In this document: positions 1 through 64,000 of the stretch, piece by piece
Numbering within the stretch: the first letter of the stretch is position 1
How the letters are laid out: the number at the start of each line of letters is the position of its first letter
Assembly: GCA_950295325.1 (NCBI GenBank)
Contig: OX485806.1
Coordinates: 53,749,169-53,813,168 of the forward strand
DNA length: 64,000 nucleotides
Source of the DNA: Polytrichum commune
Lineage: Eukaryota; Streptophyta; Polytrichopsida; Polytrichales; Polytrichaceae
Direction: 5' to 3'
Position numbers and translations under genes: made by a program
Notes under the pieces: generated by a model
What the model saw: only the letters and a program-made list of their open reading frames with translations
What the model was told of the DNA's origin: nothing
Database searches by the model: none

Positions 1-1604
1 CTAAAAGCTTAGTTCAGAAGCTAGAACAAGATACTTATCATTTTCCTCTTAGAGAGATTTCCTATAGCTATCCATAGCCGTTTCCCATTTGTGATTTGGT
101 TAAGATGACAATTAGTTATGAATTTTCAAAGATGGAGTAGAAAAACTCGGTGGTCTTGTGGGTAGCGGCTGCTGAATCAGACCTGCGAGCCTAATAGAAA
201 TTTTAATTCCAAGAAGTTATATTTTTCCCAAGTAGAACTTTTGTGTAGCTTTCCAAAATGGCTTAGAACATTTGATTTGAGCATGATTTGAATTAGATAT
301 GAATTGTGGAAGATGGGACACATAGTTTGAGAACTTTTGGTTGACTGCTGCATTACAGAGGATCTGCTGGGTTCACTTCGGCTTACCTTTCTAATCACAT
401 ATTTTTATCAAATACATATTTTTAATATCTCTCGAGGGTCATATAGAACGTTTGATTTGAATAAGATTTGAATTAGATATGAATTGTTAAAGGCGAGATA
501 CATAGTGTAAGGAATGTGCTATGAATTTTTGAAGTTAGAAGGTAGATAGGTGGGTTGGAAGGGTCGGTTGAATCGACCTCACACTTCCAACCCTCATAAC
601 TTTTGCAATTCTTATCCGATTAAAGTGATTTTTAGATCATTGGAAAAATAATTAGGTGCACTAAGTATAAATATTATGCTTAGGATTAAATTACAGTGCA
701 GAATAAATACTTTATATTTTAGTTGTTAACTAAGGTACGCTTACTACCAAACTAGTTACAAAGAAGGAGGCAAGGTCGACGCTCGGGAAGTGGAACAAGG
801 AAGGAGGTAGCGGCTCGGCCTCCATCGAGCCCAAATCAACCGAGGAGAATTGAGGTAAATTTACTAACGCTAGCCTTCCATTTAGGGTTGGAGGGAGTGC
901 GGCTAAGGTACACATCTCTAAATCCACTCACCTATCTCGTAAGATCAAGTGGCTTGACCCCTTGACTGCCAAGGGAATACCCAACTCCATTGTTTTCGGG
1001 GCCCTTGGTATGTTTTGTGGTAGTAGCTTCATTTATTAGCAAGTTTCGTGTGTGGTAAGTCGGATTAATCACCGACACGACCACTCTGAATGTTGTTGGT
1101 GATAAGGTAGGGTTAATGACCCGCGAATCCACTATTATGTTGTTAGCCCCATAGATTGGGAGTAATGGCCCAATTTATGAAGATTGCGCAACAGGTTGAA
1201 CCTACAGGTCGCCCGTCACCCTGGTCCCATTGAGTTGCATTTCGTGGTCTATCCAGTGTAAACACATTTAACAATCAAAACATACAAAATAAATCGTAAA
1301 CCCTTGTTGGCAAGAGACCCGAATCGGAAACTTAACTTGGTAGAATGATACCACCCTTCGAACCATTGATGTTCGAATGGGTTTGAGATGTCACTCAACC
1401 TTCAAAGGACCTGCACGAGGCCTTAGAAGGTTCCGAGGTAAGGGGTGCACCAACCAGGTAAGGGGTGGTATGAGTCACACCCGGTTGGGTGTATCAGAAC
1501 CATCCCAATTCACAAATTAGGATTGCCTTGGTTTCAAGGCTGGTGCGTCTGCGTGTAGAATAGGTTGTAGGTTAAGGTTAGAACTAGATATGAAATTGGT
1601 TACT
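1..1604. other. unassigned AT-rich DNA with a short direct repeat
   Basis: I recognise no gene here; the open frames are short and lack domain motifs. Two diverged copies of a roughly 70-bp sequence lie at about 262-330 and 442-510, both containing GATTTGAATTAGATATGAAT, 180 bp apart. The stretch is probably old repeat sequence upstream of the gypsy remnant. Confidence 0.4.
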
Positions 1605-2750
1605 GGTGATCGGGCCACAAGGTGTTGTTCTAAAATGACTTTCGTAATGAGACATGAAATGTCGGATACACTTTGATCTCTGGCAGTAATTCCAACTTAT
1701 ACATGTCCTTGAACACTTGTTCCACAATGGAAAACGAAGCTCCAATTTTGGACATGAACTTTTGGAGTAAGGCCTTTGGGCAAGGTGAAGTTGTCCACAT
1801 TCAACAACACCTTATTGGCCCACCTCATACTCCACTTCGCGTCTTACTGCATTGATTTGCACTCCGTAGCACCTTCGGCCTTTCTCCACCAACAACTTGG
1901 TCATCTCCAAGACTTGTTTACCATCCTTGGCCAAGTCCTCACCATCTTGGTTGAACTCTAGTGCTAAATGTGCCCCCTCGAGAGCTAGGTTAATAGGTTG
2001 GAGCGCATCCACTCCATAAGCCACCACGAAAGACCACCCCTTGGTAGCCAAGTGCGTGGCTACATTGCAATTACACTCCGCTCGACCCACATAGTCCGCC
2101 CAATCTCCTTGGTCCGCCCCCACCAAGTTCCTCAAGTATTGCTTCAAGACTCCATTCACATGCTCCACTTTCCCATTCATTTGGGAATGCAAGGCCGTGC
2201 TAAACCTTAGTTTCATTCCGACCTCCTTAGAGAAATGCATTGAAAATGCACTTGTGAACTTTGGATCTTGATCCCACACAATCACTCTTGGCAACCCGTG
2301 GTGCCTCAACCATCCTTTGAGAAAAGGCTATGCGGTCTCCAACGCGGTGGCGGTTCCCACAATCGGCACCATGTGTGCCAACTTGGCAAACCGCTCTACC
2401 ATCAACAAGATGGCATCATACCCATGTGACTCCGGCAAACTTGTGATCAAGTCCATGCACATACTATGCCATGGTGCCGACGGGATAGGCAACGGTTGCA
2501 AGAAACCGCCTTGCTTTTGGTAAGAGGCTCGGTTCACTTGGCACTTTAATTCAAGCCTTCACAAAGTGGGCTATATCTTCCTTTTATGCACCGCCAATGG
2601 TAACTCCATGACACCATTCTATGGTGGTTTTTTCTTTCTCCTCTATGGCCGACAATAGGACTATCACATTCTTCCTTCAAAACCGATAGCCTCAACTTGC
2701 CTTGAGGCACATACACCCAACTTTGCTTACACTTGAACAATCCGTCCACC
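1605..2750 (-). pseudogene. Ty3/gypsy family B integrase remnant
   Basis: This is the 3' part of a gypsy pol gene read on the minus strand. From 2750 down there are pieces of the integrase zinc-binding region, then the catalytic core with the motif MDLITSLPESHGYDAILLMV at about 2450, then HHGLPRVIVWDQDPKF at about 2300 (the second catalytic Asp region), and a tail towards the chromodomain side near 1812. Frame changes at about 2320 and 2540 and many short frames show it is dead. The same sequence is found at 51.7-52.9 kb, where it continues into RNase H. Homology to that copy stops abruptly at about 2750, where the 139-bp tandem repeat begins. Confidence 0.85.
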
Positions 2751-2754
2751 CACA

Positions 2755-3122
2755 GAAAGAACCTCTCGGTTCCGAGAGGGTGAAAACCTAGCCCCCAAAC
2801 AAACCAGTTGAACCTAACAACTAACAAGTGGAACTTATACACACACACAAGTTAAGAACGTTATTGTGCATAATCTGGTCCTATAGTACTACATGAAGAC
2901 TTTCTCGGTTCCGAGAGGGTGAAAATCTAGACCGCAAACAAAGTAGTTGAATCTAAAGACCAACTAGTTGCACCGATCCACACATACAAGCTAACCACCT
3001 TAATGTGCAAAATATGGTCCTATATCACTACAGAAAGGCCCTCTCGGTTCCGAGAGGATGAAATTCTAGCCCCAAAACAAAACAATTGAACCTAAGAACA
3101 AACTAGTTGGAACTATCCACAC
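2755..3122. repeat. 139-bp tandem repeat array, left part
   Basis: About 2.7 diverged units, each with a palindrome CCTCTCGGTTCCGAGAGG followed by a spacer containing AACCTAACAACTAACTAGT-like sequence. Palindromes start near 2763, 2901 and 3041. The array breaks at CACAC (3118-3122), where a 2.37-kb insertion begins, and resumes in phase at 5491. Confidence 0.9.
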
Positions 3123-5490
3123 TGGTGAGCTCACATTTCCCCCCAAGTTGGAGGAGAGCCGGAAGGCAAGAGGCCAAGGTGCGCGAGAGAGGAAGCCAGG
3201 GCACGAGCAAGGGAAGGCCGATGGTGAAGGAGCGGCCGGCGGTGTGAACAGAGCCCTGGGATCTTAGAGGAACGCACCGGGAACGTAGGAGGATGCACAG
3301 GAACGGGAACCGAGAGCCGAGGCACCTGGGAACGCACAGGAGCGACTTTGGGAGCGGCATCGACCCAAGGGAACGTACGCGGTAGAAGGGAAGACGGCTA
3401 CTGAAATGGAAACAGGGGTTAGGCTGAGAATTGAAAGGGTGGCCCTCCCCTATTTATAGGGCACATGGCCGAATTCAAGGATGAATGTAATGGGCAAATG
3501 AATAATTACCTAATTAGATACCAAGGGGTATGTAGCTAGGAAAGACATTTTAATTAAGATAGATTTATAAAAATAGACTTACGGCCTTTAATTCAGACTA
3601 TATTTAGATACCGTACTAAATTTAGCCGAACTAACATTTACAAAAATCCTAGGAAAACATAGATATGTGAAACTATATAAGGAGGCCACTTGAGGGCCCT
3701 AATACACTTCATTCGCATAAGAAGACTTTACATGAGTGTCCGAGCTCCCGAGTCTTGAGTTCGTCATTAGATAGACAATCGGCACCCGCGGTGCAATAGG
3801 TCGAGTCTAGGGATCGCCTTTAGATAGACAATCGGCACTCGCAGTGCAATAGGTCGAGTCTAGGGATCGCCTTTAGATAAGACAATCGGCACCCGCGGTG
3901 CAATAAGTTTGAGTCTAGTGATCGCTATTAGATAGAAATCGGCACCCGCGGTGCATTAAGTTTGTGTCTAGGGATCGTATTCGGCAACCTCGGTGCGGTA
4001 AGCAAGGATGCGGCAATCAAAGAGCAACATACTTACATAGGCTTAGGCAATTACCGAATTGTAAGATGGGCAAAGTTTTGGAAAAGAAATGACCCGAGAA
4101 CATGCACACGGTCCATTGGCCAAGCACCATATAAAGGAACTCCGATATATATACTTTGTGAATTCATATGAGGAGAAGTAAACCGCGTGCGACACACTTG
4201 AGGTTATTTCATAAGCAACTTGGATTACGCATGCAAGACGGTAAAAGTCAGCCACACTTGGCAAGAGGTTGAGGCAAGAGAATCTAAGCACCGTAAAACA
4301 AACCACCTAGGTAGTGCTCATTGATGAAAGGGGTAATGATGCCCCAAGCCGAAGCTTGACACCTTAGCATAAGTTTACATCATTACTTTTCACGCCAATG
4401 GATTTGAGGCCCCGAGATTAGTCGCTTGAGAGGACTTGATAAAACTAATCGAATCATAAAGCAAACAAAGGATTGGAACCAAAGGTGGCTGAGATGTGGC
4501 CTCGTCATCAAAATCCCCTACCTTAGCACTTAGGGATTTTGGCGGCCTAAGAGAATATTTTGGGGATTTAGCCGGCCTTAGTCAAATATTTGGAATCTTC
4601 TAAGGAATAGCAATTATGTGCTAAGCCTTAGAAATTTGGCTCGAGAGCATACACTTGTAAATTACAGAATGTAAAAGGGATTTTTAATTATGCCAAAGTA
4701 TCTTCCACGCGCTAGGTTGTCTTGACTTAGCGAGGGAGTATGCTACCTTATGAAGGTATTTAGGCAACGTGTTTGAAGACTTGAACGGAATAGAGATTAT
4801 GGCATTGGAATCTAAAGGAATGAATAAGTATTCTATATAGGATTATAAATCGATAGGATCTAAATTCAAAACATGAAAGATATTGTGGGTAGGAGAATTT
4901 AGATGGTTTCAAATGACGAGAGTTATGAACTTGAAATATGTTTTAGATGAATTCAACCATGAAAGATATTGTATGAGGATGTTTCTCTCGGGGAAACACT
5001 TAACCTTGACATTACACGTTTGAGAAACATTAACTTAAGATCTAAGGTACCTATCCATTTAAGAGATTATTTAAAAGGAACTACATACTGAGAGATATTG
5101 TACAAGTGTTCTCATTAAGGGCACTTTCGGGGAACATAAACTTGACAACTTGGACACTTTATCCCTAGGGATTTATAAAAGGGTCTTGAACACAATATTC
5201 TTGATTAAGAAAAGTATTGTGTTACTAAATCTATTTAAAGGTTTAGGAACACCAAACCTTGACATTAGATTCAGGGAAACATAAACTTGTAATCTTAGAC
5301 CAACTACTCTTAGAGAGTTTATAAGGATATTGGAACTGCATGTTACGGAATTGAGGTACAGAAGAATGCAAACACCTTCACGAGACTTAGAGAAGAGAAG
5401 ATCTAATTTTGGTGGGAGTAACTTCCATGTAAACCGGTTCAACAACGGGTTACACCGTCTGAGGCTGGATGGTTGAAGGTGGCCTCCACA
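3123..5490 (-). mobile_element. solo LTR (2.37 kb) inside the tandem array
   Basis: The segment starts TGGTGAGCTC, ends GGCCTCCACA (TG...CA) and is flanked by a perfect 5-bp duplication CACAC (3118-3122 and 5491-5495). Removing it plus one CACAC restores the repeat unit, which reads ...TATCCACACATACAAGC. It holds no pol motifs, so I read it as a solo LTR. Strand is uncertain. A palindromic TATA-like sequence CCCTATTTATAGGG at about 3452 would fit minus-strand transcription with about 300 bp of R-U5, but a TATATAAGG at about 3672 on the plus strand is also possible. Confidence 0.75.
3770..3990. repeat. 53-55 bp tandem subrepeats inside the solo LTR
   Basis: Four or more copies of a unit containing ATCGGCACCCGCGGTGCAAT, beginning near 3779, 3832, 3887 and 3939. 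Such subrepeats are common in the U3 part of plant LTRs and may hold promoter elements; that role is inference. Confidence 0.8.
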
Positions 5491-6868
5491 CACACATACA
5501 AGCTAACAACCTTATTGTCCAAAATCTGGTCCTATAGTACTACACGAAGACCCTCCCGGTTCCGAGAGGGTGAAAATCTAGACCACAAACAAACTAGTTG
5601 AACCTAACAACCAACTAGTTACACCGATCCACACATACAAGCTAACCACCTTAATAGGCAAAATCTGGTCCTATATCACTACACCAAGACCCTCTCGGTT
5701 CCGAGAGGGTGACAATCTAGTCCCCAAACAAACCATTTGAACCTAACAACTAACTAGTGGAACCTATACACACATACAAGCTAACAACGTTATTGTGCAG
5801 AATCTGATTCTATATTACTACACGAAGATCCTCTCGGAACCGAGAGGGTGTAATTCTAGACCACAAACAAAGTAGTTGAACATAAAGACCAACTACTTGA
5901 ACCTATACACACATACAAGCTAACAACCTTATTGTACAGAATGTGATCCTATATTACTACACCAAGACCCTCTCGGTTCCGAGACGGTGAAATTCTAGCC
6001 CCAAAACAAACCAGTTGAACCTAAAAACAAACTAGTTGGAACTATCCACACATACAAGCTAACAACCTTATGGTCCAAAATTTGGTCCTATAGTACTACA
6101 CGAAGACCCTCTCGGTTCCGAGAGGGTGAAAATCTAGCCCCCAAACAAACCATTTGAACCTAACAACTAACTAGTGGAACTTGTACACACACACAAGCTA
6201 ACAACGTTATTGTGCAGAATCTGATCATATATTACTACATAAAGAGCATCTCGGTTCCGAGAGGGTAAAATTCTGGACCAAAAACAAACCAGTTGAACCT
6301 AACGACCAACTAGTTCCACCTATCCACACATACAAGCTAACAACCTTAATGTGCAAAATATGGTGCTTCATTACTACAGCAAGAGCATCTCAGTTCCGAG
6401 AGGGTAAAATTTTGGACCAAAAACAAACCAGTTGAACCTAACGACCAACTAGTGGAACCCATACACATACAAGCTAACAACCTTGATATGCAAAATCTAG
6501 TCCTATATTACTACACCAAGACCCTCTCGGTTCCGAGAGGGTAAAATTCTAGATAAAAAACAAACCAGTTGAACCTAACGACCAAGTAGTTCCACCTATC
6601 CATACATACAAGCTAACAACCTTAATGTGCAAAATCTAGTCCCATATTTCTATCCTAAGACCCTCTCGGTTCCGAGAGGGTGAAATTCTAGACCACAAAC
6701 AAACGAGTTGAGCCTCACAACTAACTAGTGGAACCTATACACCCATACAAGGTAACAACCTTGTTGTGCAGAAGTTGGTCCTCTATTTCCATCCTAAGAT
6801 CCTTTCGGTTCCGAGAGGATGAAATTCTAGCCCCAAAATAAACCAGTTGAACATAAGAACAAATTAGT
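5491..6868. repeat. 139-bp tandem repeat array, right part
   Basis: About ten diverged units. Palindromes start near 5551, 5691, 5831, 5971, 6109, 6249, 6389, 6522, 6661 and 6801. Each unit has a CTCTCGG-TT-CCGAGAG hairpin core and a conserved spacer with AACAAACCAGTTGAACCTAA and CATACAAGCTAACAACCTTA. At 5831 the centre reads AA instead of TT, so the unit keeps its symmetry. The array ends at 6868 exactly where gypsy pol homology starts. Confidence 0.92.
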
Positions 6869-9800
6869 TAGTTAGTACATGTTGATGGAACTCAGGATGA
6901 GGAGGCTATTGTGGAAGCCGCGAGGTTGGAGGAACCTCTGCACTTCAAAACTACGTCGACGGGCATAATGGTCGGACAAGATGTCAAAGATTATCGTAAG
7001 GTTCCTCCGGATTGGTATAAGAACAAGGATGAGCAAACTCATGTGTTGGAAGCGGATTGGAAGTATGTGGATGTGACAACAAGGAATGGAAAGGTTAGGC
7101 AAATGAAGATGGGGTCTAAGTTGGAGGAGAAAGAAATCAAGGAATATAGCGAGTTGGTGGATGAGTTTAGTGACACCTTTGCTTGGTCGTATGATGAGCT
7201 TAAGGGGATCCCTAGAGAGATGGTGGAGCATCGCATTCATTTGATTCCGGGTGTTAGGCCAATTAGACAAAAGGAGAGAAAGACAAACCCACAATTACAA
7301 TTGTTGGTTAAGGCGGAATTAGAGATATTGTTGAAGGCTGGGTTTATTAAGCCAGTGGAGATTATGGATTGGGTCTCTCCAATGGTTTTGGTGAAGAAAA
7401 AGAATGGGAAGTTGAGGATGTGTGTCAACTATCGAAAGTTGAATGCAAGTACACAAAATGATCATTTTCCGTTACTATTAATCACACTATTGTTAGAGGA
7501 GGTAGGTGGTCATGCAATATACACGTTCATGAATGGGTATGCGGGCTACAATCAAATTTCCATCGCTCTTCAAGACATTCATAAGACGGCCTTCACCACT
7601 CCTTGGGGCACCTTGGTTAGGGTCGTCATGCCTTTTGGTTTGTGTAATGCGCCAGCTACATTCCAAAGGTTGGTCATGTACATCTTTACCGACTTGTTGT
7701 ACAAATCTATGACGGTGTTCGTAGATAATTTTAGCACCCAGTCTCGTGCTAGTTCACATTTAGAGTGTATTAGAGAGGCTTTGATTAGGTGTAGGTAGAT
7801 GCAACTCGCGTTGAATCCGGACAAGACATTCTTGGGTGTTCAAAAAAGAGTATTATTGGGTTATGTTATGAATGAGAAGGGAAGAAAGCCTGACCCCGAG
7901 AAGATAGCTGTAATAAATGGATTGTCACTCCCATAAATGCTAGAAAAATAGCCAAGTTGTTAGGACATGTGGGTTGGTATAGGGAGTTGATTCCAAATTA
8001 CTCCAAGATAGCCATTCTCATTACTCAGTTGCTTAGGAAGGATTTTAGGTTTGAATGGACAGAGGCTTGCGAAAGGGCATTTGAGGAATTGAGGGATAAA
8101 TTGAGCACCTATCCGGTGTTAGTGCCACCGGACTGGGAAAAACCTTTTCATGTGTTTTATGATGCTAGCTCAGTAGCCGTAGGTAGTGCTTTATGTCAAG
8201 CGATGGGGAAAAAGAAGAAGGATCAACCAGTGGCGTATGCAAGCCAGCAATTGACACCAGCAGAGATAAACTATTCTACTACGGAGAAGGAGTGTTTGGC
8301 TATGGTCTTCTAATTCAAGAAATTTTTCCATTACCTTATATGTAATCTGGTAGTTTTCTTTGTCGATCACATGGCGATGAAGTTTCTGGTCAACAAGGCG
8401 GAGTTGAGTGGTAGGTTGGCTAGATGGGTCCTACTATTGGAGGAGTTCGATTAGACCGTTGAGTTTAAACCTGGGCGTATGCACCTGCAAGCTGACCATT
8501 TGTCAAGGTTGTCTAATGAGGCGGGAGACAGTCTTGTGGACGATAGTTTGAAGGACGACAATCTCTTTTTGGTGACAACTAGGGCGGATTGGTACTTAGG
8601 CATCGTAGAGTCTTCAGGACCCAACAGTTGACTGGGGATCGGACAAAGGAGGAAAGGAAAAAATTAGAGTTAATAGTCCGCATTATACATTGATAGGACA
8701 TAGACTATTTCGGAGAGGAATGGATGGGATTTTACGGCGATGTGTGTCAAAAATCGAGGCCCCCTTGATATTGGTAAGATAGTGCATTTCTCAGGATTGC
8801 TCACTGGACAAAAGGTACTTAGAGCAGGTTACTTTTGGCCAGATTTGTTCAAGGATGCTAAAGAATATGTCAGGAAATGTGATGCTTACCAGAAGTATGC
8901 AAAGAATGATCTCCGCATGAAGATACGTCTTCATGTGTCCTTACCTCTAGTCCCCTTTGAGAAGTGGAGAATCGATTATGTTGGTGAGGTTCACCCTCAT
9001 TCTTCCAAGGGTATGGCTTACATTATAGTTACAACTGAATACTTGACTAAGTGGGCGGAAGCCAAGGCTGTGAAGATGAACACAGCCGCTAATGCCGCCA
9101 CATTCATGTATGAGAACATCATCTCGAGGTTCGGTTGCCCCAAGATTCTGGTTAGCGATAAGGGCATCCATTTTTTGAACGAGATGTTTCAAGAGTTGAC
9201 AGCTAGATTTAAAATAGACCATAGGAAAACAACTTTTTATCATCCGCAGACCAATGGTCAAACGGAGCGTGTTAACGGGATCTTAGTCAGCATCCTTCGA
9301 AAAATCGTACAGGATTCGAAGAGGGATTGGAACGTCAAGTTAATAGCGGCATTATGGACGTATCGTGCAACCTTCAAGGTAACAACACAAGCAACGCCAT
9401 TCTCTTTAGTTTATGGGTTGGAAGCTACATTGCCCATCAAATTTGAGGTGGAATCCCTACGAGTGGCTGTGCAGACACGTCTCACGGATAGTTAGTCATT
9501 GAGGAATAGACTAACAACATTGGAGGAGCTTGACGAGAGGAGAAGGATGAGTGCTCAACACATCGAGGCCATCCAAAGGCAAAGGAAGATCACCTTCGAC
9601 AAATGACACAAGAAGAGGGCACTGATGCCAGGTATGATGGTAATGATTCAGGATGCTAGGAAGCTTGACTTCCTGGGTAAGTTTGATGCAGTTTGGTTGG
9701 GGCCTTATCTTGTTCGAGAAGCCTTCCCAAACAATTCATTGCAATTGGAAACATTAAATGGGCAGAGCTTCCCGACACGCACGGCGGGGAGTCGGTGCAA

Positions 9801-9877
9801 GGAGTATTGAGCTTGAGTTTACAACTTGCCTACAGAGCAAGAGTCCTTGGGATTCATCCCCCGATGGTCGCCAATTA
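6869..9877 (+). pseudogene. Ty3/gypsy family C-type pol (RT-RNase H-integrase), decayed
   Basis: The polyprotein remnant starts in the protease-RT linker (homologous to about 60040 on the minus strand). Reverse transcriptase lies at about 7370-7800, with WVSPMVLVKKKNGKLRMCVN, FGLCNAPATF and a catalytic box VFVDNF in place of VFVDDF. RNase H follows at about 7957-8520 with FHVFYDASSVAVGSALCQ. Integrase lies at about 8780-9480, with IDYVGE, LVSDKG and TNGQTERVNG giving the D,D,E triad. Stops occur at 7797, 8312, 8453 and 9493, with frame changes near 7930 and 8640. The Asp-to-Asn change in the RT box alone should abolish polymerase activity. No gag or 5' LTR is left; the 5' end is cut by the tandem array. 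Confidence 0.93.
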
Positions 9878-10887
9878 TATGAGCCCAAAAACAGTGCCCA
9901 CATGTGGCCTTAACCTCAAGGGAGTGTTAGTACTTAGATTTTAATGTCGTGCAATCCTTCAAAAAGATAAAAAAAAGTGAGACTCTGGTGTTAGGACCTA
10001 GACTGGCTTAAGTATTGGAAAATGATTCATTAGGATTTATGTTTAGGAAGTGGGATGGTGGAGGTTAACTATGGGGATGAGTTACTTTGTGTGGGTGTTG
10101 GGATTAAATAAGGGTTAAGGCTTAGGCCAGTTTTAATGTTCGTTTTGGACTTTGAGGTTGGTGGAATACAAAGGAAGGGGTTTTTGATAAGGGGGGGAGA
10201 GGGCCTCCCTCTTCGAAAGCCGATCAGGTGCTTAAACCTCGGATCAAAGGAGGGGGGTGTGTGGTTTTACAACGAGGAAGGGAGTTCTCTGAGCTACGGC
10301 CAGGAGGATTCATACGAAATGTGAGGAATGCGGCCAAGAGGATTCAGATTCAAGGTGAAGGGAACTTTCTGAGCTGCGGCCAGGGGGATTCAACAGCCAC
10401 ATCAGTTAGTGAGCAACAACTACCGAAGGATTACAATGCCAGCTGACGGGCGTTGACGGGCAGTCTTTCAAGGTGGACAGCGTAGTTTACCGGCTGGGGT
10501 ACCGAACCCATAATTAGTTGATGGGTCCTGGCCGAGACTGATAGGGGGTTCCATTAGGCAGATTCCATCAATGTGGTGATAGGAGGGAGTTAAACTAGGA
10601 ATTAGGGAGGGAGTAGTGAAGAATGAGCCGCAATGTGTAAGGCTTACTCCTAGAATTTGAAGGATAATGTAGGAGTGTGAGCTTTGAATGTAAGAAGGGT
10701 GGAAATAAGGAAAACAAATACACCTATTAATTCTTGTGGCCCCACTTTAAGACAAACTAGTGTGTTGAATGTGACATAAAAAGGGGTATGATCAAAGCTA
10801 GGAGAGTAGTAGGTATTAGGTGTTACATGTGGGTTACAAGCCTTCACCCGGACTCAAACGCATAAGGGTGGAGGTTTGGGCCTCACA
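9878..10887 (+). mobile_element. 3' LTR of the family C-type gypsy element (about 1.01 kb)
   Basis: It begins TATGAGCCCAAAAACAG (the canonical start in the other copy is TGTGAGCCCAAA) and ends GGTTTGGGCCTCACA. The last 40 bp match the reverse complement of the family C LTR at 55644. The flank right after it (CCTATCTACCCTCAACGTCC) continues the family B gag seen at about 54640, so this element inserted into a family B element. The upstream TSD is lost with the 5' half. Confidence 0.8.
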
Positions 10888-11490
10888 CCTATCTACCCTC
10901 AACGTCCATTGTTGTAAAGCACCGCCGAATTTCTTATTGGGGTCATCGACTTTAATGCTCGTGGCAATTTTGATGATCCCCGCCACAACCTCAATAAACT
11001 TTTGGAAATTTGACTTGGTATTCACCACGCGCTTTTGAAAGGCCACCTAAAATGATGCATTTCTTAGAAAACTCGTTCATCTAAGATGTACAATTCATTT
11101 GGATGTGAAATTCGCGCATATACGCCTTAAGACGCCCGGACGCCTCATTTCCATCAAATTCATTCCAACATCAATACCTTCCAAGTATTTCAAATTAGAA
11201 TTTCAATCCAACATTAATGCCCTCCAAGGTTTTGGGTGCATTCGGTATTCTAGGCCCGAAATGTTTTTTGAGGTGTACGGCAGCCCTTTCAAAGGACTCC
11301 ACCATTTTCCTTACCGAATCCACCATCATGCCCACCATTGTCATTAGAACCAATGGTACGGTCAAATTCCATTTACACATGATCTTTGTTCCAATTTGAG
11401 CCTCACAAGCTTTTGGAAACCCCGGGTCACCATCATAACCCGCTTATTTGATAGCCATGCTTCCCTCAAAGTGCTAGCTCAAAAATTGGA
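10888..11490 (-). pseudogene. Ty3/gypsy family B gag-region fragment
   Basis: On the minus strand this matches the gag-side region at 54.64-55.19 kb: shared stretches include NDPNKKFGGALQQWTLR-like sequence near 10910-10960 and LVLMTMVGMMVDSVRKMVES near 11300-11350. It is broken into short frames. It lies directly between the primer-binding site (11491-11509) and the inserted family C LTR, which is where gag belongs, so the gag call rests on position plus the second copy. Confidence 0.65.
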
Positions 11491-11509
11491 ACCCTACTCG
11501 GATACCAAC
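11491..11509 (-). other. primer-binding site of family B element
   Basis: On the minus strand the LTR end GGGTTGCGACA is followed by GTTGGTATCCGAGTAGGG. TGGTATC plus GAG resembles the initiator tRNA-Met site TGGTATCAGAGC used by many plant LTR elements. This fixes the flanking repeat as the 5' LTR of a minus-strand element. Confidence 0.65.
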
Positions 11510-14500
11510 TGTCGCAACCCTTGCCAGCCCCTTAACAATCTTGCCAATTTTCAATTCTAGCAAAGGTTACGAACGCTAACCCTTCTCATTCCGCCATGCT
11601 AATGGTTAGCTCCTCCTACCCCGGATCTTATAGTTCATGTGGTACAACTTTTTGGTCTCAGAATAGTCATTTTAGAATTTTGACAGGATGTGAATTCATA
11701 TTGGCACTCAGAATGTGAAATGGACGTTAAAGTAAGTCATTAGTGACCAATTATCCGAAATGAGCTAAGGGTGAAACATTTAGTTCATATGAAACAGATC
11801 CCAAGAGGAAGAGTCTTTTGGGTAGGGCAATAGACATGTGACCAAGTCGAAGAGCCTTATGAAATCTGATTCCAAGAGACGAGGTAGTTAATTTAGGGGA
11901 TATAGAGGAGAAGAGGGAGAGGAGAAAGGCAGTTCCTCTCGAGAAGAGAGCCTCCCTTGCTTTGTCGTTTTCTGAGTGCTTTTTGCTTGGGTGTGAAGCC
12001 CTTTGTGATGTACATCTTACTCTTCTTAATATAATATTACAGCGTGAAGCTGTCTTATCAACTGTGTGTGAGTGAATCGAAATTGTGATGTGTTGTTTGT
12101 GTTGTTGTTGCGAATCAATTAAGTCAAAGCATCATTTTCTGGTTCGTGAAGAATCGGGAAAGCAGTTGTATTACCTTTCTCCTGTGAAGGGAGTAAGATA
12201 ATTGTTGTGTGCTCTTCATTGCTGAAAGTTATGTAAAGGAGTGTGAAACTCTGAATGAAATTACTGCATTCTTACCTTCTCAATTGTGACTTACTGTTGT
12301 AAGGATGTGTTAGGGGTGACACTGTGTGGATCATTTGTGGTGTCCCAATCCCAACATTCTTACTCTTGACTATAACTTACAAGTGGAATGTGAGATTTCA
12401 CTGTGGGTAACTGTATCATTTATTTGTGTGAATTTGGTAAGGAAAGTTATAGTGATCCTCTCGGAGAGATCAAGAATCGTACTTGTACTGCAATCTTATT
12501 GGGGAATAATTATGAAAGAACTTGAGGGTGTGAAACCTGTAATCAATATGTAAGCCCAAATTGGGAACTTATCATGTCATAATAGAGTGAATGTGAAGTT
12601 CATTCTTTATGTGTGTGTTCGGCCATGGGGGTTGGCTGGATTAGCCTTACTCTATCTGATGGGAATTCAGGATAGACTTTTGAGAATCAACTTGTCATCT
12701 CTGTGGAAAATTCCTCTAAAGGTGCAAGTATAAATTAAAAACTTGTGAAAGGAGCGAATTTCATTTGTCATTGTCTGGCGTGCGTATGAGGTTAAACTGT
12801 GTGAAGCAGTTTAATCATCTTCAATTCCCCAAGGCTCCTTTATGTTGTTGAATGGAACAAGAAATCCGAAATCTCCCATGGTCCATTTGATGTTACAATT
12901 CTACAAAGTTAATCAAGAGATTACAAGCCTGATAAATAAGTTTGTAGAATCAGTTGAAATGAGCAATGTTCATGTCGAAGGAAGATTGAAATTCGGCCAA
13001 GCTATGGAAGTATGAAAACTTGAAGTAACCTTTTTCTGTCTGCAGTGTCCCAACAACAATTCTGTGAAGCCATTGAGTGTAGGAATTCATTTCAGAAAGT
13101 GATGCTCCGTTCTCTCATGGTCAAAAATGTCGTAGTTATTTTGTTGTGGATGATTAGAGCTTAAGTCTCAATAGGAAGGAAACCCCAGTGTGGAAATTCA
13201 GCAGCTAAAAGCAAGAGATCAGTGGAAATCATTTCTGAAGTAAATGCCGAATCTATTGACTGGAGAGAAATTCAGAAGTTTGTAGCAATGAGGACTTGAT
13301 AAACTACGGCAATCTGTTACCACCTTGAAGAAAAGGAAGAGGAATTTAACCTGCACCGCAACCGGGCGAATACGAGCCGTCTGCGGGAGAAAAGGAGGAG
13401 TTTACGTCCGCGGCGAGTCTGCGAAAGAGGGAGTTGTGAGCGCGAGAAGCGTGGCACCTTTAACCCATATCGTTTGGGCGAGTTTAGAAAGGCAAGCATA
13501 AAAGGAGGAGTGGCCAGCATCACCTTCGAGAACTTGACGCTGACTTCGTTACTGGTGACTGGCTACTTGTTACTGGTTACTGGATACTAAGACTATGGCC
13601 CTCTCTATAAGACGTGACTTGATACTGGTTACTTGTGACTGTTACTGGTGACTAGACTATGGCCGTGCCGTGCAGACTATGGTCCTACCGGTTAGACTCT
13701 TACGGTTCCGGTCCGGTTTAGTTCGCTTCGCTTAGACTCGGTCACTAGGTTACTGTCACACGTTAGACTTTTGTTAATTTCAATAATTTATTTTAATGCA
13801 TTCAATTCCACTGTGATAGTGTTAAGTCTAAAACTGGCTAAGGAAATAATTCATTTCTGTGGTCTTTATCTAATTAAATCAATCACTTAACCATAGGAGG
13901 AGTCAAGTGTGAACATGATATCCTTACTAACTGTGGTATGGCCTATAGTCCTTGGTTACTTATTTAAAGAGACTATGGTCACCTCGAGGAGTTTTTGCCT
14001 TGGATTTCTGAGACTATGGCGTACTCAAATGTCTATGGCTGAGCTATAACTCCCTGAATTGCAAAACACATTATAAGAGTGATGTTACTGATGAGAGTGG
14101 GTTGTGAGGGAGTGACTGATCAATTGCATGTACTGCTGTGAGTGACCCTTAACCTTAATTGAATCAATCCTAAAGCTCACTCTAGAAGTCTTTTTCCCTG
14201 TGTTTGTTGTTCTAAATACATTTTAATTCTCTTGTAATCTATCAATTAACTCAATGGTGATCCCTAGATGTAACACCTGACACTCATTTAGTCTTCCCTG
14301 TGTGGTTTTCTTAATTGGAACCCAATCTAAAAACCTATCTACAGTTCATATGAGGGAACCAACCCTCCTACTATGCTTTTGGGACTCACCCCTTAATCAG
14401 TAACCCATTTCTTTGATGTGGACTTCCATTCATGGAAGTCCAATCCTATGGTGATCATCGCATTGCCAGAGCAACACTACAACAACCCGAAGCATACTAG

Positions 14501-15191
14501 GCAACTATGGCCTCACAATGGGCCAAAGCCCATGGAGGCCGTGCCGTTCCGCCTCGGGTGGCTGAGGCCACACCACCTCACCCATATAAGCCTTTAGGAC
14601 TCTACGTGGGGCCCCTACCCCACCGTCAACCAACCTCTTGTCTCTCCACCAAGAGTTGGGGCCAAGTAGACATTTTCCCTTAACCGCTGGGCCTAGAAGC
14701 CCCCAGCAGCTTCAGACCATCACAACTTCCTTGTAGATAGTCTGATTCCAACAACCAACCCCTCCATCCTCATGTACTCTTTACGTAGATGCCGATGGAT
14801 TCCTCACTCGCCCCATTTGGGCAAGTATTGACGAAGTTTTGCCTGTTTGAACCTTTGCAGTCCCGGGAATCACTCCCAGGCACTGCTGTACCAGGGCACT
14901 GTCCTGGGACAGCGCCCCACTCCAATGGCCATAACTCCTAGCTCACACCTCCGATTGAGGTGATCTTGAGCATTCTAGAATCACCACGCCATGAGCTACG
15001 CACAGATCTTGGCCTTACTCTCATGCCTTCTAGTCTCCGTGGGTGGGAGGTGTTCCCAACGCTCGGGCCTTCACCCACACTAGGATCACTTGGGCCCTCT
15101 CACCAACGGTGCCACAAGTCCCGGGTGTCACTCCGGGGTCCCCCTTGTGCCCATGGTGTTTCGGGCACTCCTCATGGAGAGGTGCACGACA
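11510..15191 (-). mobile_element. family B 5' LTR, split by a 2.7-kb insertion
   Basis: The two halves (11510-11637 and 14349-15191) together make one roughly 970-bp LTR of the family with full copies at 40.8, 48.7, 49.7, 58.5 and 62.8 kb. The plus strand begins TGTCGCAACCCTTGC and ends GGTGCACGACA, so the LTR reads on the minus strand. It is followed by a primer-binding site and gag remnant. The flank at 15192 (AGGTG) does not match, as expected for a 5' LTR whose partner is lost. Short open frames within 14.96-15.3 kb are LTR sequence, not genes. Confidence 0.85.
11638..14343. mobile_element. 2.7-kb TG...CA insertion (solo LTR or non-autonomous LTR element)
   Basis: It begins TGTGGTACAACTTTTTGG, ends ...AAACCTATCTACA, and has a perfect 5-bp duplication GTTCA (11633-11637 and 14344-14348) inside the family B LTR. 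It carries no recognisable gag or pol and I see no internal pair of direct terminal repeats. A region near 13540-13740 is rich in ACTGGTTACTGG and AGACTATGG short repeats. Either a long solo LTR or a LARD-like element fits. Confidence 0.7.
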
Positions 15192-17593
15192 AGGTGGACG
15201 AGGCTTCGGCAGGGACGTCAATGCAGCGTCGTCCACCTCTTCCTTCCCTATACTGACTTCTTCCATCTGCACGTCCTATCTCCCATCTGAGGTTTGTTTG
15301 GACCCCTTAGAACAACCACAATCAGTCACAGTCACAGTCAAGTGTAAGCCCAAATCCCCCTCACCCTTCGATTGCGTCCTAGTCCGGGTGAGGGTTCATG
15401 GGCTACATTCAATCATCCAAGGAACAAATGCGAGCAAAGAAGGAGGATTGGGAGAAGTGGTGTGTATATCACCTTTCTTTATGTTTTCTTTTATTACAAA
15501 ACGTCCAAGTATTCATAAACACTTGAGTCTCTTACAATGTCCTAAACACTTCTCCTACCAATCACACTGCTTCCTAAGTATACTTCACCCACCCTGTGCA
15601 CTTAGCTATGCCGCAGCTACCTCCATCAACAAGTGAGGTACAGGTGTCCTTTCACTCCAGCAACCATTCCATGTTAATGCACAACTCTCACTGTTAGGCT
15701 GCCTGCAGTCGCCACCAGTAACCCCCTCGCCACCGCCTCGTCCTTACCTGATCCCGAATCACCCCCAGTTGCCAGAGGTCGGCTTGGGCAGCAACTCTAC
15801 ACCTTCGCCTTTCCTAGACACCGCCTGAATTCACCCTCCGGACCTTGATGCCAGAACTTCGACACCATGATGTGCAGGCATCTGTGCCACCTCCCAACCT
15901 GTTAACCACATGCCCCGGTCCCAGCAAACCCCACAGTAGGAGCTCGCTCAGCTGAGAAGTCCTTCAATCCTTCTGCCGCCCTGCCAATCTCATTCAACTC
16001 CGCCCCGTTGCCAAGATTTATATTTGGTTAGCAAAATTGATGATTTAAGAACCCTCCCTGCCTGCACAGCCGCCTAATTCCCTTCTCACCCACATCTCAG
16101 TGGCCAATCAAATTCCCTCCTTCCAATCCTCATTCATGCATTTGTCAATGGTTGCATACCGATCTAGTTCCTACCACCTGTTCTTGCTTCCTCCTCTCTC
16201 CCTGGCTCAGTGCCTCTTCTTCCGACGATGCGTAGTGATCAACTGTCTATCCAGCCCAACGCCATGAACGTTCCTGCCGTTCAAAACAGCAGTGCACTGA
16301 GCTAATCCTACAAGCTTCAACCGCGTGTCCCCCAACACTTAACATCACCTTCTGTACTCCCGATCTCACATCCCCTTCACTAATAGTCCCATCCTAACAC
16401 GGTCATTCCTATTCCCAAATATGGGTCCATCCGCTTCCGAGCTACTCCACCGTGCTCTTCCTCTCCTCGGCCAACCTCACTGTCCCGCGATATTCGGTGA
16501 AGCTTTCGGGTAACCAACCATTGACTTAGCAAAATTCAGTGGAAACTGACAACGCATCTAGATACCTGATCAATGAGGTGAACGGAGTGCGTTCGAGGCA
16601 AGCAATCCCCGTTTCATCTCTCCGACCACCTTCACCTGTCTCCATTGAAACCACCTTGCGGCCGTAGTGATCGGTTCTACCCGATCTCAATGTGGGTGTG
16701 TTTCGCACCCTGCATCCCTTTCTTCTCCCTAGCTCCATCCGGCAGCTCTGCACCTACGTGCCACTTCCAATGTGCAACCTCTAATCGCTCTTACTCCATC
16801 CTGGATGTGGCATGACTAAGCTCGCCGAATCCCCCTGGGTGTCTCGGATCCCTTATTCGATCATGTTGATAACCCGGATTCCGCCGATTCCTCCTCTTCT
16901 TCGGCTCACCCGGTAGCCCTGTTTTGCATAAGCATCAACAAGTCCTTCTTTTCTACTCCTGCTCGCTCCAGTTCTTGCCGGGGTTCGTACTGGCTTCACC
17001 GCTCCCTCTTACCCAATTCAGGGTCATCTATTGATCGACCCCTCTCTTTCTCCCTAGCTACTGGTGTGCCGTAAGCATGAGCTCTATTACCCTGAACCAA
17101 TTCCCATTCCTCTACGAGACCAGACGGTTGTGCACACCTCTAGGTTGAGGCGGCACTCCCCTCTTACCACCGATCTCCTTCTTCCAGCCACACCCTTCGG
17201 AACCCAACGGAGCAGGGCTTCGCCCTTCTCCCCTTCTCCTTCTCCTCCTCTTCTCCTAGACATGCATAATGAGCCCTCTACCTCCTACCTCCCGAGACCC
17301 CTCCAACCTCTACCCTTTTTCCCGAGTTGCCCGGCATCTTTCGGGCCGCCCGAGAGAAAAAACGGGTTGAGACCTTTTCCCTTGGCCTCTCCCCCTTCCA
17401 AACCCACTTTCCCTTTTCTTCTCTTGACTTCTTCTCCCCCTAGACTCCTAGATAACTAAACTCATTGATAGATAGATGGATGAATAAGATAAAATGAAAG
17501 TAACCCACCATAGTTGTTAGCAAGTAATCACGCTCGTGTCATGGTAAAAGTTGAGGTTTGTAGTGGTTGTGGTCACCAAGTCATGTTTCCTTG
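15192..17593. other. unassigned C/T-rich DNA, with a family C LTR scrap at 15343
   Basis: The sequence TGTAAGCCCAAATCC at 15343 followed by CGTCCTAGTCCGGGTGA matches the end of the family C LTR at 55644 onward (minus-strand sense), but similarity fades after about 15410. The rest is pyrimidine-rich with one proline/serine-rich open frame (17064-17459) that I do not accept as a gene. I see no domain in it. Confidence 0.4.
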
Positions 17594-17603
17594 GTTGGTT
17601 GAG
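17594..17603. repeat. left target-site duplication of the MULE
   Basis: GTTGGTTGAG lies directly before the element start GGACGACAC and is repeated exactly at 32705-32714. MULE elements typically make 8-11 bp duplications. Confidence 0.85.
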
Positions 17604-17695
17604 GGACGACACTTGTATGTGAGTGTAAAGCGGAGAGTGGAGAGCGGAGAGCGTAGATTTGGAGAGCGGAGAACGTAGAGGAAATAAAAATAGTA
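17604..17695 (+). repeat. left terminal inverted repeat with GCGGAGAG blocks
   Basis: TATGTGAGTGTAAAGCGGAG starts at 17616 and is followed by GAGAGCGGAGAGCG and GGAGAGCGGAGAACG. It pairs with the inverted blocks at 32615-32704. The first 12 bp match only in part, so the repeat is old or loosely conserved. Confidence 0.8.
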
Positions 17696-18138
17696 AACTT
17701 GTCAGACTAAAATTAGGATATTTCAAAATAGCCAAGAATATACCTAGAATATTCTAGAATCTGACAATAATAGTAAAAAAAATTGGACCTATTTCCGTGG
17801 GATGTATAGGTCATAAAATAAAATAAAAACCCTGAATTTGAAATGGTCTCATTAAGTTTGGAAACCGTGAGGTGGTTGAATTATTAAAACCAAGGATGAC
17901 TACAAGAAAAAATCAATGAAAATGGATTTTTTGAGATTGGTATAATTGAAGAATGAGTCAATCAAAATACAAAGAAATCAAAATAATAAACTTGCTTGGT
18001 TTTTATTCATCACTTTTCTCTTTGTCTTATATGTGAGTCTAGTATTCTATAGCTTAGACTTTAGCAATTATCGTTTGTGGCCGAATAGATTATAAATTGG
18101 ACTCATACCCAACATCATTGTATATACAGTTGCATACA

Positions 18139-18576
18139 ATGGGAGATGAGAGAGACATGTTTGCTGGATTAGGATGGGATAAGGAAATTAGAAGTCTAGC
18201 AGATCCTCATATTCCGGTTAATCCATCGCCGGAATTTCAGTTTGCTGCTGGAAATCGAAGTAGTGGTGACTACGAGCTGACTTCATTTTCGCAATCTACA
18301 CAAGCATGGAGGTGGAGGGTACGGGAGGAGCAAAAAAAATATGAGAAAAAAGAAAACAGGCAGGAGGATGTGCCGGAGAAGGATGCTGATTTGGATGAAG
18401 ACAAATCGAACGAAACGGAGGAGGAGGTGAAGGTGGAAGGGGAATCTTTGAAGTCTCTTTCATTTCGCGAACGGATGAGAGGTATGACGCCACATCATCT
18501 TCCGCTGAAGGATCGAAAGAGAAATAAGACAGTTTCTTATATGGATTTGCTTCGACCGGGTCCACCTCCCTCGTAA
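18139..18576 (+). CDS. small accessory protein of the MULE, unknown function
   Basis: This is a 145-residue open frame from the ATG at 18139. An upstream in-frame extension to 18097 begins with TTG, so I prefer the ATG. The protein starts MGDERDMFAGLGWDKE, has a central highly charged Lys/Glu/Asp-rich tract (about residues 70-110, possibly helical or disordered), and ends in a basic then proline-rich tail (SFRERMRGMTPHHLPLKDRK... PGPPPS). I recognise no domain. It lies at the left end of the MULE and is convergent with the transposase gene. It is absent from the partial copy at 46-47 kb, which runs straight from the transposase C-terminus into terminal non-coding DNA. A short element-encoded regulatory protein is possible but unproven. 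Confidence 0.6.
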   Translation: MGDERDMFAGLGWDKEIRSLADPHIPVNPSPEFQFAAGNRSSGDYELTSFSQSTQAWRWRVREEQKKYEKKENRQEDVPEKDADLDEDKSNETEEEVKVEGESLKSLSFRERMRGMTPHHLPLKDRKRNKTVSYMDLLRPGPPPS

Positions 18577-18767
18577 TCATCTAAGAAGTATGCAAAACGG
18601 AAATAGAGTTGATAGACATAGGAAGCATTGTAATACAAAATTTTGAAGCAAATAAAAATAATCATTGAGATTATACCTTTATTATATCAATCAATTATTG
18701 CTTCACAAGAGGTCCAGAAATGGATACATATATCATAGCCCAAAGTACTGCTAGGCTAAGATATATT

Positions 18768-21700
18768 CTAAGAAGTAGACTTTGTCAAAAGACCCCCTTC
18801 GAGGAAGAGTTTGACTTCGTTGAAGCTAAATGTCGAGGTGTGAATGAACAAATTCACTTCCGCATCCAAATTATAAACCTTGATGAAAATGTAATACAAA
18901 TGCTTACAATTCATATAAGAATTTCGTTTGCGGCTGAACTTGGAAATCATATCCAAGAAGTATGCGCAGTTGCACTCTAGAAGAGAACTGACTGTCATTT
19001 GGTAGATCGGTGGTTGGGGTTCTGATTTGGACTGCAGTGTGATAATGCAACCAAATCCCGGTTGAGGGATCATAGTTAACTTCAGAACGGTACCATGCAC
19101 AGCTTCAGCAGAGGCCACCATCTGCCTTTGCTTTGCCGAAGGTGCGCTGTTGGATCGCCGAACAAGCTTGGACAATCTTGTCGGAGGGATCATGTCGGGG
19201 TTTTCTGGAACACGGATTCCAGACATATCCAGCGGGGGAGCAGAGTTGGTGAAGAGTTGAGTCGGTGTGATGCGCTCCTTTGGTGGGAATTGAAAACCTG
19301 CGTTCTCAAGGGCGAAGATCTCCGAGCGGGTGAGGTTGGTACCAATCTTCACGGGCCAGATTGGGGGAATAGGAGGCTTCTGGTCATCAGCAGAGAACTG
19401 CATGACCCATTTCCGACGAGGGCCCTTCACGCAACGCTCAATGTCGTCTGGGCAAAAGACAAAGTCCGTGCGCTTCATAGATTGGAGTTTGTAATGATGC
19501 CACATACCGGTGTAGGTCAGCGCAGGGACGCTCTTATTATTAGTGACGATTCTTGCGGTGCACTTCTTCTTCGTGCCCGCATGATTAGCCCAACAAGACT
19601 TCCCATATGTATAGGGTATGCGGGCAATATGCCAAAGAGAGACATCTACTTTGGTTTCTTGCACGGCAGTGACACGCTGGAAACCAAGTCCTGCAGGTGA
19701 AGGCACTTGAACCTCTTGTACAGAGGGGGAAGACTCCTCAATGATAGTGGGTAGTGTTTCTGGTTGAGATCGAGTGACACGCTTACCGGGGGGAGGGCGA
19801 GAGAAGTTCACGGTATCGGGGCGGTGGGTCTCGCCATCATCACCAATTGGAGTGTCTGGTCTTCGCTTCTGCGATCCAAACACCTCGGCGCCCTCAAGGT
19901 GTGGATCGCGAGTGCAAAATTCTTCCCCACCGGACATGTCAAGCAAGACCTTCTGCAACACTGTGGGGTCGCCAGTACGCTGAGCTCGACGTTGAGCACC
20001 CCTGAGCTTTAGTTCTTCTTTGCTTGGACCATCTCCGCCAATTCCACCTTTAAGGAACTGGTAGTATGCAACAACTTGTAAGAAGGCGCGAATGTAGTCG
20101 TCAACCGTAGCCACGTATAGATCTCCACCCTTGTTGCCGGAGGCTTGAAGCCACTTGTTGTGGACGGACTCCGCAAGATTGCACGACGGCATCTCGGCCA
20201 ATTGGTCTTGGGTTAAAACCTTTTCCTGATTGGAGAAATCAAGTATTAATATAAATGTACAGAGAGAGGAAATCGAATCCAAGAAAAACCAATAATGAAT
20301 TATAAAGGAGATGTACCAGTTCCATGAAACCACCCCATTGAAGGTAGCGGAAGTGCCAAAAAGCAAGCCAGAGCTGAAGATGCTTGAGACCGTCCTCACT
20401 TGTACAATTCGATGACGCCCACCAAGCCTTGATAGCTAGGTACGTAGTCTCAACCTCTTCCATAGATGACGCATTTCGATATTGAAGGCAAAGATGTCTA
20501 TGTTGGTCTTGTAACTCATGCTTTATATACGATTTCGTATGTTTTTCGAGCGATTGTTTCCAATGGAAAAAACAAGTGCGCTCACGACCCTCCATTGGAA
20601 CTTTGGGATCCCCTGAACCATACACAATGCGAACAGCGTTCCAATTGGCTTGGGCACTGTCCGCCATGAAGCCTATAAAATTTGGATGTGGGATACCGTG
20701 TCGGGCCATGACGTGGTTGAGGTTCTACCAGAAGAGAACTTGGGCATCCTTATTCTCCGATTGGAAATCACAACATGAAATGGTCATGACCCGTTGATAA
20801 GTCCCATCGTACACATGAGCGGCCATGGTGGTCCACCCTTTGACCCGCTTCACGTGATCGGACATCATCCACGCGTTCTCCAGGTCCCCACCCGGTTGCA
20901 TCCGACGAACCAAATCCACTCCACTTCCAGGACCAACCTCCGACATCTTGAAGACGAACACCTTGTCTGTATTGTCACCTTGTCCTGGGAATTGGTTCCA
21001 TTGGACGTAGGCCCAATTGCTAATGCCTCGGAGCTTCGCGATGCCATCCATAACACCAAACCTCCGCAAATATTTGAAAAAGGTAACCTTAGAGCGAAGG
21101 TTTGGGGAATTCAACTCTCTACAGCTCTCAAAAACAGGTTCAAGCTCTTTTAAAGAAAAGAGACGGTGTGTGTCATTATCGCCAGAAAGGAGAAACTCAC
21201 CAACAATGTCCTTGCTAGCTTCAAGGACGATCTTGCTGTGGGTGGCTTGAGGCGTACGTTCAACGTGCTCCTCAAGAAGTGCATTGATACGCTTCCGACT
21301 GTCTCTGCAGTCTCCAACCTTCACTGGATGTTGATGAGAACCGAGATGAATGTAGGCTCTTTGGGATGACTCCTTCCCATGGACGTAGAAGATTTTGGCC
21401 TCGCATAGTGCAATGCATTTGGGAGGCTCTTTACAAATCCTGCAGACAAGAGTAGATCCGGATGGCACAATGCCAGAGAGAGGGAAAGGATCTTTAGTGA
21501 AACCTTCAAATTCTGTGTCATTGACCTTAGAGGTACGATGGGCGCGTTGAAGGTAATCACAACTCGGGTTTTGGCATTGGAGATGGCCAACATAGGTAGA
21601 GGAACGAAATGCAAGGCCAACGTCGTTTGTAATGTTGGTGGTTTGAGTCTTAGTCCAAACATGGCCATCATATTGCTTGTCCATGCCGTCCAACGACTTG

Positions 21701-22440
21701 GCCCTGGTTTGAGATGAAGAGACTTCTGTTGCAGGGAGGACAAATAACTGGGTGCCATCGAAACGAGGGGGAAGGTGATTAACTTCTTGGATTTTGATTT
21801 TATCGTAATCTATTTTCTTGAGGACGTTCTTACTACCGGGCATAGAGCCAAGACGACGAAGACATTGAACAATAGTTTGAGGAGGTTTAGATGTAGGGAC
21901 CGAAGTAGTTGAAGGGACAGAGCTAGATGGAGAAGGCGTTACGTAGGATGCAAAGGGAAACAAATGAGGGGAATCATGGACAACAGCCTTATGCACTGGT
22001 ACATCTTCACTCGAAGAATCAGACAAGTCTATAACGTTGTCTACACCAGGCTCGGTCTTGACGCTTATTACCGGGGGTGTGCTAAAGGCAACAGTGGATG
22101 ATCGAAGAGGAGGAAGGATTTCTGTTGACACTCCCATCTGAGAATCTGGCCAGCCACAAACCCTATACTTTCCCGCGCCAAGCTCCCACACTACATTGCC
22201 ATTGTCAGTTACCTTGGAGGTCTCATGGAAGGTATGAACGAGCAATCCAGTATCAAGATGGTAGATCTCACGCTCTACCCATATTGTACTAGCTTTCAAA
22301 GAGAACCTAATGCTAAGATGAAGCTCCGAGACAACAACAATACCTTGTGCACCAATGGGGAATATAATAGGGACCCCGATGCCATGTGAACGAAGTTCGG
22401 CCATCTCAGAGACGGGAGGAAGAATTGAGGTGGAAGCCAT
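18768..22440 (-). CDS. MULE-like transposase (DDE core plus SWIM zinc finger), one nonsense codon
   Basis: Two exons: 22440-20317 and 20225-18768, with donor GTACAT and acceptor CAG on the minus strand. I start at MASTSILPP (22440); upstream in-frame sequence has no ATG. The N-terminal half has an acidic Ser-rich linker, then a Cys/His-rich region (about residues 290-380: CQNPSCDY, CRICKEPPKCIALC, HLGSHQHPVKVGDC) likely to bind DNA through zinc. The core has VYDGTYQRVMTISCCDF, FMADSAQANW and the CFFHW Cys-x2-His typical of MULE transposases; NLAESVHNKW in exon 2 is the likely catalytic Glu region. The C-terminus has a SWIM-type finger (CNC ... CKH). A TAG at 20725-20727 interrupts exon 1; otherwise about 1,190 residues read through, so the gene is only recently dead or needs readthrough. 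Confidence 0.85.
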
Positions 22441-22759
22441 GAAGGCAGAGAAAGCAAACGTGAAGGAACAAAGATGCAAAGATGCATAGAGAAGGAGAAT
22501 GGTGATGATGATGAAGTTATAAACAAATACGCATGAATATCAGGAAGGAGACAAAACTGTCAGGCATCCTAAAAAAAGATACCCCTAATTACAAAGATGG
22601 TTGTCAGATAGTAAAGCGCGCCTCCCATCGGGAGGTATTGCAGTTATATACTAAGAAGAATGCGATTGCTCACTTTCTTTCCAATGTGTGAGTTTGATGT
22701 GGTGAGGTTGTGGAAAGGAAATAGAGCGAATAGGTCTGAATTGCGGGAGGGTTGAACAC
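22441..22759. promoter_or_regulatory. probable bidirectional promoter region
   Basis: This is the gap between the divergent starts of the MULE transposase and the second accessory gene. It contains TATATA-like sequence (AGTTATATACTAAG near 22640). I assign it by position only. Confidence 0.35.
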
Positions 22760-23759
22760 ATGAAGGAAATAGGCAATTCACAACCTCCGACAACGGAACC
22801 ATCTAAGAAAAAGAAGAGGAGGCGATCGTCTACACATTACACTGATAAGAAGAGAAAGACAGTGAGGACACAAAAGTCACAGGCAAGGAAAGCGCCAATC
22901 GAGGGCCGTGGGACGCCCGAGGATTTGAGCCAAAGCATAAAGGACCTGCGGAAACCTTCGTGGAGGCTAGACTGTGGGATTCGGCCTTTTCATTTATAAC
23001 CGATTGTAGAAGAGGCGGACGGAAGTAAAGCGCAACCAATGGCAGAAGTGGAGGAGTTGGGAAACGACAGCATCCAAGAGGACTCACGCGAAGAAACAAA
23101 CTCTACAAGTGTCGTACGTATTCTTCGGGTTCTCCATATATTCAGTTGTTTGAGCACATAATAAAAATGGTAGAACATATTCAACTGTGAAACAACTTTT
23201 CTTTTAGATATTATGGTTTGTCATCATTGTTATAAACATTGTTTTATCTTAAATATAGGAAGAAGGGGGGAGTGGAGATAGTGGAAATATCTACGAAGAA
23301 GACAACAAGGAGGTAGCACAACAAATTGAGAAGGCGTTAGAAGAGCGAGAACCGATGTCGGGACAACCAACGATTCAAGCAAGAGAAAAAATGAAGGCGT
23401 CCAAGAGGAAAGCGGCAAAGGAAGATCTGAAATCAAATTTGTTGGGAGGCCGCGAAAGAGCTGAAGGAGGAGACCCATGCGCAAAAACCCTAAGTGTGGA
23501 TGTTGTGACCCCTGCTTCAAGATTTCAGCGAAGCAAGGCGGGCGGAACACAACAAACATCAAGGCGAGGGCGTGGCCGCGGGAGAGGAATGGCGCAAGTA
23601 AACCTCAGAGATTCGAGAAGCACTCCAATAACGCCGACAGAGGACGGGACCTCGGAAGATAGTGGCGCCAATATAGGGGCTTCAGTGGAGGGCATACTCC
23701 AAATTCTGGTAAGGTGTCGGGATCTCGGCCAAGCTATGTTCGCCAACGTTTTTGCTTAA
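22760..23759 (+). CDS. second MULE accessory gene, basic/acidic low-complexity protein
   Basis: Two exons, 22760-23113 and 23259-23759, joined in phase 0 (donor GTACGT, acceptor TATAG). The N-terminus is strongly basic (PSKKKKRRRSS, DKKRKTVRTQKSQARK), so it is probably nuclear. The middle is acidic (VEELGNDSIQEDSREE and IYEEDNKEVAQQIEKALEER). Exon 2 ends with an Arg-Gly-rich stretch (RRGRGRGRGMAQ) and then GASVEGILQILVRCRDLGQAMFANVFA. A TAA at 22997-22999 lies in frame within exon 1, so this copy is broken unless a small unseen intron removes it. I know no family. It is divergent from the transposase (about 320 bp between the two ATGs), so a shared bidirectional promoter at 22441-22759 is likely. 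Confidence 0.55.
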
Positions 23760-23859
23760 TTTCTATCACCTTGATTTCTCATAGTATTTGGAATATCAGC
23801 TTGACTTGCTTTCGGCCTTGTCCTGATTTGGGTTTAGGAACATGTCAGGAAAGGTATGT

Positions 23860-25310
23860 TTGTGCTTGAAAAATCAAAAGGTTATGTGCACATCATGTTG
23901 CTCTCGGCCTTGTCTCATTTTGTGTAGTGCACAAGAATGAGCCAGGGGAAGAGGCCTCGGATCCGAGGCCTCATATTTGTGTAAGTTTGAGTATGTGAAA
24001 GGTAGGGTTTTGAGAGAGGCGAGGTTCTTGATTTATCAAACAAATGGAATGTCGACTTTCTTGCTTTCTTGATTCCTTGCTCTCGGCCATTTCTTCTATT
24101 GTGTAGTGCATAAGTGGGAGCCATAGGAAGAGGCCTCGGATCCGAGGTCTTTTATTTGTGGGTAGGTTTGTGCTTGAAAAATCAAAATGTTATGTGCACA
24201 TCAATTGCTCTTGGCCTTGGCTCGTTTTGTGTAGTGCACAAGAACGAGCTAGGGGAAGAGGCCTCGGATCCGAGGCCTCATATTTGTGTAAGTTTGAGTA
24301 TGTGAAAGGTAGGGTTTTGAGAGAGGCGAGGTTCTTGATTTCTCAACCTAATGGAATGTCAACTTTCTTGCTTTCTTGATGCCTTGCTCTCGGCCGTTTC
24401 TTCTATTGTGTAGTGCATAAGTGGGAGCCATAGGAAGAGGCCTCGGATCCGAGGTCTTTTATTTGTGGGTAGGTTTGTGCTTGAAAAATCAAAATGTTAT
24501 GTGCACATCAATTGCTCTCGGCCTTGTCTTGTTTTGTGTAGTGCATAAGAAAGAGCTAGGGGAAGAGGCCTCGGATCCGAGGCCTCATATTTGTGTAAGT
24601 TTGAGTATGTGAGAGGTAGGGTTTAGAGAGACGTGAGGTTCTTGATTTCTCAAACTAATGGAATGTCAACTTTCTTGCTTTCTTGATTCTTTGCTCTCGG
24701 CCATTTCTTCTATTGTGTAGTGCATAAGTGGGAGCCATAGGAAGAGGCCTCGGATCCGAGGCCTCTTATTTGTGGGTAGGTTTGTGCTTGAAAAATCAAA
24801 ATGTTATGTGCACATCAATTGCTCTCGGCCTTGGCTCGTTTTCTGTAGTGCACAAGAATGAGCTAGGGGAAGAGGCCTCGGATCCGAGGCCTCATATTTG
24901 TGTAAGTTTGAGTATGTGAAAGGTAGGGTTTTGAGAGAGGCGAGGTTCTTGATTTCTCAAACTAATGGAATGTCGACTTTCTTGCTTTCTTGATTTCTTG
25001 CTCTCGGCCATTTCTTCTATTGTGTAGTGCATAAGTGGGAGCCATAGGAAGAGGCCTCGGATCCGAGGCCTCTTATTTGTGGGTAGGTTTGTGCTTGAAA
25101 AATCAAAATGTTATGTGCACATCAATTGCTCTCGGCCTTGTCTTGTTTTGTGTAGTGCATAAGAAAGAGCTAGGGGAAGAGGCCTCGGATCCGAGGCCTC
25201 ATATTTGTGTAAGTTTGAGTATGTGAGAGGTAGGGTTTTGAGAGAGGTGAGGTTCTTGATTTCTCAAACTAATGGAATGTCAACTTTCTTCCATTTTTGA
25301 TTCCTTGCTC
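23860..25310. repeat. 307-bp tandem repeat with two 22-bp palindromes per unit
   Basis: Units recur at a 307-bp step (for example at 24114, 24421, 24728 and 25035). Each contains two palindromes with half-site GAGGCCTCGGA followed by its reverse complement, plus shared lines such as GGTAGGTTTGTGCTTGAAAA and TTCTCTCGGCC-type text. Short repeated open frames of 63 codons are by-products. Units are close to identical, so the array was homogenised recently. Confidence 0.92.
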
Positions 25311-26199
25311 TCTGCCTTGTGCCCCACGGGTGAACGCCCGTGGGCCATGTAACAAGTAACTTGGTTAGGCATGTCTTTATGAGGCACTTTGGTTGGTTCT
25401 GAGTATGTAAACTAGTTTGTGTGTGAGGCCTCGGATCCGAGGCCTCTCGGCTGAGGCCACTTGAGGTTTTTTGATTCAAAGTATAACTTGTATGAATGAG
25501 GCACTTTGCTTGTTTTTGAGGATGTAAACTAGTTTGTGAATGAGGCCTCGGATCCGAGGCCTCTTTTATGTGTTCCAAAACATGTGTACGGATGAGGCAC
25601 TTTGGTTTGTTTTGAGTATGTAAACTAGTTTGTGAATGAGGCCTCGGATCCGAGGCCTCTTTTATGTGTTCCAAAACATGTGTACGGATGAGGCACTTTG
25701 GTTTGTTTTGAGTATGTAAACTAGTTTGTGAATGAGGCCTCGGATCCGAGGCCTCTTTTATGTGTTCCAAAACATGTGTACGGATGAGGCACTTTGGTTT
25801 GTTTTGAGTATGTAAACTAGTTTGTGAATGAGGCCTCCGATCCGAGGCCTCTTTTATGTGTTCCAAAACAAGTGTACGGAAGAGGCTCTTGGTTGGTTTT
25901 GAGTATGTAAACTAGTTTGTGTGTAAGGCCTCGGATCCGAGGCCTCTCGGCCGAGGCCACTTGATGTTTTTTGATTCAACGTATAGCTTGTATGAATGAG
26001 GCACTTTGCTTGTTTTTGAGTATGTACACTAGTTTCAAAATGAGGCCTCGGATCCGAGGCCTCTCCGCCGAGGCCACTTGAGGTTTTTTGATTCAACGTA
26101 TAGCTTGTATGAATGAGGCACTTTGCTTGTTTTTGAGTATGTACACTAGTTTCAAAATGAGGCCTCGGATCCGAGGCCTCCTTTTAGTGCCCTCGATCA
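25311..26199. repeat. 96-115 bp tandem repeats with the same 22-bp palindrome
   Basis: Palindromes recur near 25428, 25543, 25639, 25734, 25830, 25927, 26043 and 26159 with a different spacer (GTTTTGAGTATGTAAACTAG and GATGAGGCACTTTGG). Three central units step by about 96 bp and are nearly identical. The 25830 copy has one mismatch in the left arm (GAGGCCTCCGA). Confidence 0.9.
25322..25345. repeat. hairpin repeat CCCACGGG...CCCGTGGG, copy 1
   Basis: CCCACGGGTGAACGCCCGTGGG is a near-perfect hairpin followed by CCATGTAACAAGTAACTTGG. Related copies occur near 26641 (same arms, ACACC loop) and 27036 (arms CTCACGGG/CCCGTGAG with compensating changes that keep pairing). Confidence 0.8.
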
Positions 26200-26382
26200 G
26201 CAGTCCCCTGGGAGTGGCTCTCGGGACTGCGAATGTTTAAACAGGCATAACTTCCTTGATTGTTGCCCAAATGGGGCAAGTGAGGTGTCCATCGGCATCT
26301 ACATTTCACGTAGACGACGATGGAGTGGTTGATTGTTAGATTCGGAGACCACACGTGGAAGATATGGAGGTCTGAAGCTGCG
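26200..26382 (+). mobile_element. family B LTR fragment inside the MULE array
   Basis: Sequence from CAGTCCCCTGGGAGTGG to GGTCTGAAGCTGC matches the middle of the family B LTR (compare 41100-41285), including AAACAGGCATAACTTCC. No terminal repeats are present, so it is an internal fragment lodged between palindrome units. An 11-base G run (GCGGGGGGGGGGG) ends it. Confidence 0.8.
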
Positions 26383-27360
26383 GGGGGGGGGGATTGTATT
26401 TTGTTAAGTGCATAAGTAGGAGCTTTGGGAAGAGGCCTCGGATCCGAGGCCTTTTTTTTGTGTCAAGGTTTGTGCTTGAAAAATCAAAATGTAAGGTTCA
26501 TTTTTGAATTCTCTCGGCCATTTTCTGTAGTATGTATTTCATAAGGAGGGGCATTCGGAAGAGGCCTCGGATCCGAGGCCTCATTTTTGTGTCAAGGTAT
26601 GTGCATGAAAAGTTAGGTTTTAACAAGATCAAATGTGTGCCCCACGGGTGAACACCCGTGGGCCATGTAACAGGTAACTTGGGTAGGATTTAGCATCATC
26701 ACGGGGAGATGTCTCCATGTCAAATATTTTTAAAAATTATGATTTTTTTTCTCTATATTCATAACCATTGATTATACCTTTTGGTTATTTTTTTGAAATT
26801 TTTTGTCATCTTCATTTTTCCTAGTAATTGGTTTAGTTGAATTCTGCGTCATTCTAGGTAGAAATGGTATGTTTTCTAGAAAAATATGATCATCAAATTT
26901 GGTCATGATATTTTACCCCGTAATAGATATCATGTATATCTACCTTCCAAAAACATTTGAGAAAATTTTGACCCATTTTGGTGATGCAACTTGGCAATGG
27001 AGTGACCTCCCCTGGAATATCATCAAATGTGAACCTCACGGGTGAACACCCGTGAGCCATGTAACAAGTAAATTGGTTAGGTTTTAAAATCATCAAGGAG
27101 GGGCATTTGGAAGAGGCCTCGGATCCGAGGCCTCATTTTTTAGTCAGGTTGTGTGCTTGAAAAATGAAAATGTTAGGTTCATTTTTGAATTCTCTCGGCC
27201 ATTATCTGTAGTATGTATTTCATAAGGAGGGGCATTCGGAAGAGGCCTCGGATCCGAGGCCTCATTTTTGTGTCAAGGTATGTGCATGAAAATTTAAATT
27301 GGGTAGTGCATGAGGAGGAGGTAGGAAAAGAGGCCTCGGATCCGAGGCCTCTCATTCGTA
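26383..27360. repeat. third palindrome array segment with hairpin repeats
   Basis: Further 22-bp palindromes occur near 26430, 26561, 27114, 27243 and 27331, spaced irregularly. Between them are the hairpin repeat copies at about 26641 and 27036 and an AT-rich stretch at 26710-26900. It has no coding content. Confidence 0.85.
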
Positions 27361-27521
27361 GGTAGGTTAGTGCTAGAGTTTACCACTTGACTTAGCATTC
27401 GGCCATTACCATTTGTAGTTTGTTCTCGGCCTTGTATTGTTTTTGTGAGGATTTGTTTCTTTATAGTTACGAAGTTATTGACTTTTCTTTGTGAAATTCT
27501 CATTTTCTCCATGTTCTTAGG

Positions 27522-30500
27522 ATATGGACTCTTCACAGGTTGCGCAATCGCAACCCCAATCTGGAGAGGATGTTGTTCTTGCGGCCCCCGCGGTTGAAGT
27601 TGAAGCTGTGCAGGTTGAGAGTCTAAATTCGCAGGGCCCATTACAAGTAGAGGTGAGTTGGATAGTTGTTGAGTAATTTGTTGAGCAAGTTTTTTGAGTT
27701 CTAGCTTTCTAAGCATGGTTTTACTATTTGTGTTTTTTTTAGGCTCTCGCAATAAGCGAAGATGCCGTTCAAGCAGTTGCCAACACGGATCCCGTGGTGT
27801 GTGAGCTTGAGCTTTCAAAAGGAGGACTCCATTGGTGTTATCCAACGCCTCCGGATTAAGCCAACATGTAAATCCCGCTTATCCATTCCTTTGTGCCGCT
27901 TGAGAGCCCTCCATCTCGTCCGTCCTATAAGTGAGGTTGAGGTGCAACGCTTGGAATGTGAATTTGTAATGGGATACCGAGAGGGTGATCGGGTTCTTTA
28001 CGTGTCTGCTTTCAACGACGTTCCCGTGGACCTCCCCATTCCCCTTGGTATTATGGCCTCTTGGAGCCCTCTCTGGCAAGAGGCCTCCGCAAAATTTGAC
28101 GCCAAACTCAAAGAGGATCCGGATCTTGCACATTTCGCCGGGAAGATGTTCTTCGTCTGGGAAGGCAATCATCGTCTCACCGCTTGGTGGAGACACATCA
28201 ATAACCACCACGCCGATGACAAGAGTTGGCATATCTCGGTGGATTGCATTGTTGTTGACCTTAGAGGATACACCGGTGTATTTCTCAATGCCATGAGCGA
28301 CATTAATTGGTAAGCTCACTCATTCTTTTCATTCATTTTTCATTTTTGTTTCAATTATTTTCCATTCTTTTTACCTCACGTTCCTCACATATTTTCTCTC
28401 AGGTCAACCGAGCATGATTATGTCAAGGCAAACATTCCGGCCAAGCTCCTTCGAATCCGCACTTTTGGAAGGTTAGAGTTGTCCACCTTCAAGGATCTCA
28501 TATCGCCATCTGACTACAAAGCATGCGAGAAGATAAAGGAGAGTCGTCCAACTTGGTACACCTTGACTGCGGATGTGTTCGTTAAGTTTCTTTACAAGCT
28601 ATGGTTTGTGCATTCAATCATTTAGAACTTCCAACATAGACAATTTCTATGCCGATTATATGAACTCACAAGATCATTTCTTGCAGAGAGACATTTCGGC
28701 TCAAGCAGACCTTGCAGTGAGGCATTACCGTGAGACCACACCCGTTGCGGAGAGGTTGGCCACTGAGATTTGGAATGTTATGACAAAGGGCCAGGAGAGG
28801 ATAATCAAAAGTATTCGGGCCCGTTCTTTTGAGAAGTACATATCCGTTGCACACCCTGACAATGGAGAGGATTTCTTTCATGAGGTACTCTTTTGAACTC
28901 AAATCACTCTTGAACGCAATTCATCCAAATCACTCTTCAACTCTATTATTCTTTTGAACTCAAATCATTTTTATTTTGTGCACAGATTGACCGCCATTTT
29001 AATGAGTTCTCTTCGACGGACATGACAATTGAAAAATTGCAAAAAATTGTCACATGCCCGGTCGAACCTTCGTTCAAAGCTAAGTGGCTTTACTGGTGGA
29101 ACGCCCCCCTTCGTGAAAGGTTAGATAACAAGTTCCCCGTCGACAAGCCTATGAGGGAGAGGGCTTTGGACGACTGGCTACACAAGGCGTCCTTCTGGGC
29201 TCAGGTAATCCATTCCTCGCCTTCTTCATTTTCATTTTCCTCTATTCCATTTATCTCATATCTAATCATCTCCCTCTCTGCAGTTGGAGAAGGAAGTCGC
29301 GGTTGAAATTGAGACCTTAGAGGAGAGCCTCTCCGTCGACATTGATTGGGACGCATCAGAAACTATCTTGCGCCCTCGTGAGTACGTTGATCATTGGCGG
29401 ATTGTCCTTTGGGACAAGGCCTTCAAACCTTACCTCAGCGATAAGCCTGACATCGCCTTTGCCAAAGGTGATAATCTCTTGGAGTTCGAGGAGGGGGCTC
29501 TCGCTATCAAGCGTGTGGCCTATCGGTAATACATCTATCCTCCACTTTGCACCTCTCCTTAATTTCATTTCTTGCTCGTTTTCTTGGTTTTCTTACATTC
29601 TTGTTTTGTCATGTAGGTATATCATGAGAGAATTGGTTGTGAAGAATGCATTGGCCTCATCTTCCTTGCCGGACTACCTCTCGGACTGGGTGAATATTTT
29701 TTCTAGCCTCTGCGTGTACACGACCGCGCAAACAAACAAGTTCTCCGAATTGCACTTGCAAGGTGGTGGATGGTACTTGGATTGTGCTGCAGGATTTGTC
29801 CCCGGGGAAGAGAAGGCTTTGTTTGCTAGCCTTGTGGGTAGTGCTCCGGATGATAACATTGTTACCTTGGAGGAGCCTGACATCGTTGAGCTTCCCCCTC
29901 CTCCTTCTAAGGCACCAAGGAGAAAGGGCAGAGCAAAGAAGACCGCCACTCAAGCATCTTCCCAAGTTCTCATTCGGTCTGCTTCTAAAACCCCAGTTGA
30001 GCCACCCACCCTCCCACACAGTCCATCTATCGTTCCCTCCGTTGCTCCCTCTCTTGCCCCCTCTGTTACTCCATCTGCATTTCATCCACAATCTCTTGCC
30101 ACTCCATCTCATAGTGGCACTTCTCTCCTCTCTTTGCCTCGCAAGAGGAAGGCCGCTCTCTTGGATACCAATGCCACCTCTTCGGATGCCCCTAACACGC
30201 TTTCCCTCATCGAAAATGTGGACATGGTTCAACTAATGCTGGATTCCGAGGTTGCCGGAGGTCCCCTCCCCGAATATACCCGCATCCAAGAGTTCATTGC
30301 CAAGGTTTGTATACTTGCCTTCGTCAATTCTCAATTTTTTTTCCTTTGCTTTGATTATTTTTTTCCTTCTTATTTTCTCATGAAGTTTCAATTGCAGGTT
30401 GGGGCAGGTCGTTCCCGTGTGAACACCTCGACTACAACTCACAAGGGCCTCGATTTGCTCTTCGCCGACATTCCCGAGAATTTGCCGGTGCCGAACATCT

Positions 30501-31702
30501 CCACCGATGTTCCTGCTTGGAACAAGCTCCATGAATCATACTATGAGTGTATTTTTGCATTTGCGAAATCTAACCTCTATGATCATGGTGTCCTTGTTCT
30601 TGCCCATTGTGCGAGTGTCAGTGTTTCTAGGAGTATTTTCGATTGGGCACACACTTATGACTTCTACGTCGCGGAAGATTGGTTTGGAATGAATGATTTG
30701 GACCTCCAATCTCCCGTTGTTCCCTCTGGAGTGGTAAGCAAGTCTCCCTCTCTTTCCCTTCCGTATTGCTTATCATTTCAATTTCAATTCCATTTCATTT
30801 CAATTCAATTTCATTTTCATTGTTGCAGACTCGGAAGTTCAGCATCAAAGTTCTTGTTCGTGTTAACTCTGTTCTTAGAGTGCGGGAGGAGGCCATACAA
30901 GAGTATGGTTACAACCTCCAACGAGATGGATGGTTGAATACCTTCACCGATAAGAAGAGCCAGGCGATGCGCAGTGATGGGGTACCTTGGCGAGGTGCCC
31001 ATGAGAAGCATTCTATTTTTTTTTCCATCCTTCTCGCTACTCTCACCGACAAGAATGATGTTATTATGGACTGGCAGTGTGGTGTAGGTACGCCTTGTTT
31101 TTCAACTTCATCCTTACTTTGAATTTTCTATTATTTTTCCTTGAGTAGTTTCCATACTAACATTTTACCTCTCGTTGTTTTAGGTGGTTCGATTACAGCA
31201 TGTCGCTCCCTTGAGCGGCATATTGTGGCCCTTGAGAGTGACCCCGTCATTTTCAATTCACTCCTACTCCCCATGCGCGATTCCCAGCCTGCGCGTATAT
31301 CTCGCTCAGTTACCGCACCGTCTACATCTATCTTTGATCCTCCTCAAAAGATGACCAAGAGGGCATTCGGATTCCTTTGTGCGTAAGTTTGCTTTTTATA
31401 TTTTGCCATGTTTGCCTTGATTTCAAATTCTCATTTTCTAGTGTCATCATGTTTCTAATCATTTTGCTTGGGTGTTTAGAGAGCCAGCGGAGGTCGCAGT
31501 CATTCGTCGAGACATGTTTTCAAGTCCTCCGAAGCCATTTGAGCTTCCCCCGTATGCTAGTGCAATGGCGGATTGTTTTGCGAAGGCGGAGTCCCCATCT
31601 CCTCCTCGCGTTCGTCATTTCTCGCGTGGGACACGAAATCTTTTCTTGTTAGAAGCAAATGAGGGTGAGGAGAGTGATAGGGAATGTTCTCCAAGCCCTT
31701 AG
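27522..31702 (+). CDS. multi-exon MULE gene with ParB-like and beta-class DNA-methyltransferase-like domains
   Basis: Proposed exons are: 27522-27652 (doubtful), 27743-28309, 28403-28603, 28687-28884, 28986-29204, 29284-29525, 29617-30304, 30398-30733, 30829-31087, 31184-31382 and 31480-31702. Nearly all have GT-AG borders and keep frame; exon 2 is open from ATG 27762 but does not match the frame of exon 1. FFVWEGNHRLTAWW (about 28150) resembles the ParB G-x-H-R motif. DLLFADIPENL (about 30455) sits where DPPY (motif IV) lies, followed by LYDHGVLVLAHCA like the LK-GG-L strand. HEKHSIFFSILLATL then VIMDWQCGVGGSITACRSLE (codons across the 31087/31184 junction) fits motif I, D-x-G-x-G. The order IV then I is that of beta-class amino-methyltransferases. 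Asp-Pro-Pro-Tyr is replaced by Asp-Ile-Pro-Glu, so catalysis is doubtful. The linker at 29900-30200 is Ser/Pro-rich with basic patches. Confidence 0.7.
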
Positions 31703-32614
31703 TTTATCATTTTGGTTTTGGAGATTATAACTCCGTTTGTTGTTGTTATCCGGCTTTAATAAAAGTTGTGTGTTGGTTTTATTTTTGATATCCGGCGCAA
31801 GTTTCATTCTTTCTCTCCATTATTTCATATTCATAATGTCAATCCGCATTGCATTCTTTATTTTTTCTTCATCATTCGGATCTCTTAACTTCTAGTCACA
31901 AAACAATCTAGCTCTCGGCTCTTAGTGTGAGATCTTAGTTATAGGGGGACCATACTTTCTATTAGTGTGGATGGTTTATTTTATGGTTGTGCACACTAAT
32001 CACATTGGCCGTCTTCCAATCCCAATTGCTATATAGCAATTGGAAGTTTTGTTTGGCACGCGAACATAACCTCGTCAAACTTTTTAAAGTGAACTTCATG
32101 TTGTTCTCAAAGAGTCGGCACGTCACCTCAAAAATTTCCAAGAGGATTCTAAGGTTGAACTTGGGGGATTTGTCTTTGAGGTCTTTGGCTAAGCTAAGGA
32201 CTGAATTGGAAGGCTGTTATGGTGCGACGGAGTTTTATGGCATGTTCTTTGGATCATTTTACCCATATTGGACATGCCCGGCAGATAGGGTGTAGATGGC
32301 CCTAAACTAGAGTATATAGCTATTTTAACTAACTACCCATTTTTGTAAGTCTTGAGGTTGGCTACATTTTGTTAACCAATAAAATATTTTGTGTATGGTA
32401 TTTTGATTTCAATTTGGTGACGTCGGCCTTAATTTAATATGATACATTTGAAAACATATACTATAAGATGTTTGATAATAAATGCAATCTTCCACGCCTA
32501 TAGGATCCGTTGGTTTCTCAAACAATTCTGGGTTATTATGTCCACGGGAATGGGGGTACCTTTCCAAATATAGAATTCAAACTATCTCTAATTCCACGGA
32601 AATAGGCACTGCTT
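31703..32614. other. MULE right subterminal non-coding region
   Basis: AT-rich sequence after the methyltransferase-like gene. AATAAAAG at about 31758 may serve as its polyadenylation signal. I see no further open frame with domain content. Confidence 0.5.
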
Positions 32615-32704
32615 CTCCTAAAATTACCCAACAAAATCTAAATTTTCCGCTCTCCAATCTCCGCTCTCCGCTCTCCGCTCTACGCTCACATACTTGAGTT
32701 TCCC
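32615..32704 (-). repeat. right terminal inverted repeat of the MULE
   Basis: CCGCTCTCC blocks (32648-32690) followed by GCTCACATACTTGAGTTTCCC mirror the left end. The element stops at 32704, directly before the GTTGGTTGAG duplication. Confidence 0.8.
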
Positions 32705-32770
32705 GTTGGTTGAGGAAGGATGTTAGTATTACACTTAGACGGTCCGGGTTCGATTCCCGTTGAGTCGTCT
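32705..32770 (+). other. right target-site duplication and tRNA/SINE-like B-box sequence
   Basis: GTTGGTTGAG (32705-32714) is the second copy of the duplication. Downstream, GGTCCGGGTTCGATTCCCG (about 32742-32760) looks like the T-arm of a tRNA or the B box of a tRNA-derived SINE, but no matching acceptor stem or clear A box is present. The MULE may have landed in an old SINE. Confidence 0.35.
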
Positions 32771-32989
32771 GACCGTTTAGTGTATTACGCATGACTTGGC
32801 TAGTGATTTATAGGCAGGAAAATAGTATCAACCAACCGGCTCCTACCCCTCTTCCTGAGCTATCGTGTACATATCATTCAATAAATAATGGTCATTGGTA
32901 TGACCCCTTCTATTATTCTATTGGTATTTCTAGGTTGTTTTTAATATGTTTTTTACTAGACTCACCCTTAATCACTTATGTTTTTCACT

Positions 32990-33171
32990 CCTCATTACTC
33001 CTCTAAGGTTTATTGCCCTTTCTAGCTCTTATTCACCCTTTAATTTAATCTAACCAAGGCTTTTGACCCTTCGCCCTTCTTAATCCTTAGATGGTTCAAG
33101 TAAACGCATATTCAAGACATTAGCAACTCCTAATGGTTAGAGAACAATGTGAGCACTATTTAGGGCTCACA
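32990..33171 (-). mobile_element. family C-like LTR end fragment
   Basis: CTCCTAATGGTTAGAG...TGTGAGCACTATTTAGGGCTCACA ends exactly as the family C LTR does at 56510-56563 (CTCCTAATGGTT ... GTGGGCACCATTTTGGGCTCACA). The rest of the LTR is not visible to the left, so it is a truncated copy. Confidence 0.55.
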
Positions 33172-33293
33172 TCAAGGTAAAAGGCATTTTCTGACTAAAC
33201 CTAAGAAAAAATAGTCAAGAATGTGATTAACTTTAGTCATAGACTCCATAAACTTCACTAACACTAGTCATAAGCAATTCGGAACTTTAAGGT

Positions 33294-36200
33294 TCATAGG
33301 CAACGAGCACAAAAACACCACAACTTAAACAAGATAATGATTATGCGTCTCAAACCGCTGCAACATACCTTTTCCTTGTAGACAATATCGTGCACTTTCA
33401 AACCTTTCTTCATTTTCTCCCTTCCGCTGTCACTTCCAGGTTCAGTGACAATGTTATCTTTGTCTAGGTTCTCTGTTGAGCTGAGCTGTACATTTGGAGG
33501 AGGTACGACGTCTACCTGCGGAATCTTCAAGGCAGCTAATATCAACTTCATGCTCTCCTCTAACCCATCCATGCGTTTGTGTATGTCTCTGTCCGACACC
33601 ATTTTCGAATGCATGCTGGACGGCGAGCTGCGATCAAATTTGCTTCCTCCTGGAGACATGGATGAGACATGGCTGCCACCTGCCTTCCTAGTTACGGCCT
33701 GCCTTTCCTTTCGCATGGACAAGTCAAGTTCTTGCCGTGTTAGAGTCCTCTCCAATTCAATGGCGTGCACCAACATAGTCTTCCCTTGCAAAGTGGATCA
33801 TTGAATCCTATCATGAAATATTAATGTAACATTGACTGCCTCAAACAATGGCTAGTGGTCCAAAACTTACCAGATTTCTGCAATCTCATCTGAGTCCCGA
33901 GCCGATATCGATGGCCTCTTCAACTGTGTCCGGTTCTCTTTTAGCTTCTCTGCCTCATTTATCTTCCTCTCTTCCACAATCAGCTTTGAGAGGCTCACCC
34001 AATGGTCTTGACGAATGTGCTTAGGCTTCGTCCTCCCAACTACTAATGCCTTCTTTAGCTGATATCTCTTAGTCTTTAACTGGTTCTTCAACAACGAGTG
34101 GAAGGCTTCCTCGGTGACTCGTCCAAGTCCCCCCCTCGTAATCAAAGGTGTTGTCAACACGTTGCTTGATGGAAAGCAACATCGTTGTGTTGTGCCTGTG
34201 GTAGTTCTCGACGTTGAAGTCCACATCCTGGGCATGGCCCCGCAGGCACGTCATCCACAATGGTTTGTTTTGACCGCAGGGATGGCCCTTCATGTCAACC
34301 TCCACTGTGTACCTCTTCTTGCCATGGTGCTCTCTTTCCCGAACTGCCATTTGCTGCTGTAGCTCTACCTTTCGTCTGCGACTGTGTAGCTCTGAGTCCT
34401 CCTTCCGCATCACCGTGTCTCACTCCAGCCTATCGCTTCCATGTCCTTGCCCATGTTGCGCACTGCCTCCAGAGTATTGTGCATGCGCGTGTTGTCCACC
34501 TTGTCGTCAACGTTGTGAAGTTAACAACTCCAATTTCTTGATCTCCAGGTCCAGTGACATGGCTGCATCATCGTCCTCATCACCTTCTGAATCAGGAACG
34601 CAATTGTCGATATTTGAAGATGGAATCGCCACATCGTCCAGTGGAGCTTCCTCTTCATAGAAATCATGCTCCATTGAATTGCCGGGCCATGATGCCTGCG
34701 ACATCTTCACGGCGGGTGCACTCGTGGGGAGTGGCAAACCTTGGGTCATGCGCTTCGGAACCCTGAACTCGGGGGTGGATTGAGAAGGACGTATTTTTAC
34801 TGCCCACTATACTGGTTCTGACATCTTCAGCTCCTGCACATGACATGAAAAACAGAAATCATGCAGGAGTAACGAAGGACTTCACAACAAAGGGTTGGTA
34901 TTTGTTGTTACAATTATGGAAACAAGCATAATTATGTTTTACGTGCATTATGATGAACCGACAAAGTGCTTACCTTTCCTTTTCGCAGCGAGATCAGCGA
35001 CTGTGTTGGCGCATCCTCCTCCAACGGAGTATCCGTGACCACTACAGTGCGCTTTGCCTCAGAAATTTGTTTCTGAAGTGCCGACTTTTTCGGTTCGGAT
35101 TTCTACTTTCCACATAGCAGCATAGCAGCAACAGACAACATGGGATTTTAGGGTAAATTAGGAGCATAACCCTCAATCTTTTCAGTTCATTAACGAACCA
35201 AGTTGAAGTTCATTTCACTCCCTAAACCAAACAAATTTGAGATGCATCATCTATTTTGATTACCAATTAGCTCAGACGTGACCTAATTGGAATGGATCAT
35301 TGCAATTACAAGTACGTGACTACAGCAAGTCATAGTTGAGGGCAGATGTGATTAAAGGTAGTCAGAGTCATAGTCATACTTTTTGAAGCTACGACTAGAA
35401 TGACTACAGAAACATTGTATGTCAAGAATTGTCATGATAGTGCGTTACCTTTGGGTTAGGGTGCAGATGGAGAAACGAGGCTGGCTCCTCCTCCTCCTCC
35501 GACGCCCTCTCCTTTGACTCCGTGTCCTCGTCGTCTTCAGAAGGCTTCGAATCGTCAACACCCTTCTTCGATTTTGAGTTTGACCTACTTATCCTCGCGG
35601 ATCTCCTCGTACTTGAAGGTTGGCTGGAAGGTTGTGTACACCGCACAAATTGCCGAGTGGACCTCTGGTTATGTGGAATGGGAGCCTCCTTGGAGTCCGC
35701 AAATATGTCAGACATCACATTTACCATGTGATTCAAGACATGACTCGATATCTGTGGCAATCTAGCAACTCCCTGGAATACTTCTTCCACACGTTCGTCC
35801 GGCAAGTTCGCCACCAACATCATTATTTCTTCTACAGAGGGCTTATAGGGATTATGCATTAGCTCCATTAACAAAACACGTTGGAGCTAGAGGAGGAGCT
35901 GATAAACGAAATTAGGGTTTAGTACCACAGGCACATAGGCCCACGTACGCACTCGGAAGAGGTGCAGCTGCGCCGTTTTTTCCCTCTCTCAGGTGCCTTC
36001 GGAGGCTTGGAGTGGTTTGCGCCTGCCACCCCTGCAGCCAGGTTGATGATGCCCAATTCCCGAAATCGAGCGAGATTGCGCTCAATGTTCGCCCGTCTCT
36101 GCGCCTCGTACGCGTTTGCCGATCCCAGCTTAGCCGCAGTTGCCCTGGACTTCACCGCCTGCGCCTCCACCTCGGAGTCCTCGCTGCTAAAGCCGCTGTT

Positions 36201-36425
36201 GGTGTCGCCGTTGGTGTCAGTGTCGCAACCGATGTTGCTGCTCGCCCACTCCCCGCTCGACTGCTCCGCGTCGGACATCTCCGACGAAGAGGACCTCGCC
36301 GACTTAGTAATCTTCGAGCTTGACCTCTTGCTCTCCGTGGACTGCTTTGACTTGGCCATGGCGATAGCACAACCCCTTGGCGCGAAGACGACGTGCGATA
36401 GGAGCTCGGCTGAGGACGTCGCCAT
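33294..36425 (-). CDS. reverse-strand multi-exon gene of CACTA type (TNP1/TNPA-like), probably degenerate
   Basis: Coding blocks on the minus strand lie at 36425-35949 (start near MAKSKQSTESKRSS, 36359), 35890-35422, 34800-34507, 34413-33867 (two overlapping frames) and 33791-33370. The first two blocks encode Ser/Lys/Glu-rich nuclear-looking sequence. The fourth has TEEAFHSLLKNQLKTKRYQL then HIRQDHWVSLSKLIVEERKI and KLKENRTQLKR. That spacing of a Trp, an acidic stretch and K-x-NR resembles the plant Transposase_24/TNP1 region of En/Spm-type elements. The last block has a coiled-coil-like helix (MDGLEESMKLILAALKIP). Flanking DNA is full of GACTA/TAGTC motifs shared with the TNP2 side. Exon borders are approximate and the fourth block needs a frame change. 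Confidence 0.5.
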
Positions 36426-36566
36426 TTCTCCGCCTCCCTGCTGCTATAAGGTAAGACCTACAAAATCGCAATAACAACAACGAATTAGGGTTTCATAATT
36501 AATGTTCCATGTCCAATTGATGTTCAAACGATTTGCACGTCAGTATCGCTACGAGCCTCCACCAGA

Positions 36567-36733
36567 GTTTCCTCTGGCTTCGCCCTGCTTTCAGGTCCCA
36601 GCAGGTGTGCTTACCCTGAAACCTTCCACAAAAGGTCTCGGTCGGTCGGTCGGTCAACGGAGGGGGGGGTATATCTGCCGGCTAGCTCGTGGTTCCGTCG
36701 CCTCCATCGCATATGGGACATTGGGGACAACCG
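36567..36733 (+). repeat. inverted repeat arm 1 (pairs with 37620-37803)
   Basis: CTCTGGCTTCGCCCTGCTTT, GCAGGTGTGCTTACC, a G run, GCTAGCTCGTGGTTC and GTCGCCTCCATCGC recur in reverse complement at 37620-37803 over nearly the full length. The loop is about 890 bp and contains the Snapin-like exon. Confidence 0.88.
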
Positions 36734-36936
36734 TTGATCCACCCCAAGCCCATTCGTACTTCCCTCCTTCCCTGGTTTGTGCATCAAGGACCTATTGCTG
36801 CCATCATACGTCACTACTGGCAGGACTGGGGAAGGCATGCTTGTAAAAGAAAATGAAATGGAGAGTGTGAGCTGAGCAAATTAGGGAAGGAAGTCATTGT
36901 TCAAGAGAGGAAGAGGAAGAAGAAGGAAGGAAAAAC

Positions 36937-37158
36937 ATGACCGACACAGCATTTGCTCCGGATACCAATGTCTTCAAAGATAGCACAAAGAAATCCGAGG
37001 ACGAGTCTACTACCGTGATGGCAGAAGGAATTGCGGCAATTTTAGGCCCAGTTGTGAGAGACTTTGACGCAAGGGTGGAAGGAGCTTTAAAAAGCCAGAG
37101 CTTACTCACAGGAAGCATGGACCGCCTCACAATCACAGAATGCAGTGTTGATTTTTAA
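36937..37158 (+). pseudogene. Snapin-like (BLOC-1 subunit) N-terminal exon fragment
   Basis: The frame MTDTAFAPDTNVFKDS... continues with VMAEGIAAILGPVVRDFDARVEGALKSQ and LLTGSMDRLT, then runs into unrelated ITECSVDF and a stop. The pattern A-E-G, L-x-P-V, D-x-x-V, S-Q-x-x-L, D-x-L fits the start of Snapin, a small coiled-coil protein of the BLOC-1 complex in endosomal trafficking. About half of the usual protein is present and no donor site follows the match, so it is a captured or truncated exon. It lies in the loop of the inverted repeat. Confidence 0.55.
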
Positions 37159-37239
37159 GTGTTTAATGAGTTAGAAAACCAGGTTTCTTAGTCGATTTGA
37201 TGCATCAATTGTTGTTGTCCATGAAGATTGTTGCCTCTG

Positions 37240-37252
37240 GACTACTAGAAAG
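37240..37252 (+). other. candidate degenerate CACTA left terminus
   Basis: GACTACTAGAAAG differs by one base from a typical CACTACTAGAAA terminus and faces the right end at 45850. The 3 bp before it (CTG) do not match the 3 bp after the right end (TAT), so the assignment is weak; the element may instead extend left to about 33.2 kb. Confidence 0.3.
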
Positions 37253-37330
37253 AGCGAGGTCTGAAATGAAAGTATGAAAAACCCTGAAGATTTGAACCCC
37301 TAATTTGAAGCATTGGATGAAGATGACGCC
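37251..37330 (+). repeat. 80-bp direct repeat, copy 1
   Basis: AGAGCGAGGTCTGAAATG...AAGATTTGAACCCCTAATTT...AAGCATTGGAT is repeated almost exactly at 40233-40312, with a more diverged version at about 37470-37555. The two close copies bracket 2.9 kb that holds the DUF1640 exons. Confidence 0.85.
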
Positions 37331-37619
37331 ATTACTTGATCAAAATTAGGCTAACTAATGTGTCCCCGATCTTCAGCAGAGCTAATTGGAAAACAAGTTT
37401 TCGTGATTTGTTGCCTGAATTGTTGTCCATAAATTAAGATGCCTTTGGGCACCAAATGTGGTAGAAAACGCAAGCTTTGAATTGAGTGTTTGAGAAACCC
37501 ACAAGATTTGAACCCCGATTTGAAGCATGAGATCAAGATGACGTTGTCACTTCAACAATTTTAGGCTTACTAAAGTGTGTCCAATCTTCAACAGAGCTAT
37601 TTCAAAAACAGGATTGTGT

Positions 37620-37803
37620 CCCGAATGTCCCATAGGCGATGGAGGCGACAGAACCACGAGCTAGCTCGCAGGTATAACCCCCCCCCCCCCCCCCCCCCGT
37701 TGAGCGACCAAGTTCTTCTATGAAAGGTTTGAGTGCGAGCACACCTGCTGGGATCCGAAAGGTGGTGAATTATGCTTGAGCAGGGCGAAGCCAGAGGACT
37801 TTT
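37620..37803 (-). repeat. inverted repeat arm 2
   Basis: This is the reverse complement of 36567-36733 and includes a run of 22 C residues (37677-37698) opposite an 8-G run in the other arm. Confidence 0.88.
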
Positions 37804-38117
37804 ATCTGTTTTGACTTGGGGTGGCAACTAACTGAAGTTACGAGATTGATAAAGCAACAGCAGGTCAACGATTGGATTTGAATTTAGAAAGAGGGTAAGG
37901 TCTTCCTTCTGAGTGGTCCCTTTTGCATTTAGATGGATAACTTTCTAGGTGGCTTTATGATTGACAAGAAAAATGAGGATGCAAGTATTATTCCAAATTT
38001 GTAATTTCCATGCACTAATGACATCAATCTAAGAGATCGTTGGCTTTGGTGAGTTGACCACTGCTGGCACATATTTACTGCTTGCTTATGTCTGCATGGA
38101 TTTCTTGGTGTGCTCAG

Positions 38118-38916
38118 GTGCATTCGCGAGGAACTTGCTATACAAAGTGCTGAGACATCAAATCTCACTAACAAATTGGACAGGGTAACTGGTTCTTGCA
38201 AGTGGTTCTTTGTTGAAGTGAGTTTTTGTATTCTTATTGACATTTAAGAAAGGACGATGACAGAAGCAACCTTTTTGTTACATCCATAGTACTGCTTTCT
38301 TTTTCTGGGTCACTGCATTGAGGTGATCTATCTGTGGGCTTTATTTGGCAGGAAATACATACATTGAAAACACAACTTGAAGCAGCTAAATATGACGTGA
38401 TCAACTATTGTATTGGTAATGCTCCACATCTCAACCTATGTGTTGTTTTTTGCTCATCTTATTCTTCTCACTGGATCAGGTTAAGTTTAAGGTCAGGTAA
38501 AGCGCACAAGCATGAAACCTGTATAGTGAAGTTTCTTGCGTGCAGTGGTCCAATTTTTCACTAGGTCACTGACTGCATATCATGAATGTACTCGTACTTG
38601 GTATGGCAAGTGACTGTTTGTTCAACATGTGACCATTTCTGCCTTGAATATCAGTAAATTAATATAGCTGGCACCTTATCCCTAATCTATTGTCTTTGTA
38701 TCTTATATTATATGTGTAAAATCTTCCCTTAGAGACTCAATGTTTGAAGTAGGTTGCTTCATGATCAAGGATCCCGAACGCGACTGCAGTTGCATCTTCT
38801 TGATAATTGCACATACAGATTGCTATTTCTGCTACTCATCTCAATGGTGCACTGGTGCAGGTACTATTGTGTCCGTTACGGCTGTTGGCCTTGGTCTCCT
38901 TCGAATTCTCATGTGA
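38118..38916 (+). pseudogene. last three exons of a DUF1640/MCUR1-like gene
   Basis: Exons 38118-38184 (REELAIQSAETSNLTNKLDR), 38352-38415 (EIHTLKTQLEAAKYDVINYC) and 38861-38916 (GTIVSVTAVGLGLLRILM, stop TGA) are joined by good GT-AG sites with matching phase. The result is a coiled-coil tail plus one C-terminal membrane segment, which is how plant DUF1640 (CCDC90/MCUR1 family, mitochondrial inner membrane) proteins end. I find no upstream exons, signal peptide or start codon nearby, so this is a 3' gene fragment, probably captured by the CACTA element. The exons themselves are undamaged, which suggests recent capture. Confidence 0.7.
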
Positions 38917-40232
38917 GTCTAAGTACAATGTATACCCAATGTATACTTCCAAGTTTGGTTCTTACCAAATTGATTCACTATGAAGGTCATAGCCAAGGTA
39001 TATTGGGATTTTTATTGCAACCTGTGGCCAATAGAAACAGGGTGCATGTTTGTAATAGATAGTCTGCGTTGCTTTCATATCAAGTCAAAGTAGTAAGCAT
39101 TGCCTGATCAGAAGTTGCTCATTTCATTCAATCATTTTCAAGCTGTGGAATTGCTCATATCCCTTTTAAACAGTTCAAACCATATTGAATTCTTTTAACA
39201 TTGCTACTTGACACTCTTGGGCGAAAATTTCCCAAGTGAATGAATATCGTTGAGACAGGATCACCAAGATGGTGAAGTTCTTGAATGTTGTTCATGGTTT
39301 TGCGTTGAGTGTATTTCTCTTTCCTTTTTAAGTATGGAGAGGTGCGCTTGTGGCGGCCCACCCACTTTGAGTCATTTGGTCAAATGTGGTCTCCAGTGGC
39401 ATGGTTGTACAGAAGTTTGGTTGCACCTAAAACTTCACATAGTTGGACTGTTTTATTCACAGACATGGCATATTTTGCATGGAATCAGCTGTTATAATAC
39501 TTTCACGGAGTTGAAATTATTCAGCTCATTGTATTTCTCTAGAGGTTCAATTCTGTGCATGGAGTTCCAAAGTGCACCGTGAAGGGAATGAGAGATTCGC
39601 TGACATGTTCAATCGATATTACTTGCATAACCACACACTTGAAGTTGTTATACTCGCTCCAATATGTGGGTTATCAATCATTTTCTGACACCATTCTGAT
39701 CTCAGGACCTAACAGGAACTACATTGAAATAAAATGTTGTAGAGATACAACTCTAGTGTATCAACTAGAGTACATGCGAAAAATGTTGGGAAGGATAGTA
39801 AGTGCAAGAGAGATTTCCAATGGTGACATGTGAATTCAATCTCCCTAGAATGAAAATTATGATGGGTACTTTTATTTCAGGTGTAGCTGCTGCTTCTAGC
39901 AACACAACCTTTCAACAAGTGTGCGTTGTGGATGTGTTGTAGGGATTGAGCTTGTGACCTGTATAGCACTCTGATGTACTTTCAAGTTAACTAAGTGCTC
40001 CTCCGCACTAAGAATCAGAATGACGTACTCGAGTTGAAATTTTCCTCAAGATTAATTTCCTCAATTGAGAAGAGAATTGCCAGTCATACGGATGTGAGAA
40101 GGAGCTGCCCACAGAGTTCAGTAGCCGGAAGGAGCAGTTCTAATCCATGGAAGGGTCAATCCCAACATCATTCTCACCAATGTAATTGACCAATTTCTGT
40201 ACTCCAAGCTATGAGTTGTGTGTGCAGGTACG
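38917..40232. other. unassigned sequence between captured exons and the SET gene
   Basis: Short open frames (39309-39497, 39555-39833) show no motif I recognise. Sequence style resembles plant intronic DNA. It may be more captured genomic sequence. Confidence 0.35.
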
Positions 40233-40312
40233 AGAGCGAGGTCTGGAATGAAAGTGTGAAAAACCCTCAAGATTTGAACCCCTAATTTGAAGCATTGGAT
40301 CAAGGTGACATC
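40233..40312 (+). repeat. 80-bp direct repeat, copy 2
   Basis: Matches 37251-37330 with few changes. It ends about 20 bp before the start codon of the transposase-associated/SET gene. Confidence 0.85.
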
Positions 40313-40334
40313 AAGGTGGACCACATTTTAGCCG

Positions 40335-42201
40335 ATGGATCCGACATCACGGGAGGATCTTTTGCAATTGCTATTGTGGGACATGGAAGAGAATGAAGCA
40401 GACCGACAAGGTCTAATAAGTTACCCTTGCCCATGTAAGAAATGCATGGGTGCAAGAATATTGTCAAGGGAAACCATCCGCAAACATCTACAGAAGTACA
40501 AGCGAGATCTTAAATTCAAGAGATCATTCCTGGTATGCTATCTATAATTTTTGTATGATATGTTGGATGTGAATAATATGGGGAACTAATGCGGTTGCCT
40601 TACTTTGTGGCAATGAAACATGTAGGAAACACAGAGACCTATTCTACTGGCCGTAGCAACTACTGCATTAAAGTCAGTAATTTCAGCTACTCTACCGCTT
40701 CAAAAGAGCGGAGAGAGTAGTTTAGTTCCCAATCAGCAAGTGTCCGTGGATACTGTTCACACAGATAGCTACCATGGGCAGTGGCGCATAGGCCCCATGT
40801 CGCGCACCTCTCCATGAGGAGTGCCCGAAACACCATGGGCACAAGGGGGACCCTGGAGTGACACCCAGGACTTGTGGCGCCATTGGTGAGAGGGCCCAAG
40901 TGATCCTAGTGTGGGTGAGGGCCCCGGGCGTTGGGAACGCCTCCCACCCACAAAGACTAGGAGGCATGAGGGTAAGGCCATGAGCTATGCGTAGCTCATG
41001 GCGTGGTGATTCTAGAATGCTCAAGAACACCTCAATCGGAGGTGTGAGCTAGGAGTTATGGCCATTTGAGTGGGGCGCTGTCCCGGGACAGCGCCCTGGT
41101 ACAGCAGTGCCTGGGAGTGATTCCCGGGACTGCCAAGGTTCAAACAGGCATAACTTCGTCAATACTTGCCTGAATTGGGCAACTAAAGAGACCATAGGCA
41201 TCTACGTGAAGCGTACATGAAGATGGAGTGGTGGGTTGTTATGATCAGACATCATACAAGGAAGTTATGATGGTCTGAAGCTGCTGAGGGGGTTCTAGGC
41301 CCAGTAGCTAAAGGAAAATGTCCACTTGGCCCAACTCTTGGTAGAGAGACAAGAGGTTTGTTGACGGTGGGGTAGGGGCGCCGCGTAGAGTCCTAGAGGC
41401 TTATATGGGTGAGGTGGTGTGGCCTCACCCACCCGAGGCCGAACGGCACGGCCTCCATGGGCTTTGGCCCATTGTGAGGCCATAGTTGCCTAGTATGGTT
41501 CGGGTTGTTGTAGTGTTGCTCCAGCAATGCGATGATCAACGTAGGATTGGACTTCCATGGATGGAAGTCCACATTTGGAAATTGGTTACCGATTAAGGGG
41601 TGAGTCCCGAAAGCAAAGTAGGAGGATTGGTTCCCCTCTTATGAACTATATGGTCCGGGGTAGGAGGAGCTAACCATTGGCATGGCGGAATGCGAATGGT
41701 TAGTGCTCGTAACCTTTGCTAGAATTGAAAATTGGCAAGATTGTCAAAGGGGGCTAGCAAGGGTTGCGACACCCCATCCCAAAATTCACACCCTTCACAT
41801 TTTGGGATAAAAAGTGGGAGGTTAGGGTATCAACACATCCGCACATGGGATGGGGCCTATATGACATGGAAGCAGCCAAAGCTGGTGATGAGTTATTGCC
41901 ATTTGTTGGGAAACAACTATCAGGGGCAGAGTTCAAGAGTATGTGTCAAGCAAACCAACGATTTGTGAAGTATGCAATATACGTGAAGAAAAATGTTTAT
42001 CATGATGGAAATGTTTTGAATGGAAATGTAGCAGGGTTCATTAACAGTTCTATTGGAAGAGAGCATTTAGGAAATGTACTCTGGGAATACGTGTCATTGC
42101 CTACTCCATGGAATCCAAAAACTTGGGGGTATATCATGACTATAGGAACACATGACATTGATGTGGGAGAGGAACTATTCACATATTACCCTCTAAATTG
42201 A
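40335..42201 (+). CDS. transposase-associated domain fused to a SET domain (gene split by a solo LTR)
   Basis: Exon 1 (40335-40532) begins MDPTSREDLL and has SYPCPCKKCMGARILSRETI with IRKHLQKYK, the Cys-rich transposase-associated domain (PF13963 type) that normally opens CACTA TNP2 proteins. Donor GTATGC and acceptor TGTAG join phase 0 to exon 2 at 40626. Exon 2 runs to 40797, is interrupted by a 974-bp LTR, and resumes at 41777 to the stop at 42201. Without the LTR and one CCCCA copy it is 597 nt and fully open. The C-terminal 145 residues look like a SET lysine-methyltransferase fold: GWGLYDMEAAKAGDELLPFV, NVAGFINSS, NVLWEY, THDIDVGEELFTYYPLN. The usual NHSC motif is NSSI, so activity is uncertain. 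No pre-SET or post-SET cysteines are seen. Joined length is 264 residues. Confidence 0.75.
40798..41771 (+). mobile_element. solo family B LTR inside the SET gene
   Basis: TGTCGCGCACCTCTCC...GGGTTGCGACA, flanked by a perfect 5-bp duplication CCCCA (40793-40797 and 41772-41776). A TATA-like TTATATGGG lies at about 41401. It contains a perfect 24-bp palindrome at 41073-41096 (half-site GGGCGCTGTCCC). No internal genes. Confidence 0.93.
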
Positions 42202-42537
42202 CATGACGTCTCTATTGCAACAAGAAACTCGGTAACAATACTCAAAATTGTTGTAATACTTCAGTGTTCAATGATTGTTTACTCTGTTAGTTCACTCTAA
42301 TCAGTACATGTAATCATTGTTTTTGCACAGATGGCTAAATCGTAGTCATTGTTTTCACAGAGATGACTAAATTGTTCTCACTCATTTTGCATAGATGACT
42401 AAATTGTTGTCACTGTTATGGTATGGACGACTAAATTGCAGACAATGTTACTAAATAGATGATATGAGTATTTAGATTCATTGAATATTGTTACATTCTC
42501 GTAACCAATGCAAGTAACGTCACCTACCAACAAATAA
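42202..42537. other. CACTA intergenic/intronic DNA with GACTA motifs
   Basis: Contains repeated ATGACTAAATTGTTGTCACT-like short motifs spaced about 40-50 bp. The same GACTA/TAGTC style fills 43.99-44.31, 45.24-45.43 and 45.69-45.85 kb and the left side near 33.2 and 35.3 kb, as expected for subterminal or internal CACTA binding motifs. Confidence 0.5.
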
Positions 42538-42555
42538 TTGGGGGGGTTGTTATTT

Positions 42556-45213
42556 TGTTGTGTGGAGTCTGGAATACTGTACGAAACTGGGCAAGATTTC
42601 CAGGACCTCCACGAATACAATGAAGCGCAAGGGGAAATCCTAAAAATGCAAACTGACTCTGAGGAATTTGAGCTTACACGGATGGTCACAGAGTGTTTTG
42701 GTAGATACGACAACATCCCTCCCGCTACCAATGATGGAATTGATGAGGATGAAAATGACATTGCTTTGGAAGACGACGACCTCAATAACATAGATCTTAC
42801 GAAAGTCATTGAGGAATCAAATATTCCATTATACGAAGGCTCTCAGACAAAGTTTTTGGTTGCAGTGCTTCTCCTATTCAATTGCTTCACGGTATTTGGA
42901 GTTTCAAACACTTGTGCAGATGAAATCTTGAACGTGATCACAGAACTTCTCCCCAAGGATAATAAACTGCCAAAATCCCACTGGGAAGGGAAGAAATTCC
43001 TACGGCATTTGGGGCTCTCCTACAACTCCATTCATGCATGTAGAAACGGGTGTTGTTTATTTCGAGGAGAGTTAGCAGATGCCTTGACCTATCCAAAATG
43101 TGGGGAGTTGCGATACACATCAGACAATAGTACAAGGGCAGTGAAGATACTAAGGCATTTTCGACTTATACCCCGACTGTTGCGAATCTTTCGATGTGCC
43201 CGGCTTGTAGAGTTAACCAAGTGGCACACATCAAGGAAAGAACTAGACGGTAATATGGAGAGTGTTCCAGACTCAAAAGCTTGGAAACACATTATGTTGT
43301 ATACTCGGAATTTGCCTCTGAGGAGAGGAACATATGATTAGGGATGGCCCTAGATGGTGTGAACCCTTACTCAAACCAATCATTAAGTCACTCAACGTGG
43401 CCAGTAATATTGTTGAATTACAACCTTATTCCCTGGCTCATCACGAAACGTTTTTTTTCTAATGTTGGTTTTTCTAATCCCTGGAAAAGAAAGCGTCACA
43501 TCGGAAAATATAGATGTCTACTTGGCCCCACTTATTGAAGAGTTGCAGGAACTGTGGCATGGTGTCAATGCCGTCGAAGTCTCCGCTGACTGTGAAAACA
43601 AGAATTTTGTCCTCAAAGCAATTTTGATGTGGTGCATTCACGATTATCCTGCATATGGTCTTGTCTCTGGGCAAGTGACAAAGGGTTATAGAGGATGCAC
43701 TGAATGTGGCCCTAATGTTAGTACTCGTCGCTCAACTGCACTGGGCAAAAATGTATATTTGGGTCATCGGAGATACCAAAAAAAATCACCCGTATCAACG
43801 ACTCCGAAGAGCATTTGATGGCGAAGACGAAAATAGAGCGCTACCTTGCACTCTTACTGGTCGAGACATTGTGCGCCACGCTAATGCGAGGGAGAAATGG
43901 CTAAATGCCTCTAACGAGAACAGACACGGGGGGTCAATGATCCAGTGCACCAAACTGGAGTGACGAGGTTGTCAGCCCTGTTTCGTCTTCCGTATTGGCA
44001 GGTTAGTGAACCATAGCCATTTCCAGACCTTAGACCTTTTTACATTGTTCATGTACTATATGACTACAAAACACTATATGTGATCAATACAGGATTATCT
44101 GCACTCAGCGCATGACTATATGTAGTGAAGAAATTAGTGTTGGTAGTCACATGTTTGGATCCACTGACTCAGTAAATACAATATGACTAGTTTGAGTCAT
44201 CAACACCGAACCCACGACTACATTTGACGATTAAATGTACGACTACATACAGAATGCCGTAGTGAGGGGATGTGTAGAATTGCTCTAACATGGGTTGAAC
44301 ACTGAATACAGGCTCTTATGATCCGCCATGTGTTGGATCCAATGCATTGCAAAAAAACACCTGTGCGAAAACATCATGAAGACAATATGGGGATTGAAGG
44401 ATACATTGAAAGTAAGGTTAGACCTTAAGGAGGCGTCGATACGTCCCGAGCTCCACCCAAAACCAGGTGGAAATGACACCATCATACTACCAGTTGCTCC
44501 TTATGTGCTGTCAAAGGTGGAGAAGGCAAAATTTATCAAAACTATCCGCAACCTGAAGACCCCCAGCAACAATGTGGGGCAGTTGTCGAAGAGGATAACC
44601 GTTGACGGAGACCTTCGTGGGCTTAAGTCACATGAGTACCACATAATGATGCAGCAAATTCTTCCTTTATGTGTGCGAACACTCCTACCAAAGGAAGTTC
44701 GCGCAACATTAATTTGTACAAATAGGATTTTTGTGCGTTTATGTGCAAAGTCTGTGGATCCATCAACAATGGCAGACCTGATGGAGAAACAGTTGTAACT
44801 ATGTGTATGTTGGAGAAGGTCTTCCCACCGGCATTTTTTGAAGTCATGTCACATCTGCCGATTCACTTAGTGCAATAGTTAGACATTTGTGGTCCAGTTC
44901 ACACACGTTGAATGTACCCTGTGGAACGGTATTTGAAAACGTTAAAGGGCTATGTACGGCAACGAGCACAACCGGAGGGATCGATGGCAAGAGGGTATAT
45001 CATGGAGGAGGTGTTTGGATTCTGCAAAATTGTACTATGACATCACGCCGTGTATGGGACGACAAAGAGGAGCCAAGTACAAATGACGAAGTGTTACAAG
45101 GGAAGGGGAGACGGCGCATATTGTCTCCGGAACTGCAACAGTGGATTCATGAGTTCGTGCTTAACAACGCTGAAATACTTCAAGATTACAGAGAGTATGC
45201 ACCTGAGCAATAA
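42556..45213 (+). pseudogene. CACTA TNP2-type transposase (Transposase_21), broken
   Basis: The N-terminal part (42556-43290) has YEGSQTKFLVAVLLLFNCF and HLGLSYNSIHACRNGCCLF. The core (43340-43790) has LGMALDGVNPYSNQSLSHST, PGKESVTSENIDVYLAPLIE, AILMWCIHDYPAYGLVSGQV and TKGYRGCTECGPN, hallmark TNP2 motifs. After LSALFRLPYWQ (about 43999) an intron to about 44308 (GTTAGT...ACAG) leads to LMIRHVLDPMH and then the region with DLRGLKSHEYHIMMQQILPL (about 44640). The last block (44887-45213) fits the DUF4218-like tail. Damage: frameshifts near 43290, 43470, 43780 and 44355, a TGA at about 43340, and further breaks at about 44800. It is a dead copy. The first domain normally at its N-terminus is instead in the SET gene just upstream. 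Confidence 0.88.
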
Positions 45214-45429
45214 AACTGTTACATAGTAATATACGGTAAACAAAGCACTACGTCTAGTCATCGTTTTTTATTTTAGGACTAGCTATGAAGACGAGACAGA
45301 TGAAACAGTCAAAAAAATGAAAAAAACTACTATGGATAGTCACAGTTATGAAGAAGATGACCAACAAAGCTGTATGATGTAGTATAGAAACAATTTATGG
45401 AAAATAACGGACTTGAGGTGATGTGTATA

Positions 45430-45691
45430 CTGCAGGCGGTATGCCACTGAAATGACTCGACGAAAAGAGGCCAGAAAAGTCGTCCAAAGATGTAGCAAGG
45501 GAAGACACCCGGATTATCCCATTGATATACGACAGGAATCCTTCAGTACGTGGTTCCAGAACGTAGTGTCCGAAGACATTGCGAAAATCCCCCTACAATT
45601 GGCTGTCCAAAACTATAGTCACCTAACTACTACTTCTAGTCATATGGCTGCCCATGAGAAAAACAATCGGGAGAACACGTTCCCTACGTAG
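45430..45691 (+). pseudogene. TNP2 tail exon fragment
   Basis: ATEMTRRKEARKVVQRCSKG and FSTWFQNVVSEDIAK resemble the DUF4216-proximal tail of TNP2-type proteins, after an acceptor-like TGCAG at 45431-45435. Similarity is weak; its place between TNP2 and the element end supports the call. Confidence 0.4.
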
Positions 45692-45699
45692 TTCCAATT

Positions 45700-45850
45700 G
45701 AGGCCCCCTGAAAATATGACTAAAATCCTAGTCATGTGATGACTATAGTCATTTCTAGTCACCAAAGTGGTCACTGATGACTGCATTCTAACCGATAGTC
45801 ATATCCGGTCATAAGGCCCTAGTCATATTTTGTTTGTTTTCCTAGTAGTG
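45700..45850 (-). repeat. CACTA right terminus and subterminal repeats
   Basis: The element ends ...TTTTCCTAGTAGTG at 45850, reverse complement CACTACTAGGAAAA, a standard CACTA end. Just inside are many CTAGTCAT/ATGACTA motifs. The 3 bp after the end are TAT, and gypsy integrase sequence follows at once, so the element inserted into a family B gypsy copy. Confidence 0.85.
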
Positions 45851-45993
45851 TATGTTGCCATCTTGTTGATGGTAGAGCGGTCTGCCAAGTTGGCACACAT
45901 GGCACTGATTGTGGGAACCGCGACCGCGTTGGAGATCACATAGTTTTTTCTCCAAAGATGGTTGAGGCACCATGGGTTACCAAAAGTGATTGT
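45851..45993 (+). pseudogene. family B gypsy integrase fragment
   Basis: The plus strand encodes LLMVERSAKLAHMA..., then LRHHGLPKVIV, matching the integrase at 2.3-2.5 kb and 52.3-52.6 kb (which are on the minus strand). It is cut on the left by the CACTA end and on the right by the MULE transposase fragment. Confidence 0.85.
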
Positions 45994-46919
45994 GCCTACC
46001 ATCGTCGAGGAGTCCTCTCCGTCAGTGCTAGATGTTCCACCACCCCCTCCTACTGGTCTTGATTTTTGCCGGGTCACTGTTGTACAAGAATCCAAAGTGG
46101 ACGAGAAGCTCTGGCATATTGCTCGCGTTTCTTACAATTCTTCCAAGGCATGTTGGGCCATGAATGTGATCACCAAAAAGAAATGCACACCCAAAATCGT
46201 CTCAAACCCCAAAAACACCCTTGCCCCGGCATACCTTGGAATTTGGAATTATTACAAATTCACAACATCTAAAGTCAAGAAGTTTGAGTCGCAATTGGGT
46301 TGTAAAATTCATTGTTGGCCAAGAACAACCTCCAATCCCGCCCGTATGGCCTGTCAAGCTTGGTACCAACCTCACACATCCGAAGATCCTGAAGCTTGAA
46401 AATGCCGGTTTTCAGCTCCCCCAGAAAGAACGCATCACGCCCACTCGCCTCTTTAACACATCAGCTCCTCCCCTCGACCTCTTCGGAGTGGACGTTCCAA
46501 CCAACCTTGACTCTTATCCTTATTCCAAGCAGTCCAAGTCTACAAGACGGTCTGCCACTGCACCATCAACAAAACAAATGCAGATGGTGGCATCTGCACG
46601 AGCTATGGACGGAACCATCTTGAAGGTCACCATGATTCCACGCCCTAGATCTGGTTGCGTGATCATGTTGCAGTCCAAACCTACACCTACACAATCAATT
46701 TACCAATTCACAGTGAGTTATCTGCCCGGGTGTAATTTCCCGGCCTTCAAGGATATGATATCAAAATTTGGCCGCAAACGAAATTCATTTTTGCATTGTA
46801 AGCACCTCTACTTCATCTTTGTCAAGGTCTCTAATGTAGGCCCCGACATTGACTTGTTCATTCACGCCCCGACATTTAGCTTCCATGAGGTCGAACTCAT
46901 CCACGAAGGGGCCTCTTGA
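45994..46919 (+). pseudogene. C-terminal fragment of a second MULE transposase copy
   Basis: Begins PTIVEESSPSVLDV and ends at the stop after HEVELIHEGAS, matching the last 330 residues of the transposase at 18.8-19.7 kb, with a frame change near 46290. The SWIM-like end reads GCNFPAF ... CKHLYFIF, so the second Cys of the C-x-C pair is Phe here. The first codons join in frame to the gypsy integrase fragment to the left. Confidence 0.88.
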
Positions 46920-47210
46920 TACAATCTTCTTCTTAGAAATCCTCTCAGCCTAGCACTACATTGTGCCCTAATAGATGATCATTTACTTATCTATTATATC
47001 ACAATTATTCTATCATTTTAGCACTTCCCGGTTACCAAATTTAATGAGACCATTTCAAATTAAGGGCATTTTTATTTATTTTTGGACCTATGCATTCCAT
47101 GGAAATAGGTCATAAATTTTACTATTTTTGATAAATATAGAATATTCTTAGTATATTCGAATATTCTAAATATATCTAAATTTAGCCCAATATTGTGCCC
47201 ACATTTCAAG
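46920..47210. mobile_element. non-coding end region of the second MULE copy
   Basis: AATGAGACCATTTCAAATT, ATTTTTGGACCTATGCATTCC and AATAGGTCATAAA match the reverse complement of 17755-17865 in the first MULE. The terminal inverted repeat itself is not present. At about 47196 AGCCCAATATTGTGCCCACA resembles the start of a family C LTR. Confidence 0.6.
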
Positions 47211-48685
47211 TTGACCTTAACACCATCCAAACAATTGCAGTACAGTTTTTATTGAGTTCGAAGTTTAATATTTAAGTTTGATTTAGTTAAGTTAGAAAAT
47301 TGTGTGTCAATTAACATGAAAAGACCAAAAACAAATTATTAGTTTAGATGGAGTTTAGGCGCCACTTATGCTCAAGTGGTTTTAGGAGGGGACATTTTAA
47401 TTGTTAGGCTTAGGGTGCTGTCCGTTTTAGAAGGGGGGTCTTCCCACAAACAGATTACGTTCTGGGCTGAGGTCAGGAGGACGAGAGGCGAGGGGGTGTG
47501 CTCTTGGGAGACAGACATGAGAGACGACAGAAGCAGGTTGGAGGCGGCTCAAGGAAAAATATCGGGAAGGGACTTGACGGCTGAAGGGAGTCATTCTTTC
47601 TTTCTCGGGACAGCAAGGAGCTGCCAGGGATTTTTCTTGTTGTTTTTTTGTCAGAAAACGGAGAGGGTTTGGCCAAGCGCGGCGAAGTTCTACTCGTTGG
47701 GGGCTCTGGAGTCTTGAGCAAGCTGGGCACCGTGCCAAATTTGGACCCTGGGTCCCTAATCTCAGCCTTAGCTACAAGTAGCAAGCCGATAAATAGGCGG
47801 CGATCAAGTCAGAAGGGTGGCTTAGGAATTTGGAGGAAGGGCAGATGGGGAAGAAGCCCAGCAAAAAGACGGCATGAGGGGATGGAGCCAAGGCAATGGT
47901 TGCGCCGTAACAAAAAAAAGCTGAACCTCGGAGGGTCCGAGTGGGCAGATTCGTGAGGAGAAGAGAGACATGTGGTCTCTCACAGGTAAAAATCCTTCGC
48001 GGGTGGTAAGTTGAGACAATGCGAAGGGCTGGAGTCAACAATCAAAAGAGGGGGGCAAGGTGATTCAAGGGGGAACTTCAAGGTAGAATTCAAGTAGGCG
48101 GATGATCTAGAAGAAGGCCGGTGGGCAGTGGAAATTTCCGACAGCCTTTGAAGGCCCCTTCGTTTTTCAGGTGGCCGCAGTGATCAGCTGGGCCGCAGCA
48201 CTTCCGAACCGATTTTGAATTTTTACTCTGGTCTATGAGTAGAATATTGGCAGTGCTACAGTGGCCTTGATTACGAGCTGCTGGCTGGTTGTTTTCGGTG
48301 GCAACGCATCTGAAAAACATGGAAGAGGTGAATTTTGGGTGTAGCTGAAGTTATAGCGTGGTGGGGAGTGACCAGATTCAAGCGGTAATTCTTGGCAGGG
48401 GAACTCAACATTGAATTGATCAAGCATCGTAGGTGGTGGTGCAAGCTAAGGGCTGGTAGCCTGCCGATTAGGAGGGGAATCAATCTTTGTACCTCTCAAC
48501 CATATTCAGAAGCGCATGGGCAGTCAGCACAGAGGCCACATTGGGAGAGACATTCATTGCTGGTTGAAGGGACACCGGCTCATGAGTCTAATAAGACAAG
48601 CAGTGGGATGACCAGTAGGCTATCGATACCAGAGATAAACAACAACTAAGGCATGAAGCAAGGGAGTTTTTGGCAGGGGGGAAGC
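47211..48685. other. unassigned G-rich sequence
   Basis: Open frames on both strands (for example 47376-47717, 48392-48649) lack recognisable domains. A possible reading is the flank or LTR of an unrecognised element. Confidence 0.35.
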
Positions 48686-49659
48686 TATCGCAACCCTTGC
48701 TAGCCCCCTTAACTATCTTGCCAATTTTTGTTTCTGGCAAAGGTTTTGAGCACTAACCCTTCGCATTCCGCAATGCTAATGGTTAGATCCTCCTAACCCG
48801 AACCTTATAGTTCATAGGAGGGGAACCAACCCTCCTACTTTACTTTCAGGATTCACCCCTTAATCGGTAACCCATTCCTTCAATGTGGACTTCCATCCAT
48901 GGAAGTCCAATCCCATGTTGATCATCGCGTTGTCGGAGCAACACTACAACAACCCGAACCATACTAGGCAACTATGGCCTCACATTAGGCCAATGCCAAT
49001 GGAGGCCGTGCCGTTCCGCCTTGGGTGGGTGAGGCCACACCACCTCACCCATATAAGCCTCTAGGACTCTACACAGGGCCCCTACCCCACCGTCAACCAA
49101 CCTGTTGTCTCTCCACCAAGAGTTGGGGCCAAGTAAACATTTTCCCTTAGCCGCTGGGCCTAGAAGCCCCCAGCAGCTTCAGACCATCATAACTTCCTTG
49201 TATGATGTCTGATACAAACACAAAACCACTCCATCTTCATCTACAGTTCACGTAAATGCCGATGGACTCCTCACTTGCCCCATTCAGACAAGTATTGACG
49301 AAGTTATGCCTGTTTGAACCTTGGCAGTCTCGGAAATCATACCCAGGCACTGCTGTACCAGGGCGGTGTCCCGGGACAGCGCCCCACTCAAATGGCCATA
49401 ACTCCTACCTCGCACCTCCGATTGAGGTGATCTGGAGCATTCTAGAATCACCACGCCATGAGCTACGCATAGCTTATGGCCTTACCCTCATGCCACCTAG
49501 TCTCCGTGGGTGGGAGGCGTTCCCAATGCACGGGGCCCTCACCCGCACTAGGATCACTTGTGCCCTCTCACCAACGGCGCCACAAGTCCCGGGTGTCACT
49601 CCGGGGTCCCCCTTGTACCCATGGTGTTTTGGCCACTCCTCATGGAGAGGTGCGCGACA
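48686..49659 (-). mobile_element. family B LTR, probable 3' LTR of the family B element
   Basis: Plus strand TATCGCAACCC...GCGCGACA (first dinucleotide TG mutated to TA at the plus-strand left end). Flanks GAAGC and CTCAC do not match. On the minus strand it is preceded by GGTGGGGGTGAG (49660-49671), a good polypurine tract, so it is a real 3' LTR and not a solo LTR. Confidence 0.75.
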
Positions 49660-49671
49660 CTCACCCCCACC
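49660..49671 (-). other. polypurine tract of the family B element
   Basis: GGTGGGGGTGAG on the minus strand directly before the LTR start TGTCGCGCACC. A similar tract, AGTGGGGGAGAG, occurs at about 51447-51458. Confidence 0.65.
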
Positions 49672-51674
49672 AAACGAAGTTGATGCCCTCATCGACTATA
49701 CTCGTAGTCGGCACACCAATTCTGTCGCAACCCTTGCTAGCCCTCCTTGACCATCTTGCCAATTTTCATTTCCTAGCAAAGGTTACGAGCGCTAACCATT
49801 CGCATACCGCCATGCTAATGGTTAGCTCCTCTCACCCCGGACCTTATAGTTCATAGGAGGGGAACCAACCCTCCTACTTTGCTTTCAGGACTCACCCCTT
49901 CAATCGCTAACCAACCCCTTTAATCGGTAACCAATCCTTAGATGTGGACTTCCATCCATGGAAGTCCAATCTTATGTTGATCATCGCGTTGCCGGAGCAA
50001 CACTACAACAACCCGAACCATACTAGGCAACTATGGCCTCACATTAGGCCAATGCCAATGGAGGCCGTGCCGTTCGGCCTCGGGTGGGTGAGGCCACACC
50101 ACCTCACCCATATAAGCCTCTAGGACTTCACACGGGGCCCCTACCCCACCGTCAACCAACCTCTTGTCTCCCTACCAAGAGTTGGGGCCAAGTGGACATT
50201 TTCCGTTAGCTGCTGGGCCTAGAACCCCCCCAGCAGCTTCAGACCATCATAACTTCCTTGTATGATGTCTGATCATAACAACCAACCACTCCATCCTCAT
50301 CTACGCTTCACGTAGATGCCGATGGACTCCTCACTTGCTCCATTCAAGCAAGTCTTGAGGAAGTTATGCCTGTTTGAACCTTGGCAGTCCCGGGAATCCC
50401 TCCCAAGCACTGCTGTACCAGGGCTCTGTCCCGGGACAGCGCCTCACTCAAATGGCCATAACTCCTAGCTCACACCTCCGATTGAGGTGTTCTTGAGCAT
50501 TCTAGAATCACCACGCCATGAGCTACGCATAGCTCATGGCCTTACCCTTGTGCCTCCTAGTCTTCGTGGGTGGGAGGCGTTCCCAACGCCCGGGGCCCTC
50601 ACCCACACTAGGATCACTTGGGCCCTCTCACCAACGGCGCCACAAGTCCCGGTTGTCACTCCGGGGTCCCCCTTGTGCCCATGGTGTTTCGGCCACTCCT
50701 CATGGAGAGGTGCGCGACAAATTCTCAAGTTGCCATCCTCTATGGTGCGGCATTGTGTTTACCTTAGGGCGCGATCCCCACAATGCATCTTCAAATTTGG
50801 CATAGTCCCAAAGGTGTTGTTCCTAGGTGGTCCCTTAGCGACCTTGGATCTCTCCTCCAACGACCTTACCTACACCAGACCCACCTACTTTGGGACTCAC
50901 TTGGGTTGCCCCTCGTTTGGGGCCTCCCCCGTTAGGCTCCACTAGCCTAACATAACACATCTAGGCAACACCTCAACGCTTCCACTAAATTGTCTCGGTT
51001 GCAACTCCGAGATGGCTTTCCATTGTTAAGCCACGCCTCGATCGCACGAGGGTGATGCCAAGTCCCACCCGACTCGGTTCCCACTTTGCTCTTTCCAGAC
51101 ATGGGTTCATGACTCTCATGCGCCAACTCTCGTTAGCTCGCGGGTAGCACTTTTATGAGCACGCGCCATCACCTTGCCCCCACCCGGACAAGCCCACAAC
51201 TAAGAAGTTTCTTGGTTTTATCCAAGGCCCCTCCAAGCCATGGCCCTCAATTACTCGGTTTACCCAACCTAGTTTGGCATATCTATTCCCCCTCTTCCAT
51301 TAACCAAACACAAGTACAAGACTAGGACCTCATCCCATACTTTTCTCTTTGCACCACTAAAGTTTGGACTTTATTCCCTCAAGCCAAAGAACAAGTACAT
51401 GTTGTGGAGCGATTAGCCTCGAAGCTAAGTGTGCTACTAGCGTCTCTCCCCCACTAAAGGAGATTGATGTCCTCATCAATGCCTACGCTTCATTTTATTG
51501 GAATCTCTAGCCTTAGTTTCTTCAAAGTGCTTCACCAATTCCTTGGCGTTCACCATGTCTCTTGCCGCCATCCAAACGGTTTCTTTCTCATGGTATCTTC
51601 ACCATTTCACAAAGTAGTCCTTTGTACATTTTCTTTCCTTTTCACTTGGGCTTTCTACACTTGAGGATGCCCTC
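49672..51674 (-). other. family B 3' untranslated region, interrupted by a solo LTR
   Basis: Sequence between the pol remnant (51675) and the 3' LTR. CATCAACTTCGTTTGGTGGG near 49680 resembles CATCAATCTCCTTTAGTGGG near 51460, so part of it may be duplicated or come from a second element. No coding motif seen. Confidence 0.45.
49723..50719 (-). mobile_element. solo family B LTR
   Basis: Plus strand TGTCGCAACCC...GCGCGACA, flanked by a perfect AATTC duplication (49718-49722 and 50720-50724). It has a small internal duplication near 49890-49930 (CCCTTCAATCGCTAACC / CCCTTTAATCGGTAACC), making it about 20 bp longer than its relatives. Confidence 0.93.
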
Positions 51675-54610
51675 TTACCTCATGTTCCAAATGACCTCCA
51701 CAAGGTTGGGACGTGGCCTAATCACTTGCTTGTGATCGGGCCACAAGGTGGGTTCCTTAAATGGCTTTAGGAATGAGACATGAAATGTCCAATGCACTTT
51801 GATCTCGGGCGGTAATTCCAACTTATAGATGTCCTTGAACACTTGTTCCGCAATGGGAAACGTAGCTCCAATTTTAGACATGAACTTTGGAGTGAGGCCT
51901 TCCACTTCGCGTCTCACGGCATTGACTTGCACTTTGTAGCACCTTCGGGCTTTCTCCACCAACAACTTGGTCATCTCCAAGATTTGTTTACCATCCTTGG
52001 CCAAGTCCTCACCATCTTGGTTTAACTCTAGTGTTGAATGTGCCCCTCGAAAGCTAGGTTAATAGGTTGGAGCGCATCCACTCCATAAGCCACCACGAAA
52101 GACCACCCCTTGGTAGCCAAGTGCGTGGCTAAATTCCGCTCGACCCACATATAGTCCGCGCAATCTCCTTGGTATGCCCCACCAAGTTCCTCAAGTATTG
52201 CTTCAAGACTCCATTCACACACTCCATTTTTTCATCCATCTGGGATTGCAAGGCCGTGCTAAACCTTAGTTTCATTCCGACCTCCTTAAAGGATTCCATT
52301 GAAAATGCACTTGTGAACTTTGGATCTTGATCCGACACAATCACTCTTGGCAACCCGTGGTGCCTCAACCATCATTTGAGAAAAGGCTATGCGGTCTCCA
52401 ACGCGGTTGCGGTTCCCACAATTGGCACCATGTGTGCCAATTTGGCAAACCACTCAACCATCAACAAGATGGCATCATACCTATGTGATTCCGGCAAACT
52501 TGTGATCAAGTCCATCCACATACTATGCCATGGCGCCGACGGGATAAGCAACGGTTGCAAGAAACCGCCTTACTTTTGGTAAGAGGCTCGGTTTACTTGG
52601 CATTTTATTCACGCCTTTACTTTATATCCTCCTTTATGCACCGCCAATGGTACCTCCTTCACACCATCCTATGGCGGCTTTTTTTTTCTCCTCTATGGCT
52701 GGCAATAGGACTATCATTTTCCTTCCAAACCGATAGCCTCAACTTGCCTTGTGGCACATACACCCAACTTTGCTTACACTTGAACAATCCGTCCACCAAC
52801 TTAACCTCTTTGAGCAACTTGCTCTTGCAAAGTTCACCTAAAAGTTTCTATGCTTCGAGTAGTTAATTTACCCCTCCCGTATCTTGCATCACAAGTTTCC
52901 TTCGCCGGCACACATTAGCCACAAGGTTTGGATGGTTCTCATTGCTTGGAACTCTTTCGGTCTACTTCGCGCATCCGGCACCACATTTCCACGGTCCGGT
53001 TTGTGGATCAAATCCACCTTCATAAGCGCCAAACTATCATGCCACCGACTTGGCGCTCACTTGCGTTTGTATGTCAAAATACTTTTAGGACACATTGTCC
53101 ATGTAGACCTTTGTTTTGTACGACCCCAAATAGTGTCGCCACATCTTCAAGCAATGCACTACGGCAAAGAAGTTCTTTGTCATGAGTTGGTTGTCTTCTT
53201 TGACAACCATCGAGATTCATGCTTCCATATGCAATGGCCATCCATCTTACACATAATCCACCATTGGCAAAGTCATTCACCCCCGTATGCACCTCAAGAG
53301 GTTTGTCAAGCTCCGCGAACTTGAGCACGGGCGGCGAAGAGAACTTGGTCTTAAGCTCCTCAAACATTCATGACAAACATCATCCCACTCTTGGGATAGC
53401 CATTTCTTCCACAAATCGGATAAGGTGGGACAATCATCGAGCTTCATGCTCTCATATGCAATGGCCATCCATCTTGCATCAACATCAGCGAATGATAAAG
53501 TTACTCGCTCCCGTATGCACCTCAAAAGTTTTGTTAAACTCCGCGGACTTGAGCACGGGCGGCAAAGAGAACTTTCTCTTAAGCTCCCCAAAGACTTGGT
53601 GACAAGGTTCATCCCACTCTTGGGATAGTCATTTCATTCACAAGTCGGACAAGGTGAGACAAGCATCGAGCTTCATGCTCCCATATACAATGGCCATCCA
53701 TCTTGCAATAACATCCACCAATGGTAAAGTCACTTGCCCCGTATGCATCTCAAAAGGTTTGTCAAACTCCGCGAACTTCAAAAACTCTCGAATGAAGTAG
53801 TGGTAGTAGTTGGCTAGGCCAACAAATGACCTAAGCCCTTTTTGAATGAAGGGCCAATTCTCCTTTTGGATTGCCTTGATATTCTTCATGTTCGTCCAGC
53901 AACTTCCTTTGTCACCACATATCTCAAGAACTCAATCTCTCGTTGAGCAAAGTTATTTTTCATTCCTTGGCGGTAACTTTTTGGGCAACACATTGGTGAA
54001 TACAGCCTTATATCTCACCAACATCCCACCAATGTGGTTTGGAGAAGGCCCATCTTTCCTAGCGTCCCCATACGTTCCTTGGAGTTGCTCCAATTGAACC
54101 ACGACCATTATATTTTCTATTTTCATTTGGTCCATTAAGACCAAATTCAACTTGGGTCCTCCCACCATAGGAGTCTTTGTCAATTTGAACTTCAATTTTT
54201 TGCCATTATGACACATCATAATGCACTGCAAGCACACCGGCTTGCACATCACATCTATCATGTGAGTTTAAAAAAAGGCGGCCTTCACAATGACATGCAT
54301 TTCATCTATTTCACATGGTGTGAAATTTTGAAAAAAATCCAATTTCCCACATTGAAAGGTTACATGCATCGCGGCCTCCTTTGTCTCATGCGGTTTGCCC
54401 TTTCCAAACCGCACCTTGGTGGGCTTGCCCGCTCTACCGATCGGCAAGCCCCAATTCCTTTGTGAGCTTTGGACTCATGAAGGAATGCCTTGCCTCTTTG
54501 TCAACAAATGAAACCATTTTTTTTCATTGATTCAGCCCATGATATACAAAAGACTTGCCCTTGGCTTAAGGCTACTTGCCTTGGCCATAATGCGATCGTC
54601 TTACATTCGG
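51675..54610 (-). pseudogene. Ty3/gypsy family B pol (protease to integrase), heavily decayed
   Basis: Read on the minus strand from 54610. Protease region at about 54530-54250 has VDKEARHSFMSPKLTKELGL, where the usual D-S/T-G is lost, and VRFGKGKPHETKEAAMHVTF. An RT-proximal linker covers 54261-53953; the RT core (with its YxDD box) is missing. RNase H is present in three tandem partial copies (53889-53074; FAELDKPLEVHTGVNDFANG, MAIAYGSM). Integrase covers about 52900-52030 (HHGLPRVIVSDQDPKF, with the Glu region changed to MDEKMECVNG). A C-terminal part ends FHVSFLKPFKEPTLWPDH (about 51760), typical of the region before a chromodomain. Style suggests the chromovirus side of Ty3/gypsy. Many stops and frameshifts. 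Confidence 0.88.
53074..53889 (-). repeat. tandem triplication of an RNase H segment
   Basis: CATATGCAATGGCCATCCATCTT-type sequence recurs near 53226, 53453 and 53684, each followed by a CCGTATGCACCTCAA-type line and AACTCCGCGAACTTGAGCAC. The step is about 230 bp and the copies differ by 10-15 percent, so the triplication is old. Confidence 0.85.
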
Positions 54611-55192
54611 TCCGTAGCACAAGTGTTATTTGGTGTGGTACCTATCTCCCCTCAACGTCCATTGTTGTAAGGCACCACCAAATTTCTTATTTGGGTCATT
54701 GGCGTTAATTCTCATGGCAATTCTGATGATCCCCGCCACAACTTCAATAGACTTTGGAACTTTGAACTTGGTATTCACCACCCACTTTTGAAACCCCACC
54801 TTAAACGATGTATTTCTTAAAAAAACTCGTTCATCTAAGATGTACAATTCATTTGGGTATGAAATTCAAGCATGTACGCCTTCAGACACCCGGACGCCTC
54901 ATTTTCACCAAATTCATTCCAACATCAATACCTTCCAAGCATTTCGAATTGAAATTTCAATCCAACATTAATGCCTTCCAAGGTTTAGGGTGCATTCGGT
55001 ATTCTAGGCCCCAAATTCAAAGGACTCCACCATTTTCCTTACCGAATCCACCATCATGCCCACCAATGTCATTAGAACCAATGGTATGGTCAAATTCCAT
55101 TTACACATGATCTTTGTTCCAATTTGAGCCTCACAACCTTTTGGGATCCCCGGGGTCACCATAATAACCCTCACGTTTGATCGCCATCTCTC
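54611..55192 (-). pseudogene. family B gag-region remnant
   Basis: On the minus strand, NDPNKKFGGALQQWTLRGDR and PLVLMTLVGMMVDSVRKMVE match 10.9-11.4 kb. Frames are short and broken. The 5' end stops at 55192 where an oppositely oriented family B LTR was inserted. Confidence 0.65.
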
Positions 55193-55643
55193 TGTTGGGC
55201 ACCTCTCCATGATGAGTGCCCGAAAGACCATGGGCACAAGGGGGACCCCGGAGTGACACCCGGGACTTGTGGTGCTGTTGGTGACAGGGCCCAAGTGATC
55301 CTAGTGTGGGTCAGGGCCCCGGGCGTTGGGAACGCCTCCCACCCTCGGAGACTAGGAGGTACAAGGGTGAGGACATGAGCTATGGGTAGCTCATGGCGTG
55401 GTGATTTTAGAATGCTCAAGATCACCTCAATGAAAGATGTGAGGTAGGAGTTATGGCCATTTGAATGGGGCGCTGTCCCGGGACATCGCCCTGGTATAGC
55501 AGTGCCAAGGAGTGATTCCCGATACTGTCAAGGTTCAAACAGGCATAACATCCTCAAGACTTGCCTGAATGGGGCAAATGAGGAGTCCATCGGCATGTAC
55601 GTGAAGCGTAAATGAAGATGGAGTGGTTGCTTGTTAGCATTAC
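55193..55643 (+). mobile_element. left part of a family B LTR, cut by the family C element
   Basis: Begins TGTTGGGCACCTCTCC (canonical TGTCGCGCACC) and follows the family to GGAGTGGTTGCTTGTTAGCA at about 55640, where the family C LTR begins at 55644. The missing 520 bp should lie beyond the right edge of the window if family C inserted here. Confidence 0.82.
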
Positions 55644-56563
55644 TGTGAAGCCAAACCCACCACCTTTAAGCGTCCTAGTCCGGGTGATGGTTTTGAGAAT
55701 CACATGTGTCATACCAAAGCTCGTGGTAACATGGAATGTACTTCCATCTCAACAAGCTCCCAACTCACTTGAAATCATGATGCTTTATAAATGCTAGTAT
55801 CTTGAATAGGTAGAGCATTGGCCTTCTCAAGGGTCGACTTACTACTACACTTAACCTTACTAAGTCCCCTACAAGTCTCTATGAATTCTACTAATTCCAC
55901 TAATCCTTCTACTAATTCCCACACAACTCTAATTCTAAAATTCAATTCTATGAGAGGAACAACAAGAGGGAGAGAGAGAGAAGGAGAGGGGAAGGGAGAG
56001 GGTAAGGGGCCTTGTATGAACCTCTCCCCTTTACAAACACTCCCCTCTCAATACAACATGCTCATGTGCCCACACACACGTGCAAGATGAAAGAGCGCGA
56101 AGGAAAAAATAGTGAATGAAGAAGGTGAGAGAAAGGAATATATAGGGGAAGGGAAGGGGTGAGCACCCCTCAAAGCTCAAGATAAGCCCCTCGATCCTCT
56201 CTTACTTCGTAGGCTCTTATTCTATCCGCTAAATAAGCCCCTCGATCCTCCCTTTCTTCGTAGGCTCTTATCCTATCCGCTAAGCCTTCAACTCCTAAAC
56301 CAACAAGATGGATCCCAATTCAAATATTTAAAGTCAAGGAGCTCCCATTGGTCCACCACATACTACATTCACCTAACCAAAGAACTTCCTTCATGCCGCT
56401 AAGTATGTAATTAACTACACTACATAAACCTAAGGCCTAGATATAACTTGACACCAAGCCTCACTCTTTTTATATTTTTGAGAATAATTATAAAACATCA
56501 AAATGTAACTCCTAATGGTTTCAAAGGGTTAATAAGACATGTGGGCACCATTTTGGGCTCACA
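55644..56563 (-). mobile_element. family C 3' LTR (920 bp)
   Basis: Plus strand TGTGAAGCCAAACCC...TTTTGGGCTCACA. The ends form the inverted pair TGTGAGCCCAAA / TGTGAAGCCAAA. It adjoins the end of the minus-strand pol. An AG-rich tract AGAGGGAGAGAGAGAGAAGG sits at about 55966. The expected TSD is ATTAC (55639-55643), to be matched outside the window. Confidence 0.85.
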
Positions 56564-56592
56564 TAATTGGCGACCATCGGGGGATGGATCCC
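56564..56592 (+). other. primer-binding-site-like sequence next to the 3' LTR, antisense to pol
   Basis: On the plus strand the LTR end CTCACA is followed by TAATTGGCGACCATCGGGGG. TGGCGAC...GGGGAT is the style of sequence that follows the 5' LTR of many plant gypsy elements, yet here pol runs on the other strand. The same arrangement is seen at 9850-9877 beside the plus-strand pol. Confidence 0.5.
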
Positions 56593-56594
56593 AA

Positions 56595-58527
56595 CATCTT
56601 TTGCTCTGATCAGAAGTGTGGCCTCCAAACCGTATACCAATGAAAAAGGTGTAGCGTGGGTAGTCACCTTGTAGGTTGTCCGGTATGCCCATAGTGCCGC
56701 CGTTAATTTCGTATCCCAATCCCTTTTTGAGTCCAAAACCGTCTTGCGTAGGATACTTACCAAGATGCCATTGATTCGCTCCGTTTGACCGTTGGTTTGG
56801 GGGTGGTAAGGGGTAGTCTTGCGGTGGTCAATTTTAAACTTATCGATCATTTATCAAATTAAGGAATTCAAGAAATGCTTCCCCCGATCGCTCACTAGAA
56901 TTTTTGGCACTCCGAACCTTGAGATTATGTTTTCATACATAAATGTGGCCGTGTGCTCCGCCGTATCCGTTTTCACCACTTTAGCCTCCGTCCATTTGGT
57001 AAGGTACTCGGTGGCGACCACAATGTAGGCCATCCCTTTTGAGGAATGGGGATGGACTTCGCCGACATAATCGATTTCCCATTTCTCAAAGGGAACTAGC
57101 GGTAATGATACATGGAGTGACATCTCCATGCGGAGATCGTTTCGGGCATATCTTTGGCAAGCATCACATTTTTTTACATAATCATGTGCATCCTTAAATA
57201 ACGTAGGCCAAAAGTAACCCGCCCTAAGAATTTTTTGGCCGGTGAGTTGACCCGAGAAATGCCCACCGCATGCGCTATCGTGGCATGCCAATAAAATGGA
57301 AGGAACCTCCGTTGCGGACACACACATCCTAAGTAGACCGTCGGTTCCGTTCCTAAACAACCTATGTCCCAACACAATGAAATATCTACTATTAACTCTC
57401 ACTTTCCTTCTCTCTTCCTTGGACCACTCCTCGGGCAACGTTTGGGTCGTCAAGAATTCCACGATGCCCGAGTACCAATCCGGTTTTGAAGTAACAACAA
57501 AGAGATCGTCATCCACTAACCTATCATCCACCGGATTTTCTCCCATCTTTTCCGACAACCTAGACAAATGGTCGGTTTGCAAGTGCATGCGACCCGGTTT
57601 ATATTCCACCGTGTAATCAAATTCCCCTAATATCAAAACCCACCTCGCTAACCTACCACTTAGCTCCGCCTTGTTTACCAAATACTTAATGGTCATGTGA
57701 TCCACGAAGAAGACCACCGGGTTATACAAGAGGTAATGTCTAAATTTTTTCACCGAGAACACCATTGCTAGGCATTCCTTCTCGGTGGTTGAGTTATTTC
57801 GTTCGGCCGGTGGCAATTGCTTGCTAGCATAAGCAATGGGTTGATTTTTTTCTTTTTCTCCCGTAGATTGACAAAGTGCGCTACCCACCGCCACATTGCT
57901 AGCGTCACAAAAAACATGGAAGGGTTTACTCCAATCGGGTGGCCTCAAAACGGGATAAGTGCTTAATTTATCCCTCAACTCTTCGAAAGCGTTTTGGCAT
58001 GCATTCGTCCACTCAAACTTGACATTTTTTTTGAGCAATTTTGTAATAGGAACCGCTATGTTTAAAAATTTTGGAATGAGTTCCCGGTACCATCCAACAC
58101 GCCTTAGCAATTTAGAGATCCCTTTGGAATTGGTTGGAGTCTCCAACTCGCTTATGGCCACAATCTTTTCTGGATCCGGTTCCCTCCTCTTTTCGCTAAC
58201 AACATAGCCTAGCAATACTTCCCTATTGACTCCCAAGAATGTTTTATCCGGGTTCAAAGCTAACCTCATCTTCCTACACCTCATCAACATCTCTCTAACA
58301 TAATGTAAGTGATCACTCATATTACTTTGAGTGCTAAAATCATCCACAAACACAATCATGGATTTAAAGAGCAAGTCGTTGAAGATGTACATAACTAATC
58401 GTTGGAAAGTAGCCGGGGCATTACATAGCCCAAATGGCATTACGATCCACACAAAAGTCCCCCAAGGTGTAGTGAAAGCCGTCTTATAGATATCTTGTAG
58501 GGCGATCGAAATTAGGTTGTAGCCCGC
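56595..58527 (-). pseudogene. family C gypsy pol, 3' part (RT-RNase H-integrase), nearly intact
   Basis: One frame runs from 58527 to 56854. RT: GYNLISIALQDIYKTAFTTP, FGLCNAPATF and the intact catalytic box VFVDDF. RNase H: FHVFCDASNVAVGSAL, ERNNSTTEKECLAMVF. Integrase zinc region: CHDSACGGHFSGQ...CDACQRYARND. Integrase core: IDYVGE, LVSDRG; after a stop at 56854 it continues with TNGQTERING (56850-56521). The C-terminus is shortened: EATLL joins directly to sequence near the LTR, whereas the copy at 9.4-9.8 kb has about 130 more codons. N-terminal RT is removed by the solo LTR at 58528. Motifs and PBS style suggest the Athila/Tat side of Ty3/gypsy. Confidence 0.93.
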
Positions 58528-59501
58528 TGTCGCAACCCTTGCTAGCCTCCCTTGACAATTTTTCCAATTTTCAATTCTAGCAAAGGTTACGAGCGCTAAC
58601 CATTCGCATTTCGCCATGCCAATGGTTAGCTCTTCCTACCCCGGACCATATAGTTTACCGGAGGGAACCAACCCTCCTACTTTGCTTTTGGGACTCACCC
58701 CTTAATCGGTAACCCATTCCAAGATGTGGACTTCTATCCATGGAAGTCCAATCCCATGTTGATCATCACATTGCCGGAGCAACACTACAACAACCCGAAC
58801 CATACTAGGCAACTATGGCCTCACATTGGGCCAATGCCCATGGAGGCCGTGCTGTTCGGCCTCGGGTGGGTGAGGCCACACCACCTCACCCATATAAGCC
58901 TCTAGGACTTTACGCGGGGCCCCTACCCCACCGTCAACCAACCTCTTGTCTCTCTATCAAGAGTTGGGGCCAAGTGGACATTTTCCTTTAGCTGCTGGGC
59001 CTAGAACCCCCCCAGCAGCTTCATACCATCACAACTTCCTTGTATGATGTCTGATCATAACAACCAACCACTCCATCTTCATCTACGCTTCACGTAGATG
59101 CCGATGAACGCCTCATTTGCCCCATTCGGACAAGTCTTGAGGATGTTATGCCTGTTTGAACCTTGGCAGTCCCGGGAATCACTCCCAGGCACTGCTGTAC
59201 CAGGGCGGTGTCCCGAGACAGCGGCCCACTCAAATGGCCATAACTCCTAGCTCACACCTTCGCTTGAGGTGATCTTGAGCATTCTAGAATCACCACGCCA
59301 TGAGCTACGCATAGCTTATGGCCTTACCCTCATGCCTCCTAGTCTCTATGGGTGGGAGGCGTTCCCAACGCCCGGGACCCTTACTCACACTAGGATCACT
59401 TGGGCCCTCTCACCAACGGCGCCACAAGTCCCGGGTGTCACTCCGGGGTCCCCCTTGTGCCCATGGTGTTTCGGGCACTCCTCATGGAGAGGTGCGCGAT
59501 A
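58528..59501 (-). mobile_element. solo family B LTR inside family C RT
   Basis: Plus strand TGTCGCAACCC...GCGCGATA. Flanks CCCGC (58523-58527) and CTTGC (59502-59506) agree at three of five positions, an eroded duplication. It splits the RT coding sequence in the codons for the AGYN motif. Confidence 0.9.
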
Positions 59502-61707
59502 CTTGCATATTCAACCATAAAAGTATATCTTGCATGACCAAAACCATTGGAGACACCCAATCCGTAATTTCCACTGGGTTAATAAATCCGACCTTCAACA
59601 ATCTCTCCAATTCCGCTTTAACCACCAATTGTAATTTCGGGTTCATCCTTTTTTCTTTTTGTCTAATTGGCTTTGCTTCCGGAATCAAAGGAATACGATG
59701 TTCCATCATCTCTCTAGGAATCCCCTTAAGTTCATCGTATGACCAAGCGAAGGTGTCGCTAAATTCATCTACCAATTCGCTATACTCCCTAACCTCCTTC
59801 TCCTTCAATTTAGACCCCATCTTCATTTGGCGGACCTTGCCATTCTTCAACTTCACATCCACATACCGCCAATCCACCTACGACACGTGGATTTGCTCAT
59901 CTTTGTTTCTATACCAATCCGCCGGCACATTGGGATAATCCTTGATATCGTGACCGACAACTATCCCTGTAGACGTAATCCTAAAATGTAATGGTTCCTC
60001 TAACTTAAAAGCCTCCTCCTCTTGAGTCCCATCCATGTGTACTAGATTAACATCACTATCATCGACACTATCCACCCAAGGCGTCAAACCCCTTAAAATC
60101 CACTCCTCTTCGGTGAGCACCTTACATGGCTCCAACAACGAACAATCCTCGCCACTGGAACTAAGCCTTTCATCACTCAAACATGGATGGTGAGATGTTG
60201 CCAATATATCGAACTCCGACTCGGGATATTCCCTTAACCATTGTGCATACTCCCCATTATTCCTATAATGGTAGAACCTAGGACCTAAACCTCCCGAACC
60301 CGAATCCATGATAGTGTTTTGACTTTTGGGATGAACAACTCCCACTAGAGCCTCCCCTCTCTCATCCTTGACTTTGTCAACATCTTCCTTCTCCAATGGT
60401 AGGTACAATTCCTTCTTCATCCATCCTCCTAATGACCCAATTGACACTATGACTCGATTATCCTTAGGACCATAAGTCATGGATGGCGGGGCCCCTCCCC
60501 AATTTACTATGGCATCCGCCATTCTCAACCAAGGCCTTCCCAACAAGATGGGGAATGTGTCCTTGTTGGAATGCATCTTAATCACATGAAACGTGACTAA
60601 ATACTCCTCTCCCCTAGTGGTCATCCTACAATCCTTAATCATTCCCAAATGTGTGGTTGAGCTTTGATTTGCCATGTTTATAATCAAAGGTGAAAATCCC
60701 GTAAGACCAAGACCCAATTTCCTCATAGTGTGTTCCGGCAAGATGTTCAAACTACTACCTCCATCCACTAGCACATTGGGAACCACCTTGTCCACTATGA
60801 TGACCTCTATCTCTATAGCCTTCACATCGCGACCTCCTTGTGATTGAATTCTAGCGGCAACTCTAGTTTTCACATTCCTAGTTCTTCTATTCACCGGCAT
60901 ACCGTCCTTGAGAGTCTTCCGTGCGACGGATGAAATCTCCAATAGTTGTCCAAAGGTTATGTCCGCCTTGAGCGAACTAAAGTCAGCCCATAAATCATAC
61001 ACACTTGACTTCTCCACTTTGGCATTACCGACACCATCAAACTCATCCAAAGGAATTTCCGGTCCTTCCCATTCTCCCATATCACTACCCTCTAAATCAT
61101 GAACGACATTAGGTCTCTCCCTATCATGGAGAATCACATTCTCCTTTTCGAACTCTTTAGTGACCCTCCTAGCCACTCTAGCCACCTTGTCCAATTCGGA
61201 AATGTTAATGCCTTCGTCCGAAGAATATTCCTCTTGACCCTCCACTCCTACCTCTAATGGATTTTTCTCCCTCATAGCCCTAGTTGTGACCGCCAAAGCT
61301 GGTGCCTCATGAATGACCTCATCATCTAGATTTCTCAACTCATAGGTGATGGTATTGGTATGTGGAGGCCATTGACCTTGTTCCTCTCCAATCCCTATTG
61401 GGAGAGGAAGCGTGTCATCATAATGAACATCCATCATACCATCCATAAATCTAACGTCTTGAGAATTATACGGACCCGGATCCGTAGGAGGGGTTTGACG
61501 CCTATTGTCAAAGTTTTGTGGACCTCCTTGTCTACCTTGAATCGGAATGTACCCCTTCGACGTTTGTAATCCCGCCGATGGATGAAAGATTTGTCTTGCA
61601 TTACCATGGTCATAGTACAAATTCGGTGGCCTAAGATCATTCGGTGGTCCACCTTGTGGTCTAGCTCCCCTCATGTTGTCTCGCGCTTGTTGTTGTGGAT
61701 TGGCCAC
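59502..61707 (-). pseudogene. family C gypsy protease and RT N-terminal region
   Basis: Minus strand. A long frame (61707-59878) covers post-gag sequence, then the aspartic protease VVPNVLVDGGSSLNILPEHT (about 60770), where DGG replaces the usual D-S/T-G, and LLGRPWLRMADAIVNW (about 60520). A stop at 59878 separates it from the RT start (59877-59502; PIRQKEKRMNPKLQLVVKAE, WVSPMVLV). After WVSPMVLV about 125 bp of RT, present at 7396-7510 in the other copy, is deleted. Confidence 0.9.
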
Positions 61708-62815
61708 CGGGTAAGGTACACTAATAACCTTGTCCGGTTGACGACATTCGTCCGAATGATGACTTCTGCCACAATTACTACAACCATAACCTTGCCCTTT
61801 GGACCAACATTGATCTTGGGCATGCCACCTTCTACAAAATGAATGGAACTCCTTCTTTTCATTGTCTTGACCACCTTGACCCCTAAGAGGAGGACCCCTA
61901 TTGTTTCGTTGACCATATTGAGGTTGTGCTTAGCCTCGTTGATTTTATGGAGGTGGACCACCGTTTTTCCGTTGATCACGGTTTTGTCCACTTCTACAAA
62001 ATTGACAAGTGTGGCCCGGTTGGCCACATTGCACACACCATAAACCCGACGAATGTCTACCCGACTCAATTGGGGGAGGAGGTCCCGGCTGTTAACTCTT
62101 GATCATCAACGACATTTGATCACTAAGGCTTTGTATTTGCTTGATCATGGCCTCTTGAAATCCCAATTGACTAGCACCCAACCTTCTCTCCACTTCCTCA
62201 AGGTGAGGATCCGCTCTAGGGGCCGGTAATGCTAGAAGTGGCGCCGGTTCTCTAACCGCTAAAGGACGTGGACCCGTCTCGACCATAGCATAAGGAACTT
62301 GACTCTTACACTTGACCGGTTCTCCCGTGACCACCCTAGGTCGAATGGGAATGAATTGAGGTATCAATTCATCTTCCCTTCTCCACAATCTCTCGTGATC
62401 TTTATCCAAAGTCTTTATCTCTCTAGCCGCCCGCTTGGCATCCGCCAATGTGTGAGGATTTCTCTCAAGAACACCCGTGATTGTTCCCGATTTAAAGAAC
62501 CCTTGAATGAAGAATTGCTTTAGTGTGTCATCGTTAAGCATGGTGCCCACAAATCATGTACACACTAAATCAAATCTCCTAATGTAAGCCGAAATCTCCT
62601 CTTGCTTACATTGCTTCAATGAAGCTAATGCCCTCAAAGCCGTGCTTTGACCAACCTCCGGACTAAACTCGTTAAAAAACACCCTTTGTAATTGGTCCCA
62701 TTCTCTAAAATGTCCATCGGCATGATCCCTATACCACTCATAAGTCTCATCCTCTAAAGTGGTGGGGAACCATACTAGCCAATACCCCGGATTAGTCACG
62801 AGTAAACTAGCTAAC
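61708..62815 (-). pseudogene. family C gag, 3' part, with zinc knuckles
   Basis: Minus strand. The capsid region (62815-62554) has WFPTTLEDETYEWYRDHADG and REWDQLQRVFFNEFSPEVGQ, the classic retrotransposon gag domain. A TGA stop at about 62555 and another near 62095 follow, then a zinc knuckle CVQCGQPGHTCQFC (about 62030) and a second CSNCGRSHHSDEC-like motif at about 61770, with two stops between (near 61933 and 61948). The start of the domain is cut off by the LTR at 62816. Confidence 0.88.
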
Positions 62816-63786
62816 TGTCGCAACCCTTGCTAGCCCCCTTAACAATCTTGCCAATTTTCGTTTCTAGCAAAGGTTACGAGCGCTAACAATTCGCATTCCG
62901 TCATGCTAATGGTTAGCTCCTCCTACCCCGGACCATATAGCTCATAGGAAGGAACCAACCTTCCATACTTTGCTTCGGGACTCACCCCTTAATCGTTAAC
63001 CCATTCCTAGATGTGGACTTCCATCCATGGAAGTCCAATCTCATGTTGATCATCGCGTTGCCGGAGCAACACTACAACAACCCGAACCATACTAGGCAAC
63101 TATGGCCTCACATTGGGCCAATGCCCATGGAGGCCTTGCCGTTCGGCCTCGGGTGGGTGAGGCCACACCACCTCATCCATATAAGCCTCTAGGACTCTAC
63201 GCGGGGCCCCTATCCCACCGTCAAGAAACCTCTTGTCCCTCTACCAAGAGTTGGGGCCAAGTAGACATTTTCCCTTAGCTGTAGGCCTAGAAGCTCCTAG
63301 CCGCTTCAGACCATCATAACTTCCTTGTATGAAGTCTGATGCTAACAAAGGACCACTCCATCTTCATCTGCGCTTCACGTAGATGTCGATGGACTCCTCA
63401 CTTGCCCCATTCAGACAAGTCTTAAGGATGTTATGCCTGTTTGAACCTTGGCAGTCCCGGGAATCACTCCCAGGCACTGCTGTACCAGGGCGCTGTCCCG
63501 GGACAGCGCCCCACTCAAATGGCCATAACTCCTAGCTCACACCTCCGATTGAGATGTTCTTGAGCATTCTAGAATCACCACGCCATGAGCTACGCATGGC
63601 TCGTGGCCCTACCCTTGTGCATCCTAGTCTCCGTGGGTGGGAGGCGTTCCCAACGCCCGGGGCCCTCACCCATACTAGGATCACTTGGGTACTTTCACCT
63701 ATGGCGCCACAAGTCCCGGGTGTCACTCCGGGGTACCCCTTGTGCCCATGGTGTTTTGGGCACTCTTCATGGAGAGGTGCGCGACA
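62816..63786 (-). mobile_element. solo family B LTR inside family C gag
   Basis: Plus strand TGTCGCAACCC...GTGCGCGACA with a perfect CTAAC duplication (62811-62815 and 63787-63791). The clean duplication and an intact 24-bp palindrome (half-site GGGCGCTGTCCC near 63500) suggest one of the younger insertions. Confidence 0.95.
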
Positions 63787-63967
63787 CTAACCTCTCCATG
63801 TACCTCTTCATATGCCTAGAAGGATCCTCATCCTTAGTTCCATAAAATTTAGGGAGGTGGGAAGGCGTGTCCACCATTTGTAAGTTTTGTGGAACCACGA
63901 TTGGTAAGCCTCTCGGCCTAACCAATGGATCAATGGGTGGCATAGGAGGTATGGGTGGTGGATCCAT
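63787..63967 (-). pseudogene. family C gag N-terminal part, running off the window
   Basis: On the minus strand it reads MDPPPIPPMPPIDPLVRPRG then MVDTPSHLPKFYGTKDEDPS and HMKRYMERL, a proline-rich start followed by the beginning of the gag domain. It continues across the LTR at 63786 into QLASLLVTNPGYWL (62815). The 5' leader and 5' LTR lie beyond 64000. Confidence 0.85.
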
Positions 63968-64000
63968 CCCTCAATCCGGATCCATGGTAACCGGTGCGCT

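Follow-up and report, generated by a model that had tools for sequence, protein, structure and literature searches.

Organization of the element

The window (the whole 64,000-nucleotide stretch of Polytrichum commune contig OX485806.1 analysed here) contains a 15.1 kb MULE-like element at 17603-32704. Its ends are terminal inverted repeats, a 9-bp target-site duplication flanks it, and it carries a divergent transposase gene. This gene lies on the minus strand and is followed by palindrome arrays and by a methyltransferase-like gene on the plus strand, an order also seen in six other loci examined (A, B and X1-X4), some of which were decayed or cut by the end of the stretch. Identical copies of the target-site duplication, GTTGGTTGA, occupy 17594-17602 and 32705-32713; an 11-nt common stretch permits three mismatch-free registers, and the one chosen gives GGGA at both termini. 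The left terminal inverted repeat (17603-17679, plus strand) begins with GGGACGACACTTGTATGTGAG; its outermost 12 nt were assigned by reading the sequence, and 17615-17679 is identical to the right end in 51 of 65 positions. The right repeat (32637-32704, minus strand) matches the left end, and the similarity of another copy stops exactly at 32704. Terminal inverted repeats with 9-bp duplications were found in the three elements with both ends located, namely the window element, A (TCTGTTACC, two registers fit) and X2 (CAACAATGC, by reading). For the copy at C1:2252875 the left end was looked for and not found. The terminal inverted repeats of the window element and its relatives carry other short repeats, of the GAGCGG type.

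The transposase gene (18768-22539, minus strand; open frames 22539-20725, 20724-20239 and 20435-18768) was recognized by its similarity to the transposases of two sister families, with piecewise identities of 35-64% to both at the same relative position. Inspection by eye revealed the motifs CCDFQSE and MADSAQANW, a CxC...CxH pattern near the C end, and DDE-like and SWIM-like motifs. A Pfam search with the window transposase gave no MULE match. The proposal that the methyltransferase-like gene is element-borne, made in an earlier sequence-only reading, is upheld by the terminal inverted repeats, the 9-bp duplication and the divergent transposase, and the gene is almost certainly part of the element.

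The methyltransferase-like gene

The chain 27762-31702 consists of ten exons joined by nine GT-AG introns and forms a single open frame of 1029 amino acids, in agreement with the earlier description of about ten well-joined exons; the peptides quoted in that description are present. The first exon of the chain (27762-28309) holds a WEGNHR block conserved in relatives (FFVWEGNHRLTAWW, 28149-28190). The following five (28403-28580, 28687-28884, 28986-29204, 29284-29525 and 29617-30304) make up a middle part without known domain, which contains a GGGWYLD block and is supported by relatives. Exon 30398-30733, supported by the exon chain, relatives and the profile alignment, contains DLLFADIPENL and LYDHGVLVLAHCA, with DIPE at 30467-30478 in the place of DPPY. 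Motif X (HEK..., HEKHSIFFSILLATL, 31000-31044) and the SAM motif I (DWQCGVGGS, 31069-31087 and resuming at 31184) lie in exons 30829-31087 and 31184-31382, as identified by hhalign and PHROG matches, and the last exon with the stop codon (31480-31702) continues the chain and has a counterpart last exon in family 2. One donor differs from that of the relatives, which cut after ...YK at AAG|GT. The window reads AAGCT at this point (28596-28600), and the model takes an upstream GT at 28581.

A possible first coding exon on the same strand (27524-27652), in a stretch of uncertain frame, joins in frame via the AG just before 27762, which would extend the protein to 1072 amino acids. The acceptor before 27743 looks better than this AG, yet it runs into a stop. 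In this stretch the window and another copy of the element are offset by an 8-nt gap (tblastn, blastn), so that the 5' end of the gene may carry a frame defect in the window copy.

A copy found via the palindrome alone matched the gene protein in pieces at 73-100% identity. The pooled pN/pS of this copy against the window gene was 0.317 (24 synonymous and 27 non-synonymous differences; 10 of 11 exons taken in, two of them in part only). In-frame dN/dS was below 1 in the gene comparisons, leaving out values that crossed a frameshift (0.561 for the family 3 middle exon X1/X2, 0.817 for motif X/I X1/X2 and 0.669 for the transposase X1/X3). Relatives at about 26% identity have the same architecture and, as read from the alignments, keep at least two intron positions. 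The gene is retained in three diverged families, and the only named relative is a fern protein. The gene is thus confirmed as real, beyond chance.

Relationship to DNA methyltransferases

Profile alignment by hhalign to phage DNA methylases gave a P value of 2.9e-10 and a score of 73, whereas 40 column shuffles never scored above 20.3; the window sequence alone gave a P value of 3.3e-5. PHROG methyltransferases matched the window protein with E values of 0.0019, 0.036 and 0.11. Separately, of 16 phage records, 11 of the 12 listed were annotated as methylase. The family 2 alignment was co-linear over 185 columns, and two family 2 copies of the same genome scored 35.3 and 32.4 bits with PF01555 (N6_N4_Mtase), above its cut-off of 26.7; the window (12.9 bits) and a family 3 piece (13.7 bits) stayed below. 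The gene family shares with PF01555 the permuted motif order IV, then X, then I, together with the SAM motif, which is conserved in all five aligned sequences from three families. It differs by DIPE, DIPD or QFPD in place of DPPY, and the gene further by its long N-terminal region without Pfam match, many introns and transposon location.

AlphaFold2 modelling of the methyltransferase part (P0002) from a four-row alignment yielded a low-confidence model (pLDDT 36.4). A search of PDB sequences with the same part, at E values up to 1, returned the weak methyltransferase matches 3eld (E 0.38) and 5eqj (E 0.71) as well as two unrelated chains, and a search of viral contigs found nothing. The suggestion that the protein is beta-class methyltransferase-like with motif IV before motif I is borne out by the hhalign, PHROG and family 2 PF01555 scores. 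Judged by sequence comparison, the C-terminal part is a relative of the permuted N4/N6 DNA methyltransferases of the beta class and very probably derives from them.

The same reading had seen a ParB-like motif in the WEGNHR block. No PF02195 match and no ParB-named PHROG match appeared in profile searches of window, family 2 and family 3 sequences. A tblastn search of phages with the family 3 WDGNHR region gave eight unrelated or unannotated records, and a WEGNHR profile retrieved from PDB sequences just two ribosomal L28 chains (E about 0.5). The ParB identity was rejected as unsupported by sequence.

The catalytic motif IV of the PF01555 beta class is [DNS]PP[YFW]. This pattern was absent from all three diverged families: the window has DIPE, family 2 mostly DIPD and family 3 (X1, X3) QFPD, in which even the first acidic residue is gone. 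The replacement of DPPY by DIPE noticed earlier is accurate, and the degeneracy extends to relatives of two further families. Motif IV was read 24 times in L010-L047, as DIPDG in 20 cases, EILDG in three and DIPYG in one; these loci overlap, and only readings with GMPIHGI downstream were caught. The DIPYG, from a single family 2 copy, is near the active DxPY. Given a degenerate DPPY in families as diverged as these three, methylation activity is unlikely, and the protein is probably non-catalytic.

Palindrome arrays

The 22-bp palindrome GAGGCCTCGGATCCGAGGCCTC lies between the two divergent genes (23951-27351) in 22 copies, counted at up to 3 mismatches; it occurs nowhere else in the window and had no hits in 100 shuffles. 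Sixteen sites lie inside tandem units of 307, 117 and 96 bp and six outside. Across the different repeat units conservation was 0.99 in the sites versus 0.70 and 0.62 in the flanks. The genome contains 1,903 exact GAGGCCTCGGATCCGAGGCCTC sites, compared with 0 for the backwards control. Flanking genes were followed for one such array, the first-listed (C1:2252875-2257763), which lies between the transposase (97-98%) and the methyltransferase-like gene.

The gene order is the same in the two other element families, where other palindromes take that place; one of these has 10,011 exact genome sites (backwards control 0). The family 3 palindrome TTGGGTCG-NN-CGACCCAA has conserved arms and a centre that is free to vary. 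The other family 3 palindrome, CTGTGCGT-TA-ACGCACAG, has a fixed or almost fixed centre, and its conservation in X3 (0.92) is little higher than that of its flanks (0.84 and 0.81). The sites are in the middle of the window element, and in X2 also in the transposase intron; they are not at the element ends.

A scan for recurring palindromes outside the elements (threshold 3 sites) detected 7 exact sites left and 4 right of the window element and 16 right of X1, and thus gave no clean negative control; none was found in the A flanks or the right flanks of X2 and X3, and X4, a family 2 locus, stayed below threshold. The 16 sites in the X1 flank are exact family 3 palindromes, with no transposase, WDGNHR or methyltransferase homology there, so the link between palindrome and gene is not exclusive. 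The window itself has a second array, of a different palindrome, at 2760-6799, and no such gene was found in 1-17600.

Discussion

The degenerate methyltransferase gene and the adjoining arrays suggest that a transposon may regulate its own chromatin in a possibly new manner, with the long palindromes as potential landing sites of the methyltransferase-derived protein. The product would descend from a prokaryotic-type beta-class DNA amino-methyltransferase that kept the SAM-binding half, and perhaps SAM use, and lost the DPPY active site. Most likely as a dimer, it would bind the palindrome arrays that separate the two divergent promoters of the element, in one family also those in the transposase intron, with palindrome and protein diverging together between families. 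Once bound, it would hold the chromatin of the element open or govern its transcription, in the manner of VANC in VANDAL elements. That the protein binds the palindromes is, from the sequences, slightly less than an even chance. The whole VANC-like scheme of a non-catalytic protein acting through these arrays on element chromatin or transcription is put forward tentatively, by analogy, and a role in anti-silencing proper, to which the presence of the arrays lends circumstantial support, is rather unlikely.

It could instead be the transposase, or a complex of it with the gene product, that binds the palindromes for promoter control or transposition, leaving the methyltransferase-like gene to do another job. 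En/Spm TnpA, which binds multiple subterminal motifs, would be the model. Transposase sequence was indeed present at every examined locus having the gene beside an array, and it diverges between families along with gene and palindromes; however, the window and X2 sites are mid-element or in an intron, and the terminal inverted repeats hold their own GAGCGG-type repeats. We consider this explanation unlikely. The arrays might also be host-factor sites, or cruciform-prone repeats that tandem duplication has spread; the element would then encode no binder, and the gene would be a captured passenger. Duplication alone spreads sequence such as the 16 of 22 window sites in tandem units, and the gene-free family 3 locus fits this account, but it would not explain why, in comparisons between different repeat units, conservation is higher in the palindrome than beside it, why one family 3 centre varies freely, or why the gene was kept in three diverged families. 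We consider it quite unlikely.

A divergent but active N6A or N4C methyltransferase, modifying element DNA through its altered motif IV, would account for the SAM motif kept in five sequences, the DIPYG copy and the in-frame dN/dS below 1. The DIPE of the window, the QFPD of family 3 and the scarcity of DIPYG in L010-L047 (overlapping loci, GMPIHGI-following readings) argue against activity, and we regard it as very unlikely. Returning to the non-catalytic palindrome binder, a bolder version, which is itself unlikely, is that in one class of eukaryotic DNA transposons a prokaryotic DNA methyltransferase has become a SAM-binding reader that no longer catalyses. It would recognize long, family-specific palindromes with a CpG per arm, arrayed in the element, and in this way shield the element from host DNA methylation or mark it against it; the palindromes would co-diversify with their reader, leaving thousands of sites in the genome.

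VANDAL elements are MULEs, and VANC is the best-studied case of element-encoded anti-silencing; to our knowledge, few such cases are known. If the proposal is true, the element would represent a second solution, one that started from a bacterial-type methyltransferase and whose presumed targets are visible as exact-palindrome arrays in three families. The coevolution of protein and target could then be tested on a handful of oligonucleotides, and the proteins would add a group of sequence-specific DNA binders whose sites are long and differ from family to family. Among the titles and abstract starts listed in a literature search, with most subscription papers and all preprints out of scope, none describes a MULE with a methyltransferase-like gene.

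Comparison with known systems

METTL14 has a methyltransferase fold with a degenerate active site that serves nucleic-acid binding, as the transposon protein might; it belongs to another class and family, and there is no evidence of kinship. The 4mC writer of bdelloid rotifers, N4CMT, provides another parallel. This bacterial-type amino-methyltransferase of a eukaryote is reported to leave a 4mC mark (PMC8885841), whereas the transposon protein is element-encoded and probably inactive.

The closest parallel is with the VANDAL elements of Arabidopsis, for which PMC5735166 describes an extra gene, VANC, and a short, family-specific motif in tandem arrays of non-coding DNA. The elements studied here likewise combine an extra gene with tandemly repeated non-coding DNA that holds arrays of an element-specific motif, with the X1-flank locus as an exception. 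In contrast to the VANC sites, which are 8-9 base motifs in one orientation, the candidate sites are palindromes of 18-22 bp. The window protein also differs from VANC in being methyltransferase-derived; the two are likened by their arrays, not by homology, and its link to hypomethylation would follow by analogy.

The element and its genes

The element occupies 17603-32704 of the window (15,102 bp). Its termini carry GGGA, and the same 9-mer, GTTGGTTGA, borders it on either side; 11 nt are common to both flanks, and the register of this target-site duplication is set by the termini only. The core of the terminal inverted repeats lies at 17615-17679 and 32637-32693, the repeats extend outward to the GGGA termini, and the match to another copy stops precisely at 32704. 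Element ends with 9-bp duplications were also located at two loci of sister families, A (family 2) and X2 (family 3). The transposase gene (18768-22539, minus strand), which runs in the opposite direction to the methyltransferase-like (MTase-like) gene, gave no MULE match in Pfam; its product shares 35-64% identity, over separate pieces, with those of the sister elements. Judged by its terminal inverted repeats, the 9-bp duplications and motifs identified by eye, the element is MULE-like. A piece of a related transposase (55-61% identity) is present outside the element at 45992-46913.

The MTase-like gene (27762-31702, plus strand) was modelled as ten exons with GT-AG borders and a single open frame of 1029 aa, which contains the peptides cited in the sequence-only reading; joining a possible eleventh exon (27524-27652, plus strand) in frame is feasible. 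The presence of introns in the genes marks the DNA as eukaryotic. At the 5' end, an 8-nt gap distinguishes the window copy from another copy, and the splice donor that follows exon 2 of the model reads AAGCT, as opposed to AAG/GT in the relatives; both spots suggest damage or alternative splicing in the window copy.

When the genome (407.8 Mb, 64 contigs), in which the window is C4:53749169-53813168, was searched with the methyltransferase part of the protein, at least 83 matches were obtained (75 of 1593 first-look candidates were scored). The window gene differs from a second copy by 24 synonymous and 27 non-synonymous changes (pN/pS 0.317); dN/dS was 0 to 0.51 in six pieces of the family 3 pair X1 and X3, 0.19 to 0.39 in four in-frame pieces of X1 and X2, and 0.49 for the transposases of X1 and X2, all these estimates being derived from small numbers and with stops present in some copies. 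Among the relatives found by protein search, the only one with an organism name comes from the fern Adiantum nelumboides (hypothetical protein, 601 aa, E 1.6e-16). Further protein searches yielded seven proteins. Fragments of close relatives (P0003-P0008, 48-82% identity) come from ENA/JGI contigs; the two that span the catalytic motif IV, P0003 and P0004, keep DIPENLP.

Relationship to DNA methyltransferases

The full spliced protein had no match in Pfam, and the window region scored 12.9 bits against PF01555 (cut-off 26.7), compared with 35.3 and 32.4 bits for two family 2 copies of the same genome. A tblastn search of phage genomes with the family 2 region, run to E 10, returned 16 records, the best at E 0.02; among the matches listed, 11 of 12 phage records bear a methylase or methyltransferase annotation and the twelfth has none. 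A family profile was built from five sequences (window, two family 2, two family 3), X2 being left out, as its splice sites could not be located; after filtering, hhalign retained three of the five. Aligned with four phage methylases, this profile gave Prob 96.8, P 2.9e-10 and a score of 73 over 63 columns covering motifs X and I, whereas the top score in 40 column shuffles was 20.3. For family 2 alone the alignment spanned 185 columns and ran from motif IV to motif I (P 5.9e-9 and 1.9e-8), a comparison that favours this family because the phage set was chosen with it; the window sequence alone gave P 3.3e-5 and Prob 72.5. An independent PHROG search with the window sequence found methyltransferases at E 0.0019, 0.036 and 0.11, and one family of unknown function at E 0.2. 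Motif IV comes before motifs X and I, in agreement with the permuted beta-class order proposed earlier. Elsewhere in the genome, L001, L002 and L003 (contigs C10 and C12) match PF01555 strongly (98.5, 68 and 55.4 bits); these may be bacterial contamination or organelle DNA.

The degeneration of the catalytic DPPY, read earlier from the window alone, extends to the sister families: at motif IV the window has DIPE, 20 of 24 family 2 readings from overlapping loci have DIPD (three have EILDG and one DIPYG), and X1 and X3 of family 3 have QFPD. In all three families an acidic residue takes the place of the aromatic one; judged by these motifs, amino-methylation is unlikely. The five-sequence alignment retains the SAM motif and the acidic residue following the next strand, except in one family 2 copy (FKAD).

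The block around IPLC and EGNH, previously called ParB-like, is truly conserved (38 invariant columns in three aligned rows). The ParB assignment itself found no support: no ParB model was matched in profile searches, and the eight phage records obtained by tblastn with the family 3 version were all unrelated or unannotated.

Palindrome arrays

The window element holds 22 copies of GAGGCCTCGGATCCGAGGCCTC (up to 3 mismatches) in the space that separates its two divergent genes, 16 within three kinds of tandem unit and 6 outside; none occurs in the rest of the window or in 100 shuffles, and none overlaps the exons of the MTase-like gene or the transposase stretch. Conservation reaches 0.99 in the site, compared with 0.70 and 0.62 on its two sides. 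A genome-wide count of the exact 22-mer gave 1,903 occurrences, and none for the backwards control. The single array followed, the first listed (C1:2252875-2257763), has a transposase on one side and on the other an MTase-like gene without a counterpart of window 29761-30941.

The sister families have palindromes of their own. In family 2 this is TTTGTGCGC-NN-GCGCACAAA, with 7, 6 and 6 sites (up to 4 mismatches) at loci A, B and X4. Two are found in family 3 (X1-X3): TTGGGTCG-NN-CGACCCAA, located within the transposase intron as well as upstream of the gene, whose centre varies freely and which has 10,011 sites genome-wide (backwards control 0), and CTGTGCGT-TA-ACGCACAG, whose centre is nearly invariant. 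Both arms of every palindrome contain CpG. Observed/expected CpG is low in the array flanks (0.50-0.64); for the gene the ratio is higher in the window and family 3 (0.76-0.83), but just as low in A (0.52). This pattern is a hint, no more, of selection or low methylation. In family 2, a protein-kinase-like series of open frames (GRGSYGVVWK; L007:342-1764) lies between array and MTase-like gene, with a PF00069 match under the cut-off (E 0.21).

Arrays are not confined to gene-bearing elements, as judged from two regions that have arrays without an MTase-like gene in reach. The right flank of X1 has 16 exact family 3 palindromes in a stretch without homology to the MTase-like gene or the transposase. 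In the window, 13 sites of ACCCTCTCGG-NN-CCGAGAGGGT (up to 4 mismatches) lie at 2760-6799, ten of them from 5550 onward at a spacing of about 139 bp; positions 1-17600 hold no MTase-like gene. This array shares the core CTCGG-NN-CCGAG with the palindrome of the window element. Deleted or non-autonomous copies could explain such arrays. The locus in the flank of X1 (L041, X1 10952-17164), with its 16 exact TTGGGTCGNNCGACCCAA sites and two open frames (329 and 333 aa), is perhaps another element exploiting the same site. Retrotransposon-like frames, recognized by eye, adjoin the 2760-6799 array. Repeats of about 1 kb at window 14340, 40798, 48685, 49722, 58527 and 62815 are 88-93% identical and lie on both strands, and ACTTCCAT-NN-ATGGAAGT is present in five of these six repeats.

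Possible role of the arrays

We propose that an element-encoded protein would bind the palindrome arrays. The candidate binder is the MTase-like protein, and the main rival explanation is that the transposase binds the palindromes instead. Binding by an element-encoded protein would follow the pattern of VANC, to which the sequence-only reading had likened a possible anti-silencing function: the arrays, the family-specific site sequence and the extra gene fit the same pattern as in VANDAL elements, but the ancestry of the protein differs.
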